A program made the position numbers and the translations under genes. Shown here piece after piece: positions 1-64,000 of a stretch of 64,000 nucleotides of DNA. Every line of letters starts with the position of its first letter. Position 1 is the first letter of the stretch. Origin of the DNA: Sphingomonas radiodurans (GTDB taxonomy: Bacteria > Pseudomonadota > Alphaproteobacteria > Sphingomonadales > Sphingomonadaceae); the NCBI RefSeq assembly GCF_020866845.1, contig NZ_CP086594.1, positions 3,562,001 to 3,626,000 of the forward strand, read 5' to 3'. A model generated the notes under the pieces. It searched no databases. It was not told the origin of the DNA and saw only the letters and a list, made by a program, of their open reading frames with translations.

Positions 1-390
1 CAGCGCGCCCACTTCGCCCGCGAAATGCGCCACCAGCGCGCCGGGCGGGCCGTCGGCCGCTGCGCCCAGCACCAGCGCGGCGATCTGCGGATTGGCGGCG
101 ATCAGCTCGCGAATGATCTTCGGCCCATCGCCCTGCCGTACCGTGATCGAGGGCCGCAGTCCCGCCTCGGTCATCAGCGTGCCCGCCGCCTGCGCCACCA
201 GCCCCTCGGCATGGCGCTGCGCTTCATCCTCGATCGTCGCTTGCACGCCGCCGAACGCGATGAACTCCTGCGGCTCGATCAGCGCCAGGATTTCCACTCC
301 GCCGCCGGTCTTCACCGCGCGCCGCGCAGCAAAGCGCAGCGCGATCTCGGCCTCGGGCGTATCGTCGATTACGGTCAGATAGATGCGCAT
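1..390 (-). CDS. Universal stress protein, UspA family (partial, C-terminus off the window)
   Basis: The first 130 codons of a gene that leaves the window at its left edge. The protein begins [15 protein letters not shown] and shows the alternating strands and helices of the UspA alpha/beta fold: a first strand at residues 2-8, a helix around [12 protein letters not shown], a strand VEILALIE, and a later strand IAALVLGAA that normally leads into the nucleotide-binding loop. Family members are about 140-150 residues, so little is probably missing. UspA proteins are cytoplasmic stress-response proteins, and some bind ATP. It is divergent from pdhC, so the short gap at 391-497 should hold both promoters. 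The family call is from fold pattern rather than a signature motif. Confidence 0.75.
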
Positions 391-497
391 GGTGCCGCCC
401 TGTTGGGAGCCTGCGTTATCCGCCTGCGGGGTTGACCGCGCAAGGGCTCGGCGCGAGAGACGTGGCGCCTTCCCCGGGAACCGTTCGAGAAACCATC

Positions 498-1835
498 ATG
501 CCGATCGAGATCAAGATGCCCGCGCTCTCCCCGACGATGGAGGAGGGCACGCTGGCGAAGTGGCTGGTCAAGGAAGGGGACACCGTCAAATCCGGTGACC
601 TGATGGCCGAAATCGAGACCGACAAGGCGACGATGGAATTCGAGGCGGTCGACGAGGGCGTTGTGTCGAAGCTCGTCGTTGCCGAAGGCACCGATGGCGT
701 GAAGGTCGGCGCGGTCATCCTGCTGCTCGACGCCGAGGGCGAGGCACCGGCGGCGCCCGAGAAGTCGGCGCTGCCTGAGAAGGCTTCGCCCATTCAGGAA
801 GCGCCGAAGCAGCCTGCCGCCGAAATCGTCAACGACACGGTCGATCGCGAAACCGGCGAACCGGTGAGCGCCGAGCTGACCGAAGCCAAGGCGCCCGCCG
901 CCGAAGCCCCTGCGAAGGCGCCGGCGGACGGCACGCGCCGCGCCGCCAGCCCGCTCGCGCGCCGGATCGCCGCCGACAAGGGCATCGATCTCGCGACGAT
1001 CACTGGCTCCGGACCCAATGGCCGCATCGTCAAGGCCGATCTGGAAGGCGAACAAGCGGCGGCACCAGCAGATGTTGCGCCTGCCCCCGCCAGCGAAGCA
1101 TCCGCCCCCGCCGCACCGGCTTTTGCGGTGTCGCTTGTGCCCGAAATCCCCCACGAAGCCACCAAACTTAGCAACATGCGCAAGACGATTGCGCGCCGCC
1201 TGACCGAGTCGAAGCAGCAAGTCCCGCACATCTATCTCACCGTCGATGTGCGCCTCGACAAGTTGTTGAAGCTACGTACCGAGCTCAACGAAAGTCTCGC
1301 CAAGCGAGATGTGAAGCTTTCGGTCAACGATCTGATGATCAAGGCGCTTGCCGTTGCCTTGATGCAAGTGCCCAAGTGCAACGTGATGTTCACGCCGAAC
1401 GAGCTGATCAGCTTCAAGCGCGCCGACATCTCCGTCGCCGTGTCGACGCCAGAAGGCTTGATTACACCAGTGATCACCGAAGCCGATGCCGCATCGCTAT
1501 CATCTATCTCCACCCGCATGAAAGACCTCGCCGCCCGCGCTCGCGATCGCAAGCTGAAACCCGAGGAATTTCAAGGCGGCACCGCATCGCTCAGCAACAT
1601 GGGTATGTACGGGATCAAGCAGTTCGATGCAGTGATCAACCCGCCGCAGGGCATGATCCTCGCAGTCGGCGCCGGCGAAAAGCGGCCGTATGTCATTGAT
1701 GATGCACTAGAAATCGCAACGGTGATGAGCGCCACCGGCAGCTTCGATCACCGCGCGATCGATGGCTCCGATGGCGCTGAATTGATGCAGGCTTTCAAGA
1801 CATTGTGTGAAAGTCCGTTGGGTATGCTCGCCTGA
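498..1835 (+). CDS. pdhC: Pyruvate dehydrogenase E2, dihydrolipoamide acetyltransferase
   Basis: This is the acetyl-transferring core of the pyruvate dehydrogenase complex, moving acetyl groups from lipoyl-lysine to CoA. In the 445-residue product I see a lipoyl domain (1-78) with the lipoylated lysine at K43 in DKATMEF, an Ala/Pro/Glu-rich linker, a peripheral-subunit-binding domain at about 149-185 (ASPLARRIA to GRIVKADL), a second linker, and a catalytic domain from about 225 ending with the active-site DHRAIDG at 417-423. The ATG at 498 is chosen because it begins the lipoyl domain directly; the reading frame is open upstream to 432. A 65-codon gene and lpdA follow within 210 bases, so E2 and E3 are probably co-transcribed. 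The E1 genes are not in the window. Confidence 0.95.
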
Positions 1836-1836
1836 C

Positions 1837-2034
1837 ATGAACCGCGCAGTTGTGATCGAGCTGCTGCATCTCGCCGCCGGCCTGATGCTGACGCTGGCGA
1901 TCTTTCGCGCCGCCGTCTGGGCCTATCCGCAAGGCGCAGAATCGCTCAACCCGGTAGGTTGGGCGACGATGCTGGCGGTGCTGGCAATGAGCGTACCCGA
2001 AGTGATGAAGGCCGCGCGCGAACCGAGGAATTGA
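1837..2034 (+). CDS. Small membrane protein between pdhC and lpdA
   Basis: A 65-residue protein beginning MNRAVVIELLHLAAGL. It contains two hydrophobic stretches (about residues 6-23 and 34-50), so it is probably an inner-membrane hairpin protein. Its ATG starts one base after the pdhC stop, and lpdA starts three bases after its own stop, which strongly suggests it is a translated member of the operon. I do not recognise a family, and no catalytic motif is visible. A role beside the pyruvate dehydrogenase complex is only a guess from position. Confidence 0.7.
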   Translation: MNRAVVIELLHLAAGLMLTLAIFRAAVWAYPQGAESLNPVGWATMLAVLAMSVPEVMKAAREPRN

Positions 2035-2037
2035 ATA

Positions 2038-3438
2038 GTGTCAGACACTTATGATCTCGTCGTCCTCGGCTCCGGGCCGGGTGGCTATGTCGCCGCAATC
2101 CGCGCGGCGCAGCTCGGGCTGAAAACTGCGATCGTCGAGCGCGAGTTGCTCGGTGGCATCTGCCTCAACTGGGGCTGCATCCCGACCAAGGCGTTGCTGC
2201 GCTCGGCGGAGATCTTCCACTACATGAGCCACGCCAAGGATTATGGGCTCAGGGCCGAAGGAATAGCCGCCGACCTTCAAGCCGTCGTGAAGCGTTCGCG
2301 CGGCGTCGCCAAGCAACTCAATCAGGGCGTCGGCCACCTGATGAAGAAGCACAAGATCACGGTGTGCATGGGCGACGGGAAGTTGTCCGGTGCAGGAAAA
2401 CTCACCGTCTCCGATAAGAATGGCAAGCCGATCGAGCTTCAATACAAGAACGTCATCGTCGCCACCGGAGCCCGCGCCCGCGACCTCCCGTTCGCCAAGG
2501 CGGATGGCAAGCGCGTCTGGACCTACCGCCACGCCATGACGCCCACCGAGCTGCCGAGCCGGCTGCTGGTGATCGGCTCCGGTGCCATCGGCATCGAATT
2601 CGCAAGTTTCTACAACGACATGGGATCCGAGGTTACGGTGATCGAGATGCTCGATAGGCTTGTCCCGGTCGAGGACGCCGACGTCTCCACGCATCTCGAA
2701 AAAGCGCTGAAGAAGCAGGGCATGACGATCATGACGTCGGCGGGCGTCGCCGCGCTTGAAGTCAGCGACAGCGGCGTCACAGCAAAGCTCAAGGACAAGG
2801 CCGGTAAAGAAACTACCGCCGAGTTCAGCCACGTCATCGTCGCGGTTGGCATCGTGCCCAACACCGAGAACATCGGGCTCAAGGAACTCGGCATCGCGAC
2901 CGACGAGCGTGGCTTCGTCATTACCGACACTGCGTGCCGCACCAACGTCGCAGGCGTCTGGGCGATCGGTGACATCACCGCGCCGCCGTGGCTCGCACAC
3001 AAGGCGATGCATGAAGGCGTCATCGCTGCGGAAGCAATCGCCGGCGGTCACCCGCATGCGATGGATCCACGTAACATTCCCGGCTGCACCTATTGCCGCC
3101 CGCAGATCGCCAGCGTCGGCCTTACCGAGGCGAAAGCCAAGGAAGCCGGCCACGAGGTGAAGGTCGGCACCTTCCCCTTTATCGGTAACGGCAAGGCAAT
3201 CGCACTCGGCGAATCCGACGGTTTCGTGAAGACGGTGTTCGATGCCAAGACCGGCGAATTGCTCGGCGCCCATATGATCGGAGCTGAGGTAACCGAGCTG
3301 ATCCAGGGGTATACGATCGGCAAGACGCTCGAGACGACAGAGGCTGAACTGATGGGCACCGTCTTCCCGCATCCGACGATCAGCGAAACGATGCACGAGG
3401 CAGTCCTCGCCGCCTATGGGCGGCCGTTGCATATCTAG
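2038..3438 (+). CDS. lpdA: Dihydrolipoamide dehydrogenase (E3)
   Basis: FAD-dependent disulfide oxidoreductase that reoxidises dihydrolipoamide and reduces NAD+ for the 2-oxo acid dehydrogenase complexes. The 466-residue product has an N-terminal FAD-binding GSGPGGY motif (11-17), the redox-active pair C42/C47 in GGICLNWGCIP, a second dinucleotide-binding GSGAIGIEF motif for NAD, the FAD-contact sequence around VWAIGDI, and the C-terminal dimerisation domain with the catalytic HPHPTISE. It starts with GTG at 2038, three bases after the small upstream gene ends, so expression is probably coupled to pdhC. Length and motifs are all normal for the family. Confidence 0.96.
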   Translation: MSDTYDLVVLGSGPGGYVAAIRAAQLGLKTAIVERELLGGICLNWGCIPTKALLRSAEIFHYMSHAKDYGLRAEGIAADLQAVVKRSRGVAKQLNQGVGHLMKKHKITVCMGDGKLSGAGKLTVSDKNGKPIELQYKNVIVATGARARDLPFAKADGKRVWTYRHAMTPTELPSRLLVIGSGAIGIEFASFYNDMGSEVTVIEMLDRLVPVEDADVSTHLEKALKKQGMTIMTSAGVAALEVSDSGVTAKLKDKAGKETTAEFSHVIVAVGIVPNTENIGLKELGIATDERGFVITDTACRTNVAGVWAIGDITAPPWLAHKAMHEGVIAAEAIAGGHPHAMDPRNIPGCTYCRPQIASVGLTEAKAKEAGHEVKVGTFPFIGNGKAIALGESDGFVKTVFDAKTGELLGAHMIGAEVTELIQGYTIGKTLETTEAELMGTVFPHPTISETMHEAVLAAYGRPLHI

Positions 3439-3476
3439 TGTTTGTCCGTCTCCCGTCGGTAGAGGGAAGGGGCCCG

Positions 3477-3491
3477 CCCGGCTGAGCCGGG
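3477..3491. repeat. Short GC-rich palindrome downstream of lpdA
   Basis: Perfect stem of six pairs, CCCGGC-TGA-GCCGGG, inside a 78-base gap that also holds a purine-rich GAGGGAAGGGGCC stretch. There is no T-run, so it is not a clear terminator. The sequence resembles the 'cgcccggctgagccgggtg' units that recur between sphingomonad genes. That resemblance is from memory. Confidence 0.45.
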
Positions 3492-3516
3492 TGAGGTCAG
3501 GAACTAGGAACCGCAC

Positions 3517-4437
3517 ATGACCGATCACGCAACCGGCACGCACGTCTTCACCCCCGACCCTCGCAACGACAGCGTTCTCATCGACGTCAACGGTGAGCTT
3601 TTTCCCCGCGCGGAGGCGAAGGTGTCGGTGTTCGACTCTGGCTTCATGCTCGGTGACGGCGTGTGGGAAGGCTTACGCGTCTACGACGGCCGCATCGCCT
3701 TCCTCGATCGCCACCTTGATCGCCTCTGGCAGGGCGCGAAGGCGATCATGCTCGATATCGGCATCACGCGCGATGCCCTGATCGCGCGCCTGCGCCGCGT
3801 GCTTGAAGCCAATGACATGGCCGGTGACGGCGTCCACATCAGGCTGATGGTCACCCGCGGGATCCGCTCGACGCCGTACCAGGATCCGCGCGTCGTCATC
3901 TCGCCCGCAACCATCGTGCTGATCCCCGAATGGAAATCACCCGCGCCCGGCACCGCGACGCGGATGCTCGACCTGTTCACCGTCCACGTCCGCCGCGGCT
4001 ATCCTGATGTGCAGGATCCCAAGCTCAACTCGCACTCGAAGCTCAACTGCATCACCGCCTGCATCCAGGCGGCGCAGGCGGGCGCAGACGAGGCGCTGAT
4101 GCTCGACCCGCACGGGTTCGTCGCGACTTGCAACTCGACACACTTTTTCATCGTGCGCGGCGGTGAGGTCTGGACCTCGACCGGCGACTATTGCCTTGAC
4201 GGCATCACGCGCCGGATCGTGGTCGAGAGCGCCCGCGCGGCCGGCATCCCGACCTTCGAGCGCAACTTCTCGCTGACTGACGTTTACGGCGCCGACGAAG
4301 CGTTCATCACGGGCACCTTCGCCGGCCTGGCGCCCGTCGGCCGGATCGACGGCCGCGTGATCGGTACGGAGCGCGGGCCGATGGTCGAGCGGTTGCAGGG
4401 CCTGTATCGCGCTGCCGTCGAGCGCGAATGGGCGTGA
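3517..4437 (+). CDS. Aminotransferase class IV (branched-chain/D-amino-acid type)
   Basis: PLP-dependent fold-type IV transaminase of 306 residues. The N-terminal half contains the family sequences VFDSGFMLGDGVWEGLRVYDG and a LDRHLDRL helix. The Schiff-base lysine is probably K175 in NSHSKLNC, and the phosphate-cup region follows in DEALMLDPHGFVATCN and ITRRIV. Within the class it could act on branched-chain amino acids or other substrates. The usual Glu before the conserved Asn in the BCAT signature is replaced here (ATCNSTHF), so the substrate cannot be named. It overlaps the next gene by ten bases, suggesting joint expression. Confidence 0.85.
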   Translation: MTDHATGTHVFTPDPRNDSVLIDVNGELFPRAEAKVSVFDSGFMLGDGVWEGLRVYDGRIAFLDRHLDRLWQGAKAIMLDIGITRDALIARLRRVLEANDMAGDGVHIRLMVTRGIRSTPYQDPRVVISPATIVLIPEWKSPAPGTATRMLDLFTVHVRRGYPDVQDPKLNSHSKLNCITACIQAAQAGADEALMLDPHGFVATCNSTHFFIVRGGEVWTSTGDYCLDGITRRIVVESARAAGIPTFERNFSLTDVYGADEAFITGTFAGLAPVGRIDGRVIGTERGPMVERLQGLYRAAVEREWA

Positions 4438-5198
4438 CTCGCAGGTTCGCCCCGAGCGGCGAGCAGCCGCTGCGTATCGCGATGTGGTCAGGCCCACGCA
4501 ACATCTCGACCGCGATGATGCGCAGCTTCTCGAGCCGCAGCGATTGCGCGGTCAGCGACGAGCCGTTCTACGGCTGTTTCTTGAACCACAGCCGTGCCGA
4601 CCACCCGATGCGCGATGCAGTGGTCGCCAGCATGGACTGCGAATGGCGTTCGGTCGCGACGACGCTCGCCGGACCTGCGCCCGAAGGTAGAGCGGTCTGG
4701 TATCAGAAGCACATGCCGCATCACATGGTCGGCCCGGTCGCACCAGACGACCTCGTGGGTGTCACCCACGCTTTCCTGATCCGCGACCCGGCACGCATCG
4801 CCGCTTCCTACGCCGCAAAGCGCGAAACCGTGACCGCGCAGGATCTCGGCATCGCCAAACAACGCGCCTTCTTCGACCGTGAGGCCGAGCGGCTCGGCAC
4901 CCCTCCGCCGGTGATCGACTCGGCGGACGTGCTGCGCGATCCCGCCGGAACGCTTGGCGCGCTCTGTGCCGCGCTTGGCATCGAATGGGATCCGGCAATG
5001 CTGTCATGGCCCGCCGGTCGCCATCCCGCCGACGGCATATGGGCTGCGCACTGGTACGGTCGCGTGGAGGCGTCGACCGGGTTCGCCGGCCCCGACGCAC
5101 CAGCCGAGCCGCTGCCGCGGGCGCTCGCCGAGATCGCAGGAGCCCGCCGTTCCGATTACGAGGCGATGGCCGCCTACTGCCTGATCGGCACCTGCTAA
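4428..5198 (+). CDS. Sulfotransferase-like protein coupled to the aminotransferase
   Basis: 256-residue protein with SGPRNIST at 21-28, which resembles the 5'-phosphosulfate-binding loop of sulfotransferases, and a later FLIRDPARIAASY that looks like the 3'-phosphate-binding motif (RDP...S). The fold is a P-loop type. In plants, proteins with an aminotransferase-like part joined to this kind of domain are known, which fits the ten-base overlap with the class IV aminotransferase upstream. A GTG at 4434 is an alternative start. The substrate is unknown, and databases sometimes label this family as a HAD hydrolase or a generic sulfotransferase. Confidence 0.7.
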   Translation: MGVTRRFAPSGEQPLRIAMWSGPRNISTAMMRSFSSRSDCAVSDEPFYGCFLNHSRADHPMRDAVVASMDCEWRSVATTLAGPAPEGRAVWYQKHMPHHMVGPVAPDDLVGVTHAFLIRDPARIAASYAAKRETVTAQDLGIAKQRAFFDREAERLGTPPPVIDSADVLRDPAGTLGALCAALGIEWDPAMLSWPAGRHPADGIWAAHWYGRVEASTGFAGPDAPAEPLPRALAEIAGARRSDYEAMAAYCLIGTC

Positions 5199-6076
5199 GC
5201 CCGCAGCGGTACGGCGCTCACCGTCGCCTCCTCGCGCGGCCAAGCGACCGTCAGCACGATCAACGCGACCAGCACGAAAATCCCGGCCAAGCTCGCATTC
5301 AGTCCCTCGTCGCCGCCCGACCAGCGCAGCGCGCCGGACAGATCGAGATCGATCAGCGCACCATAGCTGCCGATCCCCGGGTTCGGTGCAGCGCCGAACA
5401 GCATCTCTTCCGCCCAGTTCCAGCCGAAATGCGCGCCGATCGGCAGCGCGAGACCGCCCGACCGCTCCGCGAGCAGCCCGAACCATAACCCCGCCAATGT
5501 TATCGATACCAGGCTCACATTCGTCGTGGCACCCCCGACGAGGTGAAGCACCGCGAAAGCCGCAGCGCTTGCCGCCAAACCCGGCCAGCGGCCCCAACCA
5601 CGCTGCAATGCGGGTTGAAGCCACCCGCGGAAATAATATTCCTCGACCCCGGTTTGGAACAGCGTCAGCAACGTACCGAGTGGCAAGAGCAACCCGATCG
5701 CGGAGCCGGTCACCCCTGCGTGGATTACGCCGGCAATTGTCGCCAGCGATAACGCGATCGCGACACCGCTTACCCCCAGCCCGATCCCAAGCGCCACGCC
5801 ACTACCTGCGCGATCTCCGACTACCGGCCTCTCTCGCGCGATCTGCAGCCCGACTGTTGCTACAAGCGCAAGCATCCCGAAGAGGATCAGCGTGACCGCG
5901 CTTTCCGCGAGCGCGGGATAATCGCCGATCGGCAGCGCCTCCGCTGCCCGCTCGAACCCAAAGCGTACTGCAAAGACGATCACCGTCGCCATGATGACTG
6001 CGATGGTAAGGCGGATGAGCGCTGCAGCCCAAGCGGGTATTGCCACTTCGGTGTTCACCAGATCATGATCCTCCAC
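5195..6076 (-). CDS. CPBP-family intramembrane metalloprotease
   Basis: 293-residue, strongly hydrophobic protein with about eight membrane segments. The CPBP (Abi/CAAX protease) motifs are all present: motif 1 EE145-146 followed by R150 (VEEYYFRGW), motif 2 with H178 (FAVLHLVGG) and motif 3 with H216 (GAHFGWNW). The acidic and histidine residues make the glutamic/metal-type intramembrane active site. The target is unknown; bacterial members may process peptides or membrane proteins. Its stop overlaps the stop of the convergent sulfotransferase-like gene by four bases. It diverges from the OmpA-like gene. Confidence 0.88.
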   Translation of the reverse strand: MEDHDLVNTEVAIPAWAAALIRLTIAVIMATVIVFAVRFGFERAAEALPIGDYPALAESAVTLILFGMLALVATVGLQIARERPVVGDRAGSGVALGIGLGVSGVAIALSLATIAGVIHAGVTGSAIGLLLPLGTLLTLFQTGVEEYYFRGWLQPALQRGWGRWPGLAASAAAFAVLHLVGGATTNVSLVSITLAGLWFGLLAERSGGLALPIGAHFGWNWAEEMLFGAAPNPGIGSYGALIDLDLSGALRWSGGDEGLNASLAGIFVLVALIVLTVAWPREEATVSAVPLRA

Positions 6077-6263
6077 TCCGACATCCTCGGGTCAAAGCAG
6101 CGTGCCAGCGCAGGATTATGATCCATGATAAGTATCCCGGACGTGTATCGCAGATACCGCGAATACTTTCCTTTTATAGGCGTGCGCGACAATTGAAACT
6201 TGTTTGAAGGGTTGCACTGGAATATGGGGACTTCATTAAAGATTATCGGCACTGGGGATTGTC

Positions 6264-6890
6264 ATGAGGCGGGTACTGTCTGCGACCGCGGCTATCGGCG
6301 CACTATTTGTGGTTTCTTCTCCTGCACTTGCGCAGGATGCGGTGTCGGAAGAGGAGGCGCGTTGCTTCGTTTCCGGTGTCTGTAAGATCGGCGCCGAGAA
6401 GAAGTTCAGCCTCGCCAACATCTCGACCGAGTCGTCTGCTCGACCGGCCCCTGCCAAGAGCGTCGCAGCGATTGCTGCGCCGGTGAAGCGTTCCGGTCAG
6501 TCGTACGTGCGTCGCGCGCCGCGTGAGGCAGCTCCCGCCGCGGTCGGTGCCGCACGCCCAAGCACGCTCGACATGCGCCTCGCGTTCGAACTCGGCTCGG
6601 CCGAGCTAACCCCGGGTGCCCGCCAGCAGGCGGATATCTTCGCCAAGGTGCTTCGCGAGAACCCCGGCGCGGCAAGCTTCGCGATCGAGGGCCACACCGA
6701 CACGGTCGGCACGCCGCAGCAAAACCAGGAACTCTCGCGCCGCCGCGCCGAGAGTGTGGTGACCTATCTCGTCAACCAGGGTGTGCCTGCGGCGCGGCTC
6801 CAAGCCTCAGGCTATGGCTTCGATCGCCCGCGGCCAGGTTTGCGCGCTTCCGATCCACGCAACCGCCGCGTCGAGATCGTCCGCAAGTAA
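6264..6890 (+). CDS. OmpA-family outer-membrane/peptidoglycan-binding protein
   Basis: 208-residue secreted protein with a signal peptide (cleavage probably after ALAQ, residue 24). A low-complexity Ala/Pro/Arg linker (about 55-95) leads to an OmpA C-terminal domain (about 105-205). That domain carries the peptidoglycan-binding pattern EGHTDTVG at 142-149, followed by ELSRRRAESVVTYLV and the terminal RNRRVEI. There is no beta-barrel N-terminal domain, so it is a periplasmic linker-type protein. Two cysteines (C34 and C40) after the signal peptide could form a disulfide. A strong hairpin follows the stop codon. Confidence 0.9.
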   Translation: MRRVLSATAAIGALFVVSSPALAQDAVSEEEARCFVSGVCKIGAEKKFSLANISTESSARPAPAKSVAAIAAPVKRSGQSYVRRAPREAAPAAVGAARPSTLDMRLAFELGSAELTPGARQQADIFAKVLRENPGAASFAIEGHTDTVGTPQQNQELSRRRAESVVTYLVNQGVPAARLQASGYGFDRPRPGLRASDPRNRRVEIVRK

Positions 6891-6898
6891 ATAGCATC

Positions 6899-6924
6899 GG
6901 CCGCCGCGCACACACGCGGCGGCC
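6899..6924. terminator. GC-rich hairpin between the OmpA-like gene and ctaA (bidirectional)
   Basis: Perfect 10-bp stem (GGCCGCCGCG and CGCGGCGGCC) with the 6-base loop CACACA. It sits nine bases after the OmpA-like stop and two bases before the stop of the convergent ctaA. Only a weak T tract (ATTAAGTT) follows on the plus strand, so it is a likely but not classical terminator for both genes. Confidence 0.6.
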
Positions 6925-6925
6925 A

Positions 6926-7969
6926 TTAAGTTGCCGTCGGTCGACTAACCGCATGGGCTGCCGCTACTGCTGCGATCAGTAGGACCGCGGCATTGACTTG
7001 ATGCGCGACCGCTGTTGCGATCTGGACGCCGGTCAGCAGCGTCGCGATACCCAGCACGATCTGCAATCCAACCAGCAGGATCACGGCGCCCCATAGATTG
7101 GCTGCTCCACGCCGGCGCGCCGCGAAGGCTAGCCACACAAGCCCCGCCGCTGCAGCAAACGCAAACCAGCGATGGATGAACTGCACGACCAGTGGGTTAT
7201 CAACTGTGTTGCGCCAAGCTGGATCAAGCATCGGTGCCCCGGCCGGGAAGAGCGCATCGCCCATCAGAGGCCAACTGCTGAACGCATAACCCGCATCAAG
7301 TCCGGCAGTGAACGCTCCAACCACGATCTGCAGCGCGAGCAAGGCCAGCGCGGCCGCTGCGAACAGCTTCAACCGCGCTGGCCTAGCAATCGGGCTATGC
7401 GCGAGGTCATCAAGGTCAAGCGCAGTCCAAACGACACCTGCAAGGATCAACAACGCCGTCGAAAGATGGACCGCAAGCCGCACGTGGCTCACGTCGGTAC
7501 GCACCGACAGCCCCGACGCGACCATCCACCAGCCGATTGCGCCCTGCAGTCCGCCAAGTGCAAGCAGCGCGACGAGCCGCACGCCATAGCCGCGCGGGAT
7601 TTGGCGTCGCACCGCAAACCACAGGAGCGGCAGCGCGAACGCCAGCCCAATCACACGGCCAAGCAAGCGATGCACATATTCCCAGAAGAAGATCGCCTTG
7701 AACCCAGCCAGTGTCATGCCCTGATTGATCTGCTGATATTCGGGGATGCGCTGGTAATTGAGGAACTCCGCCTGCCACTGCGCGGCGTTAAGCGGAGGCA
7801 GGATGCCGCTGATCGGTTTCCACTGGGTGATCGACAGGCCGGATTCGGTCAGGCGAGTGATGCCGCCAACGGCCACCATCAAAACGATGAGAGCGGCCAC
7901 CATATACAACCAGCGCGCAATCGCGCGGGGGCGGGCGGAGACGCGAAAGCCGGGGCTGGGCTGGAGCAT
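6926..7969 (-). CDS. ctaA: Heme A synthase (COX15/CtaA family)
   Basis: Integral membrane enzyme that oxidises the C8 methyl group of heme O to give heme A for cytochrome oxidase. The 347-residue product has eight predicted membrane segments and the four conserved heme-ligand histidines, in WEYVHRLLG, HVRLAVHLS, QFIHRWFAF and AVAHQVNAA. The N-terminal GGITRLTESGLSI is characteristic of the long proteobacterial type. No other cytochrome oxidase genes are nearby. The start at 7969 gives about 20 residues before the first helix, and a shorter start is possible. Confidence 0.93.
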   Translation of the reverse strand: MLQPSPGFRVSARPRAIARWLYMVAALIVLMVAVGGITRLTESGLSITQWKPISGILPPLNAAQWQAEFLNYQRIPEYQQINQGMTLAGFKAIFFWEYVHRLLGRVIGLAFALPLLWFAVRRQIPRGYGVRLVALLALGGLQGAIGWWMVASGLSVRTDVSHVRLAVHLSTALLILAGVVWTALDLDDLAHSPIARPARLKLFAAAALALLALQIVVGAFTAGLDAGYAFSSWPLMGDALFPAGAPMLDPAWRNTVDNPLVVQFIHRWFAFAAAAGLVWLAFAARRRGAANLWGAVILLVGLQIVLGIATLLTGVQIATAVAHQVNAAVLLIAAVAAAHAVSRPTAT

Positions 7970-8071
7970 ACATGTATGTATGCCTGCGCCCGGCCAGCGG
8001 CAATGACGATCGGTCGATTAAGGTTGATGTGATATTGTAACCCTGCCGCCGCCGCGCTACATCGGCGCAAG

Positions 8072-8461
8072 ATGACGACGATGACACGCCTCGAAAGCCC
8101 GCTTCGGTTTGATCGCCTCGCGATGATGCTGTCTGGGCTGTGCGTCGTTCACTGTATTGCCAGCGCAGTATTCTTTGCGATGCTTTCCGCCGTCGGCGGC
8201 TTGCTGGTTGATCCCATCTTCCACGAGATTGGCCTGACGATCGCGATCGCGCTTGGTGTTATTGGCCTTGGTCGCGGTGCGATGCAGCATGGTTACCTCT
8301 GGCCGCTGGCCGTCGGTTCGCTTGGTCTCGGGATGATGGCCGGCGCCATGACCTTGCCGCACGACACTGGGTTGATGGAGGGTGGTGAGGCATTCTGGAC
8401 CATCGTTGGCGTTGGCGTGCTTGCCTTCGGCCACGATCTCAACCGTCGCGCCGACGCTTAG
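8072..8461 (+). CDS. MerC-domain membrane protein
   Basis: 129-residue protein with four hydrophobic helices and the LCVVHCIAS sequence (C and HC in the first helix) typical of MerC proteins. MerC proteins transport mercuric ions, but stand-alone chromosomal copies are common in sphingomonads and usually lack a mer operon, as here. The gene starts 102 bases from the divergent ctaA start. No metal-regulator gene is adjacent, so the true substrate is open. Confidence 0.8.
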   Translation: MTTMTRLESPLRFDRLAMMLSGLCVVHCIASAVFFAMLSAVGGLLVDPIFHEIGLTIAIALGVIGLGRGAMQHGYLWPLAVGSLGLGMMAGAMTLPHDTGLMEGGEAFWTIVGVGVLAFGHDLNRRADA

Positions 8462-8473
8462 TCTTCGGCGAGA

Positions 8474-9307
8474 CTAGCCGCTCTTCAACGCAGCCGTCAG
8501 TGACGCCGTTGCGCTCCCACGTCGCGCGGGTTGCGGCTGATCAGGGGAAGGGGCCCAGCCCGTCAGGAAGATAATCTCGAACCGTTCGGTCGTGCGTCCA
8601 TCCGCGTCTGCCGCAGTACCGAACTCAGTCGCTGCACGCGCCAGCGCCTCGCGCGGTAACGGCGCTCGCTCGACCAGCAAATTCGTCGCCGCCATCCCCC
8701 GCAAATCCGCCAGCAGCCGCCCGAGCCCGCCATACCGCACCCGCAGCGTCTCGACATCCGCCACTGGCAGCGCAAAGCCGGCGCGCATCAGTAGGTCGCC
8801 CGCGGATCGCACATCGATCTGCGGATGCAGCCGTGCCACTGGCCGCTCGCGCTCCGCCTCACGCAGCGCGCCGCGCAGTGCGACCAGCGAGCCCGCCCCC
8901 AGCAGCGCCCCAAGGAGCAATCCATCGGACCGCAACACACGCCGCGCGAGCGCCAGCGCCCCCGGTACATCGTTCACCTGGTCAAGCACGCCAGCCGAAA
9001 CGACGAGATCAAATGATCCATCGGCAAATGGTAGCCGATCCTCGTCGCCCTGCACGCCGCCAGCGGCCCGCGCAAAGCCGAACCCCGCATCCACCCGCGC
9101 CACGCGTGCGCCCGGCGGCGGCACAAAGTCGCCCCCGAAGCACCCGAGATCGAGCACGTCGACGAAGTCGCGACGTATGGTGCTGAGCCGCTCGGCAATC
9201 CCGTCGAGCATCGCCGCGCGCACGAAATCATGCGCGGCATAGTCTGGCGCGGCTCGGTCGCGCCGGCGACGTCGTAAGCTGCGGTCGAAAATCTCGGGCG
9301 CGGTCAT
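8474..9307 (-). CDS. SAM-dependent methyltransferase, BioC-like
   Basis: 277-residue class I methyltransferase. The SAM-binding motif is VLDLGCFGGDF, followed by an acidic end of strand two (VARVDAGFGFAR) and motif II-type SFDLVVSAGVLDQVND, which matches the BioC/mitochondrial NDUFAF5 branch. Bacterial relatives include BioC, which methylates malonyl-ACP, but the NDUFAF5-type is hydroxylase-like for complex I, so the function is not settled. The start at 9307 (MTAPEIFDRSL) is chosen because a longer frame would overlap the divergent comF start and this N-terminus fits the family. Confidence 0.78.
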   Translation of the reverse strand: MTAPEIFDRSLRRRRRDRAAPDYAAHDFVRAAMLDGIAERLSTIRRDFVDVLDLGCFGGDFVPPPGARVARVDAGFGFARAAGGVQGDEDRLPFADGSFDLVVSAGVLDQVNDVPGALALARRVLRSDGLLLGALLGAGSLVALRGALREAERERPVARLHPQIDVRSAGDLLMRAGFALPVADVETLRVRYGGLGRLLADLRGMAATNLLVERAPLPREALARAATEFGTAADADGRTTERFEIIFLTGWAPSPDQPQPARRGSATASLTAALKSG

Positions 9308-9353
9308 CGCCGCAGCTTGTGCGCGCACGTGGTCGGGGCGACAAGCGCGTTTG

Positions 9354-10076
9354 ATGCGCTTGTTCTCGATCGAGCCGGTCATCTCGTTCGCCTTGCCGCC
9401 GCGCTGCCCCGGCTGCGGGATGGTGACGATCGCGGATCACCGTTTCTGCCCGGCATGCTGGGCGTCGCTGCATTTCCTAGGCCCGCCGTGGTGTGCTGCT
9501 TGCCACATGCCGTTCGCCTATGATCGAGGGGAGGATACACGGTGCGGTGATTGCCTCGCCGATCCGCCGCGCCATGCTGGCGTGGACGCGGCTGTTGCCT
9601 ATGGCCCGGTTGCCCGCACTGTCGCGCTACGGCTCAAATACGGCGGTCGAGCGGCGTTTGCATCGACTGCCGCGCGACTGATGGCGCGGCATCTGCCCGC
9701 AGATGCCGATCTGATCGTACCGGTGCCGCTACATCGCTGGCGATTGTGGTCGCGCGGGTTCAATCAGGCGGGTCTGATCGCTGGCTCCTTGAGCCGGATG
9801 AGCGGCATCGTCAGCGATCCGTCGGCATTGGTTAGACGTCGCGCCACCCCAGTGCTCCGCGGGCTCGGCGCAGCAGGCCGGCGCAAGGCGGTGCGCGGGG
9901 CGTTCGTTGTTACCGATCGCGCACGGATCGTCGGCAAGCGGATCGTGCTGATTGACGATGTCCATACCAGCGGCGCCACGGCGGATGCCTGCACCGCCGC
10001 GATGCTAAGGGCGGGCGCCGCTCGCGTGTCGATCCTATGCTGGGCGCGCGTGTTGGACGGGCCGCACCCGGATTGA
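9354..10076 (+). CDS. comF: ComF-family phosphoribosyltransferase-like protein
   Basis: About 240 residues. The N-terminal part has paired cysteines typical of the ComF zinc-binding region (CPGCG, CPACW, CAACH, CGDCL). A phosphoribosyltransferase domain follows, with the PRPP-binding loop VLIDDVHTSGAT and the family motif VPVPLHRWRLWSRGFNQA. ComF proteins take part in DNA uptake or DNA processing in naturally competent bacteria. No other competence gene is nearby. The ATG at 9354 is preferred over the TTG directly before it. The gene is divergent from the methyltransferase. Confidence 0.88.
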   Translation: MRLFSIEPVISFALPPRCPGCGMVTIADHRFCPACWASLHFLGPPWCAACHMPFAYDRGEDTRCGDCLADPPRHAGVDAAVAYGPVARTVALRLKYGGRAAFASTAARLMARHLPADADLIVPVPLHRWRLWSRGFNQAGLIAGSLSRMSGIVSDPSALVRRRATPVLRGLGAAGRRKAVRGAFVVTDRARIVGKRIVLIDDVHTSGATADACTAAMLRAGAARVSILCWARVLDGPHPD

Positions 10077-10107
10077 CAATCGCTGCGAGCACCTACACCT
10101 CGGGGGA

Positions 10108-10365
10108 ATGGCGCAGGTAGAAATTTATACCAAGGCGTGGTGCCCTTATTGCACCCGCGCGATGCAACTTCTGTCGAGCAAGGGCATCACTCCGACCGAG
10201 CACGACATCACGCTTGGTGGCGCCAAGCGTGCCGAAATGCTGGACCGCGCCAACGGCAGAACCACGGTGCCGCAAGTCTTTATCGACGGTCGTCACATCG
10301 GCGGATCCGACGATCTCGCCACATTGGACCGAGCAGGCAAGCTCGACGCGTTGCTCGCGCCGTGA
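10108..10365 (+). CDS. grxC: Glutaredoxin 3
   Basis: 85-residue thioredoxin-fold glutaredoxin with a CPYC active site (residues 12-15) and the GSH-binding sequence TVPQVFIDGRHIGGSDDL. It reduces disulfides and glutathione mixed disulfides in the cytoplasm. Its TGA overlaps the GTG start of the following amidase gene by two bases (GTGA), so the three genes grxC, the amidase and DUF1178 are translationally coupled. Confidence 0.95.
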   Translation: MAQVEIYTKAWCPYCTRAMQLLSSKGITPTEHDITLGGAKRAEMLDRANGRTTVPQVFIDGRHIGGSDDLATLDRAGKLDALLAP

Positions 10366-11186
10366 AGGCCGCGATCCTGCAGATGACCAGCGGGATCGAT
10401 CCGCAGGCAAATGCAGCAACGATCACCGATGCGGTCCGAGCAGCAGCAGACTCCGGCGCCGCCATGTTGTTCACGCCCGAAATGTCCGGTCTGCTCGACC
10501 GCGATCGCACGCGTGCGGCCGGATCGATCGTGGCAGAGGATGACGACCGCGTTCTGGCAGCCGTTCGTGACGCAGCCGCGAATGCAGGAATCTGGGTCCA
10601 TCTCGGTAGCCTTGCGGTACGGCGCGACGACGGCCGCTATGCCAATCGCGGCTTCGTGATCGATGCCAGCGGTGCCGTCCGCGCAAGGTACGACAAGATT
10701 CATTTGTTCGATGTCGATCTGCCAACCGGAGAGAGCTGGCGGGAGTCCGGCGCTTATGCCGCGGGGTCTGCCTCAGTCGTGCTCGATACGCCGCTTGGCC
10801 GGCTCGGCCTCACGATCTGTTATGATCTGCGGTTCCCGGACCTGTTTCGCGTGCTGAGTGATGCCGGCGCTACGATCCTGTCAGTCCCTGCGGCGTTCAC
10901 CCGGCCCACCGGCTCGGCGCATTGGCACGTTCTGTTGCGTGCACGAGCGATCGAGTCGGCCGCCTTCGTGATCGCCGCGGCGCAGACCGGCGAGCACGCG
11001 GATGGCCGCGCGACATATGGCCATTCGCTCGCGATCGATCCTTGGGGCGAGGTGGTGTGCGACATGGCCGCGGCACCCGGGCTAAGCGTCGTCGAGATCG
11101 ACAGCACCCGTGTGGCGGAAGTGCGCGCGCGCATTCCGGTGATCCAGCATCGCCGCGCCATTCCGGCCGTATCGATCGCGCCGTGA
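10362..11186 (+). CDS. Nit-type carbon-nitrogen hydrolase (deaminated glutathione amidase-like)
   Basis: 274-residue nitrilase-superfamily protein with the complete Glu-Lys-Cys triad: E40 (FTPEMSG), K112 (YDKIHLFDVD) and C153 (TICYDLRFPD). The CYDLRFP sequence is typical of Nit1/YbeM enzymes, which hydrolyse deaminated glutathione, and its position directly after a glutaredoxin fits that repair role. The GTG at 10362 is chosen because it overlaps the grxC stop and gives the usual N-terminus (MKAAILQM). The reading frame is open further upstream but without family sequence. The GTG of the next gene overlaps its stop. Confidence 0.88.
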   Translation: MKAAILQMTSGIDPQANAATITDAVRAAADSGAAMLFTPEMSGLLDRDRTRAAGSIVAEDDDRVLAAVRDAAANAGIWVHLGSLAVRRDDGRYANRGFVIDASGAVRARYDKIHLFDVDLPTGESWRESGAYAAGSASVVLDTPLGRLGLTICYDLRFPDLFRVLSDAGATILSVPAAFTRPTGSAHWHVLLRARAIESAAFVIAAAQTGEHADGRATYGHSLAIDPWGEVVCDMAAAPGLSVVEIDSTRVAEVRARIPVIQHRRAIPAVSIAP

Positions 11187-11611
11187 TCGTTTTCGATCTC
11201 AGATGCGGCTGCGGTCACGTGTTCGAGGCATGGTTCGCCTCGTCAGGCGCTTATGAGGAACAGCGCGGTCGGTCGCTGGTGTCTTGTCCGATGTGCAGCG
11301 ATACGGCGGTAGAGAAGGCTGTCATGTCGCCTAATATCGGGACCAAGGGAAATTCCCGCACACTTGGGCCGCCAGCCGAAGTGAAGGCGGCGTTAAACGC
11401 CATCGCAGCCGCGCAGCGCAAGGTGCTGGAAGGCTCACGTTGGGTCGGCGGGAGTTTTGCGGAGCATGCGCGCGCAATGCACGTCGGCGATAAAACGCAT
11501 GAGACGATCCATGGCCAAGCTACGGTAGCCGAAGCCAAGGCGCTCGTGGACGAGGGGGTTGCCATCATACCGCTGCCGTTACCGGTGGTGCCGCCCGAAC
11601 AAGCTAACTAG
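11183..11611 (+). CDS. DUF1178 protein (zinc-ribbon type)
   Basis: 142-residue protein beginning with the DUF1178 N-terminus VIVFDLRCGCGHVFEAWF. It has paired cysteines (CGCG and, about 28 residues on, SCPMCSD) that probably bind zinc. The conserved helical segment HARAMHVGDKTHETIHGQAT follows. The function is unknown. It is the third gene of the grxC operon: GTG at 11183 overlaps the amidase stop by four bases. Frequent co-occurrence with Nit-type amidases is recalled from alphaproteobacteria. Confidence 0.85.
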   Translation: MIVFDLRCGCGHVFEAWFASSGAYEEQRGRSLVSCPMCSDTAVEKAVMSPNIGTKGNSRTLGPPAEVKAALNAIAAAQRKVLEGSRWVGGSFAEHARAMHVGDKTHETIHGQATVAEAKALVDEGVAIIPLPLPVVPPEQAN

Positions 11612-11640
11612 TCGGACCCGAAAACGGCGGACGCGCAAGC

Positions 11641-11717
11641 TGGTGCCCCCGGCGCGATTCGAACGCACGACCTGCGGTTTAGGAAACCGTCGCTCTATCC
11701 TGCTGAGCTACGGGGGC
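11641..11717 (-). tRNA. tRNA-Arg (anticodon CCU)
   Basis: On the minus strand the sequence begins GCCCCCG and ends CCA (encoded). The acceptor, D, anticodon and T arms can all be folded by eye. The anticodon loop is UUCCUAA, giving anticodon CCU, which reads AGG. Position 27-43 (A-C) is a mismatch at the top of the anticodon stem, the other four pairs are intact. Confidence 0.93.
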
Positions 11718-11785
11718 ACATGCGACTGGCTAAAGCGCGCAAGCAGCGTGGTCAATCGCCACGGTGTCGTCGGCGCAAGCAGGGC

Positions 11786-11809
11786 GGGCGCCGCTAGATC
11801 GCGGCGCCC
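11786..11809 (-). terminator. Hairpin downstream of the SWIB gene
   Basis: Perfect 9-bp stem GGGCGCCGC and GCGGCGCCC with a 6-base loop, starting about nine bases after the SWIB stop codon on the minus strand. No T-run follows, so termination is plausible but unproven. Confidence 0.5.
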
Positions 11810-11817
11810 GGCGGCCT

Positions 11818-12159
11818 TTATGCCTTCACGTGTGCCGAGATGTACTTGTTCATCTCGAACATTGTGACCTTATCCTTGCCGAACACCTTCTTCAGGTTAT
11901 CGTCTGCCAGGATCTCGCGCTTGTTCTCCGGATTCTGCAGATCCTTCGACTTGATATATGCCCACACCTTGCTGATCACCTCGCTGCGCGGCAGCCGGTC
12001 GTTGCCGACGACGGCGCCCAGCTCGGGCGAAGGCTGAACCGGGGCGTGGATGCCGCCGGTCTTCGGCTTGGTCGCGTCCCCAGTTGTCGCGGTCTTCGCC
12101 TTGGCGGCACCGGCGGTCTTGGTTTTGGTCGCTTCGCCGGTCTTGGTCTTGGTAGCCAT
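11818..12159 (-). CDS. SWIB/MDM2-domain protein
   Basis: 113 residues. The first about 38 are a Lys/Thr/Ala-rich tail (repeated TKTG and TKTA) resembling a histone tail, and the rest is a SWIB/MDM2 domain with LPRSEVISKVWAYIK, NKREILADDNLKKVFG and VTMFEMNKYISAH. Bacterial stand-alone SWIB proteins occur in Chlamydia and many alphaproteobacteria. A role in DNA binding or nucleoid compaction is suspected rather than shown. The start at 12159 gives the lysine-rich tail; the frame is open to 12270 with no family sequence. Confidence 0.87.
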   Translation of the reverse strand: MATKTKTGEATKTKTAGAAKAKTATTGDATKPKTGGIHAPVQPSPELGAVVGNDRLPRSEVISKVWAYIKSKDLQNPENKREILADDNLKKVFGKDKVTMFEMNKYISAHVKA

Positions 12160-12367
12160 TGCATTCCTTCCTGTTGCGCCGGTCATTCGGCATCTCGCGG
12201 AATCACGCCTTGCGGAAGCGCGATCGTTGTTGTGCGCTGCCTCGCGTCGCTTGTCACGCTTTTGCAGCACATTGGCAGGGTTCGCCGCCTCGCCAACGCA
12301 CGACGAACGCTTTAGATCTCACCAGCCGGCCGGGCGACAGGCACAATGGCGACCATAAGGAGCGACG

Positions 12368-13201
12368 ATGGACACGGTCAGCGAGAGCAAGGCGTTCGGC
12401 GGCGTGCAGGGGGTTTACCGGCACGAGGCATCGACGATTGGAACCGACATGACCTTTTCGGTCTACGTCCCGCCGCATGACAAAGGCGCCCGGTTGCCGG
12501 TGTTGTGGTATCTCTCGGGTCTCACCTGCACCCATGCCAACGTGACCGATAAGGGCGAGTATCGTCGGGCGTGTGCCGATCACGGCATCATCTTCGTCGC
12601 GCCCGATACTAGCCCGCGCGGGGAGGGTGTGCCCGATGACGACGCCTGGGACTTCGGCCAAGGCGCGGGCTTCTACGTCGATGCGACAGAAGAGCCCTGG
12701 TCGACGAACTTCCGCATGCGCAGCTACATCGAAGACGAGCTGCCCGCGCTGATCGCGACGGAGTTTCCAGTTGCGGACCTGACGCGCCAGTCGATTACCG
12801 GTCATTCGATGGGCGGGCACGGCGCCTTGACGATCGCGCTGCGTAATCCCAGCCGGTTTTGCAGCGTGTCCGCGTTCGCGCCGATCGTGTCTCCACTGGA
12901 CTGTCCTTGGGGCGAGAAGGCGCTGGGCGGATATCTCGGCGCGGATCGCGCGACGTGGCGGACATATGACGCCTGCGCGCTGATCGACGATGGCGCGCGC
13001 GTCGCCGACATCCTCGTCGATCAGGGCGGTGCGGACTCTTTCCTGGCCGATCAGCTCAAGCCCGAGTTGCTGCAGGCGGCATGCGCGAACGCCGGAATCG
13101 ATCTCACCCTGCGGATCCAGCCGGGCTACGATCATAGCTATCATTTCATCTCCACCTTCATGCGCGACCACGTCGCGTGGGCGGCAGAGCGGCTGAAGTA
13201 G
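12368..13201 (+). CDS. fghA: S-formylglutathione hydrolase
   Basis: 277-residue alpha/beta-hydrolase (esterase D family) that releases formate and glutathione from S-formylglutathione, the last step of glutathione-dependent formaldehyde detoxification. The nucleophile S147 lies in GHSMGGHGA. The oxyanion region LSGLTCTHAN, the aspartate region GGADSFL and the histidine in YDHSYHF are all present. An AAGGAG ribosome-binding site precedes the ATG. The partner formaldehyde dehydrogenase gene is not adjacent. Confidence 0.93.
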   Translation: MDTVSESKAFGGVQGVYRHEASTIGTDMTFSVYVPPHDKGARLPVLWYLSGLTCTHANVTDKGEYRRACADHGIIFVAPDTSPRGEGVPDDDAWDFGQGAGFYVDATEEPWSTNFRMRSYIEDELPALIATEFPVADLTRQSITGHSMGGHGALTIALRNPSRFCSVSAFAPIVSPLDCPWGEKALGGYLGADRATWRTYDACALIDDGARVADILVDQGGADSFLADQLKPELLQAACANAGIDLTLRIQPGYDHSYHFISTFMRDHVAWAAERLK

Positions 13202-13216
13202 CGAAGTTCGGGCACC

Positions 13217-13249
13217 AAAAAAGGGCGGCTCCGTTTCCGGAACCGCCCC
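13217..13249 (-). terminator. Rho-independent terminator of the TonB receptor gene
   Basis: On the minus strand a GC-rich stem (GGGGCGGTTCC pairing across a short loop with GGAGCCGCCC) is followed by a run of six T. It lies about 50 bases after the receptor stop codon and between two convergent genes. The plus-strand copy lacks a T-run, so it mainly serves the minus strand. Confidence 0.85.
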
Positions 13250-13300
13250 ATGAGTTACCCGGTTGACTCCACCCTGCCGTTACAGGGCGGAGCCGCATCA

Positions 13301-16255
13301 TCAGAATTTGAACCCGGCCGCGATGCCATAGCGGCGCGGTTCAAGCGTGAAGATGTTGGTGAACAGACCCGACGACTGATCGGTCAGGTACAGACCGGTC
13401 GTTGCGCTGTTGTCGAAGATGTTCTGCACGAACCCGCGAACGAACCAGCGCTGGTCCATCCCGTTCAGCTGGACCTGTGCGTTGGCCTGCTCATAACCCT
13501 CGATGCGGTTGATACGGCCGTTGAAGATGTTGCCGAAGCTCTCTCCGGTATAGGTGAGATCAAAGCGCGGTACGAAGCTCATGCCGTTAGCAAACTCGAA
13601 CGTCTTCTGAACGCCGGCCGAGAACTTGAACACGGGTGCCTGGGGCAGAGAATTGCCCTTTATGCTTACGCCCACACCTTCGCTGACGCTGACCGTCGAG
13701 CCAGCCGGGAGCAAGCCGCGGACCTGCGGATTGGCAGTCTGCGCGGTGAGCACGTCGCACAGGCTGAACGCCCCGGTCGCCGCGCCTAGATTGGCGTCGG
13801 ACGGAAACGCTTGCGGTCCGCGCAAACCAAGCCCGGTATTGACGATTGTCACGAACGTCTGCGCCACGGCGGCGGTGTTCGCGCGAACCACACAGTTGAA
13901 CGCTGCCTGAAGATCCTTGATGATGACGGTGTTGGGATCACCCCCAGAGACATCCCGCTGGTTGATGAACGGATCTTCGGTTGTGACCTTTGTTTTGAGG
14001 TAGCTCGCGCCGATGTTGATTGCCCAATCGCGATCCGGACGAATAATAGACTCTGCCTCAACGCCGTAGATGTCCGCATCAATGTTGTCGTTGATCGACG
14101 AGCGCGCAACAATTCGGCTCAGCTGCAAGCCCTTGTACTTATAGTAAAATCCGGTGAGGTTAAGTGTAAACTTACCATTATCGAAAGTGTTCTTCGAACC
14201 AATTTCAAAAGCGTTGATGATTTCCGGAACGAAAGCATCCGGGATCGTTAAGTTTGGCACCTGCACCGGTGGGTTGAACCCGCCCGACTTATAGCCTCGC
14301 GAATACGACGCGTAGAGCAGATTGTCGTCGGTGATCTTGAAATTGACCACCGCGCGACCGGTAAACTCATCAAAGGTCTGCTGTCGGACCGCATACTCCT
14401 GAACGCCTGCCGTAACCGGGTCGGCATCGTAAAGCGCTGCGCGCGGAGCATCGAAGGCGCTACCGGTCTGCGTGTAAGGCACGCCGAAGCTCGCCAGGGT
14501 TGACCGCGAACGAGCATATTTGTTGTCGTTGTTGTACCGCAGGCCGAGCGTAAGGTTCAGTCGATCGTTGAAGTCGAAATAGGCTTCGCCGAAGATGCCG
14601 TAGGATTTCAGCCGAAAGAGATCGGTGTTGCTGCGGAAATACGGCGTAGCGGAAAATTCAGGTGCTCGCCCACCACCCAGCGCTCCGACGGTGCCAAGAA
14701 CACCCGTTACATAGTCGATGGCGAACGCGTTGACGTAATAATCGCCGTTCCTGACCCGTCCATCGACATAGATGCCACCGAGCAGGAAGTTGAACATCCC
14801 GTCGAAGTCCGTTGAGATGATGCCTTCCACCGACCAATCCTTGGTCTGTTGGAACGAGCGATCGAACGCACCTGGCACCGCGCTGCAGCGGCTGAACCCA
14901 CCGAACGACCCCAGGCCGGACGGCTCGGGGAGCGAGGTGCACAGATCGCCGGCAGGACCATTCGGAATGATCGCTGCCGCGATAGGCTGGAAATACGACG
15001 CCGGGATGCCGGGAACCGCGCCGCCGGCGATGGCTGCCAGTGTATTGAGCGTCGGCTGGATCAGTGAGCGATTGGAAACCCCAAGGTTATAGTCCTGCGA
15101 CGAATCGACTGACGTCTCGTGGTACAGACCAGTCAGCTGCGCTTTGACCGGTCCGAAATTATGCTCGATCCGGCCTTGGATCGTCAGTTCGTCCGTCTTG
15201 TACGTCGGAGTGAATGCGGTGAACACTTCACGGGGATCTTCGAGAACCGGATTACCGGTATAGCCGTCCGGCCCGTAAATGCTGCCGAGACCCAGGGTTT
15301 GTCCGAGCGCCGGGCCGAACGCGATCGAAAGGAACTCACGACTACCAAGCGTACCCGTGAAGGTCGAGTTGGTGTTCGTCCGCCCGGCGTCGCGCCGGTT
15401 ATTCAGGCATCCAAGCACGCCGGTCGGATCGGTCTGGCAAAGCTGCTTCTGGATGCGAAGCCGATCGTCGTCTTCCTTGAAGTACGACCCCATCACATCG
15501 ATCGTCGTATCGACCGATGGCTCCCAGCGGATCGAGCCGCGAACCGAATACATGTCGCGACCGTCGATCTGTGTGTTGTCGTACAGATTCTTGGTGTAGC
15601 CGTCGCGGTTGAGGTAAAACCCAGCCACGCGGACGGCGAGCGTTTCGCCGATCGGCAGGTTGATCATGCCCTTTGCGCGGACCGAATCGTAATTGCCGTA
15701 TTCGACCTCGCCTGAAGCAGCGAACTTGTCGGTGCGCGGCTTGGCAGTCAGGAAGTTGACCACGCCCGACGTCGCGCTGCGGCCGAACAGCGTGCCCTGC
15801 GGGCCGCGGAGCACCTCGACACGCTCGAGATCGAAATACTCGGTCTCGAAGATGCGCGTGGCGAGCAGAGGCGAGCCGTTGATGTGGATCGCGGTTGCCT
15901 GATCGCACGAGATGCCGACGCACAGATCGCCGATGCCGCGGATCGTGAAGCTCGATCCGGTGAAATTGCCCTTCGAGAAGGTCACGTTCGGCAGCGTCAG
16001 CTGCAGGTCCGACGCATTGTCGATCTGCTGTGCTTCGAGCGCTGCGGCCGAGAATGCGCTCACCGCGATCGGCACTTCCTGAAGCGTCTGCGATTGGCGC
16101 TGCGCAGTCACGACGATGTCGGTGTTGAAGCCGCTATCCGGAGAATTCGTTGTTCCGGTATTCTGTGCCTCGGGCGCCGCCTGGGCCAGAGCACTGGCTG
16201 GAAACGCTGCGATCAACGCCATCGCGGTCGCGGCAAACAAGTCTATCTTGCGCAT
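13301..16255 (-). CDS. TonB-dependent outer-membrane receptor
   Basis: 984-residue receptor that takes up a substrate across the outer membrane using TonB energy. It has a signal peptide ending ASALAQA (about residue 22), an N-terminal extension with the TonB-box-like DIVVTAQR, a plug domain (VPIAVSAFS, VEVLRGPQGTLFGRSATSG) and a long beta-barrel. The C-terminus, ending GIAAGFKF with a final aromatic residue, is typical for barrel assembly. The NFKITDDNLLYASYSRGYKSGGFNP barrel sequence places it in the sphingomonad receptor family. The frame is open upstream to 16972, but MRKIDLF at 16255 begins the signal peptide. The substrate cannot be told; no transport or sugar gene is adjacent. Confidence 0.92.
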   Translation of the reverse strand: MRKIDLFAATAMALIAAFPASALAQAAPEAQNTGTTNSPDSGFNTDIVVTAQRQSQTLQEVPIAVSAFSAAALEAQQIDNASDLQLTLPNVTFSKGNFTGSSFTIRGIGDLCVGISCDQATAIHINGSPLLATRIFETEYFDLERVEVLRGPQGTLFGRSATSGVVNFLTAKPRTDKFAASGEVEYGNYDSVRAKGMINLPIGETLAVRVAGFYLNRDGYTKNLYDNTQIDGRDMYSVRGSIRWEPSVDTTIDVMGSYFKEDDDRLRIQKQLCQTDPTGVLGCLNNRRDAGRTNTNSTFTGTLGSREFLSIAFGPALGQTLGLGSIYGPDGYTGNPVLEDPREVFTAFTPTYKTDELTIQGRIEHNFGPVKAQLTGLYHETSVDSSQDYNLGVSNRSLIQPTLNTLAAIAGGAVPGIPASYFQPIAAAIIPNGPAGDLCTSLPEPSGLGSFGGFSRCSAVPGAFDRSFQQTKDWSVEGIISTDFDGMFNFLLGGIYVDGRVRNGDYYVNAFAIDYVTGVLGTVGALGGGRAPEFSATPYFRSNTDLFRLKSYGIFGEAYFDFNDRLNLTLGLRYNNDNKYARSRSTLASFGVPYTQTGSAFDAPRAALYDADPVTAGVQEYAVRQQTFDEFTGRAVVNFKITDDNLLYASYSRGYKSGGFNPPVQVPNLTIPDAFVPEIINAFEIGSKNTFDNGKFTLNLTGFYYKYKGLQLSRIVARSSINDNIDADIYGVEAESIIRPDRDWAINIGASYLKTKVTTEDPFINQRDVSGGDPNTVIIKDLQAAFNCVVRANTAAVAQTFVTIVNTGLGLRGPQAFPSDANLGAATGAFSLCDVLTAQTANPQVRGLLPAGSTVSVSEGVGVSIKGNSLPQAPVFKFSAGVQKTFEFANGMSFVPRFDLTYTGESFGNIFNGRINRIEGYEQANAQVQLNGMDQRWFVRGFVQNIFDNSATTGLYLTDQSSGLFTNIFTLEPRRYGIAAGFKF

Positions 16256-16477
16256 CGGCATCCTCCCCTGGATCCGCGCCGGTTTGGTTCCGGTCTGCGG
16301 TCGTTCAATGGTGCGGTATGGACCGTAGCGCGTGAAAATTTCAGCCGTCAATTGAATTTGCGCAATGATCGTGCGGGGTGCAGAAGGCATGTGTCCGAAA
16401 TGAAACAGTAGCGGATATGAACCTATGTTTCGCTGCAGCGCGAGATTGCATTGCAGCGCAAAAGGATGCTGAACCAA

Positions 16478-17107
16478 ATGAACGTTAGTCGATCGCCACA
16501 AGACGGCGATGTAATGGGGGAAGACGGCAAGCTCGTCGTTCCCGAGCATGTTGCAGATGCGATACGAACACTCATCCGCTGGGCAGGCGATGATCCGACG
16601 CGCGAGGGGCTGCTTGATACGCCGCGTCGCGTCGCGCGCGCATGGCGAGAATATTGCGCCGGCTACGGCGACGATCCCGCGCATCATCTGTCGCGAATCT
16701 TCGAGGAGGTCGGCGGTTATGACGAGATTGTGCTGCTGAAGGACATCCCGTTTCAGTCGCATTGCGAACACCACATGGCGCCGATCATTGGCCGTGCGCA
16801 TATCGCCTATCTGCCGCGCAACCATGTCGTCGGCATCTCGAAGCTGGCTCGCGTGCTCCATGCCTATGCCAGGCGCCTGCAGGTTCAGGAACGGCTGACG
16901 GCAGAGGTTGCCGACTGCATCTGGAGCGGGCTCAAGCCGCACGGCGTCGCGGTCGTGATCGAGGCGAGCCATGCCTGCATGTCGGCGCGCGGCGTGCGCA
17001 CGCCCGGCGTCGCGATGGTGACCAGCCGGATGATGGGCGTGTTCCGCGACGACGAGCGCAGCCGCAAGGAAGTGCTTGCGCTGATGGGCCTGAAAGGCAG
17101 GACGTGA
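16478..17107 (+). CDS. folE: GTP cyclohydrolase I
   Basis: Zinc enzyme converting GTP to 7,8-dihydroneopterin triphosphate, the first step of folate or pterin synthesis. The 209-residue product has [10 protein letters not shown], the zinc ligands in HCEHHMAP and SHACMSARG, and the final MMGVFRDD. The ATG at 16478 is preferred because GGA of AAAGGA lies about 11 bases upstream; ATGs at 16466 and the frame back to 16451 are alternatives. A GTG start of the next gene overlaps its stop. Confidence 0.95.
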
Positions 17108-17853
17108 ATCGCACTGTCCTAGTGACCGGGGGAGCGAAGAGAATCGGCGCTGCGATTGTCCGCGCTTGCGCCTCTGCGGGTTGGCGCGTGGTAATTCACT
17201 ACGGCTGTTCGCGCGACGAGGCTGAGGCGCTCGCCGCTGAGATCGGCGGCGTCACCATTTCAGGCGACCTAGCTGATGTCGCCGCAATCGACGCGCTCTT
17301 CGCCCGCGCGGTGGCTGCCGCCGGCGGCCCGATTGGTGCGCTCGTGAACAGCGCTTCACGTTTCGAAGAGGACCGTCCCGAGACGATCGACGCGGCATTG
17401 GCGGCGCAGCTATACGCCATCAACTGCACCGCCCCGGCGTTGCTCGGCGCTGCCCTCGCCTCACAGTCAGGGCTAAACCACGGCGCGATCGTCAACTTGC
17501 TCGACCAGAAGCTGCAGAATCCGAACCCCGACTTCTTCTCCTACAGCCTCACCAAATATGCCCTTGCAGGTGCCACCGAGATGATGGCGATGGCGTTCGC
17601 ACCGCGCATCCGCGTGAACGCCGTTGCGCCCGGCCTGACCCTGCCGAGCGGCGACCAGAGCGCCGCCGAGTACGACCGCGTCGCGCGCGAGAACCTGCTG
17701 CGCCGTCCGGTCGGTGCCGATCAGGTGGCAGCAGCCGTCGTCTATCTGCTCGACGCCGCCAGCGTTACCGGGCAGACGATCCACGTCGATAGCGGCCAGC
17801 GCTTCTTAAAGCGCGACGGCGACGTGATGTTTGAAGGGCGCCGGCGTGGCTGA
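17104..17853 (+). CDS. SDR oxidoreductase, pteridine reductase-like
   Basis: 249-residue short-chain dehydrogenase. It has the cofactor motif [10 protein letters not shown], an NSASRFEED loop in place of the usual NNAG, and the active-site segment [12 protein letters not shown] with Tyr and Lys. Its sequence and position between folE and folB match dihydromonapterin/pteridine reductases (FolM-type), so it probably reduces a pterin. The GTG at 17104 overlaps the folE stop (GTGA), indicating coupling. Substrate assignment is from context and resemblance. Confidence 0.82.
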
Positions 17854-18196
17854 ATATACCGTTATCCTCGATCGGCTCGAGCTACCGATGCGCCTCGGCA
17901 TCTACCCGCACGAGGCCGAACCGCAACGGATCCGGATCAACGTCGAAATGCTGGTGTCCTACGCTTGTCCGCCGAGCGCCGACACGATCGAGGAAGTTCT
18001 TGATTACGATTTCGTCCGCGACGGCATCCATGCCTTGGCGCGTACACACGTGTTCGCGCTGCAGGAGACGCTGGTCGAGGCGATCGCGTCGCTATGCTTC
18101 GCCGATCACCGTGTGCGGCAAGTCCGGGTGCGCTCGATGAAGCTGGACGTCTACCCCGACGCTCGAGTCGGCTGCGAGATCGTAAGAACGCGGTAG
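17846..18196 (+). CDS. folB: Dihydroneopterin aldolase
   Basis: 116-residue FolB-family protein. It starts [26 protein letters not shown] and has the family sequences DYDFVRDGIHALA, HVFALQETLVEAIASLCF and RVRSMKLDVYPDA. The conserved glutamate for catalysis lies in LGIYPHEAEP, and the Glu of LQETL is the pterin anchor. It converts 7,8-dihydroneopterin to the hydroxymethyl form. The GTG at 17846 overlaps the SDR stop by eight bases; a TTG at 17831 is an alternative. It completes a folE-SDR-folB operon. Confidence 0.92.
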   Translation: MAEYTVILDRLELPMRLGIYPHEAEPQRIRINVEMLVSYACPPSADTIEEVLDYDFVRDGIHALARTHVFALQETLVEAIASLCFADHRVRQVRVRSMKLDVYPDARVGCEIVRTR

Positions 18197-18201
18197 CGAC
18201 G

Positions 18202-19347
18202 TCAGTCGCGCACCGCAGCCGCCGAACCGGGCTTGGTGAGATCGGCGACCTCGTATCCACCGATCGCGACGCGCCGACGAATGAGGCTGCCGATCGGCGT
18301 GATATAATCCGAGCGGCGCGTGAAGCGTTCGACCTTGTACACCCCATCCTGCGGATCCTGTCCGACCGTTTGGTCGTTGGTCGCATAGCGCCGGCCGGCG
18401 ATCTGCTCGACGACCGAGCCAGCCCATGGAACGTTGGGCGACCCGCGCAGTACCTCCACCTCCGCCGTCCGGCCGTCCGGCTTGATCCAGAAGCCAACGT
18501 CTGCCCACTGGATCGAATCAAAATCGGTGGAGCGCCGCGTTATCATCTCCTGCTCGCCGAAGCGGCGCGCGAGAGAATTCGCAGCCGTCACGCTCGCCGC
18601 TGCGTCCAGTTCATACGGCGGCGCCCAGATTAGCAGCGGATCCCCCTGCTGGCTCTGCGACACTGCGCCGACAAGCGCCGTCACCTCGTCCTCGTCAGCT
18701 GCCTTCGCCGAAATTCGTAGTCGCAACACACTCAGCGCGGTCCGGAACCCTGGTTCTTTGCCGAGCGGCCTCGCCTCCAGTTCATCGAGCTTGCGCAACG
18801 CGGCGGCTTTCCGATCCTGCGCCGACGCCAGCCAGACGCGCTTCATCCCGGCGAGCATAGCCGGCACCGCGCGCCCGTCGCGCAGTGCGTCGTTCTCGAT
18901 CGAGCGATAGGTCGCCTCCGCCTGACGATAGTCACCCAACTTTAGCCACATGTCGCCGGTCGCCGTCGTCGCAACCATCACCGACCGATCGTCTGCAGGC
19001 AGATTGTCCCGAAGCGTCCGGACCTGCCGGGCGATCGCGCCGCTGTAGGCGCGTCGGTCGCCGTCATGCAGCGCGACGGTCGCATACGCCTCGTAAAGTG
19101 CGGCTACAGCTCGGGGCGCGGTCGCCGCACTATCCTTGTTGCGAGAGATTGCCGCTGCGAGAAGTCGCTTGGCATCAAGATAAGCCCCGTCGCGGAACTG
19201 CACTTCGGCCAGCGCGATGGTCGCCTGGGCGTCGCGCAACGGTGTGCAGCCGCCGGCGACACACGCCGCCTGTGCCTCGGTAAGGCGCTTGCCCGTGACG
19301 ATAACGTCGCCGGTGGCGGCCTGTAGCATCAGCAACATCGTCAACAT
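18202..19347 (-). CDS. Hypothetical protein with helical repeats and TonB-like C-terminus
   Basis: 381 residues. The N-terminus (MLTMLLMLQAATGDVIVTGKR) looks like a signal peptide leading into a short DVIVTGKR sequence similar to a TonB box. The middle (about 45-240) is Ala-rich and helical, suggesting TPR-like repeats. The C-terminal half contains IKPDGRTAEVEVLRGSPNVPW, which resembles the TonB C-terminal domain (a DGxV..v motif). Its function is not known. Such proteins occur in sphingomonads and may interact with the outer membrane transport system. It is convergent with folB. Confidence 0.6.
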   Translation of the reverse strand: MLTMLLMLQAATGDVIVTGKRLTEAQAACVAGGCTPLRDAQATIALAEVQFRDGAYLDAKRLLAAAISRNKDSAATAPRAVAALYEAYATVALHDGDRRAYSGAIARQVRTLRDNLPADDRSVMVATTATGDMWLKLGDYRQAEATYRSIENDALRDGRAVPAMLAGMKRVWLASAQDRKAAALRKLDELEARPLGKEPGFRTALSVLRLRISAKAADEDEVTALVGAVSQSQQGDPLLIWAPPYELDAAASVTAANSLARRFGEQEMITRRSTDFDSIQWADVGFWIKPDGRTAEVEVLRGSPNVPWAGSVVEQIAGRRYATNDQTVGQDPQDGVYKVERFTRRSDYITPIGSLIRRRVAIGGYEVADLTKPGSAAAVRD

Positions 19348-19413
19348 GGCTGCGACCTCCAGAGGGTACGCAATATGTGATCGACGCTGGCCGCCGCCGC
19401 AACCCCCGTGTCG

Positions 19414-21072
19414 CTAAGCGCGGTTCGCCGCGCTCAACACTGCCCGCACGCTCGCAGTCGCAATGTCAGTGTCGATCCCGACGCCCCACACCGTCCGCCC
19501 GTCGGCCGTCCGGCATTCGAGATACGCCGCCGCCTGCGCCCCGGCGCCATGCCCAATGGCATGTTCGGCATAATCGACGACGTCCAGGGTCGGTCCGGTC
19601 GAATCTGCCAGCGCGGCGATCACGCCCGAGATCAGGCCATTGCCGCGCCCGGACAGCGAGCGCTCCTCGCCATCGATCGCCACGCGGCCGACGAACAGCC
19701 GATCGCCGACGCTGCCGGTCTCGTCATAGTCACGCAGCACGAAGCGGTCGCTTGCCACAGGCAGATACGCCCGCTCGAAAGCGCCCCAAATGTCAGCTGC
19801 ATTGAGCTCGCGGCTCGTCTCGTCCGCCAGCGCCTGGACGTGGCGGCTGAAGTCGGCCTGCAGTCGCTTGGGCAGCTTGAGTCCTTTGTCCTGTTCGATC
19901 ACCCAAGCGACACCGCCCTTGCCCGACTGCGAGTTGACGCGAATCACCGCCTCGTAGCTGCGTCCGAGATCGGCCGGATCGATCGGCAGGTATGGAACCT
20001 CCCAAAGATCGTCGTTGCGTTCGGCCTGTGCGGTGAAGCCTTTCTTGATCGCGTCCTGATGGCTGCCCGAGAACGCCGTGAAGACGAGATCGCCTGCATA
20101 GGGCGTGCGCGGGTGGATCGGGATGTTGGTGGCATATTCCACCGTCTTCACAATGGCGTCGATGTCCGACAGGTCGAGCCGCGGATCTACGCCCTGCGTG
20201 TACATGTTCAGCGCGACGGTCACGAGATCGCAATTGCCGGTCCGCTCGCCATTGCCGAGCAGGCAGCCTTCGACGCGATCCGCTCCTGCCATCAGCCCGA
20301 GCTCCGCCGCAGCGACACCGGTCCCGCGGTCGTTGTGGGTGTGCAGGCTGATCACTACCGCTTCGCGGTTCGGGATGTTGCGCCCGAAATATTCGATCTG
20401 GTCCGCATAGACGTTCGGCGTCGCGCACTCGACCGTGGCGGGCAGGTTGAGGATGATCGGATCCGCGGGGGTCGGTCGCAGCACGTCCATCACCGCGGCG
20501 CACACCTCCAGGCTGAAATCTAATTCGGCCGTGGAGAAGGTCTCGGGGCTATACTCAAACTGCCAGCGCGTGCCGGGCCGCTTGGCGGCTTCGTCGCGCA
20601 GCACCTTGGCGCCGTCGATCGCGATCGCCTTCACCTCCTCGCGGCTCATCCCGAATACGATCCGCCGCCACGCCGGGCTGACGGCATTGTAGAGGTGGAC
20701 GATCGCCGTGCGTGTCCCTTCTAGGGTGCGGAAACTCGTCTCGATCAAATCGCGACGCGACTGGGTGAGTACCTGAATCGAAACATCGTTCGGAATACGA
20801 TCATCACGGATCAGACCGGAGATGAAGTCGAATTCCGTCGCGCCCGCGGCAGGAAAGCCGACCTCGATTTCCTTCAGGCCGATCCTGACGAGCAGGTCGA
20901 AGAAGCGGTTCTTCTTTTCGGCGTCCATTGGATCGATCAGCGCCTGATTGCCGTCACGCAGATCGGTTGAGAGCCAGCGCGGCGCGCGGGTGATCGTCTG
21001 GGATGGCCACGTTCGGTCGGGAATGGCGATGGTGGGAAAAGGGCGATATTTGGTCGATGGATCGCGCAGCAT
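19414..21072 (-). CDS. leuA: 2-isopropylmalate synthase (long, LeuA2 type)
   Basis: 552-residue enzyme that condenses acetyl-CoA with 2-oxoisovalerate as the first committed step of leucine synthesis. The catalytic TIM-barrel starts with the conserved STDLRDGNQALIDPM, and the metal-binding HNDRGTGVAAAE lies later in the barrel. The C-terminal region (from about 420) is the leucine-sensing regulatory domain. A length above 550 and this N-terminal start (PFPTIAIPDRTWPSQ) match the LeuA2 type. A perfect 10-bp inverted repeat precedes it in the leader. Genes leuB, leuC and leuD are not in the window. Confidence 0.95.
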   Translation of the reverse strand: MLRDPSTKYRPFPTIAIPDRTWPSQTITRAPRWLSTDLRDGNQALIDPMDAEKKNRFFDLLVRIGLKEIEVGFPAAGATEFDFISGLIRDDRIPNDVSIQVLTQSRRDLIETSFRTLEGTRTAIVHLYNAVSPAWRRIVFGMSREEVKAIAIDGAKVLRDEAAKRPGTRWQFEYSPETFSTAELDFSLEVCAAVMDVLRPTPADPIILNLPATVECATPNVYADQIEYFGRNIPNREAVVISLHTHNDRGTGVAAAELGLMAGADRVEGCLLGNGERTGNCDLVTVALNMYTQGVDPRLDLSDIDAIVKTVEYATNIPIHPRTPYAGDLVFTAFSGSHQDAIKKGFTAQAERNDDLWEVPYLPIDPADLGRSYEAVIRVNSQSGKGGVAWVIEQDKGLKLPKRLQADFSRHVQALADETSRELNAADIWGAFERAYLPVASDRFVLRDYDETGSVGDRLFVGRVAIDGEERSLSGRGNGLISGVIAALADSTGPTLDVVDYAEHAIGHGAGAQAAAYLECRTADGRTVWGVGIDTDIATASVRAVLSAANRA

Positions 21073-21117
21073 GGCTCGGCTCGCTTCACTTCGAGGAAGG
21101 AAATTTCGGAGGCTTGG

Positions 21118-21175
21118 CCCTTAGGCGGTGTCGCGCGCGGCCCGGCGGGCGCGCGTCGATGGTCGCGCCTAAGGG
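21118..21175 (-). promoter_or_regulatory. Leader inverted repeat upstream of leuA
   Basis: Perfect arms CCCTTAGGCG (21118-21127) and CGCCTAAGGG (21166-21175) around 38 bases of very GC-rich sequence that itself can pair. The element sits about 46 bases before the leuA start. Whether it acts as an attenuator, operator or mRNA stability element is unknown; no T-run and no leucine-rich leader peptide was seen. Confidence 0.5.
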
Positions 21176-21336
21176 CGCGTAAGTCGAAGGAGGAAGCCCG
21201 GTACCAGGATCATCTGTCACCGTCGGTGAAGCAGTTTTACATCTTTGTCCAGAACCGGTGATATTTGACGCTTTTGTAAGGGGTTGGCGCCTAAGCCAGG
21301 GCATCATTTCTGGGTGACTACAAAGAGGGGGGCGCC

Positions 21337-21732
21337 GTGCGCCAGATTTTATACATCAGCACGGCATCGCCGGGTGCTGCGATCGACGTTGCTGGCATCC
21401 TCGCGGTGTCACAACGCAACAATCGCCGCGATGGGGTCACCGGTCTACTCTGGACCGATGGTCACCGTTTCTTGCAAGTATTGGAAGGCAACGACGCGGC
21501 CGTGCAGCGCGTGCTCGACCGCCTCCTCTCCGATCCGAGACACCGCGGGATAGCGGTACTTCACGATCGCACCGTTGCTGAACGTGAGTTCGGCGCGTGG
21601 GAGATGGCACGGCGCAGCGCGAGCGACTCGGCGGACGCGTTCGATGTGAAGATGGACGGCTTTCTCGCCACCGCCTCGCCGACGGTCCGCGGCACGTTCG
21701 AGGGGCTGATCGCCGCTCGACGTGCCGCGTAA
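21337..21732 (+). CDS. BLUF-domain blue-light sensor
   Basis: 131-residue protein that is mostly one BLUF domain, a flavin-binding photoreceptor fold. It has the active Tyr in ILYIST (Y6), an Asn-rich SQRNNRRDGVTGLLW segment (one is the conserved Asn), the Gln in FLQVLEG (Q47) and a tryptophan in FGAWEM. The GTG start has a GAGGGG ribosome-binding site. No output domain is attached, so it probably acts through a partner protein. It is divergent from leuA. Confidence 0.9.
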   Translation: MRQILYISTASPGAAIDVAGILAVSQRNNRRDGVTGLLWTDGHRFLQVLEGNDAAVQRVLDRLLSDPRHRGIAVLHDRTVAEREFGAWEMARRSASDSADAFDVKMDGFLATASPTVRGTFEGLIAARRAA

Positions 21733-21744
21733 CGCAGCCGCCAG

Positions 21745-22380
21745 TTACTTCTGGAACGCGACGGTGATCTTCAGCTTCACCTCGTCCGAGATCATCGGAA
21801 TGCCATAGGCGATGTTAAACTCGCTGCGACGGATCGAGGTCGTCGCGGTGAAGCCGACATTCTCCTTGCCGCCCATCTGCGCTGGCATCTTGCCGGCGCC
21901 ATAGAAGGCTGCATCAAGCGTCACTGGCTTGGTGACGCCGTTGAGCGTCAGGTTACCCTCGATCTTCGCACTCTGGCCGTTCGGCGCCACGCGCGTCGAA
22001 ACGAAGCGGGCCGGAGCAGGAGCCGCGCCGAAGAAATCGGCGGATTTGCCGGCCTCGGCGGGCTTGAGCAGGTGCTTGGTCAGTCCGGCGCTGGCGGTGG
22101 TCACTTCGGCGACCGGAATGGTCACATCCACCTTTGCGGCAGTCGGGTTCTTCGGATCGAGCATCAGCGTGCCGGTGACGTTACCAAACAGCCCGAAATA
22201 TGGTGTGAAGCCAAGGTGATCGACGGTCCACTCGACCAGCGTATGCCCGGCATCGACGGTGTAGCTGCCGCCGGTGATCGCCGCCGGGTTCTTTGATCCC
22301 GGCGCGCTCATCGGCGCCTGCTGCGCGACGACCGCGCCAGTGAGAAGGGCAGAAGCGAGGAAAGCTTGAGCAATGCGCAT
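21745..22380 (-). CDS. YceI-family periplasmic protein
   Basis: 211-residue secreted lipocalin-like protein. A signal peptide (MRIAQAFLASALLTGAVVAQ) is followed by the YceI fold: GSYTVDAGHTLVEWTVDHLG, VDVTIPVAEVTT, and ISDEVKLKITVAFQK at the C-terminus. YceI proteins bind long-chain isoprenoid or lipid-like molecules. The start at 22380 is the signal-peptide methionine; the frame is open to 22428. It is convergent with the BLUF gene. Confidence 0.9.
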   Translation of the reverse strand: MRIAQAFLASALLTGAVVAQQAPMSAPGSKNPAAITGGSYTVDAGHTLVEWTVDHLGFTPYFGLFGNVTGTLMLDPKNPTAAKVDVTIPVAEVTTASAGLTKHLLKPAEAGKSADFFGAAPAPARFVSTRVAPNGQSAKIEGNLTLNGVTKPVTLDAAFYGAGKMPAQMGGKENVGFTATTSIRRSEFNIAYGIPMISDEVKLKITVAFQK

Positions 22381-22469
22381 GTCGAAATCTCCCGGAACGA
22401 TCGTTACGTGACGCCAACCACAACACACGAGTCGAGGAAAGCTCCGCCTGCGAAACGACCGGTTTTCGT

Positions 22470-23219
22470 TTAGCGCGAAACCCCCACCGTCAGATCAAAT
22501 TTGATCCGCACCCACGCACCGATCATCGGCTTGCCATTCACCCGCGGCGGACGGACCAGGAACTGCCAAGACGCCTGCCGTAGACCGCGCGCGATACCCG
22601 AACCCGGGCTCTCCCCAATCTCACGGCAATCCTCGACGCGGTTACGCTCAATCGTACGACAGGCGACCATCCCCCAGCCGGATTCGCGTCTTGCGGGCAA
22701 ATAGGTGACCAGTTCCGCGCGGGTCGGTTCGCGCACCCACTCGGCGTTGAACAGCCGCTCGCCGTTTGGCCCCCCGCCGCCACCGCCAGCCTCCCCGCCG
22801 CCAGCCTCACCGCCAGCAAGCTCGGTCGCGGCGCCCGGCTCAGCCGCCGCTTTGGGGAAGCGACCGATATTCGACGCCGCGAAATCCTCGCGCGACAGCT
22901 TCATCACGCCCGGCAACTCGATTGGCGGCGGGGGGAGGGGAGGCGGTGGCGGGGCGGCACGGGGCGGCTGCGGCCGACGTGCCACCTTGGTGCGTTCAAT
23001 CCGCCGTTGCGCCGGCGCTGCCTTTGGGCCTGGCGGCGCTACGTCGAACGTGGATAGCGCGCGGCCGTCCCCCGGTAGTTCCAGCGAGATTCCACCCATC
23101 CGAATCAGCGCCAGAATAATCAGGGCGACGATCGTCAGCGCGACCACGGACGATACTATCCGGTCGCGCCACGATGGCCGCGCCTGATACGTCGCGTGGT
23201 TTGATAACGCCTGCCGCAT
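22470..23219 (-). CDS. TonB-like energy transducer
   Basis: 249 residues with the TonB layout: a short cytoplasmic tail, one membrane helix (about residues 23-42), a Pro-rich spacer (PPPPPLPPPP around 90-100), a Gly-rich segment (GGGEAGGGGGG) and a periplasmic C-terminal part. That part ends RVNGKPMIGAWVRIKFDLTV, which resembles the TonB C-terminal domain in weak form. It may energise a TonB receptor such as the one at 13301. No exbB or exbD is adjacent. Confidence 0.7.
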   Translation of the reverse strand: MRQALSNHATYQARPSWRDRIVSSVVALTIVALIILALIRMGGISLELPGDGRALSTFDVAPPGPKAAPAQRRIERTKVARRPQPPRAAPPPPPLPPPPIELPGVMKLSREDFAASNIGRFPKAAAEPGAATELAGGEAGGGEAGGGGGGPNGERLFNAEWVREPTRAELVTYLPARRESGWGMVACRTIERNRVEDCREIGESPGSGIARGLRQASWQFLVRPPRVNGKPMIGAWVRIKFDLTVGVSR

Positions 23220-23292
23220 CGCCGGCGCGCCTATCCGTTCACGGACGCGCCGACAATGGATGATCCGCCGAGGCTAAGCCGAAGCTACGGCC

Positions 23293-24430
<1,138 letters not shown>

Positions 24431-24458
24431 TGGTGGTGTTGTGTGGGTGGATGAAACC

Positions 24459-24974
24459 TCAGGCCGCGTTCTTGCCGCGGGCGATGGCGACGATGCCGGT
24501 GCGGGCGACCTCGATCAGGCCGACTTCGCCCATCAGCTCGACGAATTTGTCGATCTTCTCGATTCCGCCGGTGACTTCGAACACGAAGCTCGACGTGGTC
24601 GCGTCGACGACGCGCGCGCGATAGACGTCGGCGAGGCGCAGCGCTTCGATGCGATTGTCGCCAGTGCCCTGCACCTTCACGAGCGCCAGCTCACGCTCGA
24701 CGTGCGCGCCCTCGGTGGTCAAGTCGCGCACCTTGTGGACGGGAACCAGGCGATCGAGCTGCGCGACGATCTGCTCTACCATCGGCGCACTCGCCGAGGT
24801 GACGATCGTGATGCGGCTGACCGACTTGTCGGCGGTGATCTCGCTGACCGTCAGGCTTTCGATATTGTAGCCGCGCGCGGTGAACAGGCCGGCGATCCGC
24901 GCGAGGATGCCGGGTTCGTTGTCGACGATGATGGCAAGCGTGTGCCGCTCGGCCTTTTCGGATTTGATGTGCAT
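24459..24974 (-). CDS. ilvN: Acetolactate synthase small subunit
   Basis: 171-residue regulatory subunit of acetohydroxyacid synthase. It has an N-terminal ACT domain (HTLAIIVDNEPGILARIAG, RGYNIESLTV) that senses valine, and a C-terminal ALS small-subunit domain (RELALVKV, VEVARTGIVAIARG). It activates and feedback-controls the large subunit ilvB, which lies upstream. The start at 24974 (MHIKSEKAER) gives the normal N-terminus. Confidence 0.96.
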   Translation of the reverse strand: MHIKSEKAERHTLAIIVDNEPGILARIAGLFTARGYNIESLTVSEITADKSVSRITIVTSASAPMVEQIVAQLDRLVPVHKVRDLTTEGAHVERELALVKVQGTGDNRIEALRLADVYRARVVDATTSSFVFEVTGGIEKIDKFVELMGEVGLIEVARTGIVAIARGKNAA

Positions 24975-24979
24975 TTGTC

Positions 24980-25105
24980 CCTCCTCGGAACGGGGAGGGG
25001 GACCGCTCGTGAAGCGAGCGGTGGAGGGGCCCTCCACCAACGCTCCGTTCGCCGTACTCCCCCTCCACCATGCTCCGCATGGTCCCCCTCCCCGTGCCGG
25101 GGAGG
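24980..25105. repeat. Long imperfect inverted repeat between ilvB and ilvN
   Basis: Arms of 25 bases at 24980-25004 and 25081-25105 are inverted copies with three mismatches, sharing CGGGGAGGGGGACC and its complement. Smaller palindromes (GCTCGTGAAGCGAGC and CATGCTCCGCATG) lie inside. The element separates the two subunit genes and resembles GC-rich repeats in other sphingomonad genomes. Confidence 0.7.
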
Positions 25106-25118
25106 AGCAAGATTGAGA

Positions 25119-26870
25119 TTACACCAGCGCCTTGGCCTCGTCGTCCATCGTGCCGGAGACTTCGTTCGCTTGGAGGATCATGTCGGTATGCGCCGCGCCC
25201 GACGGGATCATCGGGAAGCAGTTGGCCAGCTTCGCGACCATGCAATCCACCATCACCGGTCCATCGTGCGCGAGCATGTCGGCGATGCCCTGTTCGAGCT
25301 GGTCAGGATGCTCGATGCGGATGCCCTTCCAGCCATAGGCCTCGGCGAGTTTGACGAAATCAGGCAGCGAATCCGAGTAGCTCTCCGAGTATCGGCTCTC
25401 ATAAGTGAGCTCCTGCCACTGGCGGACCATGCCCATATATTCGTTGTTGAGGATGAACACTTTCACCGGCAGGCGATATTGCGTTGCCGTCGCCAGTTCC
25501 TGGATGTTCATCTGGATCGACGCCTCGCCGGCGATATCGATCACCAGCGCCTTGGGATTTCCGAGCTGCGCGCCGATCGCGGCGGGCAGCCCGTAACCCA
25601 TCGTTCCGAGTCCGCCCGAGGTAAGCCACTTGTTGGGCTTCTCGAACCCGAAATGCTGCGCGGCCCACATCTGATGCTGGCCGACCTCGGTGGTGATGAT
25701 CGGATCGCGCGCGTGGGTCGCCTCCCACAGCGCACGCACAGCGCGCTGTGGCATGATAACCTCGTCGTCCTTCGGGAAGGCAAGGCAATCGACCGCCTTC
25801 CAGCCATCGATCCGGCGCCACCATTCGGCGGTGTCCGGCTTGGGATGCTGGCGGCCCTTCCAGATGCGGACCATGTCTTCCATCGCATGGCCAGCGTCGG
25901 CGACGATGCCGAGATCGATCCGCACCGTCTTGTTGATGCTCGACCGGTCGATATCGATGTGCACCTTGCGGCTGTTCGGCGAGAAGGCATCGAGACGCCC
26001 CGTCACGCGATCGTCGAAGCGAACGCCGATCGCGACGATCAGGTCAGCCTGATTCATCGCCATATTCGCCTCATACGTCCCGTGCATGCCGAGCATGCCG
26101 AGGAACTGCGGCGAGGTGGCGGGGAAGCAGCCGAGCCCCATCAGGGTCGAGGTAACGGGTGCGCCGGTGATCCGCGCCAACTCGCGCAGCAGTTGCGACG
26201 CGCCGGGGCCGGAATTGATGATCCCGCCGCCAGTGTAAAAAATCGGCCGCTCGGCAGCGGCGAGCATATCGACGACCTGCTCGATCTCGCTGCGATTGGC
26301 CTTGAGCGCGGGACGGTACGTGCGATGCTGGATCGGACCGGGCTTCACGTAGCGCGCGGTGGCGACCTGCACATCCTTAGGGATGTCGACCACGACCGGA
26401 CCGGGGCGCCCCGAGGTAGCGATATGGAACGCCTCGTGGATCACGGCGCCCAGCAGCGCGGGATCTTTCACGAGATAATTGTGCTTGGTGCAGTGGCGCG
26501 TGATGCCGACAGTATCGGCCTCCTGGAACGCGTCCGAGCCGATAAGCGTCGTCGGAACCTGACCGGTGATCACGACCATCGGAATGGAATCGAGCAAAGC
26601 GTCGGTGATCCCGGTGACGGCATTGGTCGCGCCGGGGCCCGAGGTGACGAGCACGACGCCAGGCTTGCCCGTCGAGCGGGCATAACCCTCCGCGGCGTGC
26701 GTCGCTGCCTGCTCATGTCGCACCAAAATGTGGTGGATGCGCTTCGAGCGAAAAAGCGCATCGTAAATTGGAAGGACGGCCCCGCCGGGATAGCCGAAGA
26801 TGACGTCCACGCCGAGATCGCACAGCGCCTCGACCAGGATGTCTGCTCCGCTCTTCTCGCTCACGTTCAT
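25119..26870 (-). CDS. ilvB: Acetolactate synthase large subunit
   Basis: 583-residue ThDP- and FAD-dependent enzyme making acetolactate or acetohydroxybutyrate. It has the N-terminal GYPGGAVLPIYDAL, the FAD-region MLGMHGTYEAN and the ThDP region IDIAGEASIQMN in place of the commoner GDGSFQMN, then NNEYMGMVRQWQ. The ATG at 26870 is well placed for this family. It is followed by ilvN and ilvC, as in many alphaproteobacteria. Confidence 0.97.
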   Translation of the reverse strand: MNVSEKSGADILVEALCDLGVDVIFGYPGGAVLPIYDALFRSKRIHHILVRHEQAATHAAEGYARSTGKPGVVLVTSGPGATNAVTGITDALLDSIPMVVITGQVPTTLIGSDAFQEADTVGITRHCTKHNYLVKDPALLGAVIHEAFHIATSGRPGPVVVDIPKDVQVATARYVKPGPIQHRTYRPALKANRSEIEQVVDMLAAAERPIFYTGGGIINSGPGASQLLRELARITGAPVTSTLMGLGCFPATSPQFLGMLGMHGTYEANMAMNQADLIVAIGVRFDDRVTGRLDAFSPNSRKVHIDIDRSSINKTVRIDLGIVADAGHAMEDMVRIWKGRQHPKPDTAEWWRRIDGWKAVDCLAFPKDDEVIMPQRAVRALWEATHARDPIITTEVGQHQMWAAQHFGFEKPNKWLTSGGLGTMGYGLPAAIGAQLGNPKALVIDIAGEASIQMNIQELATATQYRLPVKVFILNNEYMGMVRQWQELTYESRYSESYSDSLPDFVKLAEAYGWKGIRIEHPDQLEQGIADMLAHDGPVMVDCMVAKLANCFPMIPSGAAHTDMILQANEVSGTMDDEAKALV

Positions 26871-26940
26871 TCCCCTTGCATCTTGCGCGGTCCTGCTACC
26901 CGTTCGGGTCGCGGCGCGCTACGGCAATGAAAATTACGCG

Positions 26941-27867
26941 TCAAGGCCAAATATTGAAATAATATTCCAATCTGTCTAGTGGCAGGTCGCTGACGCGTGG
27001 CCAATTCTCCGGCGTCTGGTGGCGAAACCAGGTGTATTGCCGTTTGGCGTAGCGGCGCGTCGCGGCACATGCCTCTGCCAGTGCGGCATCGCGGTCGATC
27101 GTGCCGGCGAGCAGTGCCGTGATCTCGCGAACCCCGATCGCGCGGGTCACCGGCGCGGCTGGCGGAACATCGTCGCGCCCGATCAACGTGGCGACTTCCT
27201 CGATCGCTCCCGTGTCGAACATCGTCGCAAGTCGCGCGTCGATCCGCTCGCTCAGGCTCGCCCGGTCGGGCAGCAGAACGAGCGGCGCCAGTGCGACGTC
27301 GTTCGCGATGCCGCCGGCGCGAGCGGACTGCCATGCCGCCAGCGTCCGTCCCGTCGAACGTACCACCTCGAGTGCACGGGCAACGCGCGCGGTATCGGCG
27401 GGCGCCAAGCGTTGCGCGGCAGCCGGATCGGCGACGGCCAGCGCTGCATGGGACGACGCGACCGGCATCGCACGTATCGTTTCCCGGATTGCGGGATCGA
27501 TCGCCGGGACGGGCGCGATCCCGTCGAGCAGGGTACGGATGTATAGCCCGCTCCCGCCGACGAGGATTGGCAGCCTGCCACGTTGCTGGATATTAGCGAT
27601 CGCGTCGCGCGCCTGATCCGCCCAATGCGCGGCGGACCAGGCATCCGCTCCGTCGACAACGCCGTACAGCCGATGCTCCGCGCGTGCCTCATCTGCGGGG
27701 GTCGGGCGGGCGGTGATGATGCGCAAGTCGCGATAGACTTGGCTGGCATCGGCGTTGACGATGACGCCGCCAGTCCGTTCGGCCAAGGCGATCGCGAGCG
27801 ACGACTTGCCGCTCGCGGTCGGCCCTGCAATGAGCGCCAGCTTCGGAAGGGGACTTCGTGTGTTCAC
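26941..27867 (-). CDS. miaA: tRNA dimethylallyltransferase
   Basis: About 308 residues. It transfers a dimethylallyl group to A37 of tRNAs reading codons that begin with U. The P-loop is GPTASGKS and the conserved DASQVYRDL lies close behind. The C-terminal part includes RQYTWFRHQTPENW, typical of MiaA. The GTG at 27867 is chosen because upstream codons have no family sequence; it overlaps the GTG of divergent serB by eight bases. Confidence 0.92.
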   Translation of the reverse strand: MNTRSPLPKLALIAGPTASGKSSLAIALAERTGGVIVNADASQVYRDLRIITARPTPADEARAEHRLYGVVDGADAWSAAHWADQARDAIANIQQRGRLPILVGGSGLYIRTLLDGIAPVPAIDPAIRETIRAMPVASSHAALAVADPAAAQRLAPADTARVARALEVVRSTGRTLAAWQSARAGGIANDVALAPLVLLPDRASLSERIDARLATMFDTGAIEEVATLIGRDDVPPAAPVTRAIGVREITALLAGTIDRDAALAEACAATRRYAKRQYTWFRHQTPENWPRVSDLPLDRLEYYFNIWP

Positions 27868-28741
27868 CGCGACGCTGATAGCAGCCGGGCGTCTGTCGCC
27901 CCAGACCCTCTCGGACGCAAACGAGCGGCTGGCCGCTGCCGGCTGCGTCCCGACGACATCTGGCTGGATCGACGAGGGTGACGCCGCCGACATCGCCTTC
28001 GGCTTCGCGCCTGACGCTGCACGGCGCTCGTTGGAGAGCGCATTCACTGGCGTCGATGTAGTGGTTCAGCCACATGCGGGCCGCGCGAAGCATCTGCTGG
28101 TGGCGGACATGGATTCGACCATGATCACCGTCGAGTGCATCGACGAACTCGCCGATTATGCCGGCATCAAGCCACAGATCGCCGCCATCACCGAAGCCGC
28201 CATGCGCGGCGAACTCGACTTCGCTGCTGCGCTCGATGCGCGCGTGGCGCTGCTCGAGAATCTCGACGCCGACGCGATCGAGCAATGTCGCGCCGAACGT
28301 GTGCGGCTGATGCCGGGAGCGAAGACGCTGGTGCGCACGATGCGTGCGCACGGCGCAACCGCAATCCTCGTTTCGGGCGGGTTCACCGCGTTTGCCGATC
28401 CGGTCGGCGCAGAAATCGGGTTCGATCGGGTGATCGCGAATCGGCTCGACGTGGTCGACGGGCGGCTGGCGGGGACGGTGGGCAAGCCTATCGTCGATTC
28501 CGCCACCAAGGAACGCACGTTGCGCGCGGCGCGCACTGAGTTCGGGCTAGCGGACGACGCGACGATGGCGGTCGGCGATGGCGCCAACGACTTGGCGATG
28601 ATCGGCGTGGCCGGGCTCGGCGTCGCCTTTCACGCAAAGCCGATCGTCGCGCAGGCTGCCGCTGCGCGGATCGACCATAATGACCTCACCGCTTTGCTCT
28701 GGGCACAAGGCATCCCCCGGCGGGAGTGGGTACAAAGCTGA
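27860..28741 (+). CDS. serB: Phosphoserine phosphatase
   Basis: 293-residue HAD phosphatase making L-serine. Motif I is DMDSTMITVEC with the nucleophile Asp, motif II is VSGGFTAFA, motif III K lies in KPIVDSATKE and motif IV is VGDGANDLAMI. The first about 80 residues form a separate N-terminal part (ATLIAAGRLS...), often an ACT-like domain. The GTG at 27860 is inferred and is not certain, because it overlaps the divergent miaA start by eight bases. Confidence 0.9.
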   Translation: MFTATLIAAGRLSPQTLSDANERLAAAGCVPTTSGWIDEGDAADIAFGFAPDAARRSLESAFTGVDVVVQPHAGRAKHLLVADMDSTMITVECIDELADYAGIKPQIAAITEAAMRGELDFAAALDARVALLENLDADAIEQCRAERVRLMPGAKTLVRTMRAHGATAILVSGGFTAFADPVGAEIGFDRVIANRLDVVDGRLAGTVGKPIVDSATKERTLRAARTEFGLADDATMAVGDGANDLAMIGVAGLGVAFHAKPIVAQAAAARIDHNDLTALLWAQGIPRREWVQS

Positions 28742-28815
28742 CGACGCGCTGAAATTCGCGCCCTTGTCGTAAGCGGTCCTGCATCCGATACCGACTCCGC
28801 GAGGGGCGGGGGCCA

Positions 28816-30015
28816 ATGACGACGACCGAATTGTTTCTGGTGGCGATGCTGATCGTGTTCAGCGTGCCCTATCTGGTCTGGCGGCTCGCGCGGACGGATT
28901 ACTGGTCGCCGCTCGTGGTGGTGCAGATCGTCGGCGGCGTGTTGCTTGGGCCGGGGGTGCTCGGGGCGGCACTGCCCGAGTTTCACCGCACCGTCTTCAA
29001 TCCGCAAGTGATCGGTGCGCTCAACGGCATCGCGTGGTGGGCGGTGATGATCTTCGTGTTCGTGGCGGGGATCGAGCTCGACCTGAGCCAGGCATGGGCA
29101 CGGCGGCGCGAGACGGGGATCACGGCCGCGTGCGCGCTGCTCGTACCGCTAGCGTCCGGGTGCCTCGCGGCGCTGCTCCTGCTGGGCTGGCGCGATGGAT
29201 GGGCGGGGAGCGGCGGCGCACCGTGGCAGGTGGTTCTTGGCATCGGTATGGCCTGTGCAGTGACGGCGCTGCCGATCCTCGTGCTGTTCCTCGAAAAGCT
29301 CGACATCCTGCGGCAACCGCTCGGCCAACGCATCCTGCGGTATGCGAGTCTGGACGATATCGCGATTTGGGGCGTGCTGGCGCTGATCCTGCTCGACTGG
29401 GAGCGGGCAGGGCGGCAGTTGGGGTTCCTGCTGCTGTTCCCGGTCGCGGCGATGGCGATGCGCGCACTGATGCGCCGCTTGCCCGAGCGCGATCGCTGGT
29501 ATGTTGGGCTGATCTGGCTCGCGGCCTCGGGGCTGGCGGGCGATTGGGCTGGGTTGCACTATATGGTCGGCGCGTTCCTCGCCGGCGCGGTGCTTGACGC
29601 ACGCTGGTTCGATCAGGCCCGCATGGACCTGTTCCGCGATCACATCCTTCTCGCGGTGATGCCGGTATTCTTCCTGTCGACGGGGCTACGGACAAACTGG
29701 GCGATGGGAGGCAGCGCGGTGATCGGCGGGGCCGTGCTGCTGCTGGTCGCGTCAGTCGTCGGCAAACTTGCCGGATTGCACCTCGCGGGGCGGCTGCTGC
29801 ACTGGGGCAAGGGTGAGGCGAGTCTGATCGGCTGGCTGCTGCAGACCAAAGCGCTGATCATGATCATCTTCGCCAACATCCTTCTCGACAAGGCGATCAT
29901 CAGTGCCGAGACGTTCACCGCGCTACTGCTGATGGCGGTGATGAGCACGATGTTGACGATCCCGATCGTCACGCCGAAGCTACGTCGAATACGCGCCGTG
30001 CAAGCCGCGCCATAA
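28816..30015 (+). CDS. Cation/proton antiporter (CPA2-type)
   Basis: 399-residue integral membrane protein with about 12 hydrophobic helices and no cytosolic TrkA-type domain. It has the sodium/hydrogen exchanger fold with VFVAGIELDL and, later, the LDDIAIWGVLALILLDW region typical of KefB/NapA-like proteins. It exchanges K+ or Na+ for protons. The downstream SDR starts 15 bases after it and could share an mRNA. The ion is not identified. Confidence 0.85.
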   Translation: MTTTELFLVAMLIVFSVPYLVWRLARTDYWSPLVVVQIVGGVLLGPGVLGAALPEFHRTVFNPQVIGALNGIAWWAVMIFVFVAGIELDLSQAWARRRETGITAACALLVPLASGCLAALLLLGWRDGWAGSGGAPWQVVLGIGMACAVTALPILVLFLEKLDILRQPLGQRILRYASLDDIAIWGVLALILLDWERAGRQLGFLLLFPVAAMAMRALMRRLPERDRWYVGLIWLAASGLAGDWAGLHYMVGAFLAGAVLDARWFDQARMDLFRDHILLAVMPVFFLSTGLRTNWAMGGSAVIGGAVLLLVASVVGKLAGLHLAGRLLHWGKGEASLIGWLLQTKALIMIIFANILLDKAIISAETFTALLLMAVMSTMLTIPIVTPKLRRIRAVQAAP

Positions 30016-30030
30016 ACAGGAGAGCAAGCG

Positions 30031-30810
30031 ATGCGCCCGATCCCCGAGGTAGTTGCGCGTCTCGACGGTGCCGGCGCGATCGTGACCGGCGCCGCGAGCG
30101 GCATGGGCCGTGCCACCGCGATCCTTCTCGCCCGCGCCGGTGCCAGCGTTGCGGTTACGGATGTGCGTCTTGCGGACGCCCAGGCGGTCGTGGATGAGAT
30201 TGCGGCAGAGGGGCTCAGCGCACAGGGCTGGGCGCTCGACGTGGCGGATCACGACGTGATAACCCGCGTGACGGAAGAAGCGGCTGCGGCGTTTGGAGAC
30301 GTGTCGATCATCGTCAACAACGCGGGCATCTCGGCCAGTTTGCCGATCGACGACGCAACGTACGATACGGAATGGGATCGGCACCTCGTAATCTTGCTGA
30401 CCGCGCACCAGCGGCTGATCCGCGCCGCTCTGCCGCACCTGCGGCGCGCGGCGCATCCCCGCATCGTCAACATCGCCTCGACCGAAGGGCTCGGCGCCAC
30501 TGCCGGCTTCAGCGCCTATTCCGCCGCCAAGGCCGGCGTGATCGGACTGACTCGCAGCCTGGCGGTCGAGCTCGGCAAGTCGGGCATCACGGTCAACTGT
30601 ATCTGCCCCGGTCCGATCGACACCGGCATGACGCAGGCGATCCCCGACGAAGCGAAGCAGGTTTATGCCGCGCGCCGCACCGCGCTCCGCCGCTACGGTC
30701 TGCCCGAAGAAGTCGCTTTCATGACCGTAAGCCTGTGCGCACCCGCCGCAAGCTTCGTGACTGGCGCGATCATTCCAGTTGATGGCGGCCTGATCGCGCG
30801 AAACGCCTGA
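30031..30810 (+). CDS. Short-chain dehydrogenase/reductase
   Basis: 259-residue SDR with the cofactor-binding TGAASGMGRA, NNAGIS at the end of beta4, the active-site YSAAKAG (Tyr and Lys) and the C-terminal PVDGGLIARNA. The Asp in VTDVRLAD at the end of strand two suggests NAD(H) use. It resembles FabG-like dehydrogenases, but substrate is unknown. It has a good AGGAGAG ribosome-binding site and follows the antiporter closely. Confidence 0.85.
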   Translation: MRPIPEVVARLDGAGAIVTGAASGMGRATAILLARAGASVAVTDVRLADAQAVVDEIAAEGLSAQGWALDVADHDVITRVTEEAAAAFGDVSIIVNNAGISASLPIDDATYDTEWDRHLVILLTAHQRLIRAALPHLRRAAHPRIVNIASTEGLGATAGFSAYSAAKAGVIGLTRSLAVELGKSGITVNCICPGPIDTGMTQAIPDEAKQVYAARRTALRRYGLPEEVAFMTVSLCAPAASFVTGAIIPVDGGLIARNA

Positions 30811-30816
30811 CGCTGC

Positions 30817-31248
30817 CTAGCCCGCCGCCGCTTTCGACGCCTGCTCGACTCGCGCCTTCGCCGCCAGCATCAGCGTCGAGCTTGCCTTGGCCAGCACCTT
30901 GCCCGTCGTATCGAGCAACCGTCCCTCGAAGAAGCAGGTCGTCCGACCGCGCCGCTCGACCCACGCCTCTGCCACCACGATTCCCGGTCGCGCCGGCGCG
31001 AAGAAGCTGACCTTCAACTCCAGCGTCATTGGCGCGATGTCGGGCCCGCCCATCGCGATTGCGGCATGCGCCATTGCCGCGTCAATCCAGCCGGTCACGA
31101 ACCCGCCTTGCACGACGCCGCCCGAATGGCACATGTGCTCGCCCGCGCGATACTCGAGCGTGGCGCGCCCGGCCGGATCGAGTTCGACCGTGCGGACGAG
31201 CCCAAGTGTCTGGCTCAGGGGGTGGAGCTCGGGATCGCTGTCGCTCAT
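30817..31248 (-). CDS. PaaI-family hotdog thioesterase
   Basis: 143-residue hotdog-fold protein. The PaaI pattern is visible: HMCHSGGVVQGGFVTGWIDAAMAHA with the conserved Gly/Gln/Asp region, then LELKVSFFAPARPG and EGRLLDTTGKVLAKASSTLML. It likely hydrolyses an acyl-CoA. The start at 31248 is decided by AAGGAG placed six bases upstream; the earlier in-frame ATG lies within that ribosome-binding site region. It is convergent with the SDR. Confidence 0.85.
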   Translation of the reverse strand: MSDSDPELHPLSQTLGLVRTVELDPAGRATLEYRAGEHMCHSGGVVQGGFVTGWIDAAMAHAAIAMGGPDIAPMTLELKVSFFAPARPGIVVAEAWVERRGRTTCFFEGRLLDTTGKVLAKASSTLMLAAKARVEQASKAAAG

Positions 31249-31304
31249 TCGCATCTCCTTTGCCGCGACAGTGTCGCGGGTCGCCGCCGGGGGCAAGCCT
31301 CCGA

Positions 31305-33068
31305 TCAGGCAACAAGCGCGAGCTGGTCGCGGCCAGCGTGCTTCGCGCGGTAAAGCGCGACATCCGCCGCGCGCAGCACTTCGCCGACGACTTGTCCCTC
31401 GCGATAGCGCGCGATCCCGCCGCTCACCGTCACCGTAACCACGTCGCCCTCGATCCGCATTCTCGCGTCCGCGATCGCGCAGCGAAGTCGATCGCAGACG
31501 AGCCGCGCCTGCTCCAGCGTCGTCTCGGGCAACACGACGGCGAACTCCTCGCCGCCGAGCCGTGCGATCAGATCCTGTTCGCGCACGCTTGACCGTGCGA
31601 GCGTGGCGAAGCGCCGCAGTACTTCGTCGCCCGTGGCATGGCCGAACGTGTCGTTCACGCGCTTGAAGTAATCGAGATCGAACAGCGCGACACAGCCACC
31701 CGCACCTGAGGCCAGTCGTGTGGCGAGTTCCTCATCAAGCCCGCGTCGATTCATCAGCCCGGTCAGCGGATCGGTAAGCGCCGCGCGGGCGAGCCGCTCC
31801 TCATTGGCCTTGCGGTGGGTGATATCGCGAATGGCGCAAACGATGCCGGTTACGCTGCCCTCGTGATCGACCACAGTACGACTGTGCGTCTCAAACCAGC
31901 GCACTTCGCCGCCTCGAAGATAACTACGATACTCGCTGATCGTCACGCCTGTGGGATCCTCGATAGTCCGGCGTAGCGATGCCAGCGCGGCGCCGACATC
32001 ATCGTGGTGGAGGAGCACGGTGAATGGCTTGCCGATCAGATCCTCCGGCTGTTGCCCACCGATTTGGCGGACCGACGCGGAGACGAAGCGCAGCCGCCCT
32101 CCGGTATCGACATTCACCACGATGTCGGTCGAATTTTCGGTAATGAGCCGATAGCGAGCCTCGCTCTCGCGAAGACGGCGGAACAATTCTGAGCGGCGCT
32201 CGAGTTCGGCATTCGCGGGCAGCACCGTCAGCATCGTGCAGGCGATGTAGAGCTGGAGAAACTGCATTCGCGCGCCCAGCGGCGCATCCATCAGCGCAAT
32301 CGGCCCATGCCCCTGCGCCGTCAGGACGCCACCGATGATCGTGATCACCACAATCGACGCAGCGGTCGAAAGCGCGCCGCCGCGGAACGTTGCAAGTACG
32401 ACTGGCAGCATGGGAAGGAACAGCAGCGGCAGCCGATCCTGCGCGAACGTAACGAGGCTTGCGACCGCTACAAGCGCCATCAGCATCGCAAACTCGACCA
32501 GCTTGGAGGGCCGCATGTGCTCCAGCAACCGCTTCGCATCGCCGCGCAGGATCAGCACGGCGATCGGCATGAAGGCGAGCGTGCCCAGCGCATGCCCGCT
32601 GTACCAATGCAGGGCGTTGGGCAGAAAGGGCTTCCCCAGCACCGTCGCGATCAGGCCAGCGCCCAGCGTCGCGCCGGCGAACGGTGCGACAATCCCGGTC
32701 GCAAGCACGAACACGACGAGCCATTGATGCGATTCGAGCACTGCGTTGCGCCCGACGAGGCGATGCAGCACCGCGGCCCCCAACGCGCTCTCGGCCATGT
32801 TCACCAGCGCCAGCGGGGCCGCTATCGCCGGCCCCAGCCCCCACAAAGCGGTCGTGGCGATGCTGGCGCACAGGCAGGCCGCGATCGGCGCCGGCCAGTT
32901 GCGGAAACGCAGCGTGGTCAGCCGCGCGGTGAGAATTGCGTTAGCGATCCATATGAAAGCTACGCCGCCGTCGAAGCGGGTGAAGGCGATCATGCCGGCC
33001 GATGCGACGAAATATGCGAGTCCTAGCGCGACGGCTGCGGCAGCCTCTCGTTCTCGTCGTTTCGCCAT
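31305..33068 (-). CDS. Diguanylate cyclase with MASE1 and PAS domains
   Basis: 587 residues. The first about 280 are a hydrophobic MASE1 sensor with about eight helices. A PAS domain follows (RYRLITENSTDIVVNVDTGGRLRFVSAS to VCAIRDITHRK), then a GGDEF domain with active-site motif GGEEF and DPLTGLMNRRGL before it. It probably makes cyclic di-GMP in response to a membrane or cytoplasmic signal. The start at 33068 begins just before the first helix; the frame is open to 33149. Confidence 0.92.
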   Translation of the reverse strand: MAKRREREAAAAVALGLAYFVASAGMIAFTRFDGGVAFIWIANAILTARLTTLRFRNWPAPIAACLCASIATTALWGLGPAIAAPLALVNMAESALGAAVLHRLVGRNAVLESHQWLVVFVLATGIVAPFAGATLGAGLIATVLGKPFLPNALHWYSGHALGTLAFMPIAVLILRGDAKRLLEHMRPSKLVEFAMLMALVAVASLVTFAQDRLPLLFLPMLPVVLATFRGGALSTAASIVVITIIGGVLTAQGHGPIALMDAPLGARMQFLQLYIACTMLTVLPANAELERRSELFRRLRESEARYRLITENSTDIVVNVDTGGRLRFVSASVRQIGGQQPEDLIGKPFTVLLHHDDVGAALASLRRTIEDPTGVTISEYRSYLRGGEVRWFETHSRTVVDHEGSVTGIVCAIRDITHRKANEERLARAALTDPLTGLMNRRGLDEELATRLASGAGGCVALFDLDYFKRVNDTFGHATGDEVLRRFATLARSSVREQDLIARLGGEEFAVVLPETTLEQARLVCDRLRCAIADARMRIEGDVVTVTVSGGIARYREGQVVGEVLRAADVALYRAKHAGRDQLALVA

Positions 33069-33129
33069 CTGAGGCAAATAGGCGACCGGGAGTAAACGCG
33101 CCGTTTCCGCGGCCACAAATAATCGTGAG

Positions 33130-35175
33130 TTACGGGCCGTTTGCCGCAAGTTCGGCTAGCCAGACGGCCGCCGTCCCGTCCGACGGCGCACGCCAGTCGC
33201 CACGCGGCGAAATCGCGCCGCCGGGGGAGACCTTTGGCGAGTTGGGCAATGCCGATCGCTTGAATTGGCTGGTCTGAAAAAAGCGGAAGAGGAATTTTTC
33301 CAGCCAGCCCTTGATCGTCTCGAGATCGTACGCCGTCCGGCCAGCCTCGGGATAGCCGAGCGGCCAGCGCCCCGCGTCCAGGTCATGCCACGCGTGCCAC
33401 GCCAGAAAGGCGATCTTCGATGGCGCCAGGCCGTGGCGCAGCACGTAATGCGCGAAGAAGTCGTTCAGCGCGTATGGCCCGATCTTGCTCTCGGTGCTCT
33501 GGATCGCGCCGCTGGCGTCGGCCGGCACCAGTTCGGGCGAAATCTCGGTCGATAGAATTGCGTCGAGTACCGCGTCGGTCTCGCGATCATATTGCTCGGT
33601 CACGATGCACCAGCGGATTAGGAACTGGATCAGCGTCTTGGGAACACCCGCATTGACACCATAATGGCTCATGTGATCGCCGACGCCATACGTGCACCAG
33701 CCGAGCGCCAGCTCGCTGAGATCACCCGTGCCGACGACGATGCCCGCGCGCTGGTTGGCGAGACGGAACAGGTAATCGGTGCGCAACCCCGCCTGCACGT
33801 TCTCGAACGTCACGTCATAAACCGGCTCATCCTGCGCGAACGGATGGCCGAGGCCCTCCAGCATCATGCGCGCGGTCGGGCGGATATCGATTTCCTCGGC
33901 GGTGATGCCGAGCGCGCGCATCAGTTTCCAGGCATTGTCCTTCGTGCCATCGCTGGTGGCGAAGCCCGGCATGGTAACGCCAAGGATGTCGGTGCGTGGC
34001 CGACCCAGCCGGTCGAGCGCCTTTGCAGCGACGATCAGCGCGTGGGTCGAGTCGAGCCCGCCCGAAACGCCGATCACCAGCCGCTGAACCCCGGTCGAAA
34101 CGAGCCGCTTCGACAGCCCCTCGACCTGGATGTTGAACGCTTCGTAGCAATCCTCGTCGAGCCGCGCGGGCGTATCCGGCACGAATGGAAAGCGCCGAAT
34201 CGCTCGCTTGAGCCCCACGTCGGCGAAGTCCGGCAGATGATCGAACATGATGCGGCGGAAGCGGACTTCGGGATGCCCCGAGAACGATGCAGCGTCCCCG
34301 AACGTGCCGTTGCGCAGCCGCTCCTGCGTGAGCCGCTCGGCATCGACATCGGCGATCACCAGCTCGGGCTCAAGCGGGAAGCGGCTCGATTCGGCGATCA
34401 GCTCGCCAAGCTCGTGGATCGTGCCCTGGCCATCCCACGCGAGGTCGGTCGTGCTCTCGCCCGGCCCGGATGCGGAGTAGACATAGGCGCACACCGCGCG
34501 CGCCGATTGCGCCGCCGACAACATCATCCGCTCGTGCGACTTGCCGATCACCACGTTCGACGCCGACAGGTTGCAACACACCAGCGCGCCCGCGAGCGCA
34601 CCCATCGTCGAGGGCGGGGTGGGCGACCAATAATCCTCGCAGATTTCGGCGTGGAAAACGAAATGCGGCAGGTCGGCAGCGGCGAAGATCAGGTCGGTAC
34701 CGAACGGCACCGCTTCGCCGCCGATGTCGATCGTCAGCCCGGCTAGCCCCGCGCCGCTAGCGAACCAGCGCTTCTCGTAATATTCGCGGTAGTTGGGCAG
34801 GAACGTCTTCGGCACCACGCCCAGCACCCGCCCGCGCGCGATCGCCACTGCGCAATTGTAGAGCCGTCCGTTGCGCAGTAGGGCAGCGCCGACCATCAGC
34901 ACCGGGCGCAACTCCGCGCTGGCTGCCGCGACCGCCGCCAATGCCGCCAGCGTCGCTTCCTGTTGTGCGGTCTGCAGGTGCAGATCGTCGATCGCGTAAG
35001 ACGTGATGTTGAGTTCGGGAAACACCACGAGATCGACCGCTTCCGCATCCGCTCGTCGCGCAAGCGCGATCGTCGCTTCGGCATTGGCGACGGCATCGCC
35101 CACGCTCGCAATCGGCGTGGCGGCGGCGACGCGCAGCATGCGATGATGGTGGATCGATCGAAAACGGCTGTTCAT
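33130..35175 (-). CDS. nadE: Glutamine-dependent NAD synthetase
   Basis: 681-residue two-domain enzyme. The N-terminal nitrilase-like glutaminase (about 1-280) has the Glu in FPELNITSYA, Lys in VPKTFLPNY and Cys in HAEICEDYW. The C-terminal ammonia-dependent NAD synthetase has the ATP-binding SGGLDSTHAL and the GTGDLSELALGWCTYG region. It makes NAD from deamido-NAD. The start at 35175 (MNSRFRSIHHHRMLRVA) is the family N-terminus; longer frames add unrelated sequence. Confidence 0.95.
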   Translation of the reverse strand: MNSRFRSIHHHRMLRVAAATPIASVGDAVANAEATIALARRADAEAVDLVVFPELNITSYAIDDLHLQTAQQEATLAALAAVAAASAELRPVLMVGAALLRNGRLYNCAVAIARGRVLGVVPKTFLPNYREYYEKRWFASGAGLAGLTIDIGGEAVPFGTDLIFAAADLPHFVFHAEICEDYWSPTPPSTMGALAGALVCCNLSASNVVIGKSHERMMLSAAQSARAVCAYVYSASGPGESTTDLAWDGQGTIHELGELIAESSRFPLEPELVIADVDAERLTQERLRNGTFGDAASFSGHPEVRFRRIMFDHLPDFADVGLKRAIRRFPFVPDTPARLDEDCYEAFNIQVEGLSKRLVSTGVQRLVIGVSGGLDSTHALIVAAKALDRLGRPRTDILGVTMPGFATSDGTKDNAWKLMRALGITAEEIDIRPTARMMLEGLGHPFAQDEPVYDVTFENVQAGLRTDYLFRLANQRAGIVVGTGDLSELALGWCTYGVGDHMSHYGVNAGVPKTLIQFLIRWCIVTEQYDRETDAVLDAILSTEISPELVPADASGAIQSTESKIGPYALNDFFAHYVLRHGLAPSKIAFLAWHAWHDLDAGRWPLGYPEAGRTAYDLETIKGWLEKFLFRFFQTSQFKRSALPNSPKVSPGGAISPRGDWRAPSDGTAAVWLAELAANGP

Positions 35176-35307
35176 CGCGTTCGCGTATCCTGCTTTGCGC
35201 CACCGTGCCACTGCTCGCCACCGCCATGTTGCAGTGCAGCTAGGCGAATCGTATGCGCCGGCCTACGAGCTTTGCGATAGTCAAGACCATTAGGGGATGA
35301 GCCAAGC

Positions 35308-36219
35308 ATGACGCCTGCCGAAATGACCGCCAAGATCGCCGCCGGCGACGGGTTCATCGCCGCGCTCGACCAGTCGGGCGGCTCCACGCCGAAGGCGCTG
35401 AAGGGGTACGGCATCGAGGAAGGCGCCTGGTCCGGCGATGAGGAGATGTTCGACCTGATCCACGAGATGCGCGCGCGCATCATCACCTCGCCCGCCTTCA
35501 ACGGTGACAAGGTGATCGGCGCAATCCTGTTCGAACGCACGATGGACGGTGAGGCGGGCGGCAAGCCCGTCCCACAGGCGCTGCACGACCGCGGCGTCGT
35601 GCCGTTCCTGAAGATCGACAAGGGCTTGGAGGACGAGGCGAACGGCGTCCAGCTAATGAAGCCGATGCCCGGCCTCGACGCGCTGCTCGATCGCGCAGCC
35701 AAGCTCGGCATCTTCGGCACTAAGGAACGGTCGGTGGTTAATCTCGCCAATCGCGAGGGGATCGCCGCGATCGTCGCGCAGCAGTTCGAGGTCGCGCAGC
35801 AGGTGCTGTCGTACGGCCTGATGCCGATCCTCGAGCCCGAAGTGAACATCAAGAGCGCCGAGCGCGCCGAGGCCGACGCCATCCTGCTCGATGAGCTGAT
35901 GAAGGCGCTCGACGCGATGCCGGGCACCGACAAGGTGATGCTCAAGCTGTCCCTGCCGGCCGAGCCCGAGCTGTTCCTGCCGCTCGTCAACCATCCCCGC
36001 GTGTTGCGCGTCGTCGCGCTGTCGGGCGGGTTCGCGCGCGCCGAGGCTTGCGTCGAGCTGGCCAAGAACCACGGTATCATCGCGAGCTTCAGCCGCGCTT
36101 TGCTGTCAGACCTGCGCTACGGTATGACCGATGCCGAATTCGATGCGTCGCTGGGCGGCGCCATCGACGAAATTTGGGCGGCGTCCGCACGCAAGGACAC
36201 CGTCGCCGCAGTCGCCTGA
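35308..36219 (+). CDS. Class I fructose-bisphosphate aldolase
   Basis: 303-residue Schiff-base aldolase of the bacterial class I type. Start MTPAEMTAKIAAGDGFIAALDQSGGSTPKAL is characteristic, and the catalytic Lys is likely in VMLKLSLPAEP. SYGLMPILEPEVNI also matches. It splits fructose-1,6-bisphosphate to triose phosphates in glycolysis/gluconeogenesis. The O-methyltransferase starts one base after its stop. Confidence 0.93.
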   Translation: MTPAEMTAKIAAGDGFIAALDQSGGSTPKALKGYGIEEGAWSGDEEMFDLIHEMRARIITSPAFNGDKVIGAILFERTMDGEAGGKPVPQALHDRGVVPFLKIDKGLEDEANGVQLMKPMPGLDALLDRAAKLGIFGTKERSVVNLANREGIAAIVAQQFEVAQQVLSYGLMPILEPEVNIKSAERAEADAILLDELMKALDAMPGTDKVMLKLSLPAEPELFLPLVNHPRVLRVVALSGGFARAEACVELAKNHGIIASFSRALLSDLRYGMTDAEFDASLGGAIDEIWAASARKDTVAAVA

Positions 36220-36220
36220 G

Positions 36221-36886
36221 ATGGTAGAACGCAAGGCGCCGCAGGATGCAGCCTGGACGGCGGTCGACGACTATATCGTCGATCGCCTGATCCCCAACGA
36301 CCCTGCGTTCGTCCGCGACGCCAATGCCGCTGCGGGGCTGCCCGACATTGACGTATCGCCGGCGCAGGGCAAGTTCCTGCACTTGCTCGCCCGTTCGGTC
36401 GGCGCGCGGCGCATACTCGAAATCGGCACGCTCGGCGGCTATTCCACCATCTGGTTCGCCCGTGCGGTCGGGGAGGGCGGCAGGGTCGTCTCGCTCGAGA
36501 TCAATCCGCACCACGCGGCGGTGGCGGTCTCGAACCTGGCCGCTGCTGGGGTCGGCGACCAAGTTTCGGTGCTCGTCGGCCCCGCGGTGGAGACGCTCGC
36601 GCGGCTCGACGGCGTGTTCGACCTCGTCTTCATCGATGCCGACAAGCCCTCGAACGTCGCGTATCTGCACGAAGGGCTTCGCCTTTCGCGACCCGGCACG
36701 GTGATCGTCTGCGACAATGTCGTGCGTGAAGGCGACGTGCTCGACACCGCGAGTGACGATCCGCGAGTGATCGGCACACGCGCATTGTTCGAAGCCGTCG
36801 CCGCCGAACCGCGGCTGAGCGCCACCGCGGTGCAGACGGTCGGCACGAAGAAGTGGGACGGCTTCCTTATCGCGCTGGTCGACTGA
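36221..36886 (+). CDS. O-methyltransferase
   Basis: 221-residue class I SAM-dependent O-methyltransferase (catechol O-methyltransferase type). It has RRILEIGTLGGYSTIWFA (SAM motif I), VSLEINPHHA (motif post I), FDLVFIDADKPSN (metal-binding acidic motif) and IVCDNVVREG, which supplies the Mg/base residues. The start at 36221 follows the aldolase stop by one base, so they form a likely operon. The methyl acceptor is unknown. Confidence 0.88.
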   Translation: MVERKAPQDAAWTAVDDYIVDRLIPNDPAFVRDANAAAGLPDIDVSPAQGKFLHLLARSVGARRILEIGTLGGYSTIWFARAVGEGGRVVSLEINPHHAAVAVSNLAAAGVGDQVSVLVGPAVETLARLDGVFDLVFIDADKPSNVAYLHEGLRLSRPGTVIVCDNVVREGDVLDTASDDPRVIGTRALFEAVAAEPRLSATAVQTVGTKKWDGFLIALVD

Positions 36887-36946
36887 GCCGGTTCAAGCGA
36901 CGGTTGACCATCCCCCGCCCCCCGTGGCAGGGCAGCATCACGGCGC

Positions 36947-37020
36947 GCGGGTATAGTACAATGGTAGTACAGCAGCCTTCCAAGCTGAATACACGGGTTC
37001 GATTCCCGTTACCCGCTCCA
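36947..37020 (+). tRNA. tRNA-Gly (anticodon UCC)
   Basis: GCGGGTA start, anticodon loop CTTCCAA giving UCC, T-loop TTCGATT and CCA encoded at the end. All arms pair by eye. It reads GGA/GGG. No island or integrase is associated with this tRNA. Confidence 0.96.
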
Positions 37021-37031
37021 CCGCCGGCCGG

Positions 37032-38072
37032 TTACTCCTCCTCCGTCTGGCTCAGGCGACGCTCGAGCGCCCCGATCCGATCATTCATCGCAATGATCAG
37101 GTCGAGCAGCGCGGGAACGACCGTCGCTGGCGCGACGTAGGACGGATCAGGCGCCGGGCCGGCGCCCACCGGCCCCAGTATCAGGCCGAAATCCGCCGCC
37201 AACGCAGCATTCGTGATATCGAATGACGCCGCAAAGCGCGTCCACTCTTCCTCATGCGGCAGCGTCAATCCCGGGGTCACCTCGCGATAACGCTTCTGCT
37301 CCAGCCGGTTGTCCGAGAGCGCGCGCTGCAACCCGCCCGGTGCGGCTGGCGCATCGTGTTGCCCTTGGTAGAGCCGGAACAACGTCATCAGCGTGTTATC
37401 CGGTGTTTCATAATGCCGCGTCGTCCCGATCGTCGCTGCCATCGGCCCGAGCCGTGCGGTGGTCAGGAAGTCGCTCACTACGTCATCGACATGATCGTAG
37501 GAGCGCACGTGCAGCCGCTCCGCCCCAACCGCCGCGCGCCAGCCCTCGATGACGGCGCGATAATCCAGTCCGCGCGGAGCGGCATGCGGGATCCACTGGT
37601 CGAACGGCAGGATCGGCCCCGGCTCGGTTTTGTGCTTCACCCCCCATTGCAGATACGCTGAAACCAGCCACGTGGCTTGGTGGCGGAAGTAGATCACCAC
37701 CTCGGTGTCGCAGATCGGCGCGAGCCGCGCGATGACTCGGCCAAGCAATTCGGCATGAATCGTGAGCGCGATCTGGCTCCAGACGAAAGTGCTTATCGCC
37801 AGCCGCGCGGCGATCTTCTCCGTCAGCAGGGCAACCAGCCGGTCCTCGATTCCGTCATCGTGCGCCAGCGCGTCGAGTAGCGCTTCCGCCGACCCGAAAT
37901 CCTCCTCCGACGCCGCCCCTCGCTCGAAGAACATGCCAAGATAGAAGATGCCGCGCTCGCGCAATTCGCGCGCTTGCTCGCGGCAATATTTCTGGATCGC
38001 CGAAGAGCCTGACTTGCCCAGCCCGGCATGGATCACGAGCCGTTTGCGGGGCCCGGCATCGCTGTCAGTCAT
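37032..38072 (-). CDS. Sulfotransferase-like protein
   Basis: 346-residue protein with a P-loop-like LVIHAGLGKSGSSAIQ near the N-terminus that resembles the 5'-phosphosulfate-binding loop, and a later VVIYFRHQATWLVSAYLQ that resembles the 3'-phosphate-binding motif. The C-terminus has a short coiled coil (IAMNDRIGALERRLSQ). It probably transfers sulfate to a polysaccharide or small molecule. The start at 38072 (MTDSDAG) is preferred; upstream codons have no family sequence. Its stop lies 12 bases after the tRNA-Gly end. Confidence 0.65.
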   Translation of the reverse strand: MTDSDAGPRKRLVIHAGLGKSGSSAIQKYCREQARELRERGIFYLGMFFERGAASEEDFGSAEALLDALAHDDGIEDRLVALLTEKIAARLAISTFVWSQIALTIHAELLGRVIARLAPICDTEVVIYFRHQATWLVSAYLQWGVKHKTEPGPILPFDQWIPHAAPRGLDYRAVIEGWRAAVGAERLHVRSYDHVDDVVSDFLTTARLGPMAATIGTTRHYETPDNTLMTLFRLYQGQHDAPAAPGGLQRALSDNRLEQKRYREVTPGLTLPHEEEWTRFAASFDITNAALAADFGLILGPVGAGPAPDPSYVAPATVVPALLDLIIAMNDRIGALERRLSQTEEE

Positions 38073-38240
38073 ATGTTTTGCTCGTTCACCGGACCCTGCT
38101 CGCACGCCGCTACTGCAAGGGGAAGGCCATGCGTGCGAGAACAACCCACCCCAGGCGTCGAGAAAAGTTGCCGTATATTAACTGTGCCGCATCCGCTGGC
38201 CACCCGCGCTCGTACCTCCCGCCATTGTGGAGAGTGAACA

Positions 38241-39026
38241 TTGACGGCTGCGTTTCCAGATAACCGGCTTGGAGCCTTTGCTGCGCTGAGTGATGATGAG
38301 CGCAATTTCATGCTGGACCTGATCGGTCCTGCAAGGACGATCCCGTCCGGCAGCATTATACAAGAACAGGGCCTCCCAGATCCCGGACTATTTGTGCTCC
38401 ATAGCGGTTGGGCAGCAGGTACGATCGAGCTGATCAACGGCAGCAGCCAGATCGTGAAGATCCATTTGCCTGGCGATCTCATGGGCACGCCAAGCCTGCC
38501 GTACGAACGCGCGATGGAATCCTTCTTGGCGCTGACCACCGTCGAGGTAAGCGAGTTGTCGCTCACCGCGCTGGGCAAGCTGTTCGCGACGCACCCACGC
38601 GTCGGTGCCCTGCTGTTCGTTTCAGCACAGGAGGAGCAGGACTTTCTGATCGAGCGCCTCGCTTCGGTCGGCCGCACGGAGGCGCCGTCGCGAATGGCGG
38701 CACTACTGCTTCACCTGCAGTCGCGGTTGGCCGCGCAAGTCGGCATCAAGTCACGCCGCTTGGAGATCCCACTCAGTCAGCAGCAGCTCGGCGACGTGCT
38801 CGGCCTGAGTGAAATCCACGTCAACCGCGTGTTGCAGCAGATGGAGCGCGACGGCTTCATTCGCCGCGACAAGCGCCAGTTCGAGATCCTGCGCGCCGAG
38901 GCGCTGCGGTCGCTCGCCGGCATCCCGAACCGCAAGCTGCGCCGTGACCACGCCTGGCTGCCGTCGCCCAGAAGCGACGAAGCCGACGCCAGAGCGCGCA
39001 CCGTGAGGATGAAGATCGTAAGGTGA
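38241..39026 (+). CDS. Crp/Fnr-family transcriptional regulator
   Basis: 261 residues: an N-terminal cyclic-nucleotide-binding-like domain (about 10-130) and a C-terminal winged helix (LSQQQLGDVLGLSEIHVNRVLQQMERDGFI). There is no cysteine cluster for an FNR iron-sulfur center, so it belongs to another branch of the family. It starts with TTG and a GGAGAG ribosome-binding site eight bases upstream. It is the last core gene before the island: the duplicated tRNA-Tyr end lies 45 bases after its stop. Confidence 0.88.
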   Translation: MTAAFPDNRLGAFAALSDDERNFMLDLIGPARTIPSGSIIQEQGLPDPGLFVLHSGWAAGTIELINGSSQIVKIHLPGDLMGTPSLPYERAMESFLALTTVEVSELSLTALGKLFATHPRVGALLFVSAQEEQDFLIERLASVGRTEAPSRMAALLLHLQSRLAAQVGIKSRRLEIPLSQQQLGDVLGLSEIHVNRVLQQMERDGFIRRDKRQFEILRAEALRSLAGIPNRKLRRDHAWLPSPRSDEADARARTVRMKIVR

Positions 39027-39070
39027 GCCAAGCCGCTGCGCCTGAGCGTGTCTGGCGGCAGCGAGGTAAT

Positions 39071-39087
39071 TGGTGGAAGGGACTGGA
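39071..39087. repeat. Left attachment site: duplicate of the tRNA-Tyr 3' end
   Basis: TGGTGGAAGGGACTGGA, an exact 17-base copy of 61507-61523, the 3' end of the tRNA-Tyr gene (read on the minus strand as ...CCA). It marks the far boundary of an element inserted at that tRNA, and with the right copy bounds 22.4 kb. Confidence 0.85.
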
Positions 39088-39151
39088 GGTGAGCCCACTC
39101 CCCCGCTCACGATGTAAACCGTTGATTGTACGAAGAGAGCTGAGGTCATGT

Positions 39152-39183
39152 GTACCACGGTTGGGTACCAAGTTTGTGTACCA
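39152..39183. repeat. Three GTACCA motifs near the left end
   Basis: GTACCA at 39152, 39165 and 39178, spaced by exactly 13 bases, with the fuller forms TGTACCAC and GGTACCAA and TGTACCAT. Two further copies lie near the right end at 61424 and 61436. Arrays like this are typical of the arm-type binding sites of tyrosine recombinases. Confidence 0.5.
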
Positions 39184-39418
39184 TTACGATAGCGAGTGGC
39201 CACTTACAGGGAAGTGGATTGCGCCGCTCCGAGATGAGGCTCCGGGGACCGTTGGGTGGAAATCGGTCCGACCGCTTTGGAGCGGTAGACCAGCGTAAGC
39301 GGCCCTTCGCTCATGCTCAGCTGATCGACAGCTACGCGCCCAATTGTCAGTCGTTCGGCGATCCGGTTACCAGTGCTTCAACCGGTCATTCATGAGACGG
39401 TTTTGAAGGCACTACGAA

Positions 39419-39550
39419 ATGGCAAGTATCCGAATCATGCTCGCTGAGCGTTTCGGGGCGATCAACGCCGACAACATCAAGCGGGCGCCCGCGCTAATCG
39501 AAGGCGGGAAGGCGCGTAACATCGTTCTCGAGGGGGTCGCCTCCGAGTAG
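39419..39550 (+). CDS. Short ORF, unknown
   Basis: 43-codon frame starting MASIRIMLAERFGAIN and ending at TAG. Composition looks protein-like (few shadows, even residue use) but I recognise no family. It may be a gene remnant left by rearrangement at the island edge. No convincing ribosome-binding site was seen. Confidence 0.3.
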   Translation: MASIRIMLAERFGAINADNIKRAPALIEGGKARNIVLEGVASE

Positions 39551-39604
39551 CTGGGGCCCGGCGCACGTTATCACTTTGCGGCGCCAGGACGGGCGGTCTC
39601 CGAA

Positions 39605-42250
39605 CTAGATGTCGAACGGCAACTTGGCCAGCAGACCGTCGCGCTTGGCAACGTCCTTGATCGTTTTCCGGACCTGCGAGCGCCAGGCGTCGGGTATCAT
39701 CTCAAGCTCCCTCTGCATCGAGGAGAGGGCAGCTGCACCGCCCTGCCGGCGGGCGATGTTGTGCAGTATCCGCTCCGCATCCCCGGTTCTTGCTGCCGCC
39801 AGGGCGATATCGCGAGCTCGCCATTGGGACGATAGGAAGGCTTCAGCGAGATCACCGCGCGCGATCTTGCAGCGGTCCCAGTCCAGGAAGATAAACACGA
39901 AGGCCAGGAAGTCGGGTATGCTGTCCTTCTGCAGCTCGCGATAGACGGACGGGAACGCGGCGGCGATGAGCGGAGACGCCGACACCCCGCGCTGTTGCAT
40001 CAGAAAATGCAGTAAGGCGGCGCTCGCGCGAACGTAGCCTCGTTTGTTGACCATTTCGGAATCCCACAGGAGCCGGCCAGCAGCTTCCGCAGCATTGTAG
40101 GAAAGGTCGACGACATGGCGGGCCATGATCGTTTCGGCCAGAACTTCCGGATGGCGGAGAAAGCCCGCGCGCGTGACGGGCCCGCAGGAATCGAAGAGGG
40201 CGAGGTTGCGGCTGGCCAGCTCTGCCGGGATGTTCGACGCGAGACCCGTCCGCATGGTTCCGGCGGGGTCGAGGGCCGGCCCAGCGTGTCCGATCAGCGT
40301 CGCGAGGGTCTTATCCCGATCGGCTCCAATGTTTCTGCTGAGGGCCTTCTCAACGGCCATGGCCGCAAGGGCACTACTGCGCTTGGTTGGCAACGCGGAG
40401 AGAATTCGGACGACGAGGGGAACCGACACTTCCGCTTGAAGGGGAACGGTCTCGGCGATGCGCGCCAGAACCTCCGCTTCGGCCTTCGTAGATCCAAGAA
40501 GCGAGATGATCTGCGTGAGGACGTTAGGTTTAGCTACGATCGAGCGGAGCTGATCCTGAGATGCTGCGGCTAAGGTGTCGACCAAAAGCGCGGTGCGACG
40601 CGGATCGTCCTTGGGGAGCGACGCCAGGATCCAATCGACGTCAGCCGCAGTGGGATCGAGGAGCGCGCGGAGCATACGGTCCGTCGCGTTGCCCTGCTGG
40701 ACGCCGGACGCGATATCCCGGACGTCCGTGACCGTGCCGCTGCGTCGCGCGGCCTCGACCAGGACGTCGTTGATGGCGGCGCGCTGCAGCCTGTTCGTTG
40801 CGGCCAGGCGACGCGCTTCAGCGACGACCACGTCGCCGGCCGCGTCCGCGATAAGCGCGCGCAGCAACACCGCATGTCTGTCTTCAACTAGATGTTGCTG
40901 AAACCGGCGAAAGGCCTCCGATCGTTGGGCAGGCGGCGCCGTTTCGATGCCGCTGGCGAGGGGGAGGTCGAGCCCGACATCTTCGCCGAGGGCGGTGGCG
41001 GTCAGGTCTTGCGCGGCCAGGACGACGCGAAGGACCTCCGCTGGCGGCAGTTGGGCAAGTGCCGCCGCGGTCGGATTGAAAGGTCTTGTCCGGGCGATCC
41101 CATTGGCGAGACCACCTATTAGGAAGTCGCCGCCCTTCTCATGCAGCAGCCCTGGAATGGCGGCGACCGCTTCCAGCGGTGAGCGCCCGGCAAGCTTGGC
41201 CGTTGTGGACCGGACGGAGCGCGCGAGGGAAAGCTGCCATCTCGTTTCCCCGAGTTTCCCAATAAGGACTTGGAGGAACCGCCACGCGTCCGCCGCCGGC
41301 ATGTGCGACCCCGCGCTCTTCGCGGCGGCCGCCAACGTCGGAGTCAGCCTGTCGATCAGGGCGGAGCGCCTGGCCGGACGCGTGTTGGCAATGTCCAGCA
41401 GCCCGAGCGCCGCATGGGGCTCGGCCTCGATCTTGCCGGCCAGTTCCTCCCACAGCAGCGACAGGCGGAGCGCGTCGCGGCTACCGCGTTCGTCGACGAC
41501 CATTTCGCCGAAGACGTCGAGCCCAAGCAGGGACGGATGGGGGGACTGGAATACCTCATTCGCGATCCGGTCGGACCAATGGTGCCTGGAGGGCGTGACC
41601 CGCTTTCCATCGACGCGGCGCCCCTTCCAATCCGTGAAGCGCGAACGCGCGCCGACCGGTGCGAAGACGAGGTCGAAACTTCGCTTCGCGATCGTCCGTG
41701 GGGAATTGCTGAAAGTCGAGACGGTGAACTGCCCCCGCATGGCCGGCCAGATCGCGGTGAGGATGCGGATTGCCAGCAGTTCGGGCGTGGCGGCTCCGAA
41801 CACCGCGATCGGCACGCTGTCCTCCAGGAAGAGCGCCTCGACCAGTTCCACTCCGGGTCCCTGGGCCGGGGGGAGTGCCGTGGCTGCAGCCGCTGGCAAC
41901 ATCAGCTGACGGCCCGGATCAGTCGGCCCGGCGTCCGTCGCCGCACGCGCCATGGCCGCGGGATCGGCTAAACCGACCCAGTCGGACATGGCTATGATCA
42001 GCGAGCGTGTGCGGACGCACCCCGCTCGCGGCACGGCGGCGTCCAGCCAGGTGCGCGCGACTACGTAATGCGTGCCACTCGGAAGCGGGTAGCAGGTAAG
42101 ATAGGGCGCGAATTTCTCGCCCGGACCGATTGGTCCTGCGATGTCGGAGAGACGATCGACCAAGTCCTGATCTCGGGCAGGCAGACGGATAGTCCCGGAC
42201 AGGAGTTCGTGTCCGTGGCGATATCCGTGCAGTTGCTGGTCGACGATCAT
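39605..42250 (-). CDS. GAP1-type GTPase-associated protein (GAP1-N1 N-terminus)
   Basis: 881-residue protein and last gene of the GTPase cluster. The N-terminus carries the GAP1-N1 signature QLHGYRHGHELLSG (about 6-19), YLTCYPLPSG (50-59) and VVARTW (63-68). The rest is largely helical and Ala/Leu-rich, likely repeat-forming scaffold, ending KLPFDI. From the computational literature, GAP1 proteins accompany TRAFAC-like GTPases in conflict systems and are thought to be large scaffolds or regulators. It starts nine bases after the GTPase 1 stop, so it belongs to the operon. The function is inference. Confidence 0.8.
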   Translation of the reverse strand: MIVDQQLHGYRHGHELLSGTIRLPARDQDLVDRLSDIAGPIGPGEKFAPYLTCYPLPSGTHYVVARTWLDAAVPRAGCVRTRSLIIAMSDWVGLADPAAMARAATDAGPTDPGRQLMLPAAAATALPPAQGPGVELVEALFLEDSVPIAVFGAATPELLAIRILTAIWPAMRGQFTVSTFSNSPRTIAKRSFDLVFAPVGARSRFTDWKGRRVDGKRVTPSRHHWSDRIANEVFQSPHPSLLGLDVFGEMVVDERGSRDALRLSLLWEELAGKIEAEPHAALGLLDIANTRPARRSALIDRLTPTLAAAAKSAGSHMPAADAWRFLQVLIGKLGETRWQLSLARSVRSTTAKLAGRSPLEAVAAIPGLLHEKGGDFLIGGLANGIARTRPFNPTAAALAQLPPAEVLRVVLAAQDLTATALGEDVGLDLPLASGIETAPPAQRSEAFRRFQQHLVEDRHAVLLRALIADAAGDVVVAEARRLAATNRLQRAAINDVLVEAARRSGTVTDVRDIASGVQQGNATDRMLRALLDPTAADVDWILASLPKDDPRRTALLVDTLAAASQDQLRSIVAKPNVLTQIISLLGSTKAEAEVLARIAETVPLQAEVSVPLVVRILSALPTKRSSALAAMAVEKALSRNIGADRDKTLATLIGHAGPALDPAGTMRTGLASNIPAELASRNLALFDSCGPVTRAGFLRHPEVLAETIMARHVVDLSYNAAEAAGRLLWDSEMVNKRGYVRASAALLHFLMQQRGVSASPLIAAAFPSVYRELQKDSIPDFLAFVFIFLDWDRCKIARGDLAEAFLSSQWRARDIALAAARTGDAERILHNIARRQGGAAALSSMQRELEMIPDAWRSQVRKTIKDVAKRDGLLAKLPFDI

Positions 42251-42259
42251 GCCTAGACC

Positions 42260-43312
42260 TCAGTCGCCTAGCGCCCAGGCAAGGGGGAGGGTGACATCGG
42301 GGTCCTCGGCCACGCCGCCATCCCGCATGACCGCCGTGTAGCCGAGATCGGAGAGGTTGCGCCTCTTGAGGCTCCGACGGAAGGCCGCGTTGCGCAAGTT
42401 GCCGCCGACTATCGACATGCCGAAAACGCCGAACTCGAGGCGGCCGGGCACCCGAAGGCGGCCGGCGAGCATCGGGAACTGATCCTGCAGATATTTCGCC
42501 GGGCCTGCCGCACGCGTGTCTGGATGGATTGTGTCCCACGCGGTCACGACGACCGCTACCCGCGGTTTAGAGCCGTCCGGACGCTCGCCAAGCGTCACGG
42601 TGAGATAGCGAACGAGTTCGCAGAAGCCAACTTGGGCCGGCAGGCCAACGTCCTGGGTTGAGGTCGCATGAACCTCGGCGTCTGCTAGGATCGGCTCCGT
42701 CGGTCCCTCTTCAGGGCTGACGGCGAGGGCTTTGACTTCGGTCGTGGCGGGTTGACCGGCCAGTGGTCTCACGACGGTCCGCGCTATCTGCTCCCCGTCC
42801 TCGTCCTCGTCTAGGCCGTAATCGGCGTCGTCCTCTTCCGTGTCGTCATCGTCGTCGTCCTCGTGGCCCTTTAGGACCTCTCGCGCCGTGACCCAGTCCA
42901 TCGGTTGCCTGTTCAGTTTCGAGTTCGCGCGTATGAATATGATTGCCGACGAGCATCCCGCTAGCGCGTCGATCCACTCCTGGGGAAGTTCGTAAGTCTC
43001 GAGCGCGCGCTTCCAAAGCTCTCCCGTGATGTCGGGAACCGTGAGGTTCCTGGCGGGGCCGGCGCCTTCGTCGCCGCGCACGCTCAAGGTGAAATCGCGC
43101 CGGGCAGACTCCTCCATGTTACGCTCGGACCGCGGCGCGAACTTGCGCGAGAGCACATGCGAGACCGCCTCGTTCACGTATTCTACGTTCTCCGGCAGAT
43201 GATCGGCCCTGAGCGTCCCTTTCTTCGCCTGAAACGCGAGCCAGAGGCGGGCGATGTAGTTCGTCTTTCCGGAGGCCGGCCCACCGACGAGGATGATCGA
43301 TCCGTCAATCAT
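42260..43312 (-). CDS. P-loop GTPase, double-GTPase 1-like
   Basis: 350-residue protein. G1 (Walker A) is GGPASGKT at 10-17 and the G3-like PDITG at 103-107 fits a GTPase switch II motif. A probable G4-like VTAWD at 266-270 replaces the usual NKxD. An acidic insert of about 24 residues (161-184, E/D-rich with DDDDDD) interrupts the domain. The pattern fits the double-GTPase (DO-GTPase1) family of GAP1 systems. The ATG at 43312 overlaps the stop of the preceding GTPase gene (ATGA), so the two are translationally coupled. No longer frame is supported. Confidence 0.75.
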   Translation of the reverse strand: MIDGSIILVGGPASGKTNYIARLWLAFQAKKGTLRADHLPENVEYVNEAVSHVLSRKFAPRSERNMEESARRDFTLSVRGDEGAGPARNLTVPDITGELWKRALETYELPQEWIDALAGCSSAIIFIRANSKLNRQPMDWVTAREVLKGHEDDDDDDTEEDDADYGLDEDEDGEQIARTVVRPLAGQPATTEVKALAVSPEEGPTEPILADAEVHATSTQDVGLPAQVGFCELVRYLTVTLGERPDGSKPRVAVVVTAWDTIHPDTRAAGPAKYLQDQFPMLAGRLRVPGRLEFGVFGMSIVGGNLRNAAFRRSLKRRNLSDLGYTAVMRDGGVAEDPDVTLPLAWALGD

Positions 43313-44370
43313 GCCCGCCCCCTGAAAGCCTGCAGCCGCCTGTCGCCTTCTTCCGCCTCCGTGTCCGGCCAGAACTCGGCCGGCGGGGGAAGGGCACACA
43401 GCGATCGGTCGAACAGCTTCGCTACGCCGTGTCCCGGCTCCATGTCGTCGCTCCACGAGAAGGACGCGACCGGGGCTAGCTCCGTCTCGAAGCCAAAGGT
43501 GCCGGCGTATGCGGACAGGTCATCAGCTTCCCCTTGCGGGAAAAGCTGGCTGTCCTGCCACGTCGGTACCAGGAAGATTTTGGGGCGGCGATCTTCCAGG
43601 AGGTCAGCGAGGCGCTCGATCAGCACCTGAGCGTCAAAGCGCGCCCTCGGCACCTTGTGGTCGTTGGCGAACTGTCGTCCGTCCACCATCAGCCAGATCA
43701 CACTCGCCGACCTGAGGAAGAGGAGCCGGTCCGCGTCATTCCGCCCGATCAAGGCCTGCGACCATTCTCCAGGCAGGTCTGGCAGCAGGACGTCTAGCAG
43801 GCGATCGTCCGCGTGGCGCCAAAGACGGAGGTGAAGGAACCCGGCTTCTCGGTCGTTCGACAGCGTCGTATGGCTGGTGATCTGTTCGGGCGGACTTCCC
43901 TTCTGCCACGTCCTACTCGCGCCCGTTATTTCCTCAAACGCGCGTAGCGTGTCGCTGTCGGCGTATGAGTAGCCATCGAATTGGTCCTTCGACAGCAGGA
44001 GGTAGGCGCTGACGAGCGCCGCGGTCTTCCCCGCACCGGCAAGCCCCACGATGCCGACCATGCACGTGGGGCGGCTTTCCATCATCGCGTTGGCCTGCTC
44101 GATGCCGAGTGTTCGGCTGGCGGGCAGGAAGGGCAGGTCGTCGTCCGGTGCGGTCAGGACGGCTCCTCCGACGGAAACCGGCGCCAAGGCGCGCGGTGTC
44201 GCTTCCTCTTCTACGCCGGCGTCCACGTCGCCTAATCCGTTGTCTTCTTCCAGCTCGTCGCCTTCGTCCGTCAGCTCAGGCCGATGGGGACAATTCTCCG
44301 GCGGATTTCCGACGACGCAGGATCGTGTGGCGTTGAACGTGCAGTTTGTGTTGGTGCAGGCGCCCCGCAT
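43309..44370 (-). CDS. P-loop GTPase, double-GTPase 2-like, with N-terminal cysteine cluster
   Basis: 353-residue protein. The N-terminus has four cysteines (C5, C10, C18, C27) with a NPPENCPH sequence, perhaps a small metal-binding module. Acidic linker residues (about 32-57) follow, then G1 GLAGAGKT at 109-116 and G3-like LPDLPG at 196-201, and a WQD-type G4-like sequence (VPTWQDS, 268-274). This fits the second GTPase of the pair. The start at 44370 is the first ATG giving the cysteine cluster and its TGATG junction overlaps the upstream gene stop by one base. The long open frame to 44772 overlaps that gene and is not used. Confidence 0.75.
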   Translation of the reverse strand: MRGACTNTNCTFNATRSCVVGNPPENCPHRPELTDEGDELEEDNGLGDVDAGVEEEATPRALAPVSVGGAVLTAPDDDLPFLPASRTLGIEQANAMMESRPTCMVGIVGLAGAGKTAALVSAYLLLSKDQFDGYSYADSDTLRAFEEITGASRTWQKGSPPEQITSHTTLSNDREAGFLHLRLWRHADDRLLDVLLPDLPGEWSQALIGRNDADRLLFLRSASVIWLMVDGRQFANDHKVPRARFDAQVLIERLADLLEDRRPKIFLVPTWQDSQLFPQGEADDLSAYAGTFGFETELAPVASFSWSDDMEPGHGVAKLFDRSLCALPPPAEFWPDTEAEEGDRRLQAFRGRA

Positions 44371-45398
44371 CACTCTTCGCCGCCGAAACGGGCCTCCATC
44401 GCGATGATCGACGCCTCGAGCAGGGCTCGAGCACCCCAGCCGCGGGCGTCCAAAGCCGGTGTCGATCCGTCGACATCGCCGGTGGTAGCCAACGCCGCCA
44501 GAAGCGGGAAGACCGTTGGATGGTTTGATGGCAGCGACTGGTCCGGGCCGACGGCGAGGCGCGCGCGGTCCTCGCCCAAGGCAGTGACTAGGACTGGCAG
44601 CGGGATTGCCTCGGTCGGACCCACGAGGCGCAGGACCGCGTGCCGGAAGCCGTCGCCCGGCAGCCGACGGAGCATCCTCGCTCCTTCGAGGCCGGCGGCG
44701 ATGGCACGCGTCGGCGGGTCCTTCGCCGCAAGCGGACAGTCGAGGACCGCGCTGTAGTCGGTGATCACCCACCAGAGGAAGTCGATCTCCTCGCGGTCCA
44801 GCTCCTGATTGTTCTTCAAGGCCGCGATGACGGGCGCCGTCGCCTTTCGGTAGGCGTTGTTCGCCCGCGTGCCGGCTGTATCGGCCTCGGGAATGGTCAG
44901 GGTGCCAACGTCCGGGACCTCATGGCGCGAACGGGAATCCCGGGCGACGGCGGCGACCCTGGCGCGGCATGCGGCGATCAGCTTTTGGCGGAGCTCTTCG
45001 ACCTTGGCGTTGTCGATCTGGTCCTGAAAGGTGAGCGCGGACCACAGCGCGGCGGCCAAGGCGTCGACGCTGGACCAGGCAGATCGCCCGACAACTTGCT
45101 GCTCGACCAACGCGAGAGCCGCGACCGCCAGGCACACGGTCCCCTGCAGTTCGTTGCCCGTGAGGACGAAAGCCGGACTCTCGTTGCTGATCGCGGTCTG
45201 CACCTCGGCGGCCAGCGGTTCGGGAAGTGCCTTCTCCCTGAAGCTGTCGGCGATCGCGCCTGCGGCTTTGATCGCCCCGCGCGTGGATAGTTGGCATAGG
45301 AGCGTGCGTAACTTGGCGACCGCCTTGTTTCGTGCGGCGACATCGGCGTCGGTCGGCTGAGCCCAGATAATCTGGGAGTGCTTTGCCATTATGCTCAT
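44370..45398 (-). CDS. Helical GTPase-system protein (GASH-like)
   Basis: 342 residues, almost entirely helix-forming and rich in Ala, Leu and Arg, with no catalytic motif. It sits between the phosphoesterase and the two GTPases, where the GTPase-associated helical (GASH) protein occurs in related systems; the resemblance is from position and helical composition, not a signature I can quote. Its ATG overlaps the phosphoesterase stop by four bases (ATGA). It may link the effector to the GTPases. Domain identity needs a profile search. Confidence 0.6.
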   Translation of the reverse strand: MSIMAKHSQIIWAQPTDADVAARNKAVAKLRTLLCQLSTRGAIKAAGAIADSFREKALPEPLAAEVQTAISNESPAFVLTGNELQGTVCLAVAALALVEQQVVGRSAWSSVDALAAALWSALTFQDQIDNAKVEELRQKLIAACRARVAAVARDSRSRHEVPDVGTLTIPEADTAGTRANNAYRKATAPVIAALKNNQELDREEIDFLWWVITDYSAVLDCPLAAKDPPTRAIAAGLEGARMLRRLPGDGFRHAVLRLVGPTEAIPLPVLVTALGEDRARLAVGPDQSLPSNHPTVFPLLAALATTGDVDGSTPALDARGWGARALLEASIIAMEARFGGEE

Positions 45399-46783
45399 TT
45401 CGTGCCGTTGCCCTTTCCGCTCGTCCCGAGCATCCCCTCAATCTCGGCCACCTTCCCCAGTCGGATCGCCCGCCGGAACAGCCGTCGCTCCATCGCGTGG
45501 TCGATGCTGCCTGACAAATGCTTGACTAACCCGAAGGTTTTAAACGCTCCCAGCCGCTGACCCTCGGATAGGGTCTGGAAGAAGCGGAGCTGCAGGTCGC
45601 GCACGTCCTGCGTGGGTTCAGGCTCAGGGGCTACCTCTGTCTGGGGGGAGTCGGTCGCGTCAGTAAGGGGTGTGGCGGTGGTTTCGCCTGGACCCACCTG
45701 CGCCGTGAGATCGCGCGACACTGTCTGCGACGGCTCCTCGACCAGCTCTGTAACGGCTTGGCCATCTGAAGTGCCATCGGCGGGTATCGGTGTGCCGCGG
45801 AAGTTAGGCGAAGCCAGAACCTGTCTTTCACTGCGTCCATTCAGGAAGGCCTCGTCGCGCTCAAAGCGCGCCATGTCCGGGTTCCAAGTCCGTGGATCGA
45901 TGGTCACGGCGAGGGCATCCTGCTCCTCGTCCCACTCGAACGTCAGGATGTTATACTTATAGGTGAACTTCTCGTCGATTTGGTCCGGGGCCGTCGCGCC
46001 CGCCGCCAGCATCATGAGCTGGCAGCCGTCTTCCACGTCCTCGACGTCGAGGTTCGGGAAGTGCTCGTGGCCAGAGATGAAGACTCGCGCTCGGCCGCGG
46101 AGATACCCTTGCGCCTTCTTCGAATCCTGGAACCAGTTGAGCGGATGATGCGAGAGGACAACGTTTTCGACACCCTCTTCGATCGGGATCTGCCGCTGCC
46201 GCTGCCCGAGAATCAGCTTTCCCTCTTCCGGATGACCGGAACAGATGAGCGCGGAATTGAGCCGGACAAATCGGATCGACCTTCCTGGGGCCAGCTCGAG
46301 CGTCGCGCTCTTGGACACGCCGCCGTTCAGGTCGAGCTCGCATCGGTAGTCGAGGGCGAAGCCCCTGTATGCGTCGAAGCGGCCGTAGAGCGCGGCGCAG
46401 TCATCGGGATTGTCGAGATGGCGGTCCAGCCAGCTGTCGCCGCCCTCGCGCACCGAGAACAGGACGCTGTCCATCGTGTTGTCGATCTTGGCTCGGTCCA
46501 CGTCATGGTTGCCCGGGATCAGCTGGACGTCGGTTCGATCGCATCCGACGGCGTCGGTCAGGTCGGCGAGCCAGAGCGCAGCCATGACGTATTGGTGGGC
46601 CTGGCCAGAATACGCGATATCCCCGGTGACGATCACACCGTTAGCCGTGCAGCCCAACTTGGCTAGCTGAGCGCGCACGTCGTCGATCAGACGGGCCTTG
46701 GCATCCAAGTTCGCAGCATCCGTGCCGCCGTCCTTCTCTTGGCCGAAGTGGATGTCCGAAAGGTGCACGAAGACCGACTTCAA
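45395..46783 (-). CDS. Calcineurin-like metallophosphoesterase, first gene of the GTPase cluster
   Basis: 462 residues. The metal-binding motifs are complete: D10/H12 (HLSDIHFG), D55 (TGDIAYSG), GNHDVDR at 91-97, H212/H213 (LSHHP) and GHEH at 238-241. A disordered Ser/Thr/Pro/Glu-rich stretch (about 340-395) leads to a C-terminal helical module (from about 395: LQLRFFQTLSEGQRLGAFK). That module could be the adaptor linking it to the GTPase proteins. Candidate effector, cleaving nucleotides, nucleic acids or phosphoproteins. It heads the operon, and the ATG at 46783 begins directly with the phosphoesterase fold. Confidence 0.85.
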   Translation of the reverse strand: MKSVFVHLSDIHFGQEKDGGTDAANLDAKARLIDDVRAQLAKLGCTANGVIVTGDIAYSGQAHQYVMAALWLADLTDAVGCDRTDVQLIPGNHDVDRAKIDNTMDSVLFSVREGGDSWLDRHLDNPDDCAALYGRFDAYRGFALDYRCELDLNGGVSKSATLELAPGRSIRFVRLNSALICSGHPEEGKLILGQRQRQIPIEEGVENVVLSHHPLNWFQDSKKAQGYLRGRARVFISGHEHFPNLDVEDVEDGCQLMMLAAGATAPDQIDEKFTYKYNILTFEWDEEQDALAVTIDPRTWNPDMARFERDEAFLNGRSERQVLASPNFRGTPIPADGTSDGQAVTELVEEPSQTVSRDLTAQVGPGETTATPLTDATDSPQTEVAPEPEPTQDVRDLQLRFFQTLSEGQRLGAFKTFGLVKHLSGSIDHAMERRLFRRAIRLGKVAEIEGMLGTSGKGNGTK

Positions 46784-47352
46784 GAATTCCCCCCGGCTTC
46801 AGTGCCCCGAACTGCATCGTTCGGTGGAACATAAGGTGTCCTGAACCATCGCACCAGTGCCGGATTGTCTGTTGGATATACGCATCAGTTTTCTGGTTGC
46901 GCCCTACTTTTTGCTTCCGGCCAACCAGAAGCGGCCTGTCCGCAGCCGGCCCATTTTCGGCCGTAGCGTGCTTGCTGAACGATCGTCCGCTTCCGCTTCG
47001 CCGCCGAGCTGGCGTGAATGGCCGATTGTGGGCCGCAATGTCCACCTACGCGGGACGATCGGTATCCTCGCGGCACCAGCGATCAAACGTGCTGTAGCCG
47101 GGCAGGTGAGGATTTCGGCAGCCATTCACCAGAACCTCGCCACAAGCAATCCCGTGCAGGATTTCGTCTACCACGGCATGATTGCGCTTCGTAAGCTGTC
47201 CGACCCTGGCCCGCACGGCTTCCTTGATCTGCTGGCTGGCCCGCGGCGTCATCGTCGGCTGCTGAGCCGTGGCCGCAGCGAAAAGGATGGGAGAGGGTTG
47301 GGATTTTTCGTTTTGAGAGTCATGCCCCTATTTAAACGCAGCACTACCGGGG
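46784..47352. other. Intergenic stretch upstream of the GTPase cluster
   Basis: 569 bases. The plus- and minus-strand frames here are mostly shadows. A 68-codon minus-strand frame resembling a terminase small subunit is listed separately. The cluster promoter should lie just upstream of 46783 but no consensus -35/-10 pair is convincing. Confidence 0.5.
47046..47252 (-). pseudogene. Terminase small-subunit-like remnant
   Basis: 68-codon frame with NHAVVDEILHGIACGEVL and PGYSTFDRWCRED, which resemble the helix-turn-helix segment of phage terminase small subunits (typically RICRDPGMPSYSTVYRWL-type). It ends at TAG just after RPA, where family proteins continue. No large terminase or capsid gene is near. 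It could be a degraded phage relic, or an unrelated helix-turn-helix protein. Confidence 0.35.
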
Positions 47353-47358
47353 ATGATT

Positions 47359-47937
47359 ATGGCACTTGTCGGTACCAAGCGGCTGATCGACATGGGCATG
47401 GAGGCATCGCGAACCATGCCCGCGTTGGTCGTGGGCGGCGGGATGATCACCGACGCCAACCTCTGGATCGCGATGCAGGGTTTCACCGGTGCCTACTATG
47501 CCATCTGGGAGAGCCTCTTCGCGGGACAGGACGATGATGTCCTGCGTGGCGTCTTGGACGAGATGTATGTTGACCTGTGGGCGGAGTATCAGGCCCTCGC
47601 GGGTGGCCTCCGCATCGATCTGTCCCACAAGGGGTTCACCACCACGACCGTGGACAGGACTACTTGGGAGACCGACTACCTCAACGACACCGAGCATCCC
47701 GTCTACAATCATGCCTTCGCCACAATCCGTTACTCCAACGGCGAAAGGGAGATCGATTTCGCCGAGTGGGCGCGTCACGTCATGGGCTTTTGGTATGACA
47801 AGATCATCATCATCGAGCGCACCTACAACCAGCGCGTCAAGGCTGGCTGGACACCTCCGCCCAAGCTCAACAAGGCGCAGCGTAAGGCGCGAGAGGAAGA
47901 CGCCAAGGCCGCATTCAAGAAGCTGACCAGCCGCTGA
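47359..47937 (+). CDS. Conserved-looking protein, unknown function
   Basis: 192 residues, starting MALVGTKRLIDMGMEASRTMPALVVGG. Rich in Trp, Tyr, His and acidic residues in the middle (TTWETDYLNDTEHPVYNHAF), and a Lys-rich charged helix at the C-terminus (KLNKAQRKAREEDAKAAFKKL). No signal peptide and no known motif. ATG at 47353 is an alternative start. A GGGG sequence before 47359 is a modest ribosome-binding site. It is followed 37 bases later by a membrane protein gene in the same direction, suggesting a two-gene unit. Confidence 0.65.
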   Translation: MALVGTKRLIDMGMEASRTMPALVVGGGMITDANLWIAMQGFTGAYYAIWESLFAGQDDDVLRGVLDEMYVDLWAEYQALAGGLRIDLSHKGFTTTTVDRTTWETDYLNDTEHPVYNHAFATIRYSNGEREIDFAEWARHVMGFWYDKIIIIERTYNQRVKAGWTPPPKLNKAQRKAREEDAKAAFKKLTSR

Positions 47938-47974
47938 GGGCAAGCGCTGGTGCGAGCAAACAAGAGGGGGATCG

Positions 47975-48592
47975 ATGAAGAAGCTGTTGCCGTGGACGAT
48001 ACTGTGGGCGACTCTCCTGGCCACCATCCCAATCGCCTCGGAGTTTACACCCGATCAGGTAGCCGAGAAACTGGCCACTTGGCGCTTGGTCGCGCTCGTC
48101 GTCTTTGGCGTACTGTTGCTCATCAGCTTAGTCCGCATGGCACTGGCCTACTTTCGCCCGCCAGCCGCCAACAGGATCAGCAAGCATGATGTCGATTTGT
48201 TCACCCGTATCAGCGATGTGCTCAACGATGGCGCGCTCACCTTCCTAGCCGACCACGACTTTCGCAACGACTGCCATGTCAGCAATCTAAAACCCATCGA
48301 GACCATCTCCTATTGGCATGGGCCCAACTGCATGTTCAGCGACCCCGCTCTCCAGAAGCGCTGGGAGAAGCTGTTCGCCAGAATACTCCACTTGAGTTCC
48401 ACGCACGGCTCCAATCTCACCAACAGCGAGGATAACGTGGAGCGCATGACGGCCTGGCACGTTGGCTTTCCTAAGAACGCCCAACCACCGCAGGCGCAGG
48501 AAGAGATCAAGGAACTCAACGACGCAGCCCTGGCAGTCTACCGCGAGTATGGGGAGTTCGCGCCCTACGTTCGCAAGCGCTTGGGGTTGTAA
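47975..48592 (+). CDS. Membrane-anchored protein, unknown function
   Basis: 205 residues with a signal-anchor (about 6-22) and a second hydrophobic helix (about 37-60) followed by a soluble C-terminal domain of about 140 residues. That domain contains SDVLNDGALTFLADHDFRNDCHV, which has the look of a DUF found next to other defence-related genes, but I cannot name it. A GAGGGGG ribosome-binding site precedes the ATG. It is probably co-transcribed with the gene at 47359. Confidence 0.65.
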   Translation: MKKLLPWTILWATLLATIPIASEFTPDQVAEKLATWRLVALVVFGVLLLISLVRMALAYFRPPAANRISKHDVDLFTRISDVLNDGALTFLADHDFRNDCHVSNLKPIETISYWHGPNCMFSDPALQKRWEKLFARILHLSSTHGSNLTNSEDNVERMTAWHVGFPKNAQPPQAQEEIKELNDAALAVYREYGEFAPYVRKRLGL

Positions 48593-49514
48593 CCCGTGAG
48601 CAACGTCCTGCCCATCAAGCTGCCGCAGTATCTCGTCCGCCTGCGCGCCTCCGGATAAAGCTGGTCTTCGCTGTTTTCCAATTGCTCGCGCGGTTCTCGG
48701 ACGTCGCGGCGATGCCGGAACGGCGCATCGCGCGTGCCATTCTTGCGATATCCGTAGCTTCGCTCGAGGGCGTTGCCGCTCCGTCACTTTTCCTCAACCT
48801 ACCTGAGGACCGTCTCATCACTCGAGAAGACTTTCTCGACCGCTTCATGGCGAAGTTTCGCGCTTTTACGACGTCAGCTCGTTAGCGGGCATAGTCCATC
48901 TCCAAGAGACCCAGGATGGACCTGCACTCAGGCTAGTCGCCGAAAGCGAAGCCACCGGGAGAATACGTCGACTAGGAATCCAGCGTTTCCGATCGGGCAG
49001 GATTGTACGAGCGAGCTGGTTGCTGTTGCTGTTGCAGAGATAAAAGCATTTCGAAGCAAATATGAGCAACCGTCTGCTTCCGAGAACCGCCCGCGTCCGA
49101 GGCTACTCGCCGTCCTGTGGACTGGTTTTGTTAGAGTTGCCTGTTGGGTCAACTTGTGCGGACTGGGAACGCCGGGGCGCGATCAGGTGCAACCGAGGTA
49201 GGTGTGAATGGCCCACAATATACACCTCTGGACACGCGCTTATGCTTGGGAAAGGCGAACTGGGTTTGCAGGCATCAAGCGCGGACCGATTAGCCGCAAT
49301 CTGCGCAGAACGCGAGAAGACGCTTTGGGCTGTCTTTGTGCTCAGACCGGCAATTGCCAGCTCATGCCGCAAAGGCCTCTTCTTCGATACGGCCGAACTG
49401 ATCGGACCGCATTAGGTCGGCCACACGAAATTGCCAGTTGTGGATGTAATCAACGCGCTATTATTATGCAAAATCCAGTCGTCGCGGGCTCCTAAAGTTT
49501 TTCCAGGGGCTCCT
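48593..49514. other. About 920 bases without a convincing gene
   Basis: The longest gene-poor stretch in the island. A 20-codon frame (GTG at 48597, MSNVLPIKLPQYLV...) and a 67-codon frame at 48682 (with EDRLITREDFLDRFM) look like fragments rather than whole genes. Several AT-richer segments are visible around 49000-49060 and 49440-49510. No RNA gene, repeat array or promoter is obvious. Confidence 0.5.
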
Positions 49515-50597
49515 TTAGATCGGAAAAAGAACCTTCAAGCGGTCGACCGTATGCCGCCACTTCGGCGTCTTTGGCGCGCACACCGAGTTCTGGTTCCCGA
49601 ACATGCCGACCTCCTGCACCGCCTTGTCGAGTGTGACAGTGGCGACCCAGTCGATTGGTACGAAATACTCGCAGCGATCGGAATCGTCGATAAACTCGCT
49701 ATGGTAACTGGCGCGGGTGAGGGCGGTTGCTGCGGGGATGGGGACGCTGTCGTTATCCGGCAGCTCGAAGTCGCGGAACGCCACCGGCTCGCCCCGCACG
49801 ATGCCGACGCTCACGAAGCCATAGCCGGGCGCCTTCACCCATATTCGGTCGCCTGGGCTGAGCAGGCGAAGCGTGCCGCTATACCAAGTGCCGCCGCCCG
49901 CGCTGATGAAGCCATTTCGCCGCGCCTCGTCCCAAGAGCGGCTCTCACCATGGCCGAACGACACGTAATATTCGCCGTTCCACGGTTCGCGATCGCTCGG
50001 ACGGGCATCGACTGTAGCCGCCACCTGTGTCTCGATCGGATCGATCAGCCACGCGCGGCTCAGCAACTGGCCGGCGTCGGTGTCGAACACCTGGAAGCAG
50101 AGCACGTTGATGGCGATGCCGCGCTTGGCGAGATAGGCTACGATCCGTTCGGAGCTCGCATCGAGGCTGGCGGCGACGATCACGACCTGATGGTTCTGGT
50201 TCAGTGTCGTCTCGTCGAGCAGCATGCCGAAGCGCGCGCGGAAATCCTGCGCCAGATTGCCGCCGCCTGTGAAGCGCGCATAGACGCGGCCGACCGCCTC
50301 GGCATCGAGCGCCTCTGCCCAGGTCGCATAGTCGATCGCTTGCGCCACCACTTCACGAGGCGTGCGGCCGCGCTTCAACTCGATCAGGATGAGCGCGCCG
50401 TCGGGCGCCATGGCCAGCAAGTCGATCCGGCCGCCAAAGCCGGTATCCTCCTGCCGGCCGATAATCATCCATTCGTCCGACAGGATCTGCGGCGCGGCGA
50501 CGATCATTTATTCGAGCAGCGCCTCGCTTGACAGCGCGGACTCGCGTAGCGCAGTCGGCGCGCCGTCGACTTGCCAGATGCTGTGACGGATTGGCAT
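49515..50597 (-). pseudogene. NucS/DUF91-like nuclease gene interrupted by an in-frame stop
   Basis: The gene begins at 50597 (MPIRHSIWQVDGAP) two bases after hsdS, and after 29 codons hits TAA at 50508-50510. The next codon is ATG (50505-50507), which opens a further 330 codons. The second part has GGRIDLLAMAPDGALILIELKRGRTPREVVAQAIDYA, a PD-(D/E)xK-type nuclease core (D, then E-L-K) as in NucS/DUF91 proteins. Related full-length genes, recalled from memory, have a glutamine or acidic residue where the stop is. Either the gene is inactivated, or reinitiation at the TAAATG junction makes a shortened protein. Confidence 0.7.
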
Positions 50598-50599
50598 GA

Positions 50600-51904
50600 T
50601 CAGGCTACCGGCGCAGGGCGACGCCCGCGTTTAGGTTTCGGTACGGCGACGCACTCGGCGCGGATGCGATCGAGCAGGACGCTCGCCGGCTCGTCATTCG
50701 GGTCCTGCGGCACCAACTCGCCGCGGAACGCCTTGGCGAGGATCGCCGCTTCGAGCCGGTCAAGCATCGCGATGGCGCGGGCGGCTTCGGCTTCGAGACG
50801 GTCAGCACGGGCGAAGATTGCATCGAGGGCGGCAGCGATGCGCTTTTGCATTGCCGTGGGGGCGAGCGGGGTCGGGATCGCATTCAAGGCGTTTTGATTG
50901 ATCTTTGGTAAGACCGTTCGGCCCTCCTGTCTTGTAGCCAGCCAAGTAAATTGCGGCGACAGCATCCAATACATTAGGTAACGCGCGTCGCACCGTGGGT
51001 TAATCGGATACATGTCAGCGCTGCATCCACCCTCGAAATTGACCAAGACCACTTTGCGTAGGTAAGGCCGAATTTTCGAATAGATCAGTTGGCCGGCGTA
51101 AAAGCGGTGCTTTCCGCTTATAACCCCATCTTCGGCAATAGTCTGAAAGGGGAGGAGTACCGGGCGTCCAGATCGGATGTGATTTGGTGCGATATGTGGC
51201 AACTTGAGGATTGAGGTAGGCGGAACGAGATTGCTGGCGATCTCTCCGGCCTCTTCGAACGCCACAGTCTTCCAGCCCAGCCGTCCCCCATCAGCATCCG
51301 GAAAGAGCCTGCCTTCAAACGCTCGTTCGAGACCGGTAACCCTTAGGCGTTCGGCTAGCACCGGTACCCGATTCAGTGCCGCCCGCGCGCGGGCGAGGCG
51401 AGCGGTCATTGCGTCAAGCTTCACGACGATGCGGCGCTGTTCGGCTAAGGGTGGTAGAGGAATAAAGATGTCCTCAATGACATTCGAACTCACATTTTGC
51501 TGGGCGGCGCCTTGACCATGGCTGGAAAGGGGCTCCCGGAAAGCTGCGGAGCTCAAGAAGCGATAGAGATAGCCATCCTCGGAAAGCGATGTGGCAGGCT
51601 GTAGCTTTGCAACGCGCTGATTGAGCGCCGCAGGTAAGTGGGCTTCCTCAACTCTAGCCACTCGGCCAATGTTCCCCGTTAACGAGGTGAGAATGTCACC
51701 CGCGGCGAGCTCAAACCTGCTCGTAGCGGTCGAGAGTGACACAAACCTTGGATTATTGAGATTGATTTTGCTATCTTGGACATTGCCGATCCTTATGAGG
51801 AAGTGCCCACGATCCTGATATTCCCCGCTTTTGAAAGCAAAGCCGCTTATAACCTGTAGCAAATCTCCAAGCTTCGCTCTTTCCCATTTATCCGGCAGTG
51901 TCAC
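50600..51904 (-). CDS. hsdS: Type I restriction-modification specificity subunit
   Basis: 434-residue HsdS with two target-recognition domains (about 1-160 and 195-370), each followed by a helical spacer with the repeated type (LPPLAEQRRIVVKLDAMTARLARAR and APTAMQKRIAAALDAIFARADRLEAEAAR). The C-terminal VPQDPNDEPASVLLDRIRAE is the usual end. It picks the DNA sequence to be methylated or cut. Its ATG overlaps the hsdM stop by four bases. Confidence 0.93.
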   Translation of the reverse strand: MTLPDKWERAKLGDLLQVISGFAFKSGEYQDRGHFLIRIGNVQDSKINLNNPRFVSLSTATSRFELAAGDILTSLTGNIGRVARVEEAHLPAALNQRVAKLQPATSLSEDGYLYRFLSSAAFREPLSSHGQGAAQQNVSSNVIEDIFIPLPPLAEQRRIVVKLDAMTARLARARAALNRVPVLAERLRVTGLERAFEGRLFPDADGGRLGWKTVAFEEAGEIASNLVPPTSILKLPHIAPNHIRSGRPVLLPFQTIAEDGVISGKHRFYAGQLIYSKIRPYLRKVVLVNFEGGCSADMYPINPRCDARYLMYWMLSPQFTWLATRQEGRTVLPKINQNALNAIPTPLAPTAMQKRIAAALDAIFARADRLEAEAARAIAMLDRLEAAILAKAFRGELVPQDPNDEPASVLLDRIRAECVAVPKPKRGRRPAPVA

Positions 51905-53382
51905 TCCCCCGCCTCCATGACCCGAACGTCCTGCGCGCCGCCCTCTATTTCTTCGATCAATTCCCGCACCTCCACTATCGCGTTCGCCAGGTGCAACTCG
52001 ATTGCCGTCGCAATCTCTTCGGGTGATTGCAGTCCGTCCTCCGGGTCACCGCTCGAATCTTTGAGCCAACCAATGTCCAAATTGTCTCCCCGCGTGGCGA
52101 TCTCCTCGCGCGTGAAGCAACGGAAGCGGCCGGTCTCGCCCTCGTCACTCCGCATCGCGCCGCCATTGGGATCGTCACCAAACATCGTCACGAAGTCAGC
52201 GAGGTCGGCGGCTTTGAACGGGTTGGTCTTGCCGTACGACGGCATGTTGGCGCGCGCGTCGTAGATCCACACCGCTTGCGTCGCGTCCTCGAGCGGCGCT
52301 TCCTCATCGCTACGCGTGAAGAACAGCACGTTGGTCTTCACGCCCTGCGCATAGAATATGCCGACTGGCAGCCGCAGAATCGTGTGGAGGTTGCACCAGC
52401 TCATCAGCCGCTGGCGCAGCAGCTTGCCGCGGCCATCGTCGAATAGCACGTTGTCGGGCACAACCACCGCTGCGCGCCCGCCGCGCCGCAGCGAGCGGAT
52501 GACATGTTCGACAAAGGGCAGCTGATAGGAGGAGACTCGATCGGTGATCGTCAGATCGTCGCGCGTCGGCGGGCCGCCCGCTGGGCCGAACGGCGGGTTG
52601 GTCAGGATCAGATCGGCATTCTTGAACTTAATATCCGAACCGCGCGGGCTGAGCGTGTCGGCGAGATCGAGGTGATCGGGATCGATGCTGTGCAGATGCA
52701 AATTCATCTGCAGCAGGCGGAAGGTGTCGGGGACGTTCTCGACACCGCGCAACGCCTGGTTGAGCTGGAACGCCTGCTGCTTCGGCGCCAGCTCGAAATA
52801 GCCGTCGGTCTGCTCACGCATGTATTGGTCTGCTGCGATCAGGAAGCCGCCGGTGCCCGCCGCCGGATCCTGGATCACTTCGCCAGGCTGCGGCTGCATT
52901 AGGCCGACCATCACCTGGATCAGCACGCGCGGCGTAAAATACTGCCCAGCGCCTCGCTTGGTCTCCTCGGCCATCTTCTGCAGCAGGCCCTCATAGGCAT
53001 CGCCAAACGCATCGCGCTCCTCGCTGAACCAGTGCAGCCCGTCGATCGCGTCGATCAGCTTGCGCAGGTTGATCGGCTCGCGGACGATGGTCGCGGCGTT
53101 CTGGAAGATCGCGACGATCGAGCGGTCGGCGATCTTGGTGCCGTCGCCCAGCTCAATCAGCGCTTGGCGATAGCGCGTGAGTACCTCGGTCTCGTTCGCC
53201 GCCTTTAGCGCGCCCCAGCGATATTGCTCTGGGATGCGACTCTCGTCCTTCTGCTCGGACGCCATCTTGAGGAACAGCAGATAGGTCAGCTCGGTGACAT
53301 ATTGCTGGTAAGTCACGCCATCCTTGCGGAGCAGTGTGCAAAGGCGCCAGAGCTTGTTCACCAGATCGGTGGAGGGGTTCAT
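51901..53382 (-). CDS. hsdM: Type I restriction-modification methyltransferase subunit
   Basis: 493-residue N6-adenine methyltransferase. HsdM N-terminal helical domain (1-130), SAM-binding DPAAGTGGF at 172-180, and catalytic NPPF at 262-265. The domain order and length are normal. It pairs with hsdS and with hsdR, which lies upstream and 27 bases away. The start at 53382 (MNPSTDLVNKLWRLC) is the family N-terminus. Confidence 0.95.
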   Translation of the reverse strand: MNPSTDLVNKLWRLCTLLRKDGVTYQQYVTELTYLLFLKMASEQKDESRIPEQYRWGALKAANETEVLTRYRQALIELGDGTKIADRSIVAIFQNAATIVREPINLRKLIDAIDGLHWFSEERDAFGDAYEGLLQKMAEETKRGAGQYFTPRVLIQVMVGLMQPQPGEVIQDPAAGTGGFLIAADQYMREQTDGYFELAPKQQAFQLNQALRGVENVPDTFRLLQMNLHLHSIDPDHLDLADTLSPRGSDIKFKNADLILTNPPFGPAGGPPTRDDLTITDRVSSYQLPFVEHVIRSLRRGGRAAVVVPDNVLFDDGRGKLLRQRLMSWCNLHTILRLPVGIFYAQGVKTNVLFFTRSDEEAPLEDATQAVWIYDARANMPSYGKTNPFKAADLADFVTMFGDDPNGGAMRSDEGETGRFRCFTREEIATRGDNLDIGWLKDSSGDPEDGLQSPEEIATAIELHLANAIVEVRELIEEIEGGAQDVRVMEAGE

Positions 53383-53409
53383 TCGGCTTCTTTCATCATG
53401 CAGGCCCGG

Positions 53410-56400
53410 TCACGCGGCGATGCCGCTGCCCCAGATCGCGGCGTTCAGATCCTTGAGTACTTCCCCTAGCCCGGAGTCGAACTCGCGGTCGACCACCGCA
53501 AAGCCGCCGGCCTGCGCAAACAGTGGATCGGACAGGATCTCGGGATCGCCGACGGGCTGCGCGCGCAGCACGCGGCCGATGCGGTTGAGCCACTGCTTCT
53601 GCTTGGCGGACCAAGCGCGGCTTGCGATGATCCGATGGACGCCGTTGTCGACGCGAGCCTCGTAGGGGACGAGCGGATCGCCGAGCGCCGCCTGGCGAAC
53701 AAAACCAATGATGTGCGCGGCGATATCGGCATTGCGCGCGCTGCCATAGGCGCGGCGGAGCGCTGCCTCGGAGAAGCCCTTGCCGTCAAGCAGGATTGCC
53801 AGCTCCTTCAACTCCTTGCGGGTTAGCTCGCGCGGGCGCTGGGTGGCGGCGATCATCGCCGGCACCGCATTCATATTCGCGCGGACATAGGCCTCGAAGC
53901 TTTCGATATAATCGCTCGGTGTCGCCTTCTCGCCGAAATTGTCCTCGACCGAGACGAGCTCGTCGTCATGCTCGGAGATGTAGATGCCGTCGCGCTTGCC
54001 CGCAGGATTCGCCGCGTCGAGCACTGTCGCGAGCGACGGGTGTTGGCGGAACAGCGCGATCGTCTCGGCGGGCGTCGCATCCTTGAGCCGGTCGGCCAGC
54101 GCGCCGAGCGGGCCGAGCACAGTCTCCAGCGCCTCACGGCGATCCTCGCTGATATATTTGGTGCGCTGGCGCAGCTTGACGACGATCTGGTCGCGGACGA
54201 ACGCGCGGTCCTCGTCGCTCGATGCCCGCTCGATGTCGCCGACCAACGTCGCGAAGGTCAGGCCGGGATCGACCACCACAGGGCGCATGTCGGTGACGTC
54301 CTGCAGGTTGGCATTGATGTCGACCGCATCAAAGATGCGGAAATACTCCTTGCCGATCTCATCACACCGCCGCGTCGCGCGGCCAATCATCTGGTCGTAG
54401 AGGATGCGGCTGTTCACCCGGCGTACGAACACCAAGTTGGTGATCGCGGGCACGTCAATGCCGGTGGTCAGCAGATCAACCGTGACGACGTACTTGGGGC
54501 GCGGATCGTTCTTGAATGCCTTGATCCGGTCGAGCGGCTTGTCGATCGATCCAGTGATCTTTTCAACCAAGTCGTGTGGCTGCGGGCCATAGTCGGCAAT
54601 CAGTGCGGCGCGAAGTTCTTCGATGAGTATATCCGCATGATCGTCGCGGGCGGCGAACAGTAGCGTCTTGCCGGGCTGGTCAGGCGGGCACTCGGCGGCA
54701 ATTGCCTCGGCCACCGCGCGGTTGAAGGCGCGGGTGTAGACCTTCTTGTTGAACTGGGCGATTTCGAAGTCGACCTGATCCTCGAGATCAAACAGGTCGA
54801 TCTGCCCGGTGCGCGGGTCGAAGATGTTCACCTCCTCGCCCTGGTCAAAGCTGATGCCGGTCTGGCTGAGCGCAGTGGTAATGCGGCGCGGCGGGCGATG
54901 GTCGATCAGGAAGCCGTCGATCACCGCTTGCCGGTAGCCGTACCGAAATACCGGCGGGCCGAATATCTCGCGGGTGTGGAGCGCCGGGGTCGCGGTCAGG
55001 GCGACCTTCTTCGCATCAAAATAGTCGAGGACGCGGCGATAGGCAGACAGATAATCGTCGAGGTCACGGAAGCCGAGGTCGTCCTCACGCAGTTCGGCGT
55101 CGAGCGTGTAGCCGCGATGGGCCTCGTCGACGATGATCAGGTCGTAGGTTCCCGGCGTCGGCCGATCCGCGCTGGGGTCATCAAAGACGCGACGGACCAT
55201 GGCCTGCACGGTTGCGACCTGCACACGGTCGGTCGCCTCCGGGAACTTGCATGCCATGTCGGCGACGGGGAAGACTTGGTCGAACTTGTAGAAGCCGTTG
55301 GTGTCGGTCGTGCTCATCGCGTCGAGCGTCTGGCGCCCCAGCGCGTTGCGATCGACGAGGAAGAGAATGCGGCGAAAGCGCTGCGTCCGAAGCAGCTCGT
55401 ACATCAGCGCGATGGCGAGCCGCGTCTTTCCGGTGCCGGTCGCCATCGCCAGCAGAATATGGTCCTGCCCCCGCGCAACCGCCTCTTCTACCGCCTCGAT
55501 CGCTTCCTTCTGATAGGGGCGCAAACCCGTGACCCCGAGCTCTCGATCGGCGACGATCTGCGTGTCCTCGCAAATCCGCTGTTCAAGCTTCTCGGTGAGA
55601 TCCCGCGGGCTGAACCATTCGCTTAACGCGCGCGGTGCGGAGCGAGTGCGTGCGTCCCAGAACCAGATCCCCGACTTGGTAGCGAGTTGCTTTATATACG
55701 GGCGGCCGTTGGTCGCGAAGACGAGCGGCACACGGAAGCGGTCGTCGCCGTCCGCCCACGGTCCTCCAGACGGGAGTTCATCTAGCGTGAGCGTGATGTC
55801 GCGAGCATAGCGCTTACCCTGTCCAATTCGGCCAGGCACATCGCGGACCTGTCGCTTTGCCTCAACCAAGCCAACACAACGGCCATCCACGAATAGAGCG
55901 TAATCAACAGGACCGCTCCTTGTCGGCCATTCTGCAATGGCCATCGATTTTCCGTACTCGGGTCTCGCCCCGGCGGCGTGGCGCAGGACGACGCTGTCGA
56001 CGATCCACCCCGCGTTCCGCAGCTGCTCATCGATGATGACGCGAGTGGTCGGCTCATCGAGCTCGGCTTGCTCTGCACGTTCCGCGCCGATGCGGGCAAG
56101 CAGGTCCAGCTGCTGCGGCGGGGCCGCCATCGCTTGCGCTTGGGTTGATGCCAGCGATTGCTCCGCTGCGCGAAGCGCGGCTTCGGTCTCGGCGGCATAA
56201 CCCTCCCAGAAGGCTCGGTCCTTGGCCTCCCGGCTCGCCTGCTCTGCCAGGAGCGTTCGCTCGGCCTCGGCTTGCTGAGCCGCAAGACGGGCCTTCGCCT
56301 CAGCGTCCGCCCCGCTGGCTACGACTTTGCGGAGCGCTTCCAGTTCGAGACGAAGCGCGGTGGTCGCGTCCGCCGGCGGGGTGGGCGGGATGAACGCGCC

Positions 56401-56802
56401 CGGCTTGAACGAAGGTGCCGTCTCATAAGTCTGATGAAACCAGACTCCGATCGCACGTGCTATTTTCAGGGAGGTCAGCGCCTCAGAAGCCGTCCCTCGG
56501 TCCTCATGCGCCGCGACGTTGCCGATCTGCTTGAGGTGGAAGAACAGGTCGGCCATCTCGCGCGGCAGTACCGAACGAGCCCGGAGCGTCCGCAGCACAT
56601 CGTCGAAGGTTGCCGCGCCGCCCGATAATAGTGCGTGGCGGGCGGCGACATCCTTGGCAATGAACTCGGCAAACTGGCGTAATTTGACCAATGCGGTAGG
56701 AGGATCGCTGGCGAAGTAACGCTCTGCCAGGGCGCCTAATTTTGTCAGCTGGGGGCTATGCGCTTCCAAAAAGCCAAAATTGCTGAGCACGTCCCCCATC
56801 AT
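53410..56802 (-). CDS. hsdR: Type I restriction endonuclease subunit, DUF4145-type N-terminus
   Basis: About 1130 residues. The N-terminus (about 25-110, LRQFAEFIAKDVAARHAL... with NVAAHEDRG) matches the DUF4145 helical domain found on some HsdR proteins. A coiled coil follows (about 150-225), then the nuclease core with D302 (VDYALF) and E316-A-K318 (LVEAKRQ), Walker A ATGTGKT at about 456-462, DEAH at about 561-564 and helicase motifs III-VI (LTATPAL, IGRATRR). The C-terminal helical region is that of HsdR. The ATG at 56802 is preferred over a GTG at 56808. Confidence 0.93.
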   Translation of the reverse strand: MMGDVLSNFGFLEAHSPQLTKLGALAERYFASDPPTALVKLRQFAEFIAKDVAARHALLSGGAATFDDVLRTLRARSVLPREMADLFFHLKQIGNVAAHEDRGTASEALTSLKIARAIGVWFHQTYETAPSFKPGAFIPPTPPADATTALRLELEALRKVVASGADAEAKARLAAQQAEAERTLLAEQASREAKDRAFWEGYAAETEAALRAAEQSLASTQAQAMAAPPQQLDLLARIGAERAEQAELDEPTTRVIIDEQLRNAGWIVDSVVLRHAAGARPEYGKSMAIAEWPTRSGPVDYALFVDGRCVGLVEAKRQVRDVPGRIGQGKRYARDITLTLDELPSGGPWADGDDRFRVPLVFATNGRPYIKQLATKSGIWFWDARTRSAPRALSEWFSPRDLTEKLEQRICEDTQIVADRELGVTGLRPYQKEAIEAVEEAVARGQDHILLAMATGTGKTRLAIALMYELLRTQRFRRILFLVDRNALGRQTLDAMSTTDTNGFYKFDQVFPVADMACKFPEATDRVQVATVQAMVRRVFDDPSADRPTPGTYDLIIVDEAHRGYTLDAELREDDLGFRDLDDYLSAYRRVLDYFDAKKVALTATPALHTREIFGPPVFRYGYRQAVIDGFLIDHRPPRRITTALSQTGISFDQGEEVNIFDPRTGQIDLFDLEDQVDFEIAQFNKKVYTRAFNRAVAEAIAAECPPDQPGKTLLFAARDDHADILIEELRAALIADYGPQPHDLVEKITGSIDKPLDRIKAFKNDPRPKYVVTVDLLTTGIDVPAITNLVFVRRVNSRILYDQMIGRATRRCDEIGKEYFRIFDAVDINANLQDVTDMRPVVVDPGLTFATLVGDIERASSDEDRAFVRDQIVVKLRQRTKYISEDRREALETVLGPLGALADRLKDATPAETIALFRQHPSLATVLDAANPAGKRDGIYISEHDDELVSVEDNFGEKATPSDYIESFEAYVRANMNAVPAMIAATQRPRELTRKELKELAILLDGKGFSEAALRRAYGSARNADIAAHIIGFVRQAALGDPLVPYEARVDNGVHRIIASRAWSAKQKQWLNRIGRVLRAQPVGDPEILSDPLFAQAGGFAVVDREFDSGLGEVLKDLNAAIWGSGIAA

Positions 56803-57104
56803 GGACACATAGCACTGGAGGCGTTTGGCTCAACCCGGGAGGGCTCTCCGTATCAATTCCGCTCGACCGTTGAACCGGAACGAAACAGGTCTGTCGAATT
56901 GCTGCTTCGCTGCTGCTAAAGCCGCTTAGCGAAACTCCCAAATCGGGGAACCGGCAGGAGATTGGGAAAGTCGGTAAACGGGCCCTTCGATCCTGGCCGA
57001 CATAGAAATTCTCAAGCAAATACAGCGGCAAGAATACTTTTGTAGCGTCCATCCGCAGCATGCGGGTAATGTGAGAGGGCTTTTTGATTGAAGCGGTACG
57101 CGCG

Positions 57105-58313
57105 CTAGAGCAAGCTTGCGAGTGCGTTGCGGCGGTAGAAATGGAGTGTTGGTAGCTCGGCGCGTACCGTTTCAATCAAGTCGCCCTGCTCGGTCGGTTT
57201 GACGGAAGCGAAGGCAAGCTCAGCGGCGTGTGCCGTGGCTTCGATACGATCGGCATCACCGAACCGAACCTTGTCGACTAGTATCCCGCCCTCCGCGATG
57301 AAGACGGCATGACGAACGGCAGTGTCCCGCATCCTTGGCGGTACTCTCCCGACGATCTCTGCGATCGGTCGACACTCCCGACCAAACCGACTGAGCGCTA
57401 GACGACCTTCGCTGGTATGCAGATCAATCGCTGCGGCCGGGAAGCCTGCAATCATACCCGTGTCAGGTAACGGCGTCCGAGTGATCGTGATCGTTGGCTC
57501 GTCCTTCACGATCGCCCCGATCGGCAGCATTGAGACAAACATTGCATCACTGATTCGGGCGGCGGCACGATTGGCGACGTAGTATAGGATGAGCGGGTCG
57601 TGCCGAGCAGACATTAGACGGAAGAAGTCGCGACGGTCACTAGCGAGCGTCGGCATCGTGACTCCGCGAAAGCTCGACGTACCGGCCAGTAGCCAAGCGG
57701 CGACCATCCGCTCGGCACTAGTAGCGTTCATGTCGAGTGCGGCAGTGGAAAGTTCTTGGACGCCCGCCCTGGCTAACCGTTGCTTCAGGGCATCAAGTGT
57801 ACGGTCATAATCCGCGATCGAGATTAGGTCGCACGCCAATCGCGATTTCGGGCTAATCGCCAATAGATAGGCGAGATACGCCGCGAGTTCGTCGGTCGCA
57901 CCGTGCTCTCGCATGGCCTTGTTACCCATCGCCGCCAGCGCCATCCCAACAGCTAGCAGGTTGCCGATGCCGACATCCTCGACCGCGCAAACTGCCAAGC
58001 GCCGAAAGACCTGATCGGTGTCGAGGCCGCATCCCTGCTGGGCAAAGCGCATTGCGCCTTCGGCATCGCCGCGCCGGATCGACTTCTGCAACGCGCTGAT
58101 GTTGATGAAGCGGTATGTGGCCGGGATCGGAGCGGGTAGGGGCGGTGCTTTGAACGATGCCCGGCCAGCGGCAAGGTGCTCGCAGAATAGCCGATCGAAG
58201 CTGGCGAGGATTTCGCGACGGACAAGGCCGTCGGCGCCAACCATCCGGTCACTGATTGGTCGGTATAGGCATGGCTGGTGAAGCTCGGCCATCGAGGCCC
58301 AGATATCGAACAT
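57105..58313 (-). CDS. RarA/MgsA C-terminal-like helical protein without an AAA+ domain
   Basis: 402 residues. Residues 72-120 (SALQKSIRRGDAEGAMRFAQ and RRLAVCAVEDVGIGN) match the C-terminal helical domain of RarA/MgsA, where the family reads SALHKS-R and ASEDVG. No Walker A or AAA+ domain precedes it. The rest of the chain is Ala/Leu-rich with no known motif. The GGAGA sequence seven bases before the ATG supports the start at 58313. A perfect inverted repeat lies just upstream. It may be a defence or regulator component, but the role is not known. Confidence 0.6.
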   Translation of the reverse strand: MFDIWASMAELHQPCLYRPISDRMVGADGLVRREILASFDRLFCEHLAAGRASFKAPPLPAPIPATYRFINISALQKSIRRGDAEGAMRFAQQGCGLDTDQVFRRLAVCAVEDVGIGNLLAVGMALAAMGNKAMREHGATDELAAYLAYLLAISPKSRLACDLISIADYDRTLDALKQRLARAGVQELSTAALDMNATSAERMVAAWLLAGTSSFRGVTMPTLASDRRDFFRLMSARHDPLILYYVANRAAARISDAMFVSMLPIGAIVKDEPTITITRTPLPDTGMIAGFPAAAIDLHTSEGRLALSRFGRECRPIAEIVGRVPPRMRDTAVRHAVFIAEGGILVDKVRFGDADRIEATAHAAELAFASVKPTEQGDLIETVRAELPTLHFYRRNALASLL

Positions 58314-58323
58314 AAAAAGTCTC

Positions 58324-58339
58324 CGAGGTTGTTACCTCG
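58324..58339. promoter_or_regulatory. Inverted repeat before the RarA-C-like gene
   Basis: Perfect CGAGGT-TGTT-ACCTCG, ending ten bases before the ATG of the gene at 58313. It could be an operator, perhaps for the XRE protein encoded nearby, or a short RNA hairpin. No second copy was found near the XRE gene. Confidence 0.4.
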
Positions 58340-58396
58340 AAGGCGTAGGGGTCTTGACTCGACTGGATAGGAGTATTTGATTAGCTGACGGGCGCG

Positions 58397-58936
58397 CTAG
58401 CGAATGTCTATTATCTTCAACGCTGCTTCTCCCTGCTGGTCGACGGAAACAATTGCATTGTTGGTCATGACCGCGCCAAACCCGTTTTTCGCGCGATACG
58501 TCACACCAACGATCCAGCCCGGGCTGCCATCGTCGGTCTTTCCTGGCATCGCACTCGCGCCTACAAGTTCAAACGATGCGGGGTCGTTCAGCCGCTGTTT
58601 TACCGCCTCTGCAGCAGTTCCTTCCGCTCGATATTCAAGGACGGCTAGTTTGTCGGATGAAGCCTTCCGCCCAGCTTCAACGCGTTCGCTCGGCGTGAGA
58701 GGCTGCGCAGCCTGCTGCCGGGTACACGTCCAAAGCAACACAAGAACGGTCAGGATTGCCAATCCGCTAACGTACGGTGCCGCCATCTTGGCCCGCTTCT
58801 CGAACGCGGCTTGCTTTTCCAACTGCCCTTCGGAGAAGGCATGCCCACATCGGCGACAGGCTTTAGCGGCGCTCGGCACGTCGCCAAGGCAGTTGGGACA
58901 CTGCATCGTCCCCACTCGCATGCGGGACTTCCGCAT
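58397..58936 (-). CDS. Zinc-ribbon membrane protein
   Basis: About 179 residues. It has an N-terminal zinc ribbon (CPNCLGDVPSAAKACRRCG), a basic segment, one membrane helix (about 65-85) and a soluble C-terminal part (about 110-179) with VSVDQQGEAALKIIDIR. The start at 58936 is supported by AGGAG eight bases upstream; an ATG at 58906 begins right at the ribbon. The function is unknown. It is in a group with an XRE regulator and a RarA-C-like protein. Confidence 0.7.
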   Translation of the reverse strand: MRKSRMRVGTMQCPNCLGDVPSAAKACRRCGHAFSEGQLEKQAAFEKRAKMAAPYVSGLAILTVLVLLWTCTRQQAAQPLTPSERVEAGRKASSDKLAVLEYRAEGTAAEAVKQRLNDPASFELVGASAMPGKTDDGSPGWIVGVTYRAKNGFGAVMTNNAIVSVDQQGEAALKIIDIR

Positions 58937-59079
58937 CCATCGGTCTCCTGAAGTTAATTGCCAGTTCGTCAGAAGCGTAGCCACCGAGAACGAGCACGCA
59001 AGTGGTTTGCGGATGATCTCAATTCCGTAAGTCTGATCGGTGTCTCACTTGTGCACACGTCCCTACTTCGGGGGACAGA

Positions 59080-59415
59080 ATGGCGGAGCTTCGAAAACGT
59101 TTTGGGAGATTGGTTGCTGCCCACCGAAAGCGGCGGCGGATGACCCAGGAGGCGCTCGCCCAGGCTTCCGAGCTTTCCGTCGATATGATCGGCCGGATCG
59201 AAGCAGGCGCGACGGGTGCCAGTTTCCCATCCATTGAGCGTCTGGCTACTGCACTGAATATTGACCCGGCGCAGCTCTTTACCACCGAGCTTGCAGCTGA
59301 CGCGACGACCCGCCCGGTTCTAGCGGAGCTTACCGCACGGCTCGCCAGCTTGACCGACCGCGACATCAAATGGGTGGATCAAGTTCTCGACGCGGCCCTA
59401 AAGCCCCGGGGTTAG
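59080..59415 (+). CDS. XRE-family transcriptional regulator
   Basis: 111 residues with one helix-turn-helix domain (about 6-65: RRRMTQEALAQASELSVDMIGRIE, SIERLATALNI). The GGGGA ribosome-binding site is six bases before the ATG. Its stop overlaps, by three bases, a convergent small frame. It probably controls a neighbouring gene, possibly the reverse transcriptase locus or the zinc-ribbon group. Confidence 0.9.
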   Translation: MAELRKRFGRLVAAHRKRRRMTQEALAQASELSVDMIGRIEAGATGASFPSIERLATALNIDPAQLFTTELAADATTRPVLAELTARLASLTDRDIKWVDQVLDAALKPRG

Positions 59416-59624
59416 CGATAGGCAAGTGTCGCCATCACTGCTTGTCCGGCATGACTCCTATTGCGGGGAGGGCAGGCGAACAGCTTGATCTCACGGTGAG
59501 CTAGCCATCGAAATTCAGCGTAGCGCGGCACCATCACGGTCTGAGGGCCAAGAGCGACTGCGCGGGCAACTGCAGCGAGACCGTTGTTCAAATTTCCCGT
59601 TGCTGCTCCAACTGCATCAAACAC
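59412..59624 (-). CDS. Small ORF downstream of the reverse transcriptase
   Basis: 70 codons from a GTG at 59624, with a coding look (FDAVGAATGNLNNGLAAVARAV, then RWLAHREIKLFACPPRNRSHAGQAV). It lies in the same direction as the reverse transcriptase and about 100 bases behind it. I recognise no family. A 9-base inverted repeat brackets it (AGCGATAGG at 59414-59422 and CCTATCGCT at 59715-59723). It may be a small partner protein, or part of a structured RNA locus. Confidence 0.35.
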   Translation of the reverse strand: MFDAVGAATGNLNNGLAAVARAVALGPQTVMVPRYAEFRWLAHREIKLFACPPRNRSHAGQAVMATLAYR

Positions 59625-59701
59625 GCCGCATATGCGGAGGATCGGTCGCGGCTTGGGACCATCTCATTCGCCCACCATTGGCATAAGATCCCGGGTCGGT
59701 A

Positions 59702-59720
59702 GATAGGCGTTATACCTATC
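59702..59720. repeat. Short hairpin after the reverse transcriptase gene
   Basis: GATAGG-N7-CCTATC, ending one base before the reverse transcriptase stop codon in the reverse sense. It overlaps the right arm of the longer 9-base inverted repeat. Perhaps a terminator-like or RNA structure; there is no T-run. Confidence 0.4.
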
Positions 59721-59721
59721 G

Positions 59722-60879
59722 CTATGATGGCTGCTGAGAAGGGTGTTTTCCGCTCAGCATCAAAGATTTGCGAAGCGCCCGAGCGCCACTTAGGTAGTGA
59801 GCTCCGATGTTCGTATCGACCATAAACAGCTGGTTCGGCACCCGCTCCCACACTGGAAACGCGCTTACCCATGCATCGCGGTACGCATCCGACTCTGCGG
59901 CTTCTTCCTCAAAGGTGACCCTAGCAACCCTGTCAACAAAGCGTAGTTCAAAGCGGTCGAATGCCTTACGCGACGGGGTCACGTAAACACCTCCGCCGAA
60001 CCGTCTCTTCCGGCGGCGAAGTTGGTAGCCGAGAAAGTTTATAGGCTGGCCTAGGTGAGCAACTCGAGACTTTAGGAGCAGCGGCCCGGCAGGGTGAACT
60101 CCAAAGAGTTCATGCAGGTTCTGTTCGATCGCCTTCGCATGCGCCTCGCTGGGCGCTCCAACAAGAATATCGTCGGCGAACGAGAGCACGGGGGCGTCAT
60201 CGATCTGGCCGATCGACATCTCGATCAGCTTGCCGGCGATGTAGCTGGATGCGAGCGACCCCTGCGGAAGCCCATGACGGACCGCTGGCTCGAACGCTTC
60301 TGTGTGGATAACCTCCATAGTGTCACTGACAAGAATGCAGTGTTCGATGACACTCCTCGGCAGCGGGATGGTTGCTAGAAGCCCCTCACGATTGAAAGAG
60401 CCAAAGCAGTTCTCAATGTCAGCTGTTACAAACCATCGTGGTCCTCCCTTTTTGGTAGCTAGTGCCATGAACTCCTCAACCGCGCGGGTTCGGCCCCAGC
60501 CACGTTGGGCGTAGTCGAACCTCAGCGGACCCCAGATCGCCTGAACAATCAGAACCGCAAGCTTCTGGAGGGCTCTGCGACGAAGGCCAAAGCTTGTGAT
60601 CGGGCGACGGCCGCCTTCCGGCTTGCGCTTCAAGTAGAAGTAAGCCGGCTCGCCGCAATCAGCACGGGGGTTCAGACCAGCCGCCAACTCCCGCGCGGCC
60701 TGCATCGACATCGCGTCCTCGGGGGCGAGAGCATGCGAGCCGAGGACCAGACAGCAGAGCCTAGCATCCACGGACCTCAACAGCTTCCGTACGACCGCAA
60801 CACGCTTTCTCGCATAGTCGTCTGGGGTGTCCGCGAGTTTGTTGAGGAGCGTCAGGAACTGCCCGGCGTGCTCCTGCAA
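59722..60879 (-). CDS. Reverse transcriptase, unclassified defence-type
   Basis: 385 codons. The reverse transcriptase motifs are all present: VTADIENCF (catalytic Asp at 154), GLPQGSLAS (203-211), catalytic FADD at 234-237 and NFLGYQL (291-297). The FADD instead of YADD, and the lack of retron NAxxH and VTG signatures, argue against a retron. It may be one of the unknown-group or DRT defence reverse transcriptases. The start is weak: TTG at 60879 has no ATG nearby, and an internal ATG at 60711 would give 329 codons. The gene overlaps the truncated integrase frame by 28 bases. Confidence 0.85.
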   Translation of the reverse strand: MQEHAGQFLTLLNKLADTPDDYARKRVAVVRKLLRSVDARLCCLVLGSHALAPEDAMSMQAARELAAGLNPRADCGEPAYFYLKRKPEGGRRPITSFGLRRRALQKLAVLIVQAIWGPLRFDYAQRGWGRTRAVEEFMALATKKGGPRWFVTADIENCFGSFNREGLLATIPLPRSVIEHCILVSDTMEVIHTEAFEPAVRHGLPQGSLASSYIAGKLIEMSIGQIDDAPVLSFADDILVGAPSEAHAKAIEQNLHELFGVHPAGPLLLKSRVAHLGQPINFLGYQLRRRKRRFGGGVYVTPSRKAFDRFELRFVDRVARVTFEEEAAESDAYRDAWVSAFPVWERVPNQLFMVDTNIGAHYLSGARALRKSLMLSGKHPSQQPS

Positions 60880-61331
60880 CTCCGCGCGTATCTGCCGCTT
60901 TGATCCAGCGATGCCTGCGCCTGCGTAAGCACCAACCCCGTGAAGTTAACTTCAGCGACTTGGCCGCGGAGATCTCTCTCGACCTCCATGGAGAGGGCAA
61001 GTTGCTCCTCCTGCTCCATTTCCGAATTGGCGGTTCTCGGCACGAACCCGCCTCGCCGTTCAGTCTCGTCGATCAGATCGTTGAAGCAGAGTTGTATGAC
61101 GAGCTGCGCTTCAGCTCGCCCATAGGCCTGTGTCACAATCACGTCGAATGCCTCCATCACCCGAGCCGCGTAGCGGGCCACGAGCCGACGAGCGTGAGAC
61201 GGCGAGCAGGTCCCGAGGGATCGCCGGATCTCGCTTAGTTCGAGCCGCGGCCGAACGGCGGCAGGCACCCGCATGCGCAGGTGGAAAACCCCGTTCCGGC
61301 GTTGAAGGTGTGGAGCACGGCTTCCGCTCAT
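60852..61331 (-). pseudogene. Truncated tyrosine recombinase (integrase) N-terminus
   Basis: About 160 codons starting MSGSRAPHLQRRNG. They resemble the DUF6538-type N-terminus of tyrosine recombinases (VFHLRMRVPAAVRP, LEIRRSLGTCSP, RYAARVMEAFDV). The reading frame ends at 60852 before any catalytic domain (no R..H-x-x-R..Y). The homology fades near QASLDQSG and the reverse transcriptase starts in another frame there. The element integrase has therefore lost its core, and the island is probably no longer able to excise by itself. Confidence 0.8.
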
Positions 61332-61423
61332 CGCGGCGCACCCCGGCTGCGGCCCCACCAACCTTGGACCGACCCTGCCGATACTGTTCCCTCGGCAGCA
61401 AGGGACGGCGCGAGGCCGTGTAT

Positions 61424-61441
61424 GTACCACGTTGTGTACCA
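61424..61441. repeat. Two GTACCA motifs near the right end
   Basis: GTACCA at 61424 and 61436, twelve bases apart, between the integrase remnant and the tRNA-Tyr gene. They match the three motifs at the left end and may be recombinase arm sites. Confidence 0.45.
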
Positions 61442-61506
61442 CAACGGCGGCGGAGGGGAACGGCAATCTCGTAAACTTTTGAGTTGCCGTCTAAAAGCGC
61501 GAAAAA

Positions 61507-61523
61507 TGGTGGAAGGGACTGGA
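61507..61523. repeat. Right attachment site within the tRNA-Tyr 3' end
   Basis: The 17-base sequence TGGTGGAAGGGACTGGA is the last part of the tRNA-Tyr gene (minus strand, ending CCA). An exact copy lies at 39071-39087. Integration at the 3' end of a tRNA gene keeps the tRNA intact, as seen here. Confidence 0.88.
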
Positions 61524-61592
61524 TTCGAACCAGTGTACACTTGCGTGGGCAGATTTACAGTCTGCTGCCTTTAACCACTCGGCCACCCTTCC
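61507..61592 (-). tRNA. tRNA-Tyr (anticodon GUA)
   Basis: Class II tRNA with the long variable arm. The minus strand begins GGAAGGGTGGCCGAG and ends TCCCTTCCACCA. The anticodon loop is CTGTAAA, giving GUA. It serves as the attachment site for the island to its left. Confidence 0.95.
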
Positions 61593-61702
61593 ACCGGGCC
61601 GCTCGTCAAAGCGAGGGCGCGCAATGCCGAAGCGGGCGCGGCCTGTCAACGCGCTGTCATCATGGTTGCGCCTGTCGCGGCTGGCGCATAGCAGCGGCCG
61701 GG

Positions 61703-63328
61703 ATGACCAACTACCGAACCTCGGCAAGGCGCCAGCTGCTTTTCGCCGCGACCATGATCGCCACGCCAGGCGCGGCGCAGGATCGCGCCGCCACCGCCCG
61801 GATCATGGACGAAGGGCTCGCTCACTCGCAGGTGATGACGACGGCGCAGCATCTGACCGACGTGATCGGCCCGCGCCTCACGAACTCACCGCAGATGCGC
61901 CAGGCGGAAGCGTGGACGCAGGCGAAGTTCGCCGAATGGGGCCTGCGCAACGTCCACAAGGAAGGCTATGATTTCGGTCGCGGCTGGTCGATCGAGCGGT
62001 CGAGCGTGCGGATGGTCACGCCGCGCCCGATCCAGCTAACCGCGATCCCGATCGCTTGGACTCCCGCGACGCAGGGCACGCTGACCGCGCCAATCATCGT
62101 CGCCCCAATGAAGCGCGCCCGCGATTTCGCGCTCTATCGCGGGCAGCTCGCGGGCAAGATCGTGCTCGTGTCGTCGCCCGGCACCGGGTCGCAAAGCACG
62201 CGCGCGCCGTTCCGCCGCTATACCGATGAGGAACTCGGCAAGCTCGACGCTTACGACTTCCCGGCTCACGATCCTGCCGCCGATGCGAAGCAACTTCGCC
62301 AGTCTGCCTTCGAGCAGGAGCGCGACGCTTTCCTGAAGGCCGAGGGCGCGGTCGGTTACGCCACCATCTCGTACCGCGACGGCAAGCTCGTCCACGGCGA
62401 AGGCTATATGTTCGAAGCCGGCCAGTCGCCGTCGCTGCCGGGCGTGCAGCTCGCGGCCGAGGATTACCGCCGGCTCGCCCGGCTCGCCAAGATCGGCCCC
62501 GCGCCGACGCTCGAGATCGTCAGCGACGTGCGCTACGATGACAGCGATACGCAGGCCTACAACATCTTCGCCGACATCCCCGGCAGCAATCCCAAGGCCG
62601 GATATGTCATGGCCGGCGCGCATCTCGACAGCTGGGTCGCCGGCGATGGCGCGAGCGACAATGCCGCCGGGTCCGCAGTAATCATGGAGGCGGCCCGCAT
62701 CCTCGCGAAGCTCGGCGTTCGGCCCAAGCGCACGATCCGCTTTGCGCTATGGACCGGCGAGGAGCAGGCGCTGCTCGGCAGCCTCGCATGGGTCGAAAAG
62801 AATCTCGCCACCCGCGGCGGCCCGAACGATCCGGTGCTTACCGGCGAGCGACGCTATTACGAATGGCCCAAGCGCTGGCCGGTCAACCCGCAGCTGGGAT
62901 TCAACGATCTAGCCGCCTATTTCAACGTCGACAACGGCTCGGGCCGCTTCCGCGGCATCTATGCCGAGAACAATCCGGCCGCGGCGGAGATCTTCCGCAG
63001 CTGGATGGAGCCATTCCGCGGCCTCGGCATGACGACCGTCGCGTCTGGGCGCACCGAAGGCACCGATCACGTCTTCATGCAGTCGGTCGGCGCGCCGGGC
63101 TTCCAGTTCATCCAGGATCCGCTCGATTATGACAGCCGCACGCACCATTCGGATGCCGATACCTTCGATCATCTGAAGGGCGAGGATCTGCGGCAGGGCG
63201 CGACGATCCTGGCCGCATTCCTGCTTAACGCCGCCAATGCCGACAAGGCGATGCCGCGCCCGCCGATGCCGACGCGGCCTGCGGTGACCGATCCGTTCGC
63301 ATATCCCGATCCAGAGGAGGCACACTGA
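61703..63328 (+). CDS. M28-family zinc peptidase
   Basis: 541-residue secreted metallopeptidase. A signal peptide (MTNYRTSARRQLLFAATMIA, cleaved near GAAQ) leads to an M28-type chain with a PA-domain-like insertion (about 145-300). The zinc ligands lie in AGAHLDSWVAGDGASDNAAG (H and D), the catalytic Glu in TGEEQAL, and a final His near HHSDADTFDH. It probably cleaves peptides in the periplasm or outside the cell. The start at 61703 removes a long frame that overlaps the tRNA. The methyltransferase gene begins one base after this stop. Confidence 0.9.
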   Translation: MTNYRTSARRQLLFAATMIATPGAAQDRAATARIMDEGLAHSQVMTTAQHLTDVIGPRLTNSPQMRQAEAWTQAKFAEWGLRNVHKEGYDFGRGWSIERSSVRMVTPRPIQLTAIPIAWTPATQGTLTAPIIVAPMKRARDFALYRGQLAGKIVLVSSPGTGSQSTRAPFRRYTDEELGKLDAYDFPAHDPAADAKQLRQSAFEQERDAFLKAEGAVGYATISYRDGKLVHGEGYMFEAGQSPSLPGVQLAAEDYRRLARLAKIGPAPTLEIVSDVRYDDSDTQAYNIFADIPGSNPKAGYVMAGAHLDSWVAGDGASDNAAGSAVIMEAARILAKLGVRPKRTIRFALWTGEEQALLGSLAWVEKNLATRGGPNDPVLTGERRYYEWPKRWPVNPQLGFNDLAAYFNVDNGSGRFRGIYAENNPAAAEIFRSWMEPFRGLGMTTVASGRTEGTDHVFMQSVGAPGFQFIQDPLDYDSRTHHSDADTFDHLKGEDLRQGATILAAFLLNAANADKAMPRPPMPTRPAVTDPFAYPDPEEAH

Positions 63329-64000
63329 TGGCTGGTCGTGGTCATCGACCGAGCAAGGCACCCCCCGGCCGTCCACGGTTCTGGGGAAGGCACGCCGTCA
63401 CGGCAGCGCTTGCCAATCCGGAACGCAAAGTCCGCAAAGTATGGGGCACGCGCGAGGCGCTGGATGGGCTGTCGCTCCCACCGATCCTGCCGGTTGTCTA
63501 CGCCGACGTCGCCGATCTCGGCCGGATGGTGCCGGCCGATGCGCCGCATCAGGGGCTAGTCGCGGAAGTCGATCCGCTAGAGGATGTATGGCTTGGCGAT
63601 TTGCTGCTGCAGGGTCGCGACAATCGTCGGCCGCTGGTCATTCTCGACCAGGTAACCGACCCACACAATGTCGGCGCGGTACTGCGCTCGGCGGCGGCTT
63701 TCGACGCGCTCGGGATCGTCACCCAGGATCGCCACGCCCCGCCGGAATCGGGCGCGCTTGCGCGTGCCGCATCGGGTGCGCTCGAGACCGTGCCGTGGGT
63801 GCGTGTCGTCAATCTTGCGCGCGCGCTCGACGAAATCGGCGAAGCCAGCTTCTGGCGCATCGGCCTGACCGGCCATGCGTCGCAGACGCTCGGCGAGGTT
63901 ATGGGCGAGACGAAGACCGCGATCGTGCTGGGTGCCGAAGGCGAGGGTATGCGGCAGAACACCGAGGCGCATTGCGACCAGCTCGCGAAGCTGCCGATCA
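63328..64000 (+). CDS. rlmB: SpoU/TrmH-family RNA 2'-O-methyltransferase (partial)
   Basis: The first 224 codons of a gene that runs off the right edge. After a basic N-terminus (MAGRGHRPSKAPPGRPRFWG), a substrate-binding domain (about 20-95) precedes the SpoU fold: VILDQVTDPHNVGAVLRSAAAF, SGALARAASGALETV and VLGAEGEGMRQNT. The DPHNVGAVLRS sequence is the SpoU motif 1, GAEGEGM is motif 2. RlmB methylates G2251 of 23S rRNA, and this is the most likely role, but other SpoU enzymes cannot be excluded. The ATG overlaps the M28 stop by one base. Confidence 0.88.
   Translation, partial: MAGRGHRPSKAPPGRPRFWGRHAVTAALANPERKVRKVWGTREALDGLSLPPILPVVYADVADLGRMVPADAPHQGLVAEVDPLEDVWLGDLLLQGRDNRRPLVILDQVTDPHNVGAVLRSAAAFDALGIVTQDRHAPPESGALARAASGALETVPWVRVVNLARALDEIGEASFWRIGLTGHASQTLGEVMGETKTAIVLGAEGEGMRQNTEAHCDQLAKLPI

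Follow-up and report, generated by a model that had tools for sequence, protein, structure and literature searches.

A reverse transcriptase clade and its possible part in the excision and integration of tRNA-targeted defence islands

The window analyzed here, a 64,000-nucleotide stretch of the Sphingomonas radiodurans genome, contains a reverse transcriptase (RT) gene among tRNA, integrase, and defence genes, and the question is what kind of RT it encodes and with which of its neighbors that RT belongs. The bacterial RTs known so far work in introns, retrons, and DGRs, in CRISPR adaptation, and in abortive or DRT defence. The original prediction, made from the letters and their open reading frames, described an RT locus of unclear class without retron signatures and looked downstream of the gene for a partner, in the form of either a small protein or a structured RNA used as template. 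We addressed the question by comparing the RT, its flanks, and the surrounding island with those of its relatives; the features of the window are collected in Table 1.

Table 1. Features of the RT locus and its island, in window coordinates
Feature	Coordinates	Strand	Basis
tRNA-Tyr (gta), integration target	61507..61592	-	tRNA prediction and Rfam
att repeat copy within the tRNA-Tyr 3' end	61507..61523		17-base exact repeat
DUF6538-type tyrosine integrase, N-terminal quarter	60852..61466	-	DUF6538 58.6 bits; ATG at 61331
Reverse transcriptase (RT)	59722..60879	-	RVT_1 56 bits; frame of 385 codons from TTG
10-base inverted repeat	59413..59724 (arms 59413-59422 and 59715-59724)		Chance level
70-codon GTG frame	59412..59624	-	Open reading frame listing; nothing indicating a gene
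XRE-type HTH regulator, convergent with the RT	59080..59415	+	HTH_31 45.8 bits; PADLOC control protein 39.5, capH 34.6
402-aa protein	57105..58313	-	MgsA_C match just under cut-off; 43% to L007 relative
Type I restriction system, cargo	50600..56808 (R 53410-56808, M 51901-53382, S 50600-51904)	-	PADLOC
PDC-S11 candidate defence protein, cargo	49515..50507	-	PADLOC 447.5 bits
GTPase-associated system, cargo	39605..46783	-	Pfam: GAP1-N1, DO-GTPase1, DO-GTPase2, GASH, metallophosphatase with GAAD
att repeat copy, far island end	39071..39087		17-base exact repeat

As far as tested, the RT gene fits no named class

The RT is real, and as far as tested it fits no named RT class. Its Pfam match to RVT_1 lies well above the profile cut-off of 29.6 bits, and all the core motifs that had been predicted, including FADD, are present in the clade alignment (A, FVTADIE; B, GLPQGSLAS; C, FADD). 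It was the sole RVT_1 match of its own genome at E 1e-4. The frame is open up to 60945, with no in-frame ATG or GTG ahead of the TTG. As far as tested, the unclear class also held: every PADLOC RT model scored below 46 bits, including UG17 at 32 bits, a model for which PADLOC gives no cut-off and beside which no true member was scored. An AlphaFold2 model of the RT with one relative had a mean pLDDT of 33.

We considered whether the gene is the remnant of a group II intron ORF, since it shares RVT_1 with motifs A to C with these RTs and its best matches point their way. The best match among solved structures was a maturase RT (49 bits), and a plasmid search returned 972 records, all at less than 60% identity, of which the 20 listed were all annotated as group II intron RTs (22-30% identity). 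However, the group II maturase model gave 55.6 bits against a cut-off of 300, and Rfam found no intron RNA in 56500-61700 of the window or in six clade loci, which makes an intron remnant very improbable. The contention that this is not a retron likewise stood as far as tested. RT_I-B, the sole retron-type PADLOC model listed for this RT, scored 13 bits; no NCBIfam retron model matched it up to E 0.1; no retron RNA was found by Rfam, which may lack some retron RNAs, in 56500-61700 or the six clade loci; and three RTs that we read by eye as retrons fell on a separate branch of the tree described below. Thus, neither the group II intron nor the retron placement with a matching RNA, which the original prediction had named as grounds for giving it up, was seen. 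Direct repeats of at least 24 bases, a search that diverged or gapped repeats can escape, were absent from 56500-61600 of the window and from 1500-9800 of the locus of a relative (L007) whose RT is 37% identical over 385 aligned positions; accordingly, this search yielded no DGR template/variable repeat pair in either interval and no CRISPR-array-like repeat in the window interval. No RNA template for the clade RT was found in these searches.

The segment 3' of the RT offered no partner. The predicted frame exists, in the same direction as the RT, and the inverted repeat around it has the predicted spacing of 292 nt; its arms are 10 bases rather than the 9 originally given, and such repeats are no rarer than chance provides. 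Among 335 window segments of 381 bases, 44 contain a perfect inverted repeat of at least 9 bases at a similar distance, and 10 contain one of at least 10. The predicted folding of the segment was ordinary (z = +0.31, with 58 of 100 shuffles at least as good), and over 56500-61700 Rfam found the tRNA alone, with nothing in the downstream segment. The 70-codon frame had no Pfam or PADLOC match up to E 1 and none among plasmids; across 140 genomes, two matched, its own and one at E 6e-4, where the match runs antisense to an alanine racemase read by eye. Its G+C by codon position (.70/.53/.51) showed no coding-like signal when set against that of the RT (.66/.46/.66), and two neighbors differ from the frame too. 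When window 56001-61600 was compared with 11 clade loci by BLASTN, nothing matched this segment, so the conservation that a working partner calls for did not appear. Despite the open frame and the inverted repeat, the RT is very unlikely to have a structured RNA or a small protein from 59412-59724 as its partner, and we rejected the frame, the repeat, and the proposed RNA on account of the chance-level repeat, the shuffle-like fold, and the missing homologues. In three relatives (L007, L027, and L117), what lies within ∼70 bases of the end of the RT frame is a resolvase frame. What is telling about the context of this RT lies upstream, in the integrase and HTH gene, together with the resolvase of intact relatives.

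Relatives of the RT and their gene company

RTs of this clade are rare among the genomes searched. At E 1e-20, 3 of 296 genomes of the order matched, the window's own included; a three-sequence profile matched 12 of 397 genomes of the family at E 1e-15 (own and seeds included), and wider profile searches at E 1e-12 matched 22 of 385 in the class and 27 of 299 in the phylum, mostly with far weaker scores. A further search added one relative (2 of 196 genomes, the centre included). The three-sequence profile run on genome contigs recovered the G285 locus only and nothing in viral contigs; a search for close relatives by exact peptide patterns from the single protein gave none in genome or viral contigs, and plasmid searches with three other clade RTs gave no match. 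For comparison of the loci, we fetched all nine non-seed rows of the family profile search and 20 stretches from the class and phylum searches, the latter chosen, mostly for best scores, from 70 match rows that include the own row and repeats.

In the resulting tree, 13 relatives and the window RT are separated, by a branch with 97/93 support that recurs in 96% of 200 bootstrap trees, from 18 other, unclassed RTs and the three by-eye retron RTs. The tree carries a long-branch warning, and UG/DRT and DGR references were compared with the clade by profile score alone. Left out of it were three short or second RT frames (of L091, L092, and L105) and L029, a near copy of L027 that is also excluded from the 13. 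One family, which is the most searched, accounts for 11 of the 13 relatives. In 6 of the 14 clade RTs (L023, L024, L025, L027, L028, and L117), an Asn replaces the second Asp of motif C; these six are spread over more than one branch, so that part of the clade may lack ordinary polymerase activity. The by-eye retron RTs (L119, L120, and L121) come from genomes that also bear a clade RT, and each lies beside a possible effector frame.

What these RTs share is their company. A tyrosine integrase was found at 10 of the 13 relatives and at none of the 18 other RT loci, an HTH_17-type, excisionase-like gene at 8 of 13 versus 0 of 18, and a serine resolvase within 5 kb of the RT at 9 of 13 versus 0 of 18. 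These counts come from models built from some of the 13 loci. As a control, the 18 loci are imperfect on three counts, being drawn from other families, reaching a contig end in 8 cases, and having been scanned with an integrase model made from integrases of this family. Where Pfam was asked, it gave the same labels above cut-off, namely DUF6538 in the window, Phage_integrase and Resolvase in L007, and HTH_17 in six loci. Whole-genome counts with PF00239 found 47 resolvases in 14 genomes, between 0 and 7 per genome; under uniform placement, 0.14 of the 13 relatives would be expected to have one within 5 kb of the RT where nine do (P ∼5e-16), and the more distant resolvase of L023 is not counted. 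Of the fetched stretches, those of 9 of 13 relatives (Tyr, Glu, Ala, Ser, or Leu) and 2 of 18 controls include a tRNA gene, and both the tRNA and the type of integrase vary among members. The start of the RT overlaps the stop of the preceding frame (as ATGA, TGATG, or TTGA) in 8 of 12 relatives, L118 being left out of the scan as its contig begins inside the RT, versus 4 of 18 controls, one of which (L092) sits at a run of N; the difference is modest. At six loci the overlapping frame is the excisionase-like HTH gene.

The company is incomplete at some loci and its order varies. There is no resolvase within 5 kb at 4 of the 13, no integrase hit at 3, and no HTH_17-type hit at 5, and at L088 the HTH gene is the sole partner with a hit. 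By eye, a distant frame of that locus resembles an integrase; having no model hit, it was left uncounted. The resolvase lies before the RT in L022, is divergent in L024, and is convergent in L027, L028, and L117, and in L118 the HTH gene follows the RT. Two loci, L025 (7134-7706) and L089 (7099-7605), have a longer protein without an HTH_17 hit between integrase and RT; that of L025 is HTH-like by eye, with a stop that overlaps the RT start, and that of L089 has a sub-threshold HTH_50 match. On a Sphingomonas parapaucimobilis plasmid (L156, NZ_CP155757.1), a related integrase and HTH_17 pair occurs without an RT, from which it follows that integrase and HTH gene can do without one. Downstream of that HTH gene, in the place of the RT, is a 456-aa orphan protein (3625-4995). 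The orphan has distant relatives in Vibrio, Aeromonas, and Pseudoalteromonas phages; when it is aligned with six phage proteins, the D..H, R..K, and H-D-S columns are invariant, which by eye we take to recall the palm of a family-A/T7-type polymerase. A profile search of solved structures gave no family-A/T7-type polymerase among the matches listed.

The island at tRNA-Tyr and the damage to the window copy

The RT belongs to a defence island of 22.4 kb and is found at the end that carries the integrase. The tRNA side of the island was matched by 52 of 61 genomes (51 without its own). In all 19 of the relatives' loci fetched for this comparison, the window's own excluded, homology breaks at 61503-61507; four of them match again at 35.8-38.0 kb, two of the four through the tRNA-Gly alone. 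Together with the 17-base repeat, this break and resumption mark ∼39.07-61.5 kb as the inserted stretch, and the island thus shows insertion at a tRNA 3' end, direct att repeats, and an uninterrupted site in relatives. The GTPase-associated part of its cargo consists of five genes, encoding GAP1-N1, two double-GTPases, GASH, and a metallophosphatase-GAAD protein. The 402-aa protein is common to two tRNA-Tyr islands, that of the window and that of L007 (1913-3094; 43% over 356 aligned positions).

At L007, the order of genes is tRNA-Tyr, integrase, HTH_17, RT, and resolvase. The original description of the window locus, whose RT frame and motifs were confirmed, missed the part of a DUF6538 integrase that lies upstream of the RT and beside the tRNA. 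This fragment aligns over 156 aa, at 44% identity, with residues 3-158 of the L007 integrase frame (581 aa) and ends near the last of these, so that only the N-terminal part is left and the catalytic part is missing. Neither an HTH_17-type gene nor a serine resolvase gave a model hit in the window, which therefore lacks the full module, and we take both genes as lost from this copy. RT homology begins about ten residues past the L007 start codon. Relative to L007, ∼1.7 kb is missing, comprising most of the integrase, the HTH gene, and the usual start of the RT, and a single deletion of that size would account for all three losses.

The integrase and RT frames overlap for ∼90 bases (60945-60852) in different reading frames. 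A frameshift within this overlap could join the DUF6538 part to the RT and make a new, DNA-bound RT, and the want of an ATG or GTG ahead of the TTG is in keeping with such a fusion. Against it, the integrase and the RT are separate frames in all 10 relatives that have an integrase, and the deletion explains the overlap of the frames; a working fusion is improbable. Given the missing module parts and the missing resolvase, the RT of the window is most likely a relic on an island unable to move by itself, unless the TTG start or a frameshift still yields a protein.

A candidate part of the mobility module

The two loci that bear most directly on the role of the RT are L027 and L029, which come from two genera. 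A 4.2-kb block, which runs from tRNA-Leu through the integrase, HTH, and RT genes to the resolvase, is 98.1% identical between them, whereas in the flanks identity falls to 76-79% or no match is left. The L027 element, 8.4 kb in all, runs between 56-base copies set 8,414 bases apart and carries IetAS as cargo; in that place L029 has two frames without a PADLOC match. The differences between them are spread over the RT (22 of 1440), the integrase (13 of 1137), the spacer (13 of 758), and the resolvase (24 of 600), and the 22 RT differences, few as they are, give a dN/dS of 0.27. In the compact L027 form, the HTH gene overlaps the RT start and 12 bases separate the RT end from the resolvase frame, leaving no retron-sized non-coding stretch directly at either end of the RT. 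Comparison of the two loci indicates that integrase, HTH gene, RT, and resolvase move as a unit beside different cargo.

In the main rival reading, the RT serves defence, as a distant DRT/UG or Abi RT or a retron-like one, and is carried along at the integrase end with no mobility role. Defence genes are indeed near clade RTs: Gabija at L008, IetAS at L027, type I restriction in the window and at L007, a Druantia-type methylase at L117, and a DrmMI/IIG-like gene at L089; two L029 frames and one L007 frame among the RT neighbors run through PADLOC had no match. Because integrases often have defence genes as neighbors, the position of the RT does not by itself prove a mobility role. For the 12 clade RTs scored with PADLOC (all of the 14 but L117 and L118), no listed model exceeded 62.4 bits, and the hits include UG17, UG4, and Drt3a at 23-55 bits, UG17 and UG4 being among the nearest named models for part of the clade (27-55 bits). 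The retron model St85 matched 3 of 10 members weakly, the best at E 2.8e-5. Furthermore, the window RT frame is still open, although the HTH gene, the resolvase, and all but the first part of the integrase are gone. On the other side, in L027 and L029 the cargo differs while the four-gene company of the RT stays; the gene overlapping the RT start in six loci is excisionase-like and no known effector; and the company persists across ∼20-37% identity. The UG scores are weak as well, since L099, an RT outside the clade and one of 9 of the 18 outside RTs run through PADLOC, surpasses clade members with both UG17 (179 bits) and UG4 (146 bits). The retron comparison has the same two faces: an RT in a defence island with a few weak model matches, set against the lack of an Rfam retron RNA, the overlap of the RT start with the preceding stop, and the separate branch of the by-eye retrons. 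The myRT study (PMC8934634) gives SLATT_5 as the usual neighbor of UG17 and fimbrial genes as that of UG4; neither integrase nor resolvase occurs as a word in the text consulted. On balance, a defence gene without a part in mobility is possible, and we hold it to be the less probable reading.

We lean toward the reading that this deep, undescribed clade of RTs belongs to the excision/integration module of tRNA-targeted defence islands. The module would be laid out as tRNA, tyrosine integrase, small HTH gene, RT, serine resolvase, and swappable defence cargo, with variable order and orientation. The proposal draws on what can be read from sequence, namely the clade, its gene company, the tRNA sites, the att repeats of the window and L027, the co-transfer of the module as one block beside different cargo, and the overlap, in many members, of the RT start with the preceding stop. 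The HTH_17 gene would be the excisionase, and the RT would be made together with it when the island excises. The RT may then act as the element's own polymerase on the nucleic acid of the element, for example by making DNA from an element transcript or by finishing or copying the excised form. Weighing against membership in the module are the Asn variants of motif C, the integrase-HTH pair without an RT, the incomplete company, and the variable order. Among the matches listed in the open PMC literature (titles and abstract starts), there was no description of a module of integrase, HTH gene, RT, and resolvase.

The closest working parallel is the pipolins, which PMC7385651 describes as integrative elements with a primer-independent PolB (piPolB) as resident polymerase. 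By that account (PMC7385651), pipolins resemble the RT module in their tRNA target, att direct repeats, tyrosine recombinase with an excisionase-like neighbor, resident polymerase, and variable cargo that includes restriction systems. They differ in that an RT here stands in place of piPolB and a serine resolvase is usual here, and a role of this RT in replication would be conjectural. No PolB was found among the subset of island frames run through Pfam and PADLOC.

An RT and a tyrosine recombinase also occur in one element in the DIRS/YR retrotransposons of eukaryotes. The likeness ends there: the elements described here are bacterial tRNA-targeted islands with an HTH gene, a serine resolvase, and large cargo, and nothing points to an RNA intermediate. 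It is a more speculative idea, and one we think doubtful for now, that integrative elements use an RT of their own as a mobility polymerase, with an excisionase-coupled RT copying a transcript or processing the excised form. If true, islands moved by tyrosine recombinases would include a reverse-transcription step and would be a bacterial counterpart of the elements that combine tyrosine recombinase and RT.

These data suggest that some bacterial islands carry an RT as part of their moving machinery. An RT clade tied to an integrase and a resolvase, by gene company, by overlap with an excisionase-like gene, and by co-transfer, would extend the roles of bacterial RTs and bring reverse transcription into the life cycle of defence islands, and the compact 8.4-kb element of L027 makes the mobility idea directly testable.
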